From: Leptolinea tardivitalis
GTDB taxonomy: Bacteria > Chloroflexota > Anaerolineae > Anaerolineales > Anaerolineaceae
Length of the DNA: 42,875 bases
NCBI RefSeq assembly: GCF_001050275.1
Contig: NZ_BBYA01000013.1
Span: 1-42,875, forward strand
Reading direction: 5' to 3'
How positions within the stretch are numbered: position 1 is the first letter of the stretch; each line of letters begins with the position of its first letter. Shown here in pieces: positions 1 to 42,875 of this stretch. Under the pieces are notes generated by a model, which did no database searches, was not told the DNA's origin, and saw only the letters and a program-made list of their open reading frames with translations. A program made the position numbers and the translations under genes.

Positions 1-100
1 CCCGCTCGATCTGCATGGCGCTTTTATCTCCCCGTTTCAGCAATTCAAGCGCCTGGATCTTGAAATCCTCTGAATACTCCCTGTACTTCTTGTCTCTCAT
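1..100 (-). CDS. IS3 transposase OrfA, N-terminal part only (second copy)
   Basis: The first 33 codons of OrfA (MRDKKYREYSEDFKIQALEL...) read leftwards and run off the window. They are identical at base level to 988-1087. As in the complete copy, this would be the helix-turn-helix DNA-binding subunit of an IS3-type transposase. The copy may well be intact beyond the edge; nothing visible breaks it. Confidence 0.9.
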   Translation of the reverse strand, partial: MRDKKYREYSEDFKIQALELLKRGDKSAMQIER

Positions 101-171
101 CTCGTCTCTCCTGATCTTGTTAGTCTACTTGATCAGGACATTTTTCGTGTCTACTTTTTCGCTCGTTTCCA
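1..171 (-). mobile_element. IS3-family element, 5' end of a second copy (cut by window edge)
   Basis: These 171 bases are the exact reverse complement of the first 171 bases of the complete element at 917-2181, including the outer end TGGAAACGAGCG and the start of orfA (ATG complement at 98-100). The copy points leftwards and continues out of the window. Its outer flank (172-175, GTTG, read CAAC on the element's strand) does not match anything next to its own visible end but matches the flank of the other copy at 2182-2185. That is the signature of recombination between the two copies. Confidence 0.95.
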
Positions 172-534
172 GTTGGGCGCTTAGCTCCTCTCCCTTTGGG
201 GCAGGTTGTACGCTTAGCTCCTCTCCCTTTGGGGCAGGTTGTGCGCTTAGCTCCTCTTCCTTTGGGGCAGGTTGTGCGCTTACCGCCTCTCCCTTTGGGG
301 CAGGTTGAGCGTTTAACTCCTCTCCCTTTGGGGCAGGTCGTGCGCTTCACCCCTCTCCTTTTGGGGCAGGTTGAGCGCTTAACTCCTCTCCCTTTGGGGC
401 AGGTCGTGCGCTTAGCTCCTCTCCCTTTAAGGCAGGTCGTGCGCTTAGCTCCTCTCCCTTTGGGGCAGGTCGTGCGCTTACCACCTCTCCCTTTGGGGCA
501 GCTTGGGTGTTTAACTCCTCTCCCTTTGGGAGAG
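172..534. repeat. Tandem array of eleven 33-bp repeats
   Basis: Eleven contiguous 33-bp units start at 172 and every 33 bases after that, with no spacers. Each carries CTCCTCTCCCTTTGGGGCAG with a few substitutions. The last unit ends in a perfect hairpin (CCTCTCCC, TTT, GGGAGAGG); the others keep only part of the pairing. Because 33 is a multiple of three, the array is open in several frames (GQVVRLAPLPL on the plus strand), but I see no start signal or protein-like variation and treat it as non-coding. The same unit in opposite orientation resumes at 2182 beyond the IS element. Confidence 0.9.
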
Positions 535-601
535 GTTGGGAGAGGGCGTATAATTATTTCAATAGCCCCCAACCATAACCAAACCCAGGGAGGAAAACAC
601 C

Positions 602-916
602 ATGCCTGAGACCATTTATGGCCCGCATAACCCTCACCCGCTTTCAACCCGAAAAACCGAACTGGTGTGGGAAGGCAAATACGACGAATACGGCAACCGC
701 CGCGAGGTAGACCTGGCCGGCTCTGCCATGCCCTTGCAGAAAATTGAGACCGTGGACGAACCCAAACAGCGCGCCCTCGTGCAGGGCACCCTGTTTGACG
801 AGCAAAAAGCCCACCGCGATGACTTCCGCAACATGCTCATCTGGGGTGACAACAAACTGGTGATGGCCTCGCTGCTGCGGGATTATAAAGGCAAAATTGA
901 CCTGATCTACATTGAC
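602..916 (+). pseudogene. Site-specific DNA methyltransferase (type III Mod-like), 5' fragment interrupted by IS
   Basis: The 105 remaining codons begin MPETIYGPHNPHPL after a good ribosome site (GGGAGGAAAACACC) and end in ...KGKIDLIYID. In beta-class N4/N6 DNA methyltransferases this stretch, with NMLIWGDNKLVMASLL before it, is followed directly by the catalytic PPF/PPY of motif IV. Here the IS element starts at 917, immediately after the Asp codon, so the catalytic site, the AdoMet motif and the recognition domain are missing and the frame runs into IS sequence (WKRAKK, stop at 937). By family knowledge the intact protein would be several hundred residues and would methylate DNA, usually beside a Res nuclease. 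The missing 3' part is predicted just left of the window. Confidence 0.85.
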
Positions 917-987
917 TGGAAACGAGCGAAAAAGTAGACACGAAAAATGTCCTGATCAAGTAGACTAACAAGATCAGGAGAGACGAG

Positions 988-1296
988 ATGAGAGACAAGA
1001 AGTACAGGGAGTATTCAGAGGATTTCAAGATCCAGGCGCTTGAATTGCTGAAACGGGGAGATAAAAGCGCCATGCAGATCGAGCGGGAATTGGGAATAAC
1101 ACCTGGGATGCTGGTAAAGTGGCGTGACCGATATCAGATCATGGAGAGAGCAGGAGAACCTGCCCAAATTGTACCCAGTGATCTGGAAGCCGCGAAAGCA
1201 GAAATTCGCCGGTTACAGAAAGAACTATCCAACGCAGAGGAGGAAAGAGATATCCTAAAAAAAGCGATCAACATCTTCTCACGAAAAAGCCATTGA
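988..1296 (+). CDS. IS3-family transposase OrfA (helix-turn-helix subunit)
   Basis: This 102-aa protein has an N-terminal helix-turn-helix (YSEDFKIQALELLKRGDKSAMQIERELGI...VKWRDRYQ) and a C-terminal leucine-zipper-like coiled coil (EIRRLQKELSNAEEERDILKKA). This is the usual OrfA plan for binding the element's ends and for multimerising. RBS AGGAGAGACG lies upstream of the ATG. It overlaps orfB by 4 bases. A run of seven A at 1257-1263 followed by G is a canonical -1 frameshift site; the -1 frame is open from there into orfB, so a fused OrfAB transposase can be made. No damage is visible. Confidence 0.93.
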   Translation: MRDKKYREYSEDFKIQALELLKRGDKSAMQIERELGITPGMLVKWRDRYQIMERAGEPAQIVPSDLEAAKAEIRRLQKELSNAEEERDILKKAINIFSRKSH

Positions 1297-2153
1297 AGTA
1301 CGCCTTCATAGCGGCCCATGAGAAGATATTCTCCGTCAAACGAATGTGTAAAGTACTGGAAGTACATCGCAGCGGGTACTACGCCTGGAAACAGAGGCCC
1401 GAAAGTGCCAGATCGCGGGCCAATGCCGAATTACTGGAAAAGGTCAGAGAAGCTTTTCTATTCAGCCGGTACACCTATGGCAGTCAGCGGATACACAAGT
1501 ATTGGCTTCAAAAAGGGTACAACTATTCCCGTTTTCGGGTGGCACGGTTGATGAGAAAGGCCCATCTGATCCCATTGAAAGCCCGCAGGTGGCATCCACA
1601 GACCACCAAACAGCACTATGGCGACAGGATAGCCCCTAACATATTGAACCAGAAATTCCAGGCAACCAAACCTAATGAGAAATGGGTGGGTGACATCACC
1701 TATATCGACACGGCCGAAGGTTGGCTTTATCTGGCATCCATCATGGACCTGTACTCTCGCAAGATCGTGGGGTGGGCTATGGCAGACCGGATGAACACAC
1801 AACTGGTTGAGAAAGCCTGGAAAATGGCCGTGGTCAACCGGCATCCGCAGGTTGATTTACTGCATCATTCCGACCGCGGATGCCAGTACACGAGCGAAGC
1901 CTATTTGAAGTTGTTGGAAGCTGCGAAATGCCAGATCAGTATGAGCAGAACCGGGAATTGTTATGACAATGCGGCTATGGAGAGCTTTCATGCCACATTG
2001 AAAAGCGAATGTGCTTACCGGCAATTCTCATCCAGAGCCGAAGCTAAATCTACTATCTTCGAGTATATTGAGGTTTGGTACAATCGCCAAAGATTGCACT
2101 CTTCCCTGGGTTATCGTAGCCCAGCGGATTTCGAGCAAATTTCAGGACATTAA
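1293..2153 (+). CDS. IS3-family transposase OrfB (DDE/rve integrase domain)
   Basis: The 286-aa catalytic subunit starts at a TTG overlapping the orfA stop. An N-terminal HTH_21-like region (KRMCKVLEVHRSGYYAWKQRP...YGSQRIHKYW) precedes the retroviral-integrase-like core. The three acidic residues are visible in WVGDITYID, HHSDRGCQY and NAAMESFHATLK, and the C-terminal YIEVWYNRQRLHSSLGYRSPADFE motif is typical of the IS150/IS3 groups. Length is full for the family, so the element is probably active or recently so. Translation most likely also occurs as the OrfAB frameshift fusion, which is the functional transposase in this family. Confidence 0.95.
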   Translation: MKYAFIAAHEKIFSVKRMCKVLEVHRSGYYAWKQRPESARSRANAELLEKVREAFLFSRYTYGSQRIHKYWLQKGYNYSRFRVARLMRKAHLIPLKARRWHPQTTKQHYGDRIAPNILNQKFQATKPNEKWVGDITYIDTAEGWLYLASIMDLYSRKIVGWAMADRMNTQLVEKAWKMAVVNRHPQVDLLHHSDRGCQYTSEAYLKLLEAAKCQISMSRTGNCYDNAAMESFHATLKSECAYRQFSSRAEAKSTIFEYIEVWYNRQRLHSSLGYRSPADFEQISGH

Positions 2154-2181
2154 ATGTGTCCACTTTTTTTGACCTATTCCA

Positions 2182-2313
2182 CAACCTGCCCCAAAGGGAG
2201 AGGAGTTAAGCGCTCAATCTGCCCCAAAGGGAGAGGCGGTAAGCGCCCAACCTGCCCCAAATGGAGAGGAGCTAAGCGCTCAACCTGCCCCAAAGGGAGT
2301 GGGGTGAAGTCTC
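2182..2313. repeat. Four 33-bp repeats, continuation of the array in inverted orientation
   Basis: Four units begin CAACCTGCCCCAAAGGGAG at 2182, 2215, 2248 and 2281. They are the reverse complement of the units at 172-534. Further right the pattern decays (to about 2370) and ends before the promoter region of the 79-aa gene. The opposite orientation on the two sides of the IS shows that one uninterrupted array was split and part of it flipped. Confidence 0.88.
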
Positions 2314-2419
2314 TAGGTTCGCTCAACGGAAAAGGGATTTAGTCCACGGGTTCGCTCGAAGGGAGAGGTGTGTTAAATGTTCTATAATACTGGTACATCA
2401 TGAAAACACAGGAGCGAAT

Positions 2420-2659
2420 ATGAGAGAATCCATTAGAGAATTGGATGTCAAGAAAGATGAGGCGGGGAATATCACGTCGGTTGGCATCGTTTTTGGTCCG
2501 CATTATTTTGTGGAGGTGAAACAGGAAGGCAGCCGGGTCAAGTTTGTTCTGGGGGCTACGCATCATGGATTTGAGGTGGATGCTTCAGAGATCGGCCAAG
2601 GATTGGAAGAAATGATTTATGCCATTCGAGAGAAATTTCCTGAGACGGCGATTGATTGA
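2420..2659 (+). CDS. Conserved-looking hypothetical protein, 79 aa
   Basis: A small acidic soluble protein (MRESIRELDVKKDEAGNITSVGIVFGPHYFVEVKQEG...) with alternating beta-like segments and an amphipathic C-terminal helix (EIGQGLEEMIYAIREKFPE). I do not recognise a family. The start is supported by CAGGAGCGAAT just before the ATG, and the gene is followed by a strong intrinsic terminator at 2675. It stands alone as a monocistronic unit; the 33-bp repeat array lies directly upstream and could contribute to its promoter region. No signal peptide, membrane segment or cysteine pair is seen. Confidence 0.7.
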   Translation: MRESIRELDVKKDEAGNITSVGIVFGPHYFVEVKQEGSRVKFVLGATHHGFEVDASEIGQGLEEMIYAIREKFPETAID

Positions 2660-2674
2660 TTACACCCCCACCTG

Positions 2675-2701
2675 CCTCCCCCGATGGGGGAGGTTTTTTT
2701 T
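2675..2701 (+). terminator. Intrinsic terminator after the 79-aa gene
   Basis: A perfect 8-bp stem CCTCCCCC / GGGGGAGG with a GAT loop is followed by a run of T (2694-2702). It lies 16 bases after the stop codon. Confidence 0.9.
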
Positions 2702-2980
2702 TATTCCTACAGGTGGAGGAGGTTTTTTTTATTCCTACAGGTGGAGGAGGTTTTTTGGCTGACTGCCTATCTATGAGGGGGGTTTTAACAGGCTGGTTTT
2801 GATGAGCGGTACACATCAGTTGAGATCACTGTTATGGAATAGCTCGAATCATGTTCACCATATTGATCTGCCCATTACAAATTGATGTAGGGATATAAAA
2901 GATCCGTTATTTATCAGATTCACAGTGCAGCGATTTATTCACATTATGCCTCCCCCTCTGGGGGAGGTTGGTGGGGGCGT
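2702..2980. repeat. Gene-free stretch with two 28-bp direct repeats and a second stem-loop
   Basis: ATTCCTACAGGTGGAGGAGG plus its T-run occurs twice in tandem (2703-2730 and 2731-2756). The rest to about 2940 is AT-rich and I see no gene in it. At 2949-2967 the stem CCTCCCCC / GGGGGAGG recurs with a TCT loop. It is the same stem as the terminator at 2675 but lacks a T-run on either side, so it looks like a dispersed palindrome near the end of the EamA gene. Confidence 0.7.
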
Positions 2981-3952
2981 TTACACCCCCGCCGGCTCCG
3001 CCTCTGTCGCCGGTTCACGCTCAAATAACCGCATGATGGCCACCCCGCCCAGCACCAGCAGACTGCCTACGACCTGGATGCCGGTCATCCGCTCACCCAG
3101 AAGAAGGAAGGCAATAATGGCAGTGAATACCGGCTCCGTCGAAAGGATCAGGTTGGCCACACTGGAGGGCAGATACCCCAGGCTCACATTGTAGAGGCCG
3201 AAACCCGCCACCGTCGGCCCGGCGGCCAGCAGGAGCAGCACCCCCCACCCCGCCCAGGCATGACCCAGCCAGAACATGTCAGCCGGTTGACTGGCGGCCC
3301 CGGGCAGAGATTTTCCCAATAACAGGTTGAAAACCATCAGGAAGCTGGCAGCAAAGGCAAAAATGTAAAGGATGGTCGTCCAGGCGTTCAGGCCGCGGTT
3401 GGCGGCTTTACGTCCCATAAGGCTATACGCAGCGTAGGCCAGCCCGGAAATGATACCCGTGAAGATGGCCAGCAGGTTGCTCTGCCACACCGAGGGGTCA
3501 TATGCGCCCGCCACAAGCACGCAACCGCCCAGGCTTAAACACACGGCCAGCACTTTGATCCAGCCCAGAGTCTCCTTTAACAACCACCAGCCCAGCAGCG
3601 CCGTGAAAGCCGCCGATGAGTACACCAGCACAGTCGAAACGGCGGCACCGTTGAGCACCACCGAATTGGTCCACAGGGAATTGAAGATGGCCAGCACAAG
3701 TCCATATAAAAGGAAGTACAACAGGTCGCGTTTCTCCACGTGTAAGCTCGACGGCCGGGAGAGTCCGAGCACCGTCAGCAGGGTGAGTGCCACAAAACTG
3801 TCACGCCAGAACGCCAGGATCAGTGCCGGCAGATGGTAATTAACCGACAGGTGCCGAATGAGGATGGCGGTGGTGGATAAAATAATGGCGCTGATGAAGG
3901 CGATCAGGTAGCCGCGCGAGGTATGGTTTTGTGTTAATGGGTTGGTTGTCAT
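2981..3952 (-). CDS. EamA/DMT-family transporter
   Basis: A 323-aa membrane protein with about ten hydrophobic segments arranged as two EamA repeats (the first from GYLIAFISAIILSTTAILIRHL, the second from LLAIFTGIISGLAYAAYSLMGR). The second repeat ends with the family hallmark LSTEPVFTAIIAFLLLGERMTGIQVVGSLLVLGGV. Drug/metabolite transporters of this type move small metabolites or amino acids across the inner membrane; the substrate cannot be read from sequence. I start it at MTTNPLTQNH rather than the upstream TTG-rich extension, because the hydrophobic core begins about 13 residues later and the extension contains the neighbouring terminator. The gene stands alone. Confidence 0.85.
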   Translation of the reverse strand: MTTNPLTQNHTSRGYLIAFISAIILSTTAILIRHLSVNYHLPALILAFWRDSFVALTLLTVLGLSRPSSLHVEKRDLLYFLLYGLVLAIFNSLWTNSVVLNGAAVSTVLVYSSAAFTALLGWWLLKETLGWIKVLAVCLSLGGCVLVAGAYDPSVWQSNLLAIFTGIISGLAYAAYSLMGRKAANRGLNAWTTILYIFAFAASFLMVFNLLLGKSLPGAASQPADMFWLGHAWAGWGVLLLLAAGPTVAGFGLYNVSLGYLPSSVANLILSTEPVFTAIIAFLLLGERMTGIQVVGSLLVLGGVAIMRLFEREPATEAEPAGV

Positions 3953-3984
3953 GGGGATGAATTGTAACAAAGACTTATTCGTAT

Positions 3985-4020
3985 AAAAAAAGCTGCCCGA
4001 TTTTGATATCATCGGGCAGC
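3985..4020 (-). terminator. Intrinsic terminator of the DUF5679 gene
   Basis: Reading leftwards, GCTGCCCGAT and ATCGGGCAGC form a 10-bp stem around a 9-base loop, followed by seven T (the AAAAAAA at 3985-3991). It sits 17 bases after the DUF5679 stop codon and insulates that gene from the EamA gene. Confidence 0.9.
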
Positions 4021-4037
4021 CTCTTCCTTGCTACGTT

Positions 4038-4202
4038 CTATTTCTTTTCCTTCGGGAGGATCTTCATCACGGTGGTGCCGCAAACGGAGCATTTGCCTTT
4101 AACAGCATTGGCGCCATTTTTCAACACAGTCTTCTCAGCGTCTTTGATGAGCTGTTTGCTTTTGCATTTCAAGCAATACGACTCATATTTCTCGTCAGCC
4201 AT
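4038..4202 (-). CDS. DUF5679 small zinc-ribbon protein
   Basis: A 54-aa protein, MADEKYESYCLKCKSKQL...KGKCSVCGTTVMKILPKEKK. Two CxxC pairs (YCLKCK and KCSVCG) form a one-domain zinc ribbon matching the DUF5679 pattern common in Chloroflexota and Actinobacteria. The start is fixed by a strong ribosome site, GAAAGGAGATACCCC, just before the ATG; the longer reading frame upstream would bury that site. Function in the cell is unknown; such ribbons usually bind nucleic acid or protein partners. It is monocistronic with its own terminator. Confidence 0.85.
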   Translation of the reverse strand: MADEKYESYCLKCKSKQLIKDAEKTVLKNGANAVKGKCSVCGTTVMKILPKEKK

Positions 4203-4605
4203 GGGGTATCTCCTTTCTAAAGAGTTTTTGAATTGCAAGCACCGGATTTTACCTCAAAACCAGTGGTAATGCCCTGTTTCCACACTTTACATTCTTTCCT
4301 ATTGATCAGGAAAACCATAATCCATCAAGGTGAAAAATCCTGGTTCAACAGAATACGCATGAAAAACATCTTTCATATCCAAATCTATTCGCTCGCCTGT
4401 TTGCTTTCTCAGAATTTTGAATTATTAAACCTCGAGTAATAAGAAGTTCGACCTGTTGATCCAAAGAAAGCGGGGGTTTTGAATAGCTGGGCATTTTAAC
4501 AAAAATGACCCACCATGGTCCGCTTGCTGAAAACAGCAGAGGCGTAGTGGGTACTGTTAGACATATTATACTGAAAAATAAGGCGGTTGAACATAGTCAA
4601 TCCCC
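4203..4605. other. Gene-free stretch
   Basis: About 400 bases between the DUF5679 gene and the end of the replication operon. Short frames here lack ribosome sites and convincing composition. Apart from a 5-bp hairpin (TGCTG AAAA CAGCA near 4525) without a T-run I see nothing. The promoter of the DUF5679 gene must lie at the left edge, but I cannot pick a convincing -35/-10 pair. Confidence 0.5.
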
Positions 4606-5532
4606 CTACTCCTCGGTTTCGTCTTCAAATTCCGCCGGGTACCAGCGCTCGGCTTCCGGCAGGTTCAATACATCCTGATCTTCGGGCGTCAACGGATCAT
4701 CCATGCGGACCATCAGGGTGATGCCGGCCGTCCGCACACCGTTGGGCGTCATCATGCGTCGGACAGTGTACCGCAAAAAGTATTTTCGCACCAGTTCTCC
4801 TGCCAGTACATCCTTGACAGTGCGTACAGAAACATTGGCTTTGGCGGCGATCTCCGCCATGTCAGTTTCCACCCGATTGCGCAGCTCACCGGTTTTTGGA
4901 TTCCAGAAACACATGCTGCGGGCAGCTAAAATAACGGCCAGGGCAGAATGCCCGACAAGGGGCAGCCAGTGTTCAAAGAAATACAGTGTCAGAAACAGGC
5001 CGCGTTCGGGTTGGATAACCCGGGCGCGCTCGCTGCCATACGCCCTGGCCAGAAGGATCTTGCGTTCAGAGGGTTCTCCCTGAGTCCGTTCCCGCCTGGG
5101 TTCCCGGTCAACCGGTTTTGACGGCTCATCGTCGGAAGGCTGTACAGAAGGTTTTTCTTTACGCGGGGCCGGTTCGCCATCTTCTTCGTGGAAAAATTCA
5201 TTAACAACGGTGAACTTCAATCGTACCGGTGCTGTCAGCATGCCTTCAAGCATGTGAGTCACCCGGCTGCGCAGGCGGGCCTCCACCCAGTCACGTCCGT
5301 AGGTGTTACGCGCCCCTACAGTGAACACGCCGTCACGGTAGCTGACCGGTTTCAGCGGCTTCACCCAGGTTTCGAAGCTGGTTTTGTCCATCTCAGACTG
5401 GAGCTGACCGAGAATCATCTCCCAGGCGTCATCCATGGTTGATGACGGCAATGTATACGCTCGGGTTTGTACCAGTTGATCCATGGGGGTAGGATTTTTC
5501 TCCTGAAATAATGGGGCGATTTTTTCTTCCAT
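4606..5532 (-). CDS. Replication-initiator-like protein: DnaA domain I plus C-terminal winged-helix region
   Basis: 308 aa. Residues about 33-110 (AWEMILGQLQSEMDKTSF...) match the DnaA N-terminal domain, which in DnaA contacts the replicative helicase; note SFETWVKPLKP and the following beta-strand FTVGARNTYGRDWVEARL. A charged, proline-rich linker (about 115-160) leads to a C-terminal region (LFLTLYFFEHWLPLVGHSALAVILAARS...DMAEIAAKANVSVRTVKDVLAGELV) with a helix-turn-helix of the kind seen in plasmid and phage Rep proteins. The DnaA AAA+ and DnaA-box-binding domains are absent. It is the last gene of a minus-strand operon after an AAA ATPase gene and a small gene, 28 bases downstream of the latter. 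I infer a plasmid-type initiator; a regulator that borrowed the DnaA-N fold is the alternative. Confidence 0.75.
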   Translation of the reverse strand: MEEKIAPLFQEKNPTPMDQLVQTRAYTLPSSTMDDAWEMILGQLQSEMDKTSFETWVKPLKPVSYRDGVFTVGARNTYGRDWVEARLRSRVTHMLEGMLTAPVRLKFTVVNEFFHEEDGEPAPRKEKPSVQPSDDEPSKPVDREPRRERTQGEPSERKILLARAYGSERARVIQPERGLFLTLYFFEHWLPLVGHSALAVILAARSMCFWNPKTGELRNRVETDMAEIAAKANVSVRTVKDVLAGELVRKYFLRYTVRRMMTPNGVRTAGITLMVRMDDPLTPEDQDVLNLPEAERWYPAEFEDETEE

Positions 5533-5560
5533 TAATACCGGGGGTTATTGGAAGAAATTA

Positions 5561-5896
5561 TTACCCTCCCTCGACAAGATGTTCGATCAAATCCATCATG
5601 TTGTCAAAATTCTGTTCAGCCAGCCGGGAATACCGGGTGGAACAAATGCGCGCCAGAATACCCACGGTTTCACCGCTGGAGATTTTGCGTCCCAGCATTT
5701 CACTGAAGCGGTCTTGCCAGACCTTTAAATCGGCCGATTCGCCCTGTGAAAGGGTCATCCCGACTTTATACCGGGGTACTGGCGCCGGCGGACGTCCCAC
5801 CGGGCGGCTTTCCTGGGTTTGGTTGGAGCGGGCGTCATAGAGTTGCAGCCAGGCCGGGCGGCCGGCAGGCGGTGTAGGTGCAGTCTTTTTTTTCAA
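5561..5896 (-). CDS. Small AT-hook/RHH-like protein in the replication operon
   Basis: 111 aa, starting at a TTG that overlaps the ATPase stop by four bases, so the two are probably translationally coupled. The N-terminal third is proline- and arginine-rich with a GRP core resembling an AT-hook (ESRPVGRPPAPVPR). The rest (YKVGMTLSQGESADLKVWQDRFSEML... then SSGETVGILARI) has a strand-helix-helix outline compatible with a ribbon-helix-helix DNA-binding fold. This assignment is by pattern only. Eight consecutive A directly after the start codon could allow slippage. It sits between the AAA ATPase and the DnaA-N protein, suggesting a DNA-binding accessory in replication. Confidence 0.6.
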   Translation of the reverse strand: MKKKTAPTPPAGRPAWLQLYDARSNQTQESRPVGRPPAPVPRYKVGMTLSQGESADLKVWQDRFSEMLGRKISSGETVGILARICSTRYSRLAEQNFDNMMDLIEHLVEGG

Positions 5897-6717
5897 AGTT
5901 TCACCGCCTCTTCTGCGATAGCCAGGGTGATCATGCTTTCATTGCTCTGCAGGAGCAGGTCAATGGCGATGTTGCACAGGCGGATGATCTCCCGCGGCAC
6001 GCCTTGTGAGCTTTCATACAGCAATTCAAATGCATTGTCATGGATGAGCGGTGCATTGCGGCCGGCCACGTTCAGCCGGAAGAGCACCATCTGAAGGGCA
6101 CTACCCAGAGCCAGCGGTGAGAGGATGAGCCGGGCAAACACGCGCGCATTCACAGCCTTGTTCTGCTCAAAAAGACCGAGCATTTCATTTTGACCAAAGG
6201 CCAAAACCTGCGCCACTTTGGCATCATAGTCAAAGTTGTACAGGCGGTGGATCACTTCCAGAGCCGATGGGTCCATCAACTGGGCATCATCCAACAAAAT
6301 GACCACATTACGTTTGGCAATATAGGCATCGGCCATTTTGCGTTCGATGCTTTCCATCTGACGCTGGAAGGAACGCTGCGGGTCAACCCCCAGCGATGTA
6401 GAAATTTGCCGGGCGGCATCCATGCCCGATTTAAAGGCCGCGGTGTGGATGTAGCACACATCCATGTTGGGTTCAGCGGAATGGACATCATACAGGCGGC
6501 GGGCAAGAGAACTTTTCCCCATGCCCATGTCGCCGATCACCAGTCCAAGGCCGCGCCGGCGCGAGATAATATTCAGAAGTTGTTTGTAAACCGATAGATG
6601 TTCGGAACCGAGGTATAAATATCGCGGATCTGCAGAAAGTTTGAAGGGATCTTCTTTCAATCCCAGGCGTTCCAGGCGGGTCATACGCCATTCTGCATCG
6701 TTGAAGGCAAAGGTCAT
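5893..6717 (-). CDS. ExeA/TniB-like AAA ATPase, first gene of the replication-like operon
   Basis: 274 aa. Residues 1-40 (RLGLKEDPFKLSADPRYLYLGSEH) are the typical lead-in of ExeA/GspA and TniB/MuB-like ATPases. Walker A is GDMGMGKSS, Walker B is VVILLDDAQLM, and a C-terminal lid follows (SQGVPREIIRLCNIAIDLLLQS, the GxPRxI motif). The start at MTFAFNDAEW is set by AGGAGGAGGAAATTACC. No transposase or secretion genes accompany it. Instead it is followed, with a 4-base overlap, by a small DNA-binding-like gene and then the DnaA-domain-I protein. I infer that it supplies the ATPase step for helicase loading or strand opening that those two lack. Confidence 0.8.
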   Translation of the reverse strand: MTFAFNDAEWRMTRLERLGLKEDPFKLSADPRYLYLGSEHLSVYKQLLNIISRRRGLGLVIGDMGMGKSSLARRLYDVHSAEPNMDVCYIHTAAFKSGMDAARQISTSLGVDPQRSFQRQMESIERKMADAYIAKRNVVILLDDAQLMDPSALEVIHRLYNFDYDAKVAQVLAFGQNEMLGLFEQNKAVNARVFARLILSPLALGSALQMVLFRLNVAGRNAPLIHDNAFELLYESSQGVPREIIRLCNIAIDLLLQSNESMITLAIAEEAVKL

Positions 6718-7089
6718 GGTAATTTCCTCCTCCTGGTGAGTATTATAGATCAAATCAGTACCGATTTCAATAGGTTATCGTATTTTTTGAAATTTGGCAA
6801 ATAATTACGCTAACTTTTTTAGAACAACCCCCGGTTTACCGTATTTTTTATCACAAATCCTTTTTTCACGTCAAAATTGGCTGTCTCATTCAGCCGCACC
6901 GAACCACATCCAATCCGGTTGTTTGATTTCCTCCGGATTATTCCATAATAGCACATATATTCTATTATTCAAGTGGCAATTTTTTGTCCGTTAAATCCTG
7001 CCATGCGGTGATATTCCCACGGGATGTCAGTATTCAACTCCACCGGCCCTGTTCAAAAAATCTTCTTCCAAAAAAGGACTAAAGGTACG
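6718..7089. other. AT-rich divergent intergenic region with two direct repeats
   Basis: About 370 bases between the leftward replication operon and the rightward small genes. GGTTATCGTATTTTTT (6773-6788) and GGTTTACCGTATTTTTT (6833-6849) are near-identical repeats 60 bases apart; the second runs into TATCACA, a poor DnaA-box-like word. The stretch is rich in T-runs. It must hold the operon's promoter and is a reasonable candidate for a DNA-unwinding element, but I see no clear gene in it. Confidence 0.5.
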
Positions 7090-7317
7090 ATGCACACAAC
7101 CGATAAAAAGAATATGATAAATTCCATTTCCAGCGAATCGTCCCTCGCATCGTATGCCACCGGCAGCAAAAACCGGGCCGTGATGAATGAGATTAGCATG
7201 GCCATCATGAAGCAGACCATGGACCAGCAAAAGGCGGCCGGTCAGGCTCTTATCGAAATGATCAAACAATCCCCCATGCCCGATGGGACCGGGCAGCTCC
7301 TCAACAAAGCAGCCTGA
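7090..7317 (+). CDS. YjfB-like small protein with C-terminal PDGTG motif
   Basis: 75 aa. The central amphipathic helix (NRAVMNEISMAIMKQTMDQQKAAGQALIEMIKQS) resembles the small YjfB-type putative motility protein family, and the end is PMPDGTGQLLNKAA. I chose the ATG at 7090 because AAAGG lies just upstream. The gene at 8239 ends with a related motif (PLPDGTGRIINKGV), and both are followed by GTAAAACCA and a GGCGACCCT palindrome, so the two units look like old duplicates. Function is unknown; no signal peptide or membrane segment. Confidence 0.6.
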   Translation: MHTTDKKNMINSISSESSLASYATGSKNRAVMNEISMAIMKQTMDQQKAAGQALIEMIKQSPMPDGTGQLLNKAA

Positions 7318-7339
7318 CCAGATTTCAGCGTAAAACCAG

Positions 7340-7364
7340 CGGCGACCCTGAGGGTCGCCGTTTT
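7340..7364. terminator. Palindrome 1: 21-bp inverted repeat of AGGGTCGCC, terminator-like
   Basis: Arms CGGCGACCCT and AGGGTCGCCG are perfectly complementary around one central G, followed by TTTT on the right and preceded by AAAAC on the left. It follows the YjfB-like gene by 22 bases. The arm word recurs at 8041, 8479 and upstream of parA, so it may be a protein-binding site as well as a terminator. Confidence 0.85.
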
Positions 7365-7439
7365 GATTCCTGTGTGATACAGGAGTGTATTGTCTGTGCT
7401 ATACTCGTATTACGATTCGTTTATCGTTCAGAGGTTCGT

Positions 7440-7652
7440 ATGACGTTAACAACGGTATCATCCAAATATCAAATTGTGATCCCAAGGGAAATTCGTGAAA
7501 ACCTGAAGATCAAACCCGGCCAGAAACTGCAGATGATCCAGATTGGCCGCCGGATTGAAATTATTCTCCTTGAACCGATTGAAGCGGCACGAGGAATATT
7601 TCCCCATCTGAATGTAACAGACTACCGCGAACAGGATGACAGAGAAATATGA
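7440..7652 (+). CDS. vapB: VapB-type antitoxin, SpoVT/AbrB fold
   Basis: 70 aa: MTLTTVSSKYQIVIPREIRENLKIKPGQKLQMIQIGRRIEI is the standard AbrB/MazE-like swapped-hairpin DNA-binding domain (T-V-S-x-K-Y-Q-I-V-I-P-x-x-x-R). A short C-terminal tail would wrap the toxin. The start at 7440 has AGAGG five bases upstream; the frame extends further up but without a ribosome site. The stop overlaps the toxin start by four bases (ATGA), the usual toxin-antitoxin coupling. Antitoxins of this type repress their own promoter; a -10-like TATACT lies at 7400-7405. Confidence 0.9.
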   Translation: MTLTTVSSKYQIVIPREIRENLKIKPGQKLQMIQIGRRIEIILLEPIEAARGIFPHLNVTDYREQDDREI

Positions 7653-8023
7653 ACCTTGTGGATACATCGGGATGGTTTGAATATTTTACTGATTCTCCTT
7701 ATGCCCTTTTCTTTTCCGAAGCCATCGAAAACACAGAGTCATTGATTGTTTCCCCATTGAATTACTATGAGATTTACAAACGGGTTCTGCGTGAATTCGG
7801 TCATGATGAAGCCAATCGTGCTATCGGTTTTCTTAATCATGCGCGAGTGGTTGACCTGTCTATTCCGATTTCATTGGAAGCCGCTGAACTTTCAGTGAAA
7901 TATCAATTGCCCATGGCAGACAGTTTGCTTCTGGCCACCGCATTTTCCCAAAATGCGGATTTTTGGACCATGGATTCACATTTCAAAGACGTCCCATCTG
8001 TCAGGTATTTTGAAAAGAAATAA
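7649..8023 (+). CDS. vapC: VapC-type toxin, PIN-domain ribonuclease
   Basis: 124 aa, a typical single PIN domain. The four acidic residues expected for Mg2+ binding are visible: Asp5 in MNLVDTSGWFEY, Glu in NYYEIYKRV, Asp in LPMADSLLLATA and Asp in FWTMDSHF. VapC toxins cleave tRNA or rRNA when freed from VapB. It overlaps vapB by four bases, and a 27-bp palindrome follows 17 bases after its stop. Its place between replication and partition genes suggests an addiction role for the surrounding replicon. No disabling change is seen. Confidence 0.92.
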   Translation: MNLVDTSGWFEYFTDSPYALFFSEAIENTESLIVSPLNYYEIYKRVLREFGHDEANRAIGFLNHARVVDLSIPISLEAAELSVKYQLPMADSLLLATAFSQNADFWTMDSHFKDVPSVRYFEKK

Positions 8024-8040
8024 TATTCCGATTTATTCCT

Positions 8041-8067
8041 AAGCGGCGACCCTGAGGGTCGCCGCTT
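8041..8067. repeat. Palindrome 2: perfect 27-bp inverted repeat of AGGGTCGCC
   Basis: Two 13-bp arms (AAGCGGCGACCCT and its exact complement) lie around one G just after vapC. No T-run follows on the plus strand, so as a terminator it is weak. It shares its core with palindromes 1 and 3 and with the sites upstream of parA, which points to a binding site. Confidence 0.85.
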
Positions 8068-8238
8068 GATTATTCAGGTACAACACTTTACCTTTCCAAA
8101 AATGCTTGCACGCCCCACTTCTCAAAAAATAAACGGGGTTTTTACGCCGCAGGTAAAATCTGGCGTGCTATTTGCACCTTCTTTCCGGCAGATTTGACAT
8201 TACACCAAATCGGATAGTCCATTCCGGGAAAACATAGC

Positions 8239-8460
8239 ATGCCAGAAAAATCGAATCCCTTCAACATCCTTCCGATGGAGTTTTCACCCGCCCTTGCGGC
8301 TACCGTCAAAAAAAGGCCGGCTCTGGTCAGCCAGAGCTTTTCAACTCTTCTCGCACAGACCTGTGAGCCCAATCTGTCAACCGGTGGTTATTCAGGAGAC
8401 ATTCTAAAATATCCTCCCCTGCCCGATGGCACCGGTCGTATTATTAACAAAGGTGTGTAA
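8239..8460 (+). CDS. Small hypothetical protein ending in the PDGTG motif
   Basis: 73 aa, MPEKSNPFNILPMEFSPALAATVK... The last 15 residues (PPLPDGTGRIINKGV) parallel the end of the protein at 7090, and the DNA there (GCCCGATGG, ACCGG) and the following GTAAAACCA plus palindrome are shared too. The ribosome site is weak (GGGAAAACATAGC), so the start is uncertain. The N-terminal half is unrelated to its partner or strongly diverged, so it may be a decayed duplicate. No family recognised. Confidence 0.45.
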   Translation: MPEKSNPFNILPMEFSPALAATVKKRPALVSQSFSTLLAQTCEPNLSTGGYSGDILKYPPLPDGTGRIINKGV

Positions 8461-8478
8461 GTAAAACCAAAACGAACC

Positions 8479-8511
8479 AGAGGCGACCCTAAGGGTCGCC
8501 TCTTCTTTTAC
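8479..8511 (+). terminator. Palindrome 3: perfect 25-bp inverted repeat of AGGGTCGCC, terminator-like
   Basis: Two 12-bp arms, AGAGGCGACCCT and its complement, lie around one A and are followed by TCTTTTA. It lies 18 bases after the small gene's stop. Core identical to the palindromes at 7340 and 8041. Confidence 0.85.
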
Positions 8512-8536
8512 ATTCCTTCAGGCATTCTTTGCCTTA

Positions 8537-8686
8537 AGGCCAGTGTGCAATTCTTTCTATCTGGCCGGAAGGCATATTTTTCTATCTGGCCAGCAGGCAA
8601 TAATTTCATACAGGCCTGCATGCAATAATATCCTTCAGGCCAACGGGCAGCGGTTGCATTCATGCCAGAAAGCAAAAAATACCTCC
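8537..8686 (+). repeat. Six tandem 25-bp iteron-like repeats
   Basis: Units start at 8537, 8562, 8587, 8612, 8637 and 8662 with exact 25-base spacing. The consensus is (A/T)GGCC-N-G-N-A-N-GCAATA-N-TTTC-N-T-N-C; the best pair shares TGGCC, GGCA and TTTC, and the last units are more diverged. A weaker match continues from 8690. Contiguous direct repeats of this size beside rep/par genes resemble the iterons of plasmid origins. There are no unrelated spacers, so it is not a CRISPR array. Confidence 0.8.
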
Positions 8687-8801
8687 GGGAGGCCGGAGGG
8701 AATCTTTTGCCTGTCTTAAGCAGGCAGTTTTTGCACGTCTAAAGAGTGCAAATTTCGCACGTGATTCTTATGATGACTTTAATTAATGACTCTTTATTAC
8801 T
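8687..8801. other. Stem-loops between the iteron-like repeats and the RHH gene
   Basis: GCCTG/CAGGC (8709-8725, loop TCTTAAG) followed by TTTTT, and TTTGCAC/GTGCAAA (8730-8752), are two short hairpins. The first could end transcription coming from the left. The parA-RHH operon ends at 8802 from the other side and may use the reverse face of these stems. No gene is seen. Confidence 0.5.
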
Positions 8802-9224
8802 TTATGGATGTTTTTTTCCATTTTTTGTGATCATTCGCGGAATAACCAGACCGGGCATGAGGTTTTCTGGAAAGTTCAGATTCCAATCATACCGCGGACT
8901 GCGCGATGGCTGCTTCATGGCATCCACATCCACCACGCCACTTTCCAGGTCGTTCAAGAAGCGGATCAACGCCAGGCTCACCAGTTGACTGGCCGGCAGG
9001 CGTTCCCGGTCTGCCAGGTCTTTGATGCGCTGGCGCAGCTGGGGTGGAAGATCGTATGTGGCGCGCTGTTCACGCCGTGAGGTGATCTTTGCCCGTTCCT
9101 TGGCTTTCTTTTCACGCTGCTGCCGGGGCAGCTGGGTTTCGGCTTTGCGCCGCTCCATCCCCGAAAGCAAATCAGCCACAGCCGGGTCGAGTACGGCACG
9201 GCGTTCAAACTTGGGCTCAGGCAT
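8802..9224 (-). CDS. Ribbon-helix-helix protein, probable ParB-type centromere-binding partner of ParA
   Basis: 140 aa. An N-terminal basic, disordered stretch (GMERRKAETQLPRQQREKKAKERAKITSRREQ) leads into a ribbon-helix-helix core: strand RATYDLP, helix PQLRQRIKDLADRERL, helix PASQLVSLALIRFLNDLE. A 40-residue tail follows. The start overlaps the parA stop by eight bases, so it is the second gene of the operon. Many plasmid ParA proteins work with a small RHH protein (ParG, omega) that binds repeats upstream of parA and also represses the operon. The AGGGTCGCC cluster at 10032-10122 is the obvious candidate site. Binding is inferred, not seen. Confidence 0.8.
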   Translation of the reverse strand: MPEPKFERRAVLDPAVADLLSGMERRKAETQLPRQQREKKAKERAKITSRREQRATYDLPPQLRQRIKDLADRERLPASQLVSLALIRFLNDLESGVVDVDAMKQPSRSPRYDWNLNFPENLMPGLVIPRMITKNGKKHP

Positions 9225-9990
9225 CCAGCACCTCCAATAACCGCTCCAAACACTGCGTATAGCCGCCTACATGTTTGTTATTCTCCGTATAGCCGTTCAA
9301 TACGGTTGATTCAGGGGAGTATTCCCACAGACTCTTTCCGAACGCGGCCGCTTCACGGGCGCGGGTATCCTGCGGAATAGGCGGCCAGACCCGCTTGCCA
9401 AAGGTTTTAACAATTTCCTGCAATTGCGCCAGTGTCTCGCGGGTGGTGCGGTCAAAGAACGTGGGCAAAATGGCGTACCCTTCAAAGCTGTGACCGCGTT
9501 GACTCACCTCGCCCATTGTCATCAGGATTTCACGCACACCATCCACTGCCAGGGCATCCAGACGGGTGGGAATAACCACATAGTCTGAAGCCACCAAACC
9601 GTTAACATGCAGCACATCCAGCGAAGGTGCCATGTCGAGGAGAACGGCATCGTAATCCAGATCGGCCAGCGAGTTGGCCAGAATGGATTCGCGGAAATCG
9701 GAAACAGTGATCTGCCGTTTGACCTTCTCTGTCATTTTGTCGCCGGGGAGGATGTCCAGGTTTTCGCGGGCATGCACCACCACCTTGCGCAGCGGCATTT
9801 CATTAACGATCAGGTTGAACAGGCCCGGCTCTTTTTCGCTGCCCAGCGAAAAAGCGACATGTCCCTGTGGATCGAGGTCTACAAGCAGAGTACGGCGGCC
9901 GAGACGGGCCAGTCCATGAGCCAGGGTGACGGCGGTGGTGGTCTTGCCGACGCCGCCTTTTTGATTGGCAAAGGCGATGGTTTTCATCAT
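9217..9990 (-). CDS. parA: ParA-family partition ATPase
   Basis: 257 aa. A deviant Walker A, KGGVGKTT, is in the first 20 residues (TIAFANQKGGVGKTT). Walker A' is LLVDLDPQGHVAFSLG and Walker B is AVLLDMAPSLDVLHVNGL. There is no N-terminal HTH, so it is the short ParA type that relies on a separate DNA-binding partner; that partner is the overlapping RHH gene downstream. In this family ATP-dependent nonspecific DNA binding positions the replicon before division. Two ATG codons lie in tandem at the start; the first has AAGGAACC upstream. The operon promoter must lie in the repeat cluster at 9991-10130. Confidence 0.92.
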   Translation of the reverse strand: MMKTIAFANQKGGVGKTTTAVTLAHGLARLGRRTLLVDLDPQGHVAFSLGSEKEPGLFNLIVNEMPLRKVVVHARENLDILPGDKMTEKVKRQITVSDFRESILANSLADLDYDAVLLDMAPSLDVLHVNGLVASDYVVIPTRLDALAVDGVREILMTMGEVSQRGHSFEGYAILPTFFDRTTRETLAQLQEIVKTFGKRVWPPIPQDTRAREAAAFGKSLWEYSPESTVLNGYTENNKHVGGYTQCLERLLEVLDA

Positions 9991-10031
9991 GGGTAAAATG
10001 GGTTCCTTGAAATGAGCAGATTTCCCGTCTA

Positions 10032-10122
10032 AGGGTCGCCCTTCGGATATTATAAGGGTCGCCGATGGATTTTGTCAAGAGGCGACCCAAAACGGCGACC
10101 CTGAAATCAACATAGGGTCGCC
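10032..10122. promoter_or_regulatory. Cluster of five AGGGTCGCC sites upstream of parA (candidate centromere/operator)
   Basis: AGGGTCGCC occurs at 10032-10040, 10055-10063 and 10114-10122. On the opposite strand it occurs at 10094-10102 and, with one change, at 10081-10089. The cluster sits 40-130 bases upstream of the parA start codon, where ParA/RHH systems usually carry the repeats that serve as both operator and centromere. The same word builds the palindromes at 7340, 8041 and 8479. Confidence 0.75.
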
Positions 10123-10355
10123 CCTAATGGCAATAATTTGCCCGAAAATGGGCGGGGCAGGGCAGGGGGGTAGTCATAATTCATCCCCAGGCAAAAGGCG
10201 TGCCAGAACGGGTAATAATCCATTGGGAAGGAAGGTCCCTGTGCAAGGTGGACGCGAATGAATCCCGTCTCTATCTGCTTCCACCGGATGGTGATGTCGG
10301 GAAGGCAGGCCTGCGGTAGAAGCAGGCGGACATAGGTTTGGGTGATTGCAGACAC
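10107..10355 (-). CDS. Doubtful small reading frame
   Basis: An 82-codon frame from a GTG (MSAITQTYVRLLLPQACLPDITIRWKQIETGFIRVHLAQ...) fills most of the space between parA and the restriction-methylase gene. It has a protein-like stretch but no ribosome site and no recognised family, and its end overlaps the AGGGTCGCC cluster. It may be the remnant of a gene displaced when the restriction gene or the partition module arrived. I list it because the stretch otherwise holds only an inverted repeat. Confidence 0.25.
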   Translation of the reverse strand: MSAITQTYVRLLLPQACLPDITIRWKQIETGFIRVHLAQGPSFPMDYYPFWHAFCLGMNYDYPPALPRPFSGKLLPLGATLC

Positions 10356-10378
10356 GGTTCGCGTCGCCTGCTTCTACC
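10315..10378. repeat. 14-bp perfect inverted repeat with 36-base loop
   Basis: GGTAGAAGCAGGCG at 10315-10328 and CGCCTGCTTCTACC at 10365-10378 are exact complements. No T-run follows either side. The pair lies just downstream of the restriction-methylase gene and could be an end structure for its transcript or a remnant of an insertion. Confidence 0.7.
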
Positions 10379-10402
10379 TTGCATAAGAAGGACGTATTGG
10401 TG

Positions 10403-13400
10403 TTAGGGTAGATTAATAGGCAAATAATTGTTTTCGATCTGGTGAAAGACGGGGTCCAATTCGGACTGTATTTCAATGGTTTTCTGAATGGCCGTGGCGA
10501 TGCGGGCATACCGACGTGGATCATCCATCAGACGACCTTTGCGGTCTTTCAGGTATTTGTTCAACACCTGGTAGCCGCCGATCTGGTAGGTCCACATTTC
10601 AGGGCTGATACCTTCAAAATACTTGCCTGCGTTGATATGAACCCGGCCGTCAGCCGGGTCATATACGACTTTTTCCACCCGATCGTTGCCGCCACTGCCC
10701 TGGTAGCGGCAGACCGGCGGATCGAGTTCTGGGCTTTCAAGAAGGTGCAGGTCTGCCAGGCGTTTGCCGTAATCCGCCATCTGACGAAAAACAGCATAGT
10801 CACCGGCAAAGGGAACGCGAGGAAAATCAGTCCGCAAATATTCCGCATAAGTGGATCTATATGATGGACAATAAAAAATGCCATAAATGTAATATAGTAT
10901 TTCTTCAGGAATGGGTTGGCGTTCGTAAGCAGAACTTAGGATATTGATTAATTCGGATGAAATGTTAGGTTGGCGTTCTACGGTAGATGATGAAAAGAGA
11001 TCACGTTGGTTTGGATCAGGGTATTGATAAAGAGGAAAAAGGAAATTTCCCTCTTTCAAAGATACTGTATGGTGGGTTATTATCGTTTTAGAAATAAAAA
11101 TATGATCCCAAGTTTTATTTCCTTCAACCCTCTTACTTAAACACAAACCAATATTTTCGCCTTGAATCATGTGACGCATGATTTCAAGTCTCGAACGCTC
11201 CAATAAGGCATCATGATAAAAAATCGTTCTATTATCAAATGGTCTATAAAGAATAGTCCTGAAATAATTCTCTAAATCACTCTCACTTTGAATTATTGAA
11301 CGAGTGTTTTGGAGTGACCAATTTGGCTTATCGATTAATTTATAGGCATTAGCCAAAAGTTCATTGGATATTTGTGTATCCTGTAATTGAAAAATTCTTC
11401 TTTTTAATTGGTCTTTAGAAAAATCGATAATAAAATCGTCCCTCGATGTAACAATCCCCATACGATTGACAAGAAAAGCCTTGTCAATCGGAAACCAATT
11501 TTCATATTGCTTAATGTCTTTTGTCTTCCGTGGAATTAAAAAATAGTGAGGGCTTTCGGGTGATAAAAATGAAAATTGAACTTCTCCAATATCAAGGTTT
11601 TCAAGCCATCGATATTTATTTTCTCTCAATCCAAATAAATCTATTTGCTTAATAACACAATTGCTGGTTTCCAATCCTTTTATCAATAAAACTATTGCCA
11701 CCCCCTGTTGAATATCAAACACATTCTCATCTTTTGAGCCATCCGGTGCAATTTCCTTTTTCAGGCTGTTGCCGTGCAGATTCACGATGTAGATTTCATC
11801 GAATGTCTTCATCAGGCTCTGGCGCATGCCGCGAAAGGTGGGATTATCCAGGTAGCTGTGGTTGGTAATCATCCCCACGATGCCGCGCCCGGCTTTCTCG
11901 ATTTTCCACTGGGCGAATCGCAGAAATTTTACATAATCATCCTGCAGCCATTTCGGATTCTTCTCACCCAATGGTTTGCCATCCACGGAATAATAACTTT
12001 GAGCACCATCCAGATCGGTTTTTAACAGTTTTTCCGTCCACTCAGACCTGTTGGCAGACATACCCGAATACGGCGGATTCCCCATGATCACCAGAATGGG
12101 ATCCTGTTTCTTCACCTTTGCCGCCAGTTTGCTTTCATGACTCAGGGCGCTCAGTCCGGGCAGAGCAGTGGCTTCAATCTCCTTCATATCCAGAGTGTTT
12201 GTCAGATAGAGATTAAAGCGTTCGCCGTTCTGCAGAGTGTAGCCCAGTTCTTCGAGCAGCAGGTTGATCTTCATGTGCCCCATGGCGTAGGGTGCCATCA
12301 TCAACTCAAAGGCATAAAAGTTCTTCAGGATGTGTTCCTGAATAAAACGCGCCTTGCCGCCTTCCCCGTATTTCCGGGTGAATTCATCCACAGCCAGCCG
12401 GATGGCTTCCGCCGGAAAAGTCAACGTGCCGGCGGCCGGGTCGAGCATGGTAACTTCGGGGCTGGCAAGTCCATCACTTAATCCAAAGCGGGTTTTTAAA
12501 AGATCGTGAATCGAACGTACGATGAACCCAACCACCGGTTCCGGGGTGTAGTACACCCCGCGAGCTTCCCGCAGAGCCGGATCATACACACTCAGGAAGG
12601 TTTCATAAAAATGCATGATCGGGTCTGAGCCCTTCCCCTGGCGTGCATACTGGTGCAGAATGGCATCAATATCCGCCACGCTGAGTACATCAGCAATATC
12701 ATCAATGATCACTTCCATTTGGGGTGACGGATTGCCCAGGGAAATATACTGGAAGACATCGTGTAAAATACCAATGGACCGGGGAATGAAATTGACGGCT
12801 GTCTGGCGGGAGAAGGATTCTCCACTGCGGGAGCGAGCGGCAAACAGGCCGTACGCAACGGTCTGTGCATAAAGATCTGCAAACGTCTTCTCGTCCAATG
12901 CGGGAATCAAATATTTCTTGAACGCCTCAAAAAAGCCGTGTAATTGGTTTGGTTGTTCCTGTTGTTCCTGAATTTCCTGCGATACGATCTCATCACGTAG
13001 AAATCGGGTACGTTTTGCCAATTCACGCGCCAGAGTGTTGGCGGTGAACGTTCGGGGAAGTGAAAAATTAAAGAAATACTCGATCAGTTCAGCAAACTGT
13101 TCCTCATTTTCCAACGGTGGGAGTGTTCTCAACTTTTTCGCAATAAATTGACGCCCGATTTGTACCTGTTTAATCAGGTTTCCTTCCCGGTACAACCGAA
13201 ATTCATAAAAATCTGTCAAAATCAGGTTGGGAAAGGTTTTCAAGTACCGCTTAAGTTGGTCAGTAGTTTCCACCTGGTCCAGGTTGGTGCCCGGTTTCTT
13301 GGCTTCAATATAGCCGGTGATATGTTGACGGCCATCCCAAACACGAAAATCGGGATTACCGGCTTCCGTCTTTTTGGGCAGGGTTGTGACCTTTACTGTT

Positions 13401-13519
13401 TTGGTAGCGAGTGTAAGCAGCAAGGTTTCAAGGGTACTGTAATACGATTCCTCACGGGAATCGTCCCGTTGAGTGATTTCGGAAATAGACGCCAGGTAAT
13501 TCTGCAATGTTTGTGTCAT
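10403..13519 (-). CDS. Type IIG/ISP-like restriction-modification enzyme (nuclease plus N6-adenine methyltransferase)
   Basis: 1038 aa. The N-terminal part has a PD-(D/E)xK-type pattern (NPDFRVWDGRQHITGYIEAKKPG, residues about 55-77). The methyltransferase core has the AdoMet motif I as MLDPAAGTLTFPAEA (about 360) and catalytic motif IV as IMGNPPYSGM (about 480), the gamma-class order of Eco57I-like enzymes. Residues about 590-880 form the probable target-recognition region and are conspicuously AT-rich. The C-terminal part (SYRSTYAEYLRTDFPRVPFAGDY) is like the specificity domain of type ISP enzymes. No helicase domain and no separate R or S gene are present, so it probably cuts and methylates by itself. 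dinD lies 65 bases upstream on the same strand. Confidence 0.85.
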   Translation of the reverse strand: MTQTLQNYLASISEITQRDDSREESYYSTLETLLLTLATKTVKVTTLPKKTEAGNPDFRVWDGRQHITGYIEAKKPGTNLDQVETTDQLKRYLKTFPNLILTDFYEFRLYREGNLIKQVQIGRQFIAKKLRTLPPLENEEQFAELIEYFFNFSLPRTFTANTLARELAKRTRFLRDEIVSQEIQEQQEQPNQLHGFFEAFKKYLIPALDEKTFADLYAQTVAYGLFAARSRSGESFSRQTAVNFIPRSIGILHDVFQYISLGNPSPQMEVIIDDIADVLSVADIDAILHQYARQGKGSDPIMHFYETFLSVYDPALREARGVYYTPEPVVGFIVRSIHDLLKTRFGLSDGLASPEVTMLDPAAGTLTFPAEAIRLAVDEFTRKYGEGGKARFIQEHILKNFYAFELMMAPYAMGHMKINLLLEELGYTLQNGERFNLYLTNTLDMKEIEATALPGLSALSHESKLAAKVKKQDPILVIMGNPPYSGMSANRSEWTEKLLKTDLDGAQSYYSVDGKPLGEKNPKWLQDDYVKFLRFAQWKIEKAGRGIVGMITNHSYLDNPTFRGMRQSLMKTFDEIYIVNLHGNSLKKEIAPDGSKDENVFDIQQGVAIVLLIKGLETSNCVIKQIDLFGLRENKYRWLENLDIGEVQFSFLSPESPHYFLIPRKTKDIKQYENWFPIDKAFLVNRMGIVTSRDDFIIDFSKDQLKRRIFQLQDTQISNELLANAYKLIDKPNWSLQNTRSIIQSESDLENYFRTILYRPFDNRTIFYHDALLERSRLEIMRHMIQGENIGLCLSKRVEGNKTWDHIFISKTIITHHTVSLKEGNFLFPLYQYPDPNQRDLFSSSTVERQPNISSELINILSSAYERQPIPEEILYYIYGIFYCPSYRSTYAEYLRTDFPRVPFAGDYAVFRQMADYGKRLADLHLLESPELDPPVCRYQGSGGNDRVEKVVYDPADGRVHINAGKYFEGISPEMWTYQIGGYQVLNKYLKDRKGRLMDDPRRYARIATAIQKTIEIQSELDPVFHQIENNYLPINLP

Positions 13520-13584
13520 GAGTTCCCACCATCATTGGTTATGTATAAAAGGTATTATAGCCTTTCAACCAGACGAAAAATTCT

Positions 13585-14439
13585 TTACTGGTCTTCATCC
13601 CCATCCTTTTTCTGTACATCCTTTAATAACTTTTTCTCGTCGCTAACCAATTTGCGCTGTGTTTTTTTGATATCATCCGCCGCTGGCAATGCTTCAGGTC
13701 TGACTCCGCGTTCGATTAACATTTTCCGCACAGCTTTGTTGTTATCCACATGTTCATGGGTGATGTCATTTTCACCGTTAAGGTCCTTTTCAATCACATT
13801 GTGGCTGGTCAGTTCGTTGGCGAAATCTTTTGCCTTGATGGTGAGGGTGGGCAGAAAATCTGCCAGAGGGCGACCGTCGGGCACAGCCAGTTTCTTCTTC
13901 ATCTCGCCGGTTGAATAACCGCCAAACAGCGCCTGATCCCCTTTCGATCGGATGATACCGAAACCACGGTCATCCACCCCCCGTTCATAAATAATCCCAG
14001 AGAGTTTCTTTTCAGACTGGGTCAATTTTTCGCGAGCGGTCACGCGGGCAACATCCAGGAGTCGCTGGGCAATGACCTCCTGTCGGCGGGTTTGAACGGC
14101 AAAATAGGTTTGGGCAAAGGCGATCTCGTTTTTAGCCGGGTCGCCATTCTGGGCGATCAGGTAGCAGGCATAGCGGGTTAAGGCCAGGTCTTCCACCTCG
14201 CGGGTCGCCCCACTGCCAAGTTCGACCATTTTCCCGACATCGGCAAAATGGTCTGAAACGGATATACCGGCGTTCTTGCAGGCGTTTTTCGCTTTAAGAA
14301 TACTATTTTTGAAATTATCCCATTTGGAATACCCCAGGATTTCCTGCAAGTCGCGGGCGCTCCAACATTCAATGTCGTTATACAGGTAACAGGCAGCTTC
14401 AAATTTATGAAACAACTCATTGATCATTTCCGGTTTCAT
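13585..14439 (-). CDS. dinD: DNA damage-inducible protein D
   Basis: 284 aa. The BRO-N-like N-terminal half ([38 protein letters not shown]...) and the following [40 protein letters not shown] run are characteristic of DinD. The C-terminal half is charged and helical ([37 protein letters not shown]). DinD inhibits RecA filament activity in E. coli. The start is the ATG six bases after AGGAGG rather than the GTG inside that ribosome site. Such genes often travel with restriction-modification genes, as here; expression may be damage-linked, but I found no clear LexA box. Confidence 0.9.
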
Positions 14440-14572
14440 TTGCACCCTCCTTAATATGAATATATGGAAAGAAATTGCCCTTTTTACTAAACCACGATCA
14501 TTTTGTAGACGTCAACAAAATGCTACTACATCTCAACTTAACGTACTCCCCCACCAAGGTCACCCAACTACC

Positions 14573-16024
14573 CTATCCCCACCCCAACAGACCGCCGAAC
14601 ACCCGCAGGGCAGAGACGACATCCGGCAAACAGAACCAAACCCACCCGAAGGCCACATAATGAAAGGTCAAAAACCAGCCGCCAAACCCGAGGGCTTTCC
14701 TGCCCCAGTCCGAGGTGACCCGCGGCGTGATGGTGCGTTTGGCCCAGTCTGAATAACGATTCTGGACGAAAAGTCCCAGCCCGTGCCACAATCCCCAGAT
14801 GATGAAATTCACGGTGATACCGTGCCACAGGCCGATGAGCAGCATGGTGCCCAGCTGGCCGATCAGCATAACCAGAAGCGGTGAAAGGCTGGATTTGTTC
14901 ACCCGCAGCCAGCGGGTGACCGGGTTGAAGAAATAAGCGCGCACCCAGTTGGTGAGTGTCATGTGCCAGTTGTTCCAGAACTGCGTCAGGTTGGTGCGGC
15001 CGTAGGGATTGTTGAAGTTCTCGGGCAGGCGGATGCCCAGTATGCGCGACATACCGAGGGCGATATCGGTGTAGCCGCTAAAGTCAAAGTAAATTTGCAG
15101 GGCATACCCGTAAAGCAGCACCCAGTACCAGGCCGGGTGAATCACCTGACCGGCCGTGCGGGGATTCAACGCCACAATGGCCAGCGTATCGGCCACGGCG
15201 AATTTTTTGAACAGGCCGATAATCAACCGGCGCAGGGCTTCGGCGGTCTCGTTGCGGTCGAGCGGGGCAGGAGAGCGCAAATCTTTCAGGAATCGTTCCA
15301 GCCGATCAATTGGGCCGGAGCTGAAGGCTGGAAAGAAGACGGCATAGATCAGGTATTCTGCCAGGGTGGCCGTAGGCAGGCGGCCAGATTGCCGGTCGCG
15401 CAACGTATGGATCAGGCGAAAAGCCAGGTATGAGTACCCCAGCCAGCGGAAATCTATCGCGGATGCTCCGGCGGTGTTCTGCCCGGCGGCTGTGCGCAGG
15501 GTGATAGAGACGAATTGAGCCAGGAACGGGGATTTGAGCAGCAAGAACAGGCCGATCAGGACGGCGAGCATGATCCCCAGGAGTCGTTTATTGTTGCGTA
15601 TAGATAAAAATAGTATTCCGCCCAGCACAGCCAGGCCGATCAGTGATTGCAGCAGGGGAGGGGGGGCCAGAGTCAGCCAGCCCGCCGGCAGGCGAATCAG
15701 CGAGGTGAACGCCGTCAACAGGGCGGCAGCCACCAGACCCAGCAGGGCAGGGGCGTTAACTTTGAAGGAACGTTCTTCCGCCGGAGTGACGGCCGCCCAG
15801 CAGAGAACCGTCAGAACCAGGGTGAGGGTGGGCAGCCAGAAATCCAGACCGCGGATGGGCAGAGATGGTTGCAGCCAGTAAACCGCCAGAACAGAGGCGC
15901 CAAAAAGGAAAGCCGTTCGTCCCCACTCTTTTGACGGGTCAGGTGAATGGGGTGTTATGAACCGCGCCAGCAGACGGTAAAGCAGGGCGGCACAGAAAGC
16001 GGCAAGAATCTGGGGGAGTGACAC
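14573..16024 (-). CDS. MBOAT-family membrane O-acyltransferase (DltB/AlgI-like)
   Basis: 483 aa with roughly a dozen membrane segments. Diagnostic motifs are YGYALQIYFDFSGYTDIALGM, RTNLTQFWNNWHMTLTNWVRAYFF and IGLWHGITVNFIIWGLWHG; the last carries the conserved catalytic-channel His. Members transfer acyl groups (acetyl, D-alanyl) to an extracytoplasmic polymer across the membrane. It starts at GTG four bases after a 38-aa DltX-like microprotein gene, itself overlapping a lipoprotein gene, so the three form a coupled operon. There is no dltA/dltC in the window, which argues against a classical D-alanylation operon. The acceptor is unknown. Confidence 0.88.
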   Translation of the reverse strand: MSLPQILAAFCAALLYRLLARFITPHSPDPSKEWGRTAFLFGASVLAVYWLQPSLPIRGLDFWLPTLTLVLTVLCWAAVTPAEERSFKVNAPALLGLVAAALLTAFTSLIRLPAGWLTLAPPPLLQSLIGLAVLGGILFLSIRNNKRLLGIMLAVLIGLFLLLKSPFLAQFVSITLRTAAGQNTAGASAIDFRWLGYSYLAFRLIHTLRDRQSGRLPTATLAEYLIYAVFFPAFSSGPIDRLERFLKDLRSPAPLDRNETAEALRRLIIGLFKKFAVADTLAIVALNPRTAGQVIHPAWYWVLLYGYALQIYFDFSGYTDIALGMSRILGIRLPENFNNPYGRTNLTQFWNNWHMTLTNWVRAYFFNPVTRWLRVNKSSLSPLLVMLIGQLGTMLLIGLWHGITVNFIIWGLWHGLGLFVQNRYSDWAKRTITPRVTSDWGRKALGFGGWFLTFHYVAFGWVWFCLPDVVSALRVFGGLLGWG

Positions 16025-16028
16025 CGGA

Positions 16029-16145
16029 TTAAAATCCCTGATAGATCCACAGGGGAGTGGAATCGGCAGTAAAAATGAGCAGCGCCAGCAGCATCAGAGC
16101 CAGCAGCACAGCCCAGGCATTTTCTTTCGTAAAGAGGCGGTTCAT
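16029..16145 (-). CDS. DltX-like 38-aa membrane microprotein
   Basis: The protein is one N-terminal basic stretch (MNRLFTKENAW), one membrane helix (AVLLALMLLALLIF) and a short tail ending LWIYQGF. The size, single helix and C-terminal (F/W)IYxxF ending are those of DltX. That microprotein precedes dltA in Gram-positive dlt operons, and its C-terminal tyrosine motif is implicated in acyl transfer with the MBOAT DltB. The start ATG overlaps the stop of the lipoprotein gene by one base (TAATG), and the stop lies four bases before the MBOAT start, so coupling is tight. This is family inference from a very short protein, but the context is strong. Confidence 0.75.
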   Translation of the reverse strand: MNRLFTKENAWAVLLALMLLALLIFTADSTPLWIYQGF

Positions 16146-16546
16146 TACTTCGTGTAGCCGCACATTCGCCATTCCCCGCCTTCCTGACTTACCAGGTAGG
16201 GGCGGCGGTCCAGCGGAATTTCCTGATCTTCATTCCCGTAGGTAGCCACAATTTTGCCGGTGCAGGTGACTTTGGCTGAAGTGCCTTCGTCGCCGGCTTT
16301 GGTGCAGGTCACACCATCAAGGCGGGCTTTCACCGCCTGAAAGGAATCTGCTTCAAGACGGGCTTTCTCTTCCCAGGCCTTGCATGATACAGTGGTCAGG
16401 CGGTTGACATCCTGGCTGACCAGGGCGTTCAGGTAAGTTTCAACGGCTTTTTCTGGTCCTGCCGCCGCTGATGTGCCACCGCAGGCAGATAAAACTGCCG
16501 CACCAAGGGAAAGAATCACAACCAGGGAAACGGTACGAAACGACAT
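16145..16546 (-). CDS. Secreted lipoprotein with NTF2/DUF4878-like domain
   Basis: 133 aa. A signal peptide with lipobox (MSFRTVSLVVILSLGAAVLSACGG) is followed by a short linker and a domain beginning GPEKAVETYLNALVSQDVNRL. That opening is the usual start of DUF4878/NTF2-like lipoproteins. Four cysteines (SCKAW, GVTCTK, KVTCTG, RMCGY) lie in the mature part and could form two disulfides. The start is set by CGGAGGGTTGC before the ATG. It is the first gene of the operon with the DltX-like and MBOAT genes, so it may help present or recognise the acylated substrate. That role is inference. Confidence 0.8.
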   Translation of the reverse strand: MSFRTVSLVVILSLGAAVLSACGGTSAAAGPEKAVETYLNALVSQDVNRLTTVSCKAWEEKARLEADSFQAVKARLDGVTCTKAGDEGTSAKVTCTGKIVATYGNEDQEIPLDRRPYLVSQEGGEWRMCGYTK

Positions 16547-16628
16547 GCAACCCTCCGCATGAAAAATTGCCAAAGATGGCCCAATTTTACCGCAAAGCAT
16601 TACGGCGATTAATTAAATAGAAGGAATG

Positions 16629-17108
16629 CTAATCTTCCTTTGTTTTCATCACCGTTCCGCCGGTCAATGTGACCAGTTCAGCGGGGGTCAGTTCAAACAC
16701 GGCGGTGGGGGCGCCGGCAGCCGCCCAGATGGTTTTATATTGCAGAAGGTCTTCATCAATATAGGTTGTCATCGGCTGAGTATGGCCGGCTGGAGGCACT
16801 CCGCCAATGGCATAGCCGCTCACGGTATGGACAAAATCGGGGTCAGCGCGGTCAATGGGTTCACCCAGGGCTTCACCGATGCGTTTGGTATTCACCCGGT
16901 TTATCCCGGAGGCAATCACCAGAACCGGTTTTTTTGACCGGCGGGCGGTGAATACCAGTGATTTGGCGATTTGCGCCACTGTGCAGCCGATGGCCTCGGC
17001 GGCTTCTGCGGAGGTGCGGGTGGACTGGTTATGTTCCACCACCTGGTAGGAATGACCGGTGGAAGTAATGAAATCCTGAAATCTCTGGGCGGATGATGAA
17101 AGAGTCAT
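16629..17108 (-). CDS. ybaK: YbaK/EbsC-type aminoacyl-tRNA deacylase
   Basis: 159 aa, single YbaK domain: HSYQVVEHNQSTRTSAEAAEAIGCTVAQIAKSLVF, the conserved lysine in the AKSLVF block, KRIGEALG, and SGYAIGGVPPAGH near the active site. The family hydrolyses mischarged aminoacyl-tRNA (Cys- or Ala-tRNAPro type) in trans. The start at MTLSSSAQRF follows GAGGAGAAGACAAT; the longer frame would include this ribosome site. It is divergent from the cupin gene, with a 14-bp inverted repeat between the two. Confidence 0.9.
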   Translation of the reverse strand: MTLSSSAQRFQDFITSTGHSYQVVEHNQSTRTSAEAAEAIGCTVAQIAKSLVFTARRSKKPVLVIASGINRVNTKRIGEALGEPIDRADPDFVHTVSGYAIGGVPPAGHTQPMTTYIDEDLLQYKTIWAAAGAPTAVFELTPAELVTLTGGTVMKTKED

Positions 17109-17132
17109 ATTGTCTTCTCCTCGTTGATGGGA

Positions 17133-17182
17133 TAATTGTAATCCACGGCGAGTTGCTTCCATTGAGTGGTGGATTACAATTA
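17133..17182. promoter_or_regulatory. 14-bp inverted repeat in the ybaK/cupin divergent promoter region
   Basis: TAATTGTAATCCAC (17133-17146) and GTGGATTACAATTA (17169-17182) are exact complements 22 bases apart. Each arm contains a TACAAT-like -10 pointing outward. The arrangement suggests mirrored promoters, or one dimeric regulator covering both, so that the two genes could be co-regulated. Confidence 0.65.
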
Positions 17183-17243
17183 ATAGACAAGAATTATCGG
17201 TATGGTTTTTGACGTTATAGTGTTAAGGAAAGGAGAATTTATT

Positions 17244-17636
17244 ATGACGAATTTCGCCACAAAGCCCATTCCAGCTGAAAAACCGGATGTTCCGTGGACT
17301 CACCGCCCGTGGGGACAACAGAAACAATATGCTTACAATGAGGAATGTACCGTTACGTATATCGTTGTTGAACCAGATCACCGGCTGAGTCTGCAAAGCC
17401 ATTCGGGCCGTGCTGAACTGTGGATTGCGCTGGATGACGGCGCCCTCATCCAGGTGGGAGATACAGTCACCCTCGCCAAAGCCGGAGAGGAATTCTGGAT
17501 TCCACCCAACACCAAACACCGCCTGAGCAGCACCGGCAGCCGCATCCGTGTTCTGGAAGTCGGCTTTGGAAACTGGAAGCAAGAAGATATCATCCGGTAC
17601 GAAGATGATTATGCCCGCCCGGCGGAAGGCGAATAG
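17244..17636 (+). CDS. Mannose-6-phosphate isomerase-type cupin
   Basis: 130 aa single cupin like the C-terminal part of ManC/AlgA-type enzymes: HRPWGQQKQYAYNEECTVTYIVVEPDHRLSLQSHSGRAELWIALDDGALIQVGD... ending WIPPNTKHRLSSTG. The metal-binding set is visible (QSHSGRAELW with His and Glu, and the second His in TKHRL). It may isomerise or bind a phosphosugar; there is no nucleotidyltransferase domain. The start follows AAGGAAAGGAGAATTTATT. It is monocistronic with its own terminator. Confidence 0.85.
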   Translation: MTNFATKPIPAEKPDVPWTHRPWGQQKQYAYNEECTVTYIVVEPDHRLSLQSHSGRAELWIALDDGALIQVGDTVTLAKAGEEFWIPPNTKHRLSSTGSRIRVLEVGFGNWKQEDIIRYEDDYARPAEGE

Positions 17637-17655
17637 AAAAATTGAATGTCAGAAA

Positions 17656-17690
17656 CGTCCCCACTCCAAACAGGCGGGGACGTTTTTTTT
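17656..17690 (+). terminator. Intrinsic terminator after the cupin gene
   Basis: CGTCCCC and GGGGACG pair around a 13-base loop and are followed by eight T. Confidence 0.9.
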
Positions 17691-17714
17691 GTAGGAACGG
17701 GCAGGGGGATAAAA

Positions 17715-17728
17715 GTGACATATGTCAC
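17715..17728. promoter_or_regulatory. Perfect CRP-type palindrome upstream of the ROK gene
   Basis: GTGACATATGTCAC is a perfect palindrome with the GTGA-N6-TCAC spacing of CRP/FNR-superfamily operators. It ends 35 bases before the -35 box of the promoter at 17764, a position compatible with activation. The regulator itself is not in this window. Confidence 0.7.
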
Positions 17729-17763
17729 CTGTTATTGATGTAATTCGTTTTATTATTTCTGTA

Positions 17764-17818
17764 TTGACAAAGACCTGTCAAATGCGTAAACTATTTTTTA
17801 ATGTCCTTAATAAAGGAC
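17764..17818 (+). promoter_or_regulatory. Promoter and operator-like inverted repeats for the ROK/sugar-transport locus
   Basis: TTGACA (17764-17769) and TAAACT (17787-17792) are 17 bases apart, a good housekeeping promoter. The -35 is half of the inverted repeat TTGACA-N6-TGTCAA. A second inverted repeat, GTCCTT-N4-AAGGAC (17803-17818), lies just downstream of the -10, at the expected transcription start. Both are plausible sites for the ROK repressor. Confidence 0.75.
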
Positions 17819-17885
17819 TTGAAAAATCTACTTTATAAACCACTTTATTAAACCAGAAAACAAACCCCGTTCTCACGAAAAACCA

Positions 17886-19157
17886 ATGTTTGATCCCGAC
17901 CAGGTACCTGATTACCCGCACTTAATAACGCCGAAATCCGAGATTTCATCTACGGCGGCTGTGCGCGCGCACAACCTGAGCCTTGTGTTGAACCTGATTC
18001 GAGATCGGGGAACCATTACCCGCGCTGATATCATTCACCTGACCCGGTTGAGTGCCCCGACTGTGTCTTCTCTGGTTAATATCCTCATTGCCAGCGATTT
18101 TGTGCGTGAAGGCGGCATCGGGCTCTCTTCCGGCGGCCGTAAACCGGTGGTGCTGGAGTTCAACTATGAAGCCCGCAAGGTCATCGGTATTGATATGGGG
18201 GCGGCGCACATCACCATCATCATCATGAACCTGAAAGGGGAAGTGAGCAATCGCTTCTCCTGCCATATGGATGTCCTTTTGAAGCCGGCTGAATCTCTTC
18301 AAGTCATTCATGATGCCATTGAAAACCTTCTCAAGGAAACCGGTCTAACGGAAAGCGACCTTCTGGGTATCGGGTACACCGTACCAGCTCCCCTCGAAAA
18401 TGAGAAAACCGGGGAATTTGTCACCCACTACATGCCCGCATGGAAAAATATCAGTTGCATCCAGGCGGTGCGAGACATCATCAAGGATGTTCCGATCTAT
18501 TTTGAAAATGACGCCAATGCCGCTGCCATTGCAGAAAAATGCTGGGGCAGTGGATTGGGTTACGACAACCTGGTGTATATCAAACTCGGCACTGGTGTTG
18601 GCAGCGGATTGATTATTAATGGCCAGGTCTACAAAGGTTTCAGCGGCACCGCCGGTGAAATCGGTCACACCACTATTGAGGCCGACGGTCGAAGCTGCCG
18701 CTGCGGAAACCGGGGCTGCCTCGAAAGTTATATTGGAATGCAGGGCATCCTCTCAGATGGTCGGCGGGCTCTGGCAAATGATGCCCGTTGGGCCGGTAAG
18801 TTAGACGAGCTGGATGTGAAAGGCGTTGTCAAGGCAGCCCGTGAAGGTAACCGTGAATGCGAAAAAATCATCACAACCGCCGGCTGGTATCTGGGCATTG
18901 GGCTGGCCAACATCATCAATCTGGTCAACCCCGGTCTTTTAATTCTGGGAGGCGACCTGGCCGATGCCGGTCAAATGCTGCTGGATCCCGCCAGACAATC
19001 GCTGGTGGAACGTACTGTAGGTTTTAACACCCGTACTGACAATCTGGTCATCGGGGAGTTGGGCAGTAATGCCGTGGCTGTTGGCGCGGCAACATTGGTT
19101 ATCGCCAATGCGTTTCAAGAAACAAATATCTACTCCGCGTTAAGAAACAAAGATTAG
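17886..19157 (+). CDS. ROK-family (XylR/NagC-like) transcriptional repressor
   Basis: 423 aa. A winged helix at residues about 26-85 (RAHNLSLVLNLIRDRGTITRADIIHLTRLSAPTVSSLVN) is followed by a ROK sugar-kinase-like domain: VIGIDMGAAHITIIIM, NDANAAAIAE, the glycine-rich KLGTGVGSGLIINGQ, and the zinc motif AGEIGHTTIEADGRSCRCGNRGCLES at about 255-280. Such repressors release DNA on binding a sugar or sugar phosphate. It stands directly upstream of and co-oriented with a ChvE/MmsAB-type sugar transporter, which it very likely controls. The ribosome site before the ATG is weak. There is no sign of damage. Confidence 0.92.
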   Translation: MFDPDQVPDYPHLITPKSEISSTAAVRAHNLSLVLNLIRDRGTITRADIIHLTRLSAPTVSSLVNILIASDFVREGGIGLSSGGRKPVVLEFNYEARKVIGIDMGAAHITIIIMNLKGEVSNRFSCHMDVLLKPAESLQVIHDAIENLLKETGLTESDLLGIGYTVPAPLENEKTGEFVTHYMPAWKNISCIQAVRDIIKDVPIYFENDANAAAIAEKCWGSGLGYDNLVYIKLGTGVGSGLIINGQVYKGFSGTAGEIGHTTIEADGRSCRCGNRGCLESYIGMQGILSDGRRALANDARWAGKLDELDVKGVVKAAREGNRECEKIITTAGWYLGIGLANIINLVNPGLLILGGDLADAGQMLLDPARQSLVERTVGFNTRTDNLVIGELGSNAVAVGAATLVIANAFQETNIYSALRNKD

Positions 19158-19296
19158 TCCGTATTAAGCAATTCAATGCTTCACGAAAGAAGGAGGTGGT
19201 TAATTCGATCGTAAGGTAAGCAAGAGTTGTAGTTTTGTGTTGTTTGTTGTGTTGTGTCGGATCACCAAATTGTTCAAATTTATCTGGAGGAAGAGC

Positions 19297-21531
19297 ATGT
19301 TTAAGAAGTTGATGCCTTTCGTCAGCGTTGTATTAGCGCTGACCTTTGTTCTTGCTGCTTGCGCTCCGGCTGCTGCCACCGCAGCTCCCGCCGCCGTTGA
19401 ACCAACCAAAGCAGAAGCAGCCGCCCCTGCGGCTGAAGCGGGAAAATTAGCCGTTGGTATCGTACTGCCCACCAAAGATGAACCGCGCTGGGTACAGGAC
19501 GAAACCCGTTTCAAAGATGCCCTGAAAGCTGCCGGATACGATGTTGAAATTCTGTTCAGCCAGGGTGATTCCGCCAAGGAAGCCTCAAATGTTGAGGCAT
19601 TAATTGCCAAAGGTATCAAAGTTTTGATTATCTGCCCGCAGGACGGAAAAGCAGCTGCCGCAGCCGTAGAAAAGGCGAAAGCCGCCGGCGTGAAAGTGAT
19701 CGCCTACGACCGTCTGATCACCAACACCGATGCCGTTGACTTCTTTGCGACCTTCAACAGTTTCAATGTTGGTAAAGCCCAGGGTCAATTCCTGGTAGAC
19801 AAAGCCGGTGATGGCAAGGGACTGCCCCTGTATCTGTATGCCGGTGCTGCTTCAGACAACAACGCCTTCGTGTTCTTTGCTGGCGCCTGGTCAGTATTGC
19901 AGCCGAAAGTGGCAGATGGCACCTTTGTCATCAAGAACTCCAGCGAAGCTGTAGCCCTGCAGGGCAAAGCCGAACTGACCCGAGATGAACAGGCCAAGAT
20001 CATTGGTCAGATCACGACGAACTGGGACTTTGCTGTCGCCAAGACGCTGGCGGAACAGAACCTGACGGCTGCCAAAGCCGAGGATAAGGGCAATGTCTTC
20101 ATCCTGGCTCCGAACGATGGCACCGCCCGCTCTATTGCTGATACGTTTGCAGCTGACAAGGATGTGAAATCCTACGTTGTTACCGGGCAGGATGCTGAAA
20201 AAGCCTCTGTTCAGTACGTCATCGATGGCAAACAGTCCATGACCGTGTTCAAAGATGTCCGCACCCTGGTCAAAGATGCCATTACCACCGCAGTGGCCTT
20301 CCTGAAGGGTGAAACACCCCAGGCTCCCGGTAAAGAGAACAACGGCAAGATTGACGTTCCCGCCACCGAATCCGAAGTTGTGACCGTGACCAAAGAAAAC
20401 GTCAAAGCTGTTTTGATCGACTCCGGTTACTATCCTGCCTCTGAATTTACCGGTCTCGATGCGGCGGCCGCCGCACCAGCAGCACCTACCGCCCCTGCGG
20501 CTGAAGCGGGGAAATTAGCCGTTGGTATCGTACTGCCCACCAAAGATGAACCGCGCTGGGTACAGGACGAGACCCGTTTCAAAGATGCCCTGAAAGCTGC
20601 CGGATACGATGTTGAAATTCTGTTCAGCCAGGGTGATTCCGCCAAGGAAGCCTCAAACGTTGAGGCATTAATTGCCAAAGGTATCAAAGTTTTGATTATC
20701 TGCCCGCAGGACGGAAAAGCAGCTGCCGCAGCCGTAGAAAAAGCGAAAGCCGCCGGCGTGAAAGTGATCGCCTACGACCGTCTGATCACCAACACCGATG
20801 CCGTTGACTTCTTTGCGACCTTCAACAGCTTCAATGTTGGTAAAGCCCAGGGTCAATTCCTGGTAGACAAAGCCGGTGATGGCAAGGGACTGCCCCTGTA
20901 TCTGTATGCCGGTGCTGCTTCAGACAACAACGCCTTCGTGTTCTTTGCTGGCGCCTGGTCAGTATTGCAGCCGAAAGTGGCAGATGGCACCTTTGTCATC
21001 AAGAACTCCAGCGAAGCTGTAGCCCTGCAGGGCAAAGCCGAACTGACCCGAGATGAACAGGCCAAGATCATTGGTCAGATCACGACGAACTGGGACTTTG
21101 CTGTAGCCAAGACGCTGGCGGAACAGAACCTGACGGCTGCCAAAGCCGAGGATAAGGGCAATGTCTTCATCCTGGCTCCGAACGATGGCACCGCCCGCTC
21201 TATTGCTGACACGTTTGCAGCTGACAAGGATGTGAAATCCTACGTTGTTACCGGGCAGGATGCTGAAAAAGCCTCTGTTCAGTATGTCATCGATGGCAAA
21301 CAGTCCATGACCGTGTTCAAAGATGTCCGCACCCTGGTCAATGACGCCATTACCACCGCAGTGGCCTTCCTGAAGGGTGAAACGCCCCAGGCTCCCGGTA
21401 AAGAGAACAACGGCAAGATTGACGTTCCCGCCACCGAATCCGAAGTTGTGACCGTGACCAAAGAAAACGTCAAAGCTGCTTTGATCGACTCCGGTTATTA
21501 CAAAGCCTCTGACTTCAAGGGTCTAGAGTAA
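19297..21531 (+). CDS. Sugar-binding lipoprotein with two tandem, nearly identical ChvE-type domains
   Basis: 744 aa. A signal peptide with lipobox (MFKKLMPFVSVVLALTFVLAACAPA) precedes an Ala/Pro linker, then two periplasmic-binding domains of about 340 residues each. The 1068-bp unit begins at 19423 and again at 20491. The copies differ at about eleven bases before the last few codons; only two of these change the protein (K to N in DVRTLV-KDAI, V to A in KENVKA). Each domain opens KLAVGIVLPTKDEPRWVQDETRFKDALKAAG (shown only in part in homologs) and is of the xylose/ChvE multi-sugar type. Start set by GGAGGAAGAGC. The mmsA-like and mmsB-like genes follow. A single domain is normal, so the fusion is unusual. 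Confidence 0.93.
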   Translation: MFKKLMPFVSVVLALTFVLAACAPAAATAAPAAVEPTKAEAAAPAAEAGKLAVGIVLPTKDEPRWVQDETRFKDALKAAGYDVEILFSQGDSAKEASNVEALIAKGIKVLIICPQDGKAAAAAVEKAKAAGVKVIAYDRLITNTDAVDFFATFNSFNVGKAQGQFLVDKAGDGKGLPLYLYAGAASDNNAFVFFAGAWSVLQPKVADGTFVIKNSSEAVALQGKAELTRDEQAKIIGQITTNWDFAVAKTLAEQNLTAAKAEDKGNVFILAPNDGTARSIADTFAADKDVKSYVVTGQDAEKASVQYVIDGKQSMTVFKDVRTLVKDAITTAVAFLKGETPQAPGKENNGKIDVPATESEVVTVTKENVKAVLIDSGYYPASEFTGLDAAAAAPAAPTAPAAEAGKLAVGIVLPTKDEPRWVQDETRFKDALKAAGYDVEILFSQGDSAKEASNVEALIAKGIKVLIICPQDGKAAAAAVEKAKAAGVKVIAYDRLITNTDAVDFFATFNSFNVGKAQGQFLVDKAGDGKGLPLYLYAGAASDNNAFVFFAGAWSVLQPKVADGTFVIKNSSEAVALQGKAELTRDEQAKIIGQITTNWDFAVAKTLAEQNLTAAKAEDKGNVFILAPNDGTARSIADTFAADKDVKSYVVTGQDAEKASVQYVIDGKQSMTVFKDVRTLVNDAITTAVAFLKGETPQAPGKENNGKIDVPATESEVVTVTKENVKAALIDSGYYKASDFKGLE

Positions 21532-21551
21532 AAGTTTTTCTGAATTAATGG

Positions 21552-21595
21552 ACTGGTGATGGCGTTAGACCGCCATCACCAGTTTTGCACTTTTT
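21552..21595 (+). terminator. Strong stem-loop between binding-protein and ATPase genes
   Basis: ACTGGTGATGGCG and CGCCATCACCAGT make a 13-bp stem with a 6-base loop, followed by TTTGCACTTTTT. It is probably a leaky terminator or mRNA-stabilising structure that keeps binding-protein expression above that of the membrane parts. Confidence 0.75.
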
Positions 21596-21618
21596 ATAGC
21601 AATAAAGCTGGAGCATAT

Positions 21619-23139
21619 ATGGCCACTCCAATTCTGGAAATGAAAGGCATTACCAAGGAGTTTCCGGGCGTTAAAGCGTTAAGCAACGTTAGTTTTCAGG
21701 TAGCTGAAAACGAGATTCACTGCCTTGTCGGTGAAAATGGAGCCGGGAAATCTACCCTGATGAAAGTTTTAAGTGGAGTTTATCCGCATGGTACTTATAC
21801 CGGCGAGATCCTCTTCAATGGAAAAGAACAGAAATTCGGTGGTATTGCCGATAGTGAAAAGGCCGGAATTGCCATTATCTATCAGGAAATGGCACTTGTT
21901 CCGGAAATGACCGTTTATGAAAACATCTTCCTTGGTCACGAGATCGGCAATGGGACTGTAATTGACTGGGATGAAACCATTAAACAGGCTGGCGATATGC
22001 TCAAACGCGTTCGCCTCGATGTAAATCCGGCAACCAAGGTGAAAGACCTGGGAGTGGGGAAGCAGCAACTCGTTGAGATTGCCAAAGCCTTAAGCAAAAA
22101 TGTCAAATTACTGATCCTGGATGAACCAACCTCTGCCTTGAATGAAGATGATTGTGAGAACCTCTTTAAGCTTCTCCGTGAATTAAAACAACATGGGGTA
22201 ACCTGCGTTCTTATATCTCATAAATTAAAAGAAGTGATTGGCATTGCAGATACGGTCACCGTGTTACGTGACGGAAAAACGATCTGCACCCTCGATGCAA
22301 AAGCCGGGGAAGTCAGTGAAAGTATATTGATCAAACACATGGTAGGCCGTGAAATCAATAACGTCTACCCGCCGAAAGACCATAAACCATCGAATGAGGT
22401 TGTGCTTGAAGTAAAGAACTGGTCTGCCTATAACACCGTCCTCGGACGGACCATCCTGAAAGATGTCAATTTCTATGTGAAAAAAGGTGAAGTTGTCGGT
22501 TTCGCCGGTCTGATGGGTTCGGGTCGGACAGAACTGGCACTGAGCATATTTGGCAATCCAGATCATTATCGGATTAGCGGTGAATTGTTTCTCAACGGAA
22601 AAAAACGGACCTTCCATAACCCGCAGGAAGCAATTGACGCCAAGATCGCTTATGTGACGGAAGACCGCAAGACTGACGGTCTGATACTCATACAGGATGT
22701 AAAACAAAACATCACCCTGGCAAATTTGCACGAAATTGCCAACAACGGAGTGGTAGACAACAACGCCGAAGTCAAGGTAGCCACCGGTTACCGGGGTGAG
22801 CTGAACATTAAAACGCCTACCATCGAGCAGAAAGTTGGCAACCTGAGCGGCGGTAATCAGCAGAAGGTTTCACTGGGGAAATGGCTGTTCGTCAAACCGA
22901 ATGTGCTCATACTGGATGAACCCACCCGCGGTATTGATGTAGGCGCAAAATATGAAATCTACACCATCATGACCCGGTTGGTGAAGCAGGGCATGAGCAT
23001 CATCATGATTTCATCAGAATTGCTGGAAGTACTGGGAATGAGCGACCGCATCTATGTCCTTTCCTCCGGAAGAATCACGGGTGAGTTGCCGATTGAGGAA
23101 GCGACCCAGGAAAAAATTATGAAATTGGCAACGGATTAA
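21619..23139 (+). CDS. mmsA: Multiple-monosaccharide ABC transporter ATPase (MmsA/GguA-like)
   Basis: 506 aa with two ABC domains, as usual for this family. The first has Walker A GENGAGKST, signature-like LGVGKQQLVEIAKAL and Walker B LLILDEPTSAL. The second has the degenerate GLMGSGRTELALS at the Walker A position, the signature LSGGNQQKVSLGKWL and VLILDEPTRGIDVGAKYEIY. It powers uptake of pentoses or hexoses delivered by the upstream binding protein. The start at MATPILEMKG follows CTGGAGCATAT. The permease gene begins 12 bases after its stop, so these two are co-translated. Confidence 0.93.
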   Translation: MATPILEMKGITKEFPGVKALSNVSFQVAENEIHCLVGENGAGKSTLMKVLSGVYPHGTYTGEILFNGKEQKFGGIADSEKAGIAIIYQEMALVPEMTVYENIFLGHEIGNGTVIDWDETIKQAGDMLKRVRLDVNPATKVKDLGVGKQQLVEIAKALSKNVKLLILDEPTSALNEDDCENLFKLLRELKQHGVTCVLISHKLKEVIGIADTVTVLRDGKTICTLDAKAGEVSESILIKHMVGREINNVYPPKDHKPSNEVVLEVKNWSAYNTVLGRTILKDVNFYVKKGEVVGFAGLMGSGRTELALSIFGNPDHYRISGELFLNGKKRTFHNPQEAIDAKIAYVTEDRKTDGLILIQDVKQNITLANLHEIANNGVVDNNAEVKVATGYRGELNIKTPTIEQKVGNLSGGNQQKVSLGKWLFVKPNVLILDEPTRGIDVGAKYEIYTIMTRLVKQGMSIIMISSELLEVLGMSDRIYVLSSGRITGELPIEEATQEKIMKLATD

Positions 23140-23150
23140 GGAGGACCGCC

Positions 23151-24332
23151 ATGTCTTTTGGAGCAAATCTTAAGAAAGTATTTTCGCAGAACATCCGCGA
23201 ATATGGAATGTATATCGCCCTGTTCGTGATCATGGCGATCTTTGCCGTCACGACCAAAGGCACGTTCATTTCCGCCCGCAATATCAGCAACCTGGTCAAC
23301 CAGATGGGATACATTGCCGTTCTGGCTGTGGGTATGATGCTGGTCATTGTAGCCCGGCAGATTGACCTTTCCGTCGGTTTTCTGGCTGGTTTCCTGGGGG
23401 CTGTGGCGGCCATCGCCATGACCCAGTGGAATTTACCCGTCTTTATTGTCATTCCGATGATTCTTGTCTTCGGTATTCTGGCCGGGTTGTTGACCGGTTT
23501 CATGGTTGCCCAGTTGAAGATTCCCGCTTTTGTGGCTTCCATGGCTGGATGGCTGGCTTACCGCGGATTGATCCTTCTGGTTACCGAAGCCACCGGTACC
23601 ATCATCATTCCCGATGAAACCTTCAATGCCATCGGGAACGGATTTATCCCAGATTTCGGCGGTTCCTTCCTGCCGGGAATTCACAAGGTTTCCCTGCTCA
23701 TCGGAATCATTGCCATCGTGGCATTCATCTACAACGAAATCCGCAGCCGCAATAAGAAACAGGCCTACGGGTTTGAGGTACTGCCCACCGAAATGTTCAT
23801 CATGAAACTGGTGATCATTTCGCTGTTGGTGGGAACCATCTCCTGGATTCTGGCCTCCTACCAGGGCTTTTCCTGGACACTGGTGATCGTGCTCATTGTG
23901 GCGGGAGTATATGATTTTGTGGCCAATAAAACCATTATCGGCCGCCATATCTATGCCGTTGGCGGCAATCCTGAAGCCGCTGAATTGAGCGGAATCTCCG
24001 TCAGTAAGATCCTCTACCTGGTATTTGGTTCCATGGGTATGCTGGCGGCACTCTCCGGTATTCTGTTTGCCTCACGCCTGAAATCTGCCACCACCACAGC
24101 CGGCAACCTGTTCGAAATGGATGCCATCGCCGCCTGTTATATCGGCGGTGTATCGGCGGCTGGCGGTGTCGGCAAGATCATGGGTGCCATCATTGGCGCC
24201 CTGGTGATGATGTCACTTCAGAACGGTATGCAGCTAATGGGTACCGGCATCTCGCTGCAGTATGTGATCAGAGGTCTTGTGTTGACGGCAGCTGTGATCT
24301 TTGATGTAGCCACCCGCAACCGCGCCAAATGA
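23151..24332 (+). CDS. mmsB: Multiple-monosaccharide ABC transporter permease (MmsB/GguB-like)
   Basis: 393 aa with about ten membrane segments. NLVNQMGYIAVLAVGMMLVIVARQIDLSVG, AVGGNPEAAELSGISV and ACYIGGVSAAGGVGKIMGAIIGALVM are hallmarks of the BPD_transp_2 sugar permeases, and the length (near 400 rather than 330) fits the GguB/MmsB group. It forms the homodimeric membrane channel of the transporter. RBS AAGGAGGACCGCC. It is the last gene of the operon. Confidence 0.93.
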   Translation: MSFGANLKKVFSQNIREYGMYIALFVIMAIFAVTTKGTFISARNISNLVNQMGYIAVLAVGMMLVIVARQIDLSVGFLAGFLGAVAAIAMTQWNLPVFIVIPMILVFGILAGLLTGFMVAQLKIPAFVASMAGWLAYRGLILLVTEATGTIIIPDETFNAIGNGFIPDFGGSFLPGIHKVSLLIGIIAIVAFIYNEIRSRNKKQAYGFEVLPTEMFIMKLVIISLLVGTISWILASYQGFSWTLVIVLIVAGVYDFVANKTIIGRHIYAVGGNPEAAELSGISVSKILYLVFGSMGMLAALSGILFASRLKSATTTAGNLFEMDAIAACYIGGVSAAGGVGKIMGAIIGALVMMSLQNGMQLMGTGISLQYVIRGLVLTAAVIFDVATRNRAK

Positions 24333-24356
24333 TACTTTCTTAACCCGTTTCACCAG

Positions 24357-24388
24357 ACTCCCCTTTCCATTCGGATAGGGGAGTTTTT
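24357..24388 (+). terminator. Intrinsic terminator of the sugar-transport operon
   Basis: ACTCCCCT and AGGGGAGT pair around a 12-base loop and run into TTTTT, 25 bases after the permease stop. Confidence 0.9.
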
Positions 24389-24506
24389 CGTTTGGTTAAT
24401 CGTTTGTTCGTCATGGCATTTTGATTCATTAATCCTTTGTTGATCGATGGTTAAACCGGTTTTGATATGCTAAAAACATTGATTGATATCAAGTATGGGA
24501 GATCGC

Positions 24507-25547
24507 ATGACTACCGGTAAAAAATCCAGAATACTTTGCATTGGCGGTTCTCTTAACCAGACGATGATTGTGCACAAAATTGCCGCCTGCATGCCTGAAG
24601 CCGAATGCTGGTTCACCCCTTTCTTTGCAGAAGGGTTGGAATGGTATCTGCAAAAATTCGGTTTACTCGACCATACAATTATGGGAGGAGCGCATCGCAG
24701 GGCCACAATGGAATACCTGACTGACCATCATCTTCCTGTGGATGAAGGCGGCCAGAATGGTTTCTATGATCTGGTGATCACCTGTACTGATTTGATTGTA
24801 CAGCCGTCTCTCCGACACTCTCGTATTGTTCTTGTACAGGAAGGAATCACAGAAGAAGAAGGTCTGATATACCCACTGGTGCAGAAAAAGATCCTGCCAC
24901 GGGTATTTGCCAACACGGCCGCCACAGGATTATCAGATGTGTATGAAAAATTTTGTGTAGCTTCACCAGGATACCGGTCACTGTTTATCCGTAAAGGCGT
25001 GAAACCCGAAAAAATTGTGGTTACCGGAATTCCCAATTTTGATCATGCCGATGCGTATCGGAAAAACAACTTTCCTTACCGGCAGTATGTGCTGGTGGCC
25101 ACATCGAGCATCCGGGAGACGTTTGGTCAGGATGATCGCATGTCATTTCTACAACAAACCCGACAAATTGTTGGAAACCTTCCGGTCATTTTCAAGCTCC
25201 ACCCAAATGAAGACCAGGCAAGAGCCGAAAGGGAAATTCGTCAGGTTTTTCCAGGCAGTCTCATTTTCCATGAGGGAAATTTGCACGAAATGATCGCCAA
25301 TTGCGAAATTTTTGTGGCGCAGAACACCTCGGCTGTGTATACGGCGGCGGCTTTGAGAAAGAAAACATATTCGTATATATCGTCAAAAAAGATCAAGCGG
25401 CTGATGCCAATACAAAATGGCGGTACGTCAGCACAACACATTGCGGAGGTGTGTCGACATGTACTTAACACACCTCCGCATAATGACCGGCTGCCCGTGA
25501 TAATGCAGCGGCGTTCCTTGTTGTGGAACTGGCTGGCAGGGAGTTGA
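24507..25547 (+). CDS. GT-B-like glycosyl/glycerophosphotransferase-fold protein
   Basis: 346 aa, soluble. An N-terminal Rossmann-like opening (SRILCIGGSLNQTMIVHKIAACMPEAECWF) and a C-terminal half with the pattern of CDP-glycerol glycerophosphotransferase and capsule-type GT-B enzymes: VIFKLHPNEDQARAE, then IFHEGNLHEMIANCEIFVAQNTSAVYTAAALRKKTYSY. That block usually binds the nucleotide-linked donor. It is isolated from other glycan genes, so the acceptor is unknown. I chose the ATG at 24507 with GGGAG eight bases upstream; an ATG at 24495 is also possible. Confidence 0.65.
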   Translation: MTTGKKSRILCIGGSLNQTMIVHKIAACMPEAECWFTPFFAEGLEWYLQKFGLLDHTIMGGAHRRATMEYLTDHHLPVDEGGQNGFYDLVITCTDLIVQPSLRHSRIVLVQEGITEEEGLIYPLVQKKILPRVFANTAATGLSDVYEKFCVASPGYRSLFIRKGVKPEKIVVTGIPNFDHADAYRKNNFPYRQYVLVATSSIRETFGQDDRMSFLQQTRQIVGNLPVIFKLHPNEDQARAEREIRQVFPGSLIFHEGNLHEMIANCEIFVAQNTSAVYTAAALRKKTYSYISSKKIKRLMPIQNGGTSAQHIAEVCRHVLNTPPHNDRLPVIMQRRSLLWNWLAGS

Positions 25548-25549
25548 CT

Positions 25550-25789
25550 CTATTGCCGGTTGTTCAGCCAGCCCAATACACCCATGAATACCAGAGCGGG
25601 AGCAATAACCAGAAAAGCCAGACCCATCCAGATGGGATCAAAACCGGCCTGTCCGCGGGTAAAAGCGGAATAGAGCAGCAGCACCAGGTTGCGTAAAAGT
25701 ACACCAGCAGCAAACAACGCCACGCCGCAAATTACCAGAATCAACCCAAATCGGTTGCCCGCAGAGTTCTTTTTTTCATGAGATGTCAT
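25550..25789 (-). CDS. Small membrane protein paired with an XRE regulator
   Basis: 79 aa with two hydrophobic helices (FGLILVICGVALFAAGVLLRNLVLLLYSAF and WMGLAFLVIAPALVFMGVLGWL). The start at MTSHEKKN follows AGGAACAAGAAA and overlaps the 3' end of the regulator gene by 14 bases, so the pair form an operon. Small membrane proteins of this sort often accompany YozG-like XRE regulators in Chloroflexota and Firmicutes; their role is unknown. Confidence 0.7.
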   Translation of the reverse strand: MTSHEKKNSAGNRFGLILVICGVALFAAGVLLRNLVLLLYSAFTRGQAGFDPIWMGLAFLVIAPALVFMGVLGWLNNRQ

Positions 25790-25991
25790 TTTCTTGTTCC
25801 TCTTCATAGATAAAAATTGATTCGATTGGCTGATCAAACAACCTCGCAAGGCGGAAGGCCAATATGATGGACGGATTGTATCGGCCGTTTTCCAGCGAAA
25901 TGATCGTCTGTCTGCTTACGTCCACCCGGTCTGCCAGCTCTTGCTGGGTAAGTCCAGCCTGGTTCCGCAGTTGTTCCAGAATGTTTTTCAT
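25776..25991 (-). CDS. XRE-family transcriptional regulator (YozG-like)
   Basis: 71 aa, a single HTH_3 domain: MKNILEQLRNQAGLTQQELADRVDVSRQTIISLENGRYNPSIILAFRLARLFDQPIESIF, with the SRQTI and ENGRYNPS segments typical of this short family. RBS AAAGGAGAAT. A perfect 18-bp palindrome lies between its promoter and start codon, which implies negative autoregulation. It is co-transcribed with the downstream membrane protein. Confidence 0.9.
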   Translation of the reverse strand: MKNILEQLRNQAGLTQQELADRVDVSRQTIISLENGRYNPSIILAFRLARLFDQPIESIFIYEEEQENDIS

Positions 25992-26000
25992 ATTCTCCTT

Positions 26001-26048
26001 TGTAAAGCGCGCTTTACATTAGTATACCGATAAACAGAAAAATGTCAA
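26001..26048 (-). promoter_or_regulatory. Promoter and 18-bp operator palindrome of the XRE operon
   Basis: Reading leftwards, TTGACA (26048-26043), 16 bases, TATACT (26026-26021), then the perfect palindrome TGTAAAGCGCGCTTTACA (26001-26018) at the expected transcription start. The AAAGGAG ribosome site begins right after it. Confidence 0.85.
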
Positions 26049-26131
26049 GCTAACTTTACAATCTGTCCACTTTTCTATATTAGAATGAGGGCACTGGCAA
26101 AAAGAACCGGTAGTCAAGCAGACAGAGGGAT

Positions 26132-27784
26132 ATGGAATTGAAGAAAAAAGAGACTATCGCATCCATTGGTTTTTTGATACTTGTGCCCTTGATAGCCCAT
26201 GTTTTATTTTCTCCCCTGGGTTTCAACCCAACAGATGACGGATTTACTCTTGCCTATAGCCGCCGAATACTCGAAGGGCAGATACCCCATCGAGACTTCA
26301 TAATTATCCGCCCCTTCCTCTCGCCGTTGATCCACACCCCCATTGTTTTGTTTGGCGGTGACTATACCTACCTGTTATCCCGGTTTTTTGTCTGGTTTCA
26401 ATTTGCCTTCATTTCCTGGACGTGGGTTTCACTGCTGGAAAAATGGGTTGTTAAACAACCTTTTCTGCCCGTAGAAAAAATATCCATGGCATTGATTTCA
26501 TTCGCTGCCTCGGCACATACGTTTCCGATTATGGCCTGGCATACGATTGATGGACTGTTCTTAATGGCCATTGGACTGGTCTTTTGTATGGCCGAGAGTC
26601 CCTCTAAAAAAACCCTTGGTTATTTTATTATTGGCCTCGCCTATTTATGCAAACAGAGTTTCATTTTTCTGGCACCCGGCACGATATTCATACTGGGAGA
26701 TTGGAAGAAAATTAAGTATTGGCTGGCCATCCTGATGCCCGGATTACTTTATGTGTTATTCCTGTCACTGACCCAGGCACTGCCTGATGCATTTGTGCAA
26801 TTGTTGTCTCATAAGAATTCCTTTTTTAGTGTCATAGCATGTTATTTAAACTGGGTAACTTTTTCAGGTGCGATTATCAGCGCCTTTTCTGCTCATTTGA
26901 TAGCAGGCAAGGAAAATCAAAAGTCTTTAATAAAAACCGATACCAAAAAATTCGTTGGTCTGTTGTTGCTTTCTTTTATTCCAATGATGATTACTTCCAT
27001 GTCCTTTTTCTATCCAATTCTTATGGTTGCTGTTTCGTTTGGCATTTTTGGAATGGTTCTTGGTGTTGTTTTATATTTCATCATAAAACAATATGATAAT
27101 TTTAAAAACGAAATTCAAATCTTTCTTATTGTTTTACTGATGGCATGGTGTTCATCTATTTCACTAGGGGTCAACAATCCCATTCTGGTTTTAGGACAAA
27201 TGTTGGTGTCGCTTTTTGCCTTTACATATCCGTATTTTAAAAGACAGCTCAGGGAACTCTCTGATAAACCAATTTATGCTGCTTCATTAGCGTGCCTGAC
27301 AGTCACCATATTTCTTTCATTTACATCGGCTCGATTTCACATTATCTATCGAGAACAAGACAGTTCAAAACTTACGTATAGCGTAGACTCGGTTTTGCCT
27401 GGAGGAAAAGGAATACGAACAAATGGAAATACATACTCATTCTTGTATGATATGAACAGGGCAATTCGTATATCCAGGGAAATGGGTAAAGGCTATGTTA
27501 TTCTTCCTGATTGCGCTGGTTATTGGGTAAAATCGCCAGAAAGTAATCCATTATCTATAGATTGGGCACTTAGTAATGAATTGAGTTCGCCAGAATTAAT
27601 TAATAGAGTCAATAATGAGATTGAAATGTTAAGGAATAAGGATATTTTTATTGTCCAAAAAGTGAAAGCTGATTATCTGGCGGATGAATTTTATCCAATG
27701 GGAACAGGAAACGCGGTTGTAAACTACGTCCGCGACAATTTTTCAAAAATTAGAGAGACATCTTATTTTGAACTCTATCAATAA
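26132..27784 (+). CDS. GT-C-type membrane glycosyltransferase-like protein
   Basis: 550 aa with about eleven membrane helices. After the first helix comes NPTDDGFTLAYSRRILEGQIPHRDFIIIRPF. This acidic DD pair in the first external loop, then HRDF, is the catalytic-loop pattern of PMT/ArnT-like GT-C enzymes that use lipid-linked sugars. A soluble C-terminal region of about 150 residues follows the last helix (from FLSFTSARFHIIYREQDSS). RBS GAGGGAT. It is single, with no neighbouring polysaccharide genes. Acceptor and sugar are unknown. The 3' half is more AT-rich than the surroundings. Confidence 0.7.
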   Translation: MELKKKETIASIGFLILVPLIAHVLFSPLGFNPTDDGFTLAYSRRILEGQIPHRDFIIIRPFLSPLIHTPIVLFGGDYTYLLSRFFVWFQFAFISWTWVSLLEKWVVKQPFLPVEKISMALISFAASAHTFPIMAWHTIDGLFLMAIGLVFCMAESPSKKTLGYFIIGLAYLCKQSFIFLAPGTIFILGDWKKIKYWLAILMPGLLYVLFLSLTQALPDAFVQLLSHKNSFFSVIACYLNWVTFSGAIISAFSAHLIAGKENQKSLIKTDTKKFVGLLLLSFIPMMITSMSFFYPILMVAVSFGIFGMVLGVVLYFIIKQYDNFKNEIQIFLIVLLMAWCSSISLGVNNPILVLGQMLVSLFAFTYPYFKRQLRELSDKPIYAASLACLTVTIFLSFTSARFHIIYREQDSSKLTYSVDSVLPGGKGIRTNGNTYSFLYDMNRAIRISREMGKGYVILPDCAGYWVKSPESNPLSIDWALSNELSSPELINRVNNEIEMLRNKDIFIVQKVKADYLADEFYPMGTGNAVVNYVRDNFSKIRETSYFELYQ

Positions 27785-27975
27785 AACCGCGGTTTTTAAT
27801 AAAGTCTATGTGAAATTGATACACTATCTGAAAGAATCCTATCAGTCCCTAAAAAAAAAGAAATTTCCACTGGTAGATATACCGCTATCCCGAACAGACT
27901 TGCTTCATTTGAATCTATTACGAATAATTTAAAAATAATCTGCCCCATTCTTTAACCGGCAGGAGTGACTTAACC

Positions 27976-28977
27976 TTATTTTTCATCCAGGATAGCCCGG
28001 GCAAGGTCTTCATCAACGAATAAATCTGTGATAACTCCGCCGCGCAGCAGACTTGCTGTGGCAGTCGCTTTCTGAGAGCCTCCGGCGGCCAGTAGAACAT
28101 GCTCTGCCTTCTTGATCTGATTGGCCGAAACGGCCATCATCCGCTGATAGATCGGGTGATCCAAAAACTGGCCGTTCTGATCAAAGTAATGCGCATATAC
28201 ATCACCTGCGCCGCCGACCTTTATAAACTGCTGCATGGTTTCTTCGTCGATATAAATATTCTCACCGGTGATGGGCGGCAGGGTGCCGATACTGGTGACT
28301 ATATGAGTCAGTCTGTTCCACAGGGTGACGACAGGGAGGATGGTTGGGTCATTCATCAGCAACTGACAGGTTTGCGCCGATCCAGTGATCATGGGAGCCA
28401 GCAAATAATGCGGTTTACCATTGAACACACCGGCGATTTTCTGTACCTGCTGGTTCACCTGTGAATAGGTTCCGGCCAGGGTATCGGCTGTTTCCCCAAC
28501 CAGTGCCACTACGTCGACCGAACGGCTGCGGCCGGGAACCAGTTGATCGGCCAATTCAGCCATGGTGCGTCCGTATCCAACACCCAGGCAGTCACCATCC
28601 TTCAATGTCGCCTCAAGGTGACGAGCCAGCGCGGCAGCAATGGCCCGGCGGGTGAGGGCGGCGGAATTATGTGATCCGGGCACTACGACAACCTGTTTCA
28701 ATCCGGCCTTTTTCTTGATTTGATCAGCCAGTTCATCGCAGGAATTCTGCGGATTGAACACCTCAATTCGGACGATGCCTAATTCACGGGCTTTCTTTAA
28801 ATACAGGGCGATCAGTGAGCGGGATACTCCCATAGTCTCAGCAATTTCCTGCTGAGAAAGGTTTCGTTCATAATACATATGCGCCACTTGAACCAGAGTA
28901 GCTGTCAAATTTTGATTTGAAGTTTCCATCATAATTTGCGTCATCATTCCGGGTGATCTATGGTTACTTAAAACCAT
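27976..28977 (-). CDS. SorC/DeoR-type transcriptional regulator
   Basis: 333 aa. An N-terminal HTH (LVQVAHMYYERNLSQQEIAETMGVSRSLIALYLKKARELGIVRIEV) is followed by a SorC sugar-binding domain (CDELADQIKKKAGLKQVVVVPG, DGDCLGVGYGRTMAELAD, VVALVGETADTLAGTYSQVNQQ, VSANQIKKAEHVLLAAGGSQKATATASLLRGGVITDLFVDEDLA). Members sense phosphosugars. The start is uncertain: I use the ATG after AGGCGGGTACA, but MMTQIMMETS at 28947 is equally possible. The genes it controls are not adjacent except for the pseudogene upstream, which may be a lost target. Confidence 0.85.
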   Translation of the reverse strand: MVLSNHRSPGMMTQIMMETSNQNLTATLVQVAHMYYERNLSQQEIAETMGVSRSLIALYLKKARELGIVRIEVFNPQNSCDELADQIKKKAGLKQVVVVPGSHNSAALTRRAIAAALARHLEATLKDGDCLGVGYGRTMAELADQLVPGRSRSVDVVALVGETADTLAGTYSQVNQQVQKIAGVFNGKPHYLLAPMITGSAQTCQLLMNDPTILPVVTLWNRLTHIVTSIGTLPPITGENIYIDEETMQQFIKVGGAGDVYAHYFDQNGQFLDHPIYQRMMAVSANQIKKAEHVLLAAGGSQKATATASLLRGGVITDLFVDEDLARAILDEK

Positions 28978-29280
28978 TGTACCCGCCTTGAAGCGGTTGA
29001 TGTTCGGCTCGATAATAAATTGACACAAACTGGCATTTTTGTTAGTTTTCAGATATAAAAATGGGGTTTCATCCCAGTTTATTATGCCGATTCTATGTTT
29101 TTTTGAATGCGGTATTTCTGGATTCTATGTACAGATAACAAAGGTAGTTCGTAACGTATAAATAAAAGTGAGATGTGAAAAGGTGCACCTCAAATTAAGG
29201 GCTATCGAAATGACCCCTGAATGTATGCAGAATCTTGAAGATCAAAATCTCATTCTGTGCCTGGCTCCCGGTTGATTTGC
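28978..29280. other. Gene-free stretch upstream of the SorC gene
   Basis: This region is AT-rich and must carry the promoter of the SorC regulator. I see no coding frame, no strong hairpin and no confident -35/-10 pair. It separates the regulator from the decayed gene on the other strand. Confidence 0.4.
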
Positions 29281-29723
29281 CCCACCGTGCATGACGATGA
29301 ACCGCATCCCAACGAGGTTTAGCGGTCTTCCCCTGAGTTCGGACCGCATCAACTGATTGCATGCAATCTGAATACCACCGAGGAAGTCAAGAACTTTGTG
29401 TATCATCCCAATCGCGAAGGATTCTTATTGATCGGAGATCCAGAATCCAAACCGGCTTATTTGATCATCTCACGATGTAAGAAAGTGGAATTTAAGGCGA
29501 GGGCTATCAGCGGGCAGCAGACACCTGATGACCTGGTTGCTATGCGGATGAAATTTATCGTTCCAGGGTCAGCTTTTTCACCAAGAATGCGTATATCACG
29601 CACGGTGAGGTGACAACGAAATCCGTTGGACAGCCAGCCACGTTCTTCGTCACAGAATCTGCCAATAGAAAAGGCAAACCGCTCAACCTGGGTGGTAATA
29701 ACTGGGAAGTGGGCGAAGGCTAG
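29281..29723 (+). pseudogene. Decayed gene fragment of unknown family
   Basis: Protein-like sequence runs in one frame with an in-frame TAG at 29320: PTVHDDEPHPNEV, stop, then GPHQLIACNLNTTEEVKNFVYHPNREGFLLIGDPES and on to MKFIVPG near 29569. It then shifts by one base and continues SFFTKNAYITHGEVTTKS... to NNWEVGEG and a stop at 29721-29723. No start codon or ribosome site is visible, and further stops lie upstream. It looks like the C-terminal remnant of a larger enzyme. I do not recognise the family; its place upstream of a SorC regulator hints at sugar metabolism, which is only inference. Confidence 0.6.
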
Positions 29724-32700
29724 CCTGATGCCGATTCCCGGGAAGACTGTTCTTTCTTTTTTTTCTTTTTCAAATACATAGCCTGGTCAGCCTGTTTAAA
29801 GACCTCGGTTAATAAAACGTTATTTCCTCCCGTTGCGAAGCCGATCGATAGACTCAAACTCTGATCAGATGGAAACAACTCATTATGTTTGGCTAGAATC
29901 AATTCCAGACGCTCAACCGCCTGGCGGGCCGCGGGTTCGGCTGTCAGTGGAAGTACTACTACAAATTCATCGCCGCCCATGCGGGCGACCATATCTTCAG
30001 GCCGGAAAGAACTTTTTAGTAATCCGGCCACCCGTTGAAGCAATTCATCTCCGGCACTGTGCCCCCGGTGATCATTCACCCATTTCAATCCGTCTACATC
30101 CATCACCAGAATGCTGATGGGGAAAAGGCGGGAGCGTTGCAGCCGTTCGATTTCTGCCTCATAATATTGACGGTTGTACAGTCCTGTTAATATATCGTGC
30201 ATGCTTTGGTAATGCAGGGTATCTTCCACTTTTTTCCGGTCTGTAATATCACGTGCTACCCAGATAACACTGTCTTCCGTCAGGGGAGAGACATTGGCAG
30301 AGAACCAGTACTCACGGCCGCCGATTGGCAGGCTGTAATCACGGCGAGTCATTTCTTTCGTCGCCAGTGTTTGATAAATCGTATTCATAAATAAGGAGGC
30401 AATATCCGGGGGGAATATCTCGGAAATAGACCGGTTTTTCAATTCGTCTGGTGAACGAAAATACCGCTGTGAACTGGTGGGGGCAATCTCCTGATACCGG
30501 CCTTCGGAATCATAAATGATGATCACATCTGTCATGGCCCGGAAAAGGGAACGCAGCTTGTTTTCAGAAATCTGCAGAGCTTCTTCCGCCCGCCGGCGTT
30601 CACTGATGAAACGGGCCTGCTGAATATTCTGATAGGCAGAATTGGAAAGGTACGTAGAGAAGGTATAAAGTGCCTGTGAGATATCCATAAACCGATCCTT
30701 TGAGAGAGTCGGGATCTCCCGAAAGGCGTTTAGAGCTTCAGTTTCATCAATACCCAGTGAGTGTACGTAATTTAACATCATTTCTTCATCTATATCTTCA
30801 CTGCGCAATTGACCAATGAGCCAGTTGGCAATATGTTTCCCCCCGATACGAATGGGTGCTCCGGCGTGCAGCAAACCGACACTGGGGCAGGGCAGGATCT
30901 GTGTATGCAGCGAAGAGCTCTGGCATAAGTCAGAATCATTCTTTATACAATCTTTTTCCCCCACCGGATTCTTACGGATGATGTCGTTGCAGAAGCGGCA
31001 AAAATTACTGGGTTTTGTTATGGGTGTTCCATCAATGCGTGTAATTATGGAAGCCACCTCCATAGCACGGGCAAAAGCATCTTGCATGGATTGTAGATCA
31101 TCGATATTAAACAGATCGTCGAGTTCGATATTGTCGGTGGCTTCGAGGGGTTGTGTCAGCGCCATCATCCTTTTTTCCAGCGCATGTTCTATCTGCTTTT
31201 GTGCTGTAATATCCTGGATCACTCCGCTTACCTTGTTGGGTTTTCCTTCCACATCTGGAAGAATGGTAGTGACCACATGCATGATATGCGGTTCTATTTC
31301 TCCATCGTACAAAATTTCAATATCACCGTCGAATTCCTGCAGGTTGCTCAGGCTGTCCTTGAGTTTATCTGACCATTCCATCTTCCGGTTTGTGGTGATG
31401 TATCGTTCCAGTTGGTCGAGTGATTTGATCTCTTCAGATGGGTTGACCCCCATGATCCTGAGATATTCATCTGATGCCCAGAATTCTCCGGTAGAGGGTG
31501 TGAATTCCCAATTGCCCACATGGGCAATCTTCTGAGCCATCCGCAGGCGGGTTTCACTTTCGAGAAGACTCTTTTCCATCTGTTTTCGGTTGGTAATATC
31601 ACGAGCAATCCAGATGACGGCGTCTTCGGATAAAGGCGACACATTCCCTGAAAACCAGATTTCCTTACCATTGATGGTCATAGCATAGTCAACCTGAACC
31701 ATCCGTCCGGCGGTCAGCGCCTGGTGAATGGTGTTGATGATCAAATCCGCATCTGGTTGGGGGAAAATATCGTAAACGGTTTTTCCCATCAATTGCAGTG
31801 GATCTCTGGCCAGGTTTTCCGGATTTGTCGGTGCGATTTCCAGATAACGGCCATCTTTATCCAGAATTAAAACCACATCGGTAATGGAATGAAACAGAGA
31901 TCGTATCTTGTTTTCAGATGCGAGAAACGCTTCTTCTGTCTTTTTATACGTGCTGATATCATGAAATATGGCAAACCAACCAATCGATGGTTTTGGCGGA
32001 TTCTGAATGGGGTAAAAATCAATACTGTAATAGTGCACCACACCGTTTTGTTGTAAATGTACTGTGGTTGTTTCTGCAAATTTGCAATCCAGAATTTTCA
32101 AGATTTCTGGATACGGGCTAAAAATGGTGCGGGCATCCTGACCGATTGAATTATTGATCTCTGGAAAGATGGACTGCGCTGCCGGATTGATATAGACGAT
32201 ATGTTTCTGACTATCCAAAATAATAATGCCATTTGACGTGGTTTCCACCAACCTGGAATAAGCAATCGGAGCGATATCCAACAGGCCATAAAAGCGGAAT
32301 CCGTAAACCACAAATACACCGCTGATGATAAAGATAAACGGAGTAAGGTCCAGATCTTTAAAAGGACTGAGGCCAAATACGCCGATCAAACAACCAACCA
32401 GTGGAAAGATAAAACCCAGGTTAATAATTAACGCCTGCCGTCGTGCAATTTCTGGAGCGTTTTTCATAAAATTGAAAAGAATAAAAATGGCCAGAATAAT
32501 TAATGCGAACGTATAGATGGCATTAAACCAAAACCAAATTCCCCCGGAGATAATGGCATTCGGATTCCGATGCCCTCCAAAAAACCACCCGTGATATGCA
32601 TCTGTCCAGAGAAGCAATAAAGTTATGATCGGTTCTATGGCCAGCAAAGAGATTTTTTTTGATGTGAAGTATTCATCCCTCTGTGCAAATTGAAAAGAAA

Positions 32701-32944
32701 ACACCAGCATGGCTGGAGGAGCCAGTACCACTCCAAAGTACGTCATTTGCAACCAGAAATACTGCCAGGCTGTATCATTCGTCAACCAGCGGCAGGCATA
32801 AAAGACAGCCCACAGGCCGAGGGCGGTCATGATAATAGATAAGGAAGTCGCACCAAGTTTGGGTCTTCGATTAAAAGCCAAAACAGCAAGAGAAAAAGAA
32901 ATTAGAGCAGAAACCATCAAGGCATTGGCAAACAGATGATTCAT
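29720..32944 (-). CDS. 7TM-PAS-PocR-GGDEF sensor diguanylate cyclase
   Basis: 1074 aa. In order: a 7TM sensor of the histidine-kinase type (residues about 1-215), three PAS domains (about 225-585, each ending in the W(I)ARDIT/W(F)AIFHDIS block), a PocR-type ligand domain with conserved cysteines (FCRFCNDIIRKNP, KDCIKN, LPCPSVGLLHAGAPI), a fourth PAS, and a C-terminal GGDEF domain. The active site is intact (ARMGGDEFVVVLPL, about 990), and the inhibitory RxxD site is present five residues before it (RPED). No EAL domain. It makes cyclic di-GMP in response to an extracellular or small-molecule signal. I place the start at MNHLFAN with GGAG upstream; an ATG 21 bases earlier is possible. Confidence 0.9.
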   Translation of the reverse strand: MNHLFANALMVSALISFSLAVLAFNRRPKLGATSLSIIMTALGLWAVFYACRWLTNDTAWQYFWLQMTYFGVVLAPPAMLVFSFQFAQRDEYFTSKKISLLAIEPIITLLLLWTDAYHGWFFGGHRNPNAIISGGIWFWFNAIYTFALIILAIFILFNFMKNAPEIARRQALIINLGFIFPLVGCLIGVFGLSPFKDLDLTPFIFIISGVFVVYGFRFYGLLDIAPIAYSRLVETTSNGIIILDSQKHIVYINPAAQSIFPEINNSIGQDARTIFSPYPEILKILDCKFAETTTVHLQQNGVVHYYSIDFYPIQNPPKPSIGWFAIFHDISTYKKTEEAFLASENKIRSLFHSITDVVLILDKDGRYLEIAPTNPENLARDPLQLMGKTVYDIFPQPDADLIINTIHQALTAGRMVQVDYAMTINGKEIWFSGNVSPLSEDAVIWIARDITNRKQMEKSLLESETRLRMAQKIAHVGNWEFTPSTGEFWASDEYLRIMGVNPSEEIKSLDQLERYITTNRKMEWSDKLKDSLSNLQEFDGDIEILYDGEIEPHIMHVVTTILPDVEGKPNKVSGVIQDITAQKQIEHALEKRMMALTQPLEATDNIELDDLFNIDDLQSMQDAFARAMEVASIITRIDGTPITKPSNFCRFCNDIIRKNPVGEKDCIKNDSDLCQSSSLHTQILPCPSVGLLHAGAPIRIGGKHIANWLIGQLRSEDIDEEMMLNYVHSLGIDETEALNAFREIPTLSKDRFMDISQALYTFSTYLSNSAYQNIQQARFISERRRAEEALQISENKLRSLFRAMTDVIIIYDSEGRYQEIAPTSSQRYFRSPDELKNRSISEIFPPDIASLFMNTIYQTLATKEMTRRDYSLPIGGREYWFSANVSPLTEDSVIWVARDITDRKKVEDTLHYQSMHDILTGLYNRQYYEAEIERLQRSRLFPISILVMDVDGLKWVNDHRGHSAGDELLQRVAGLLKSSFRPEDMVARMGGDEFVVVLPLTAEPAARQAVERLELILAKHNELFPSDQSLSLSIGFATGGNNVLLTEVFKQADQAMYLKKKKKKEQSSRESASG

Positions 32945-33348
32945 TCCAATGCTCCATATTGACATGCAGAAATGGCAAAACCCCTCTGTTTTTTATCCAT
33001 ATTTGACTCAAATCCTTATTCCGGGTTGATTATTATCAGGCGGACGCAACGGCGATGGGTCAAAAGATGGTTTCTTCTATGTATCTGCCCTGTGTCATTG
33101 AATGTAGAAATTCACCGTGCCATATATTACTATCATAGTATGATCTGAATTGACATAAAACAAGAATAAATGTTGTGTGGCAAAAAATCAACTGAAGAGC
33201 CTCTTGTGCTTTTATTCGGTGCAAGGCGGCATGTTCACCTGAAAATGATATAAGGCGAGGTGTTTTTATGGTACATAGACGTCTACCAACAGTCTCATTG
33301 AAGTAAGGTGATAAAAAGATACATGTTCATAACTGTCCGTCAATATGA
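32945..33348. other. Gene-free divergent intergenic stretch
   Basis: About 400 AT-rich bases between the cyclase gene and the promoter at 33349. A TTGACA at about 33153 lacks a well-spaced -10. No coding frame with a ribosome site. It presumably holds the promoter of the cyclase gene. Confidence 0.4.
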
Positions 33349-33376
33349 TTGACAACCGCAAGAGTCCTTCTATAAT
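33349..33376 (+). promoter_or_regulatory. Consensus housekeeping promoter
   Basis: TTGACA (33349-33354), 16 bases, TATAAT (33371-33376): both boxes perfect. Transcription would start near 33383, about 235 bases before the response-regulator ATG, leaving a long structured leader. Confidence 0.85.
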
Positions 33377-33382
33377 GAAATA

Positions 33383-33594
33383 TGTCACTGAGGGATAATT
33401 CATTGTTTTATCGTTACCAGATATTTTTATTGTTTCATTAAGAAAATACCTATCCAGCCTTCAACATTTGTTTTATGTTGAAAGTTATGATCTGCCACCA
33501 ATATGTGGTCGCTTTTCTACTATGTGAATAGTAGGATATGGTGTCAGGGAGCTACTAGCGAAACCGGTCACTCATGATGGCCGGTTGTTTTTTT
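33383..33594 (+). ncRNA. Structured leader or small RNA ending in an intrinsic terminator
   Basis: Between the promoter and the response-regulator gene lie four stems: TTCAACAT/ATGTTGAA (33460-33482), CCAC/GTGG (33496-33509), CTACTAT/ATAGTAG with a GTGA loop (33517-33534), and AACCGG/CCGGTT followed by T7 (33562-33594). CTACTA recurs at 33552-33557 and could compete for TAGTAG, giving an alternative fold just before the terminator. It does not match a riboswitch class that I can name. It is either an attenuator for the downstream gene or a separate small RNA. Confidence 0.55.
33588..33594 (+). terminator. T-run of the leader terminator
   Basis: Seven T after the AACCGG/CCGGTT stem (33562-33586), 25 bases before the response-regulator start codon. 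It lies between a promoter and its apparent gene, so readthrough must be regulated or partial. Confidence 0.75.
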
Positions 33595-33619
33595 CTGCAA
33601 GGCAATAATTGGAGGGACT

Positions 33620-34459
33620 ATGTTCACCTCTACCTTTGATTCGGGTGTAGCGGTTAGGAAAGGTGTCGATCTCGATATTATTGAACCCGAGAAACCTCAC
33701 AAGCGGGTTTTAATCATTGATGATGAAGTCGAAACGATCGGATTGGTAAAGCATATTTTGATCAACGCCGGAATTGATGTGGTTTCAGCCTGCAGCGGGG
33801 CGGAAGCCCTGAAACGGATCAACCAGATCGGACCGGATGTCATTTTGCTTGACCTTCTCATGCCAGGCATGGACGGTTGGCAGGTGTATGAAAAATTGCG
33901 GCACGTAACGAATGTGCCGGTGATGATCATTTCAGCCCTGTCGGATAAAGAAGATGTTGTGCGGGGGTTGAATATTGGAGCCGATGATTACATTGCCAAA
34001 CCCTTCCATCCGTCTGAACTGGTTGCCCGTATCAACCGGGTGACATATCAGCGCACATCACTTCATTTTTCCCAAATTTTCAAATTTCCGGCCGCCGGAT
34101 TGGAAATCGACAGCAATAACCGTGAAGTACTTTACAACGAGAAGATGGCTGTTCTACCGATGCGCGAATTTGGCGTACTGGTAGCCCTTGCGCGGCGTCC
34201 AGGTCAGTGGGTAGACCTGGCTACGATCGCCTATGAGGTGTGGAATGATTCCAACATCCGCATTCAAAGCCGGATTAAATACCTGGTGTTTCTGCTCCGT
34301 TCCAAACTGGAGAGAGACCCCGGTAATCCACGGTTGATCGTTAGCCGTGAGGGCCTGGGATATAAATTGGCGGTATCCACAGGCACAGAACCAATGAAAG
34401 GAAAGGGGGTGATACCAGGCATGATAAACACCGGTCAGCCTGCCGGCAGCCAGGCATAA
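33620..34459 (+). CDS. OmpR/PhoB-type response regulator
   Basis: 279 aa. The receiver domain has the acidic pair in LIIDDEVETI (34-35), phospho-acceptor Asp78 in VILLDLLMPGMDGWQ, Ser/Thr in MIISALSDKED and the lysine in YIAKPFHPSE. The C-terminal winged helix (about 165-255) has LPMREFGVLVALARRPGQWVDLATIAYEVWN and SREGLGYKL. It has an extended N-terminus (about 28 residues) and a C-terminal tail. RBS GGAGGGACT. No histidine kinase is adjacent. It lies directly before, and in line with, a large secreted beta-helix protein that it may control. Confidence 0.92.
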   Translation: MFTSTFDSGVAVRKGVDLDIIEPEKPHKRVLIIDDEVETIGLVKHILINAGIDVVSACSGAEALKRINQIGPDVILLDLLMPGMDGWQVYEKLRHVTNVPVMIISALSDKEDVVRGLNIGADDYIAKPFHPSELVARINRVTYQRTSLHFSQIFKFPAAGLEIDSNNREVLYNEKMAVLPMREFGVLVALARRPGQWVDLATIAYEVWNDSNIRIQSRIKYLVFLLRSKLERDPGNPRLIVSREGLGYKLAVSTGTEPMKGKGVIPGMINTGQPAGSQA

Positions 34460-34567
34460 TGCAACGGCGCGGCAATGCTGGAATGAATCCGCCCGCCAAT
34501 GGGGAAAACAGCTAACCTGGTTCCAGTCTTTCAAGAAGTCTATGTGTTTTAATTCAGGAGGATTGCT

Positions 34568-37500
34568 ATGGTCACAAAAAATAGGTTTGTGATCGTATTT
34601 CAAGCTGTGTTTGTTGTCATCTTCACGTTTGGACTTCTGTTCCCGGCAGGGATGGTAGTTCGAGCTCAAGATGTCGTTCCTCCAGCGGAAACAACTACAG
34701 ACGAATCAGTACCTGACAGTGGTTCAGGTGACACATCAGCCCCGGCTGCGCCGGCGGATCCTGCCCCGGCTGCGCCGGCGGATCCTGCCCCGGCTGCGCC
34801 AGTCGAACCGGCTCCGGTTGTTGAGGTTCCGGCAGTCGACCCGGCGGCTACCGAAGCACCGGTTGAAGCTGCCCCGGCAGATGTTGTCTTACCGGCGGCA
34901 ACTGAAGCCCCGGCTGTTGAAGCCCTTCCGGTAGTCGACCCGGCGATTGTTCCGACGGAAGATCCTTTGCTGGTTCCGGTACTTCCGGCTCCTGTAGTGG
35001 AAGAACCAACCGCAGCAATCGATACACCGGCGGAAGTGATTGAGGCGCTGCCAGAACAGGCAGACCTCGTGGTGCTTGATGGCAATGGCGAACCCGTTCC
35101 GTTGGTGACGGTTGAAGCAGCAGATGCCATTGTTTCCGGCGACCCGATGTGGTGCCCGGGAACAACAGCCGCGGGCGATGCGAGTTGTAAGAAATTCTCA
35201 ACTATTGAAAAAGCCATTGCCTATGCCAAACAGGATGGTCACGGTGAATGCACCATCTATGTGGCGGAAGATTACCACACCACCAGCAAGACCACCATCG
35301 TGATTGATGAAGATGATTTCAATATGAGCGGTTTCAATATGTTTCTGGTAGGCGGTGTCGATCTCTCAAGTACATCCAGTGCCACATACGGACAGGTGAT
35401 CGGGCAGACATCACTCAATCAGTATTTCTTGATTGATGATATTACCGGTTCGTTCACCCTGGCCAATTTCATCATAAACGAATTCAAAAAGAACACATCC
35501 AATGAATCAAGTGTCTACATTTCCGATTCGAAAAATGTAACCTTGAAGAATCTATCCATCACCAATGCCGGGGATGGCAGCGGCATCCGAGTTGCCAACA
35601 GCAAAGATGTAAAGATCGAAGATTCTGCGGTTAAAGACTTCAAATCAGGAAATGCCATTAAGATTACGGATTCGGCGGATATCATGATCATGAACACCAA
35701 GGCTCATGATTACGATCACGACAGTGCCATCTATCTCTATAATGATAAAGCTGTAGAACTGAAAGAGGTTACAGCCAAGTCTGATGATTCCAACGGCCTG
35801 TTCTCTGAATTTGGCAAAGATTACTTAAGCATCATCGATAGCTTCTTCAACTACAATGATGGATATGGAATTCTGGTATCCGACATGAATGGTTGGGTTT
35901 CTCTCGATAATGTCGAAGCCAATTTCAATGATGATGGCGGAGTCAAGATTGAGACAAAGCTGAACCATGACAGCGGCGTTACCATCAAGGGTGGTTCGAT
36001 CAGCCATAATGATGGTGAGTATGGTCTGTCAGTGAAGTCTGAAACCATTGAATTGGGTAAAGGCCTCCAGGTAAATTCCAACAAAAAGAATGGTGCCAGC
36101 CTCTGGGCACATCAATGGATTGACCTCGAGACGGCTTCCTTCAATGGCAACCACCATGGTTATGGACTCCATGCGACCGCAGAACACAAGTACATTTTCA
36201 TTGATGGAATCGAAGCCAATGAAAATGGCACATACGGTGCTCTGCTTGAAGCCAAATCTGACCTCACCCTGAAGAATGGTTTCTTTGACAGAAATGACCA
36301 GGAAGGCCTGACTGCAACAACAGCCGATGGCGAGATGTTGTTGAGCATTGTCTCGGCTTCTGGAAATGGCTGGGGCGACAAGCATGGTTATGGCATGCAC
36401 TTGATGAGTGATGGTGCCATGAATCTGGATGCCCTGACAGTTGTCGGAAACTTCAACGAAGGGTTGAAGGCAGAATCGGATGAGACGATGAATATTACCA
36501 AGTCTCATTTTGATAACAATGGCTGGGGTAAATACTTCCATCCGTATTGCGGAGATGGATACGGTGCCGACCTGTTCAGCAAGTCTGATCTGACCATTGT
36601 GGATAGCAGTTTTGACAACAACTTTAACGATGGTTTGATTGCCGAAGCTGGATCTGGTATTGGCCAGGTTTATCCGACACTGGATTCCTTTGGGTTACCA
36701 TTCCCCTATCCGCATCCGATTATCGGCAATATCACATTAGAAAATGTGACAGCCAATAATAACGGATACAAGTTTGAAAGCTCTAAGGAAACCAAAGAGG
36801 ATGCCAATGGAGCTAACCTGAAAACCAACGGCAATCTGACCATTACGGGCAGCGAGTTCAATGGCAACTATAACTCGGGTCTGTATGCAGATGCCGCCGG
36901 TAAGATCAGGGTGGAAAGCTCTCAAGTCAATAAGAATGAAGGATGGGAAAAGGGCGATTTTGGTGCCATATTCCATGGCAAATCGAGTATTGATCTCTTG
37001 AACTCGACCTTTGACATGAACTGGGGTCCGGGATTGCAGGTGTACGTCTTGGGAGCCATCAATGTGGATGGTGTAAGTGCCAGCGACAATATGTCCTGGG
37101 AAGGCTACTATCCGGGTTATGGCGCTGTCTTAGATACGAAGTTTGGCGGCGTAACCATTGCCAACAGCTTCTTCAATGACAATGAAGGATTTGGCCTGTT
37201 TGTCTGGTCGAATGATGATGTGACTGTGAAAAAGACAGAAGTCAATAATAATGACTACGGTTGGTTCTGGGATGGACCGGTATATGCCGAGGTCGTCATG
37301 CTGGGAAGCGGGCCGGTATTTGGGCCTCCGTATGATCTTTCGGATTACAACGGTGACGGCGCCTTCATCCATTCAGAATTTGGATCGGTCACCATCAATA
37401 ACAGCCAGTTCAATGGAAATGAAGAACACGGACTGAGCGTGGAAGCCTGGAAGGACATTACCCTTGATAAGGTTGAGGTGATCGGAAATGGCGATGACGG

Positions 37501-38197
37501 TGCCAAACTCAGGGCCCACGGTAATATCACCGTAAGCTGCAGTAAATTCATTGACAATGGGGATTACGGACTCAAAGCTGGAGCCACAGGTCTGAATTCC
37601 GCGGTTACCCTGAATAGCAATACATTCAGCGGTAACGGGGATGGCGACTATGACATCTGGGCTGGTGAACTAACCGAGAACCTGAATTACCCATGCGGTA
37701 GTAATGGCGGCGGTGGTGGTGGTACAGCTGGTGGCGGCGGTGGCCCTGCCTTCGGTCTCAACCCACTCGTTGGGGTTATCCCGGTCACCGGTGGTGAATT
37801 TATGGCGCTCTCCTGCACAGGAATCAGCGTCTTGCAGCTGCCCGATGGTGAAGAAACAATCTTCAATCAACCCATGTGCGGTTACATGGCCACCATGGAA
37901 CTGGTAACACCGGAAGATCTTCCCGGTCAGATTCCGGCAGAATGGAAGTTTGTCGATGGATTCACCGTCACACTGATGTTCGGCAACGAAGTGGTAAATA
38001 ATCTGCCGGTCGGTGCGACGGATACCCTGGTTTTCCCGCTTTCAAAGGAGCAGGCTTCGGGTTCATTCCACATTCTGTTCTGGGATGTGACAGCTAATGG
38101 CGGATTGGGTGATTGGATCGATCTGGGCGGCGTGAAAGAAGCCCTGAAGTGGACCAAGACCCATGATCAGACGGGTACCTTCATACTGGTTGAATAA
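34568..38197 (+). CDS. Large secreted right-handed beta-helix surface protein
   Basis: 1209 aa. A signal peptide (MVTKNRFVIVFQAVFVVIF..., cleavage near VRAQD) precedes an Ala/Pro/Glu/Val-rich stalk (about 35-190, with a short repeated PAAPADPA). Then come about 900 residues of parallel beta-helix coils of the form N-x-G-x-G-(L/I)-x-(V/A)...(I/L)-(T/E)-x-(S/V)-x-(F/A)-(N/D)-x-N, rich in Asn, Asp and Gly. After a glycine stretch (GGGGGGTAGGGGG), a compact C-terminal domain (from FGLNPLVGVIPVTGGEF) ends ...HDQTGTFILVE. There is no LPXTG or membrane anchor. Likely an adhesin or glycan-binding/cleaving surface protein. RBS AGGAGGATTGCT. Confidence 0.88.
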   Translation: MVTKNRFVIVFQAVFVVIFTFGLLFPAGMVVRAQDVVPPAETTTDESVPDSGSGDTSAPAAPADPAPAAPADPAPAAPVEPAPVVEVPAVDPAATEAPVEAAPADVVLPAATEAPAVEALPVVDPAIVPTEDPLLVPVLPAPVVEEPTAAIDTPAEVIEALPEQADLVVLDGNGEPVPLVTVEAADAIVSGDPMWCPGTTAAGDASCKKFSTIEKAIAYAKQDGHGECTIYVAEDYHTTSKTTIVIDEDDFNMSGFNMFLVGGVDLSSTSSATYGQVIGQTSLNQYFLIDDITGSFTLANFIINEFKKNTSNESSVYISDSKNVTLKNLSITNAGDGSGIRVANSKDVKIEDSAVKDFKSGNAIKITDSADIMIMNTKAHDYDHDSAIYLYNDKAVELKEVTAKSDDSNGLFSEFGKDYLSIIDSFFNYNDGYGILVSDMNGWVSLDNVEANFNDDGGVKIETKLNHDSGVTIKGGSISHNDGEYGLSVKSETIELGKGLQVNSNKKNGASLWAHQWIDLETASFNGNHHGYGLHATAEHKYIFIDGIEANENGTYGALLEAKSDLTLKNGFFDRNDQEGLTATTADGEMLLSIVSASGNGWGDKHGYGMHLMSDGAMNLDALTVVGNFNEGLKAESDETMNITKSHFDNNGWGKYFHPYCGDGYGADLFSKSDLTIVDSSFDNNFNDGLIAEAGSGIGQVYPTLDSFGLPFPYPHPIIGNITLENVTANNNGYKFESSKETKEDANGANLKTNGNLTITGSEFNGNYNSGLYADAAGKIRVESSQVNKNEGWEKGDFGAIFHGKSSIDLLNSTFDMNWGPGLQVYVLGAINVDGVSASDNMSWEGYYPGYGAVLDTKFGGVTIANSFFNDNEGFGLFVWSNDDVTVKKTEVNNNDYGWFWDGPVYAEVVMLGSGPVFGPPYDLSDYNGDGAFIHSEFGSVTINNSQFNGNEEHGLSVEAWKDITLDKVEVIGNGDDGAKLRAHGNITVSCSKFIDNGDYGLKAGATGLNSAVTLNSNTFSGNGDGDYDIWAGELTENLNYPCGSNGGGGGGTAGGGGGPAFGLNPLVGVIPVTGGEFMALSCTGISVLQLPDGEETIFNQPMCGYMATMELVTPEDLPGQIPAEWKFVDGFTVTLMFGNEVVNNLPVGATDTLVFPLSKEQASGSFHILFWDVTANGGLGDWIDLGGVKEALKWTKTHDQTGTFILVE

Positions 38198-38220
38198 CCG
38201 GTAGACGCCTGTCTGCCCCT

Positions 38221-38251
38221 GTCCCCCCCTGAAAAAGGGGGGGACTTTTTT
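38221..38251 (+). terminator. Intrinsic terminator of the beta-helix gene
   Basis: GTCCCCCCC and GGGGGGGAC pair around TGAAAAA and are followed by six T. Confidence 0.92.
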
Positions 38252-38362
38252 AATAGGGTAAATCCCTGCAGCTTTCGTACAGGGATTTACACCTCAACGT
38301 ACCAGTAAGGGTACCAGGAACCGACGCCGGAGGGAGAAATATCCCGGCGGGGTATGGACGGG

Positions 38363-39379
38363 TTAAGAGTTTTCCATTTCTGGTGAATATTGGCCTTCAC
38401 GCGCGGCGGATAACAATTTGCCGCGCCGGTAAAGTTCTTTCTGGGCGGCATCAACATTCTGCGGTTTACCTTTCCATATCGCAAAAGCCGGGTCGGCCAT
38501 ACTGCGCAGGTAAGAATAGCTCAATTCCCACGGGAAACCGCCGATTTTGTTCATAGCATCGAGCCGGGCAGTTGAGATTTGTGTGCCCTGACCGCCAGAG
38601 AGGAACACCACGCCTGGAATGGCAGAAGGAATGGTGCGCTTCAATACCCGCAAGGAGGCTTCTGCCACCGCAGGAATATCAGCCTGAACAGGGCAATCAC
38701 GGCCAGGCAAAATCATATTGGTTTTCACCAGCAGTCCTTCGAGAAACACATTTTGTTTAAAGAACTGGTTTACCATTTCGTTGAGAATCCAGGTGGTCAC
38801 CTCTTCGTCACGTTCCAGGGTATGGCTGCCCGTCATGTTGACATCCGGTTCGACTACCGGCACCACGTCCATTTCCTGACAGATGGCGGCATACCGGGCA
38901 AGCTGCCAGGCATTGGCTTCAATGCAGGCTCTTGATGGATTATTTTTATCAATCAGTATGACAGCCCGCCATTTGGCAAATACCGCACCCAATTTTTTAT
39001 ACTCTTCCAACCGGACTCTCAAACCATCCAGCCCTTCTGAAATCTTGTCGCCGGGAAAACCAGCCATATCAATAAAACCGGTATCCACCTTGATGCCTGA
39101 AAGGATGCCTTTCGACCGGAAAAAGTCAGGGAATGGGCGGCCGTCGTGTGCTTTTTGACGAATGGATTCATCGAACATGATAACTCCCGAAATAAATTCT
39201 TCCAATCCGGGAGCGGTGAACATCATATCGCGGTAAGCGCGCCGATTTTCTTCTGTGTGGGGGAGATTAATGGGAGCAAAACGCTGCGAGGTGCTTCTCA
39301 GGCTTTCATCAGCGGCGAGAATTCCTTTTTTTCGGGCAACCAGCGCACGAGCGGTTGTATTAAGGAGTGCTTTATCCAT
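38363..39379 (-). CDS. Class I fructose-bisphosphate aldolase
   Basis: 338 aa, the length of eukaryote-like class I aldolases. Key residues: GILAADESLRSTSQRF (phosphate-binding), SGIKVDTGFIDMAG, VFAKWRAVILID (active-site Lys), VVPVVEPDVNM (catalytic Glu), and the Schiff-base Lys in LEGLLVKTNMILPG, followed by VFLSGGQGTQISTARLDAMN. It cleaves fructose-1,6-bisphosphate in glycolysis, without a metal. RBS AAAGGAGCTTTG. Monocistronic; an inverted repeat upstream may be its operator. Confidence 0.95.
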   Translation of the reverse strand: MDKALLNTTARALVARKKGILAADESLRSTSQRFAPINLPHTEENRRAYRDMMFTAPGLEEFISGVIMFDESIRQKAHDGRPFPDFFRSKGILSGIKVDTGFIDMAGFPGDKISEGLDGLRVRLEEYKKLGAVFAKWRAVILIDKNNPSRACIEANAWQLARYAAICQEMDVVPVVEPDVNMTGSHTLERDEEVTTWILNEMVNQFFKQNVFLEGLLVKTNMILPGRDCPVQADIPAVAEASLRVLKRTIPSAIPGVVFLSGGQGTQISTARLDAMNKIGGFPWELSYSYLRSMADPAFAIWKGKPQNVDAAQKELYRRGKLLSAAREGQYSPEMENS

Positions 39380-39428
39380 TCAAAGCTCCTTTCAGGAAAA
39401 CTCAATCAGAGAACAAGTTGTACACAAA

Positions 39429-39445
39429 GGTACACATAATGTACC
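39429..39445. promoter_or_regulatory. Inverted repeat upstream of the aldolase gene
   Basis: GGTACA-N5-TGTACC lies 50 bases upstream of the aldolase start codon, with a further GTACAC nearby (39419-39424). The position suits an operator for a sugar-responsive repressor; the binder is unknown. Confidence 0.5.
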
Positions 39446-39594
39446 ACTTGCAAAACTGAAAGTCAATCGCTTGTCTGATAATTGTGCTGATCATTTGAAC
39501 AAACTTTCCTCTGAATGTGTGAAGTAATGAAAAAACACCTCAATTAAAGATGCAAAGACAATTGCATTCGATTTTCGATTAAAATGGGCGCGTT

Positions 39595-40626
39595 ATGAAA
39601 CGATTTATCCAATATATATCCCTTTGTATTTTCCTGACCGGGTGTTCCACCATCGGTCAGGCTGCCAGTTTATCGGTTGATCCTACAGCCGCCATGCAGA
39701 CGTCTGTTGCTTTGCAGGTGCAAACCCTGAGTGTTCAACAGACAGATGTTGCCCGTCAGGTGCAGACAATGTCGGCTGCTTTGCCTACCCAGACGGCCTC
39801 TGTTCAACCTACACAGAATCCGCCCACCCAACCGGCCAATCAGCCGTCACAATCACCCACCCGACCGGTCGTTCCCACGCTCACTCCAGGCCCAAGTCCT
39901 ACACCTGAGAACAGTCTAACCTCCCAGGGTTGGGGACAGGCGCCCATCATTCCCACAGTGGGAACCCGGGCAAAGGAAATTTATCAACGCGGTTTGCTGA
40001 TGGGTAATGATCCCCGACATTTTTCGGTAGCCGGTGATTGCCAGTCAGTGCCGCAGGTTTTTATGGGCATTTTTGATGGAGACCGTTACCGCCTTTCAGA
40101 TGCTGACAAAGCACTACAGGAGACGATTGATAATTTCAAAGGACAGTTTAGCCGAGATGGAGTAGCCGTCCGCCAGGGTTTCGGGATCACTTCTATCCTT
40201 GACCCAACCTGGTCTGAAACCGGGATTTGCGATGCCAGCGAGACTCCATTGGATTGTGAATTCCGGGTTAACAAACCTTCAATTCTCTTTATTAATATGG
40301 GAACGAATTGGAAGAACGGCAATGCCGAAGGGTATGAAAAATACCTCCGTCAGGTGGTGGACATCTGCCTGGAACACGGCGTTTTACCTATCCTTTCCTC
40401 TAAAATTGATAACATCGAAGGCGACCATTCCATTAATAAGGTGACCGCTTCTGTAGCACACGATTACGACCTGCCATACTGGAATACCTGGCTGGCTGCC
40501 GACAGTCTGCCGCACCACGGATTGGATAGTGACCGCGGGGATATTTACTTTTCCACAGATGCCCAGTATGTGCGCGAACTAAGCGGCCTGCGGGCATTGG
40601 ATGCCGTCTGGCGCGGAGTCAGATAA
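39595..40626 (+). CDS. SGNH-like secreted lipoprotein
   Basis: 343 aa. A lipoprotein signal (MKRFIQYISLCIFLTGCST) and a Gln/Thr/Pro stalk (to about 115) precede a globular domain. GNDPRHFSVAGDCQSVPQVF resembles an SGNH block I with Cys in the usual serine area and Ser two residues on. ILFINMGTNWKNG is reminiscent of block III (GxND-like), and the C-terminal DSLPHHGLDSDRGDIYFS region could hold the catalytic His. The fold is therefore SGNH-like but the triad is not canonical. It might bind or modify an extracellular glycan. ATG is preceded by only a weak ribosome site. Confidence 0.6.
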   Translation: MKRFIQYISLCIFLTGCSTIGQAASLSVDPTAAMQTSVALQVQTLSVQQTDVARQVQTMSAALPTQTASVQPTQNPPTQPANQPSQSPTRPVVPTLTPGPSPTPENSLTSQGWGQAPIIPTVGTRAKEIYQRGLLMGNDPRHFSVAGDCQSVPQVFMGIFDGDRYRLSDADKALQETIDNFKGQFSRDGVAVRQGFGITSILDPTWSETGICDASETPLDCEFRVNKPSILFINMGTNWKNGNAEGYEKYLRQVVDICLEHGVLPILSSKIDNIEGDHSINKVTASVAHDYDLPYWNTWLAADSLPHHGLDSDRGDIYFSTDAQYVRELSGLRALDAVWRGVR

Positions 40627-40661
40627 ACCAGTCGTAAAATATCCATAGAGGGTAATAAACC

Positions 40662-41447
40662 ATGATCTCACTGGCAGAACACATCAACATGACAAAGCTC
40701 AAAAAAGGCCAGTTGGCTTTATATTGGCTCGGACAGGCCGGGTTTGTGTTGAAATCGCCCGGCGGAACGGTCATTTTCATCGATGCGTATCTGAGCCATT
40801 CTGTAGAACGCAAATTTGGACCGCAGTGGAAACGCATCATGCCGCCGCCTATGGAAGCCGGTGAGGTGGATTGTGACTGGTTTGTCAGCACGCATGAACA
40901 TGATGACCATCTCGATGTGGACAGTATTCCGGAAATCAGCCGGAACAGCCGGGTGCATTTTGCCGGACCCCGCGAATGTACAACTTTCTACCGTACGGCT
41001 GGAATTGCCGGTGACCGTTGCCTGGAACTAACAGAAGGACAGCAGATACGCATGGGCGATTTCACCTGCTCGGTGGTTTTTGCCGACCACGGCGATCAGG
41101 CGCCGGATGCCGTTGGCCTGGTCTTTGAGCTGGATGGCCTGCACATTTATCATACCGGCGATACCGCCCTGCGCCCTGACAAGATGAAATCCGTCATTGC
41201 CATGCAGCCACAGGTCATATTGCCATGTATCAACGGCGCATTCGGCAACCTGGACTCTGAAAGTGCCGCAGAGCTTGTGAAGCTGACCGGGTCAAAACTG
41301 GTAATTCCCACCCATTTCTGGACGTTTGTAGAGCACCTGGGAAACCCCTGGGAATTTCAAAAAAAATGTCAAACAATTGCGCCAGAATCAAATATCCGCT
41401 GGATGACGCAGGGAGAAGGCATCATGTTATCGGCAAACGATTTTTAA
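40662..41447 (+). CDS. UlaG-like metallo-beta-lactamase-fold hydrolase
   Basis: 261 aa. WLGQAGFVLKSPGGTVIFIDAYLS, the HxHxDH metal motif in VSTHEHDDHLDVDSIP, VVFADHGDQAPDAVGL, IYHTGDTALRPDKM and LVIPTHFWTF are the ordered motifs of the UlaG/L-ascorbate-6-phosphate lactonase group. It probably opens a sugar lactone; the true substrate is unknown. RBS AGAGGGTAATAAACC. It follows the SGNH-like gene by 35 bases on the same strand and may be co-transcribed. Confidence 0.88.
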   Translation: MISLAEHINMTKLKKGQLALYWLGQAGFVLKSPGGTVIFIDAYLSHSVERKFGPQWKRIMPPPMEAGEVDCDWFVSTHEHDDHLDVDSIPEISRNSRVHFAGPRECTTFYRTAGIAGDRCLELTEGQQIRMGDFTCSVVFADHGDQAPDAVGLVFELDGLHIYHTGDTALRPDKMKSVIAMQPQVILPCINGAFGNLDSESAAELVKLTGSKLVIPTHFWTFVEHLGNPWEFQKKCQTIAPESNIRWMTQGEGIMLSANDF

Positions 41448-41701
41448 CAATAAATGAGAAAAACAATTTTAACGTACACATAACCCAGGTAAAAAAAATA
41501 AAAAGTTGTGTTTTCATTCCAATCAGGTTCATTCAAGGGATTAAATCTATCAACAAAGATTCAGAGAGATTTAACAACAGCTAAACAGGTTCTAAATAAG
41601 CGGGCGATAAACTTGGCAGGAATTCTGGAAAAAACATCCAATCAACAGCCGAAATTCTTGACCCCGTTGGCATCACAACAAGAGGATTTCGCGAGGCAAT
41701 C
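41448..41701. other. Gene-free stretch
   Basis: About 250 AT-rich bases. No convincing frame, hairpin or promoter pair; presumably it contains the promoter for the NBR1-Ig lipoprotein. Confidence 0.4.
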
Positions 41702-42595
41702 ATGTTCAACAGAAGTAAAAAGGCATTTATTCTTCTATCAATCGGAGTGGTTGTATCATCTGCCTGTACACTGCCACTTTTTAAAAACGTCAACCTGGTC
41801 ATTTCTGTGGCAACCATCTCTGCCTCTTCGAATAAGGAAAGATCTGAATTGACGGCGACTTTGGCTCCATCTTCCACGATGACGCTGACACCTACGCTGA
41901 CAGCTACACCTACGCAGACTCTCACACAAACGGTCACACCAACACCGGAAGAAACCGAATCTACTACCACAGATGATTCAGATTGCAACCGGGCGGAATT
42001 TGTCCGAGATGTAAATTACCCCGATGGAGCCAACCTCTATATCGGAACAACGTTTGATAAAACCTGGCGACTTAAAAATGTGGGAACATGTACATGGACA
42101 TCGGGTTATTCGGTTGTGTTTTCTTCCGGTTACCGCATGGGCGCACCGTATTCCAGGCATTTTACTAAAGTAGATATTAAACCCGGTGAAACGGTAGATA
42201 TTACCCTTTCCTTCACGTCACCGGAGTATGCTGGATATTATACCGGCTCATTCATGCTGCGTTCGAGTGACGGAGAAATTTTTGGCGTAGGCAGCCAGGG
42301 GGCCACCCCGTTCTGGGTGAAAATAAACACCTATTCTTCTTATTATTACTACACATCCACCCCCACACCTACTGAAGTACCGACGCGCAAACCGAAGCCC
42401 CCAAAGCCGCCTTTCCCGCCACCGCCGAGCCCGACATCCTCACCCACTGCGGCACCTACAGCCGTGCCTACTCTGGCACCTACTACGGCACCAACGGCCG
42501 TGCCTACCGCGGCGCCAACGGCCGTGCCCACTACGGCGCCAACAGTTGCACCTACTACGGCGCCAACAATAGCTCCCAGCCCGATACCCACATAA
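41702..42595 (+). CDS. NBR1-Ig-domain lipoprotein with Thr/Pro stalk
   Basis: 297 aa. A lipoprotein signal (MFNRSKKAFILLSIGVVVSSACTL) and a Thr/Pro-rich linker are followed by an Ig-like domain (about 98-205; FVRDVNYPDGANLYIGTTFDKTWRLKNVGTCTW, then MGAPYSRHF and VDITLSFTSPEYAGYYTGSFML). This matches the NBR1/Ig-like_Nbr1 fold frequent in Anaerolineae secreted proteins. A Tyr/Pro segment and a long PTAVPT/APTTAPT repeat tail end the protein. It is presumably a cell-surface binding module. RBS GAGG five bases before the ATG. Confidence 0.85.
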   Translation: MFNRSKKAFILLSIGVVVSSACTLPLFKNVNLVISVATISASSNKERSELTATLAPSSTMTLTPTLTATPTQTLTQTVTPTPEETESTTTDDSDCNRAEFVRDVNYPDGANLYIGTTFDKTWRLKNVGTCTWTSGYSVVFSSGYRMGAPYSRHFTKVDIKPGETVDITLSFTSPEYAGYYTGSFMLRSSDGEIFGVGSQGATPFWVKINTYSSYYYYTSTPTPTEVPTRKPKPPKPPFPPPPSPTSSPTAAPTAVPTLAPTTAPTAVPTAAPTAVPTTAPTVAPTTAPTIAPSPIPT

Positions 42596-42639
42596 TTTGC
42601 CCTCATCATCTACTTCTCCCTCAAGGATTTTAGAAATCC

Positions 42640-42675
42640 GAAACAATTCCCCATTTCCGGGGAATTGTTTCTATT
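42640..42675 (+). terminator. Intrinsic terminator after the NBR1-Ig gene
   Basis: GAAACAATTCCCC and GGGGAATTGTTTC form a perfect 13-bp stem with a 6-base loop; the T-rich end is part of the stem. The remaining 200 bases to the window edge show no gene. Confidence 0.85.
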
Positions 42676-42875
42676 CCGTACAGGTTATGAACCGGTTGCG
42701 TAATGCCTCACGGGAAAATGTAACCAAAGGGTAATCGTTGCCTCATAATTGATGTTACCGAGATAAAGTACATAATTGGTGAACCTTCTGATCTATGGAC
42801 TTACGAAGAGTAACTGGATTTAGCTGAACATACAAATTGGTGAGGTTGGCTTTGATCTGGAAGGGGATCAGATCA

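Follow-up and report, generated by a model that had tools for sequence, protein, structure and literature searches.

The locus studied here lies on a 42,875-nucleotide contig of Leptolinea tardivitalis (NZ_BBYA01000013.1, assembly GCF_001050275.1), the whole of which was analyzed and is referred to below as the window. Three closely spaced genes on the minus strand encode a conserved lipoprotein, a DltX-like microprotein, and an MBOAT acyltransferase (Table 1). The lipoprotein gene starts at 16546 and ends with a stop codon at 16147-16145, overlapping by one base the ATG of the microprotein at 16145. Translated from this ATG the microprotein reads MNRLFTKENAWAVLLALMLLALLIFTADSTPLWIYQGF, with its stop codon at 16031-16029, and four bases separate this stop from the GTG start of the MBOAT gene at 16024. 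This spacing confirms the preliminary description of the locus, which had placed a 38-residue frame with one membrane helix between the lipoprotein and MBOAT genes. The helix is the only hydrophobic one in the peptide (best 17-residue hydropathy, 2.68). An alternative in-frame ATG at 16172 is preceded, 6 nucleotides upstream, by AGGAAGG, a stretch that doubles as coding sequence for the conserved C-terminal part of the lipoprotein. The frame had been described as too short for usual annotation, but its orthologue in Leptolinea sp. HRD-7 is annotated, as a "hypothetical protein" (BCY19582.1, plasmid AP024711.1; 144 nucleotides including the stop codon).

Table 1. Genes of the locus and candidate partner genes in the window, elsewhere in the same genome (contig C12), and on HRD-7 plasmid AP024711.1
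Feature	Position	Strand	Remarks
Conserved lipoprotein, first operon gene	16145..16546	-	133 aa; lipobox Cys and four more invariant Cys; NTF2-like model
DltX-like microprotein	16029..16172	-	38 aa (start at ATG 16145) or 47 aa (start at ATG 16172); C terminus PLWIYQGF
DltB-like MBOAT acyltransferase	14573..16024	-	483 aa; without C-terminal tyrosine motif; Pfam, NCBIfam, and PDB matches
SGNH-B lipoprotein	39595..40626	+	343 aa; homologue of SGNH gene beside MBOAT/SGNH-A in relatives; weak matches
SGNH-A	C12:102086-103141		
SGNH-B, second and longer copy	about C12:143603-145867		754 aa; weak PD40 match
ACP	about C12:143312-143557		
FAAL	C12:138509-140179		
HRD-7 MBOAT	184290		
HRD-7 SGNH-A	61600		
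HRD-7 SGNH-B	26477 and 29500		
HRD-7 ACP	about 31.5 kb		
HRD-7 FAAL	148818		

MBOAT orthologues were drawn from 147 genomes of the family, 66 of which have one at a chosen cut of E ≤ 1e-70. We examined 40 of these loci. Thirty are the top scorers, headed by the locus in the window; the other 10 were chosen from further down the ranking and include a second paralogue in genome G065. Frames were sought without reference to the motif: they had to span at least 30 codons, include hydrophobic sequence, and stop at -140 to +60 relative to the MBOAT start. A one-helix frame ending in WIYQGF lies directly upstream of the MBOAT gene at all 40 loci, its stop codon falling at -5 to +21 relative to the MBOAT start codon; two loci yielded one additional unrelated frame each. 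Because position and hydropathy alone recover the frame at every locus, its presence is beyond chance. The helix is variable, with 45 to 76% identity to the window's microprotein over 23 homologues, and the proline and the last six residues are invariant among all 24 sequences. The codons for the C-terminal residues differ among 40 distinct DNA sequences while the peptide stays constant; this codon set was selected by a pattern that partly or fully fixes the last eight residues, and the 40-locus frame test is the unbiased one. The preliminary description had seen in this peptide a DltX-like acyl relay encoded outside a dlt cluster, and both the constant C-terminal motif and the recurrence of such frames upstream of family MBOAT genes support that view.

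The Pfam DltX model (PF12459) matches neither the window's microprotein nor any among 24 homologues. The structural trait of DltX is present, in that a single membrane helix is followed by a C-terminal FxYxxF-like hexapeptide in which Trp replaces the first Phe. Aligning the microprotein with true DltX by hhalign gives a probability of 92.7 over 22 columns, mostly the end of the helix and the motif. PDB searches with the microprotein or its profile returned nothing relevant.

The window's MBOAT scores 74.9 bits against Pfam MBOAT (PF03062; cut-off, 27) and 220.8 bits (E = 3.2e-65) against NCBIfam LTA_dltB (TIGR04091), below the equivalog cut-off of 375, and matches DltB in the PDB (6bug) at E = 2.8e-41. 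It is 73% identical to its counterpart in G066, a genome of the same Leptolinea genus group, which we take to be HRD-7. In a 56-row tree, one branch, with an SH-aLRT value of 99 in a quick search without bootstrap, sets 28 other MBOATs apart from the 23 of the microprotein clade, with which five DltBs taken from dlt operons are grouped. The same split is obtained when the alignment is reduced to columns at least 85% occupied. A pattern of our own making for the conserved WH histidine, [GA][LFMI]WH[GA], fits all 23 clade rows of this set and misses three of the five DltB rows. The 28 comparison proteins are three from the window's genome and 25 of lower identity (20 from family genomes and 5 from genomes with FAAL-microprotein pairs).

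A C-terminal tyrosine hexapeptide of the PatA/AlgI type is found on none of 40 clade MBOATs. Outside the clade, the C terminus reads xYxxF in 27 of the 28 comparison MBOATs and xYxxY in the other, with an aromatic residue two positions before the tyrosine in 24; the three from the window's genome end in YIYGNF, FVYQGF, and FVYQGF. Since the clade MBOATs are without the motif that the 28 others carry, the microprotein probably supplies the acyl-carrying tyrosine in trans, like DltX. This case is built from sequence, which leaves some room for a microprotein that serves the MBOAT as a structural or assembly subunit and whose tyrosine bears no acyl group. We regard such a role as very improbable, as WIYQGF is identical at all 40 loci on a variable helix and resembles the FVYQGF fused to two paralogous MBOATs of the same genome.

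Larger neighborhoods were examined at 21 loci (20 and L071, an operon described below). All have the gene order lipoprotein, microprotein, MBOAT. Genes for a membrane-anchored SGNH protein, SGNH-A, and a secreted lipoprotein, SGNH-B, lie nearby in 18 and 17 of them, respectively, and their relative order varies. Ten neighborhoods include a gene for an acyl carrier protein (ACP), and eight include one for a ligase resembling fatty-acyl-AMP ligases (FAAL). A scan of a species-genome collection with P[LQ]WIYQGF, in which the motif is present by construction, gave 199 confirmed relatives. Among the best 80 of these 199 loci, 78 come from genomes classified as Chloroflexota and 2 from genomes with no phylum given; an MBOAT gene lies directly downstream of the microprotein in 70, the lipoprotein gene directly upstream in 54, and a FAAL gene directly upstream in 7. 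Three of the best 80 have neither MBOAT nor FAAL adjacent: in L189 an SGNH-B gene stands between microprotein and MBOAT, in L207 SGNH-B genes follow the microprotein, and L194 is an unrelated neighborhood. In 50 of the best 80, the MBOAT adjoins the microprotein and the downstream sequence extends for 6 kb or more. With both strands counted, SGNH-A is encoded at 46 of these 50 loci, SGNH-B at 29, ACP at 22, and FAAL at 19, never without ACP.

With SGNH-A so frequent at these loci, the "minimal" lipoprotein-DltX-MBOAT system first described is not supported; in the genus Leptolinea the SGNH genes stand away from the MBOAT gene. The predicted structure of SGNH-A (pLDDT 92.1) matches SGNH hydrolases, E. 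coli thioesterase I best (Z = 17.3 over 171 residues, 2.5 Å), and aligns with four DltD entries at Z = 14.7 to 15.0 over 270 to 291 residues (root mean square deviation, 4.9 to 5.1). The GDS serine (S92) and a C-terminal histidine (H342) are invariant across 38 homologues. A PDB sequence search with the SGNH-A profile gave no match. Neither SGNH-A nor SGNH-B reaches the Pfam cut-off for any SGNH family; for SGNH-A the GDSL match is below the cut-off. The placement of SGNH-B among SGNH proteins is suggested by weak profile matches: its family profile matches E. coli thioesterase I at E = 5e-4, and the protein of one relative matches Lipase_GDSL_2 at E = 6.9e-6, under the cut-off, while the window's copy has no GDSL match.

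The lipoprotein had been proposed to take the place of DltD. We considered and rejected this candidate: its model (pLDDT 89.4) resembles NTF2-like folds weakly (best E = 2.8e-4; TM scores of about 0.45 to 0.58), and relatives encode SGNH proteins beside the MBOAT. The four cysteines beyond the lipobox are invariant among 37 homologues, and a PDB sequence search with the lipoprotein profile gave no match. This protein may have an accessory role.

The FAAL-like ligase scores 363.8 bits (E = 1e-108) against NCBIfam PRK09192, below the cut-off of 600, and 361.4 bits against the CoA-ligase model PRK07768, which is slightly ahead of PRK09192 for one of three ligases (L041); the best PDB match is a fatty acyl-adenylate ligase, 3pbk. 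All 13 collected ACPs carry [IV]DS[FL], which we take to be the usual phosphopantetheine site. The pairing of FAAL with ACP points to acyl-ACP as the donor, with a fatty acid as the probable acyl group. In the 147 family genomes, orthologues of FAAL and MBOAT occur together in 46, MBOAT alone in 20, FAAL alone in 6, and neither in 75 (Fisher P = 7e-16, not corrected for relatedness). At the seven loci with FAAL directly upstream of the microprotein, the MBOAT is not adjacent. In three of these genomes a complete MBOAT orthologue lies elsewhere with SGNH-A after it, and its 1.5-kb flanks show no motif-bearing frame; another genome has a fragment of the MBOAT at the end of a contig, then SGNH-A; and in the remaining three no MBOAT orthologue was found at the search level used. 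Thus, the microprotein accompanies FAAL and not MBOAT in at least three genomes, which ties the FAAL and MBOAT modules together. This FAAL is not obligatory, as it is near the MBOAT in only 8 of the 21 neighborhoods and absent from 20 of the 66 MBOAT-bearing family genomes.

This patchiness, along with the presence of ACP downstream in only 22 of 50 loci, speaks for the alternative that the same relay draws on acetyl- or acyl-CoA as in PatA, and that FAAL and ACP form a separate lipid or secondary-metabolite module. We consider a CoA donor unlikely, if worth keeping in mind. Even in neighborhoods lacking FAAL (L052, L053, L098, and L100), an ACP gene comes after SGNH-B within one operon; FAAL can directly precede the microprotein, and the MBOAT is of the DltB-like kind and not fused to the motif. 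An acyl-ACP donor remains the reading that we prefer. The preliminary description had envisaged a relay with both a different donor and a different acceptor; it is the donor on which these data bear, the FAAL-like ligase and ACP making a donor system unlike D-alanine/DltA probable.

In the window's own genome the partner genes are scattered (Table 1), and from the relatives we infer that they may nevertheless belong to one pathway. The SGNH-B gene in the window is a probable dispersed partner of the MBOAT. It is directly followed by a metallo-beta-lactamase-fold hydrolase (40662-41447), and HRD-7 has a similar pair (L073:6463-8261). Between the ACP and FAAL genes of the window's genome (L072:2219-5130) lie an LPG-synthase-TM-like protein and a 658-residue protein without a Pfam match. 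The pieces are also scattered in HRD-7, yet all of them lie on one 212,187-bp plasmid. Genome G065 has scattered pieces and, in addition, a second, compact operon (L071) with the order lipoprotein, microprotein, MBOAT, SGNH-A, SGNH-B, the MBOAT being 48% identical.

Several other features of the window were recorded. A DnaA_N-domain protein, an AAA ATPase, and a ParA-like protein (4606-10000) suggest a plasmid; judged by the ParA-like and DnaA_N proteins, contigs C12 and C13 may be plasmid-borne. A type ISP restriction-methylase (1,038 residues) and a Bro-N protein (10403-14445) are found downstream of the MBOAT gene, where many relatives have SGNH genes. A 764-residue frame at 19237-21531 contains two near-identical tandem copies of a protein resembling periplasmic sugar-binding proteins; genes for an ABC-type ATPase (21556-23139) and a permease-like protein (23151-24332) come next. 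Tandem repeats of 33 bp occur at 172-538 (11 copies) and 2182-2299 (3.6 copies), the consensus of the latter being close to the reverse complement of that of the former.

A canonical dlt operon in the window's genome was also considered and rejected. DltX (PF12459) has no match in the whole genome at E ≤ 0.001 and two weak ones, on other contigs, at E up to 1; DltD (PF04914) has none at E ≤ 0.01 in this genome (G000) or in G066; and the three matches to DltA (TIGR01734) in the window's genome are all below the cut-off, the best being in a 1,052-residue frame. The earlier statement that dltA, dltC, and dltD are missing is correct for the window if Dlt proper is meant, but does not extend to putative functional counterparts, which are encoded on contig C12 and, in the window itself, by the SGNH-B gene. 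In a class-level sample the microprotein profile finds 95 of 396 genomes, and in a phylum sample 32 of 380, all 32 listed as the window's own family, order, or class. Seven class genomes have a DltX over the Pfam cut-off, and four of them (G235, G439, G455, and G443), in each of which DltD adjoins DltX, also carry the microprotein elsewhere. Since the two shuttles occupy different places in these four genomes, they belong to separate systems. This coexistence bears on the idea that the system is a true Dlt system which has diverged but continues to transfer D-alanine or some other amino acid. The gene logic is the same (ligase, ACP, MBOAT, DltX-like peptide, and SGNH protein), and the ACP has DltC matches below the cut-off. 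We nonetheless think such a system improbable, given the operons with recognized DltX and DltD in the same genomes and a ligase that is FAAL-like by both its best PDB match and NCBIfam.

Taken together, the microprotein is likely the acyl shuttle of a Dlt-like, carrier-protein-dependent pathway that acylates the envelope, probably with fatty acyl groups and not with D-alanine. In this pathway, the FAAL-like enzyme would charge the dedicated ACP, and the DltB-like MBOAT would transfer the acyl group across the membrane to the WIYQGF tyrosine. The microprotein would then pass it to the serine of membrane-anchored SGNH-A (or of secreted SGNH-B), which would esterify an extracellular acceptor. What we observed is gene conservation, motif invariance, the motif-less MBOAT, gene neighborhood, and predicted folds; each chemical step, the fatty-acid nature of the acyl group, the acceptor, and an accessory part for the lipoprotein we infer. 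According to a 2025 paper (PMC12148441), PatA acetylates the tyrosine of its own C-terminal hexapeptide, PatB accepts acetyl from such a hexapeptide, and the hexapeptide for DltB and DltD comes from DltX; an acyl relay is supported here because the anatomy matches that of PatA/PatB and DltX/DltB/DltD as described there.

The same paper describes MBOAT/SGNH pathways other than Dlt as having neither a carrier protein nor a DltX-like microprotein (PMC12148441). The system described here contrasts with that statement, as it seems to have both and yet not to be Dlt, which suggests that D-alanylation is not the only process to use a split shuttle. It may, with somewhat less than even confidence on our part, represent a third class of MBOAT/SGNH acylation, carrier dependent like Dlt, with fatty acids loaded by FAAL and a separate tyrosine microprotein, by which many Chloroflexota would acylate an extracellular polymer through an undescribed route. 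A literature search of titles and the beginnings of abstracts, with most subscription papers outside its reach, did not find the system. Single genomes that hold both MBOAT types allow fused shuttles to be compared naturally with separate ones, and from the proposed pathway one would expect a so far unrecognized acylated polymer on the surface of Anaerolineae and their relatives.

With PatA/PatB, AlgI/AlgJ/AlgX, and similar systems, this one shares an MBOAT, an SGNH protein, and a tyrosine hexapeptide; in those systems the motif is fused to the MBOAT C terminus, and the donor is an acyl-CoA, with no carrier protein or microprotein (PMC12148441). More is shared with Dlt (DltX/DltB/DltC/DltA/DltD), the teichoic acid D-alanylation system: a one-helix hexapeptide microprotein, a motif-less DltB-type MBOAT, a carrier protein, an adenylating ligase, and an SGNH partner. 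Unlike Dlt, the system here has a FAAL-like ligase in place of DltA, a microprotein missed by Pfam DltX, an extra NTF2-like lipoprotein, a second SGNH protein, and another gene order, and in some genomes it coexists with dlt operons.
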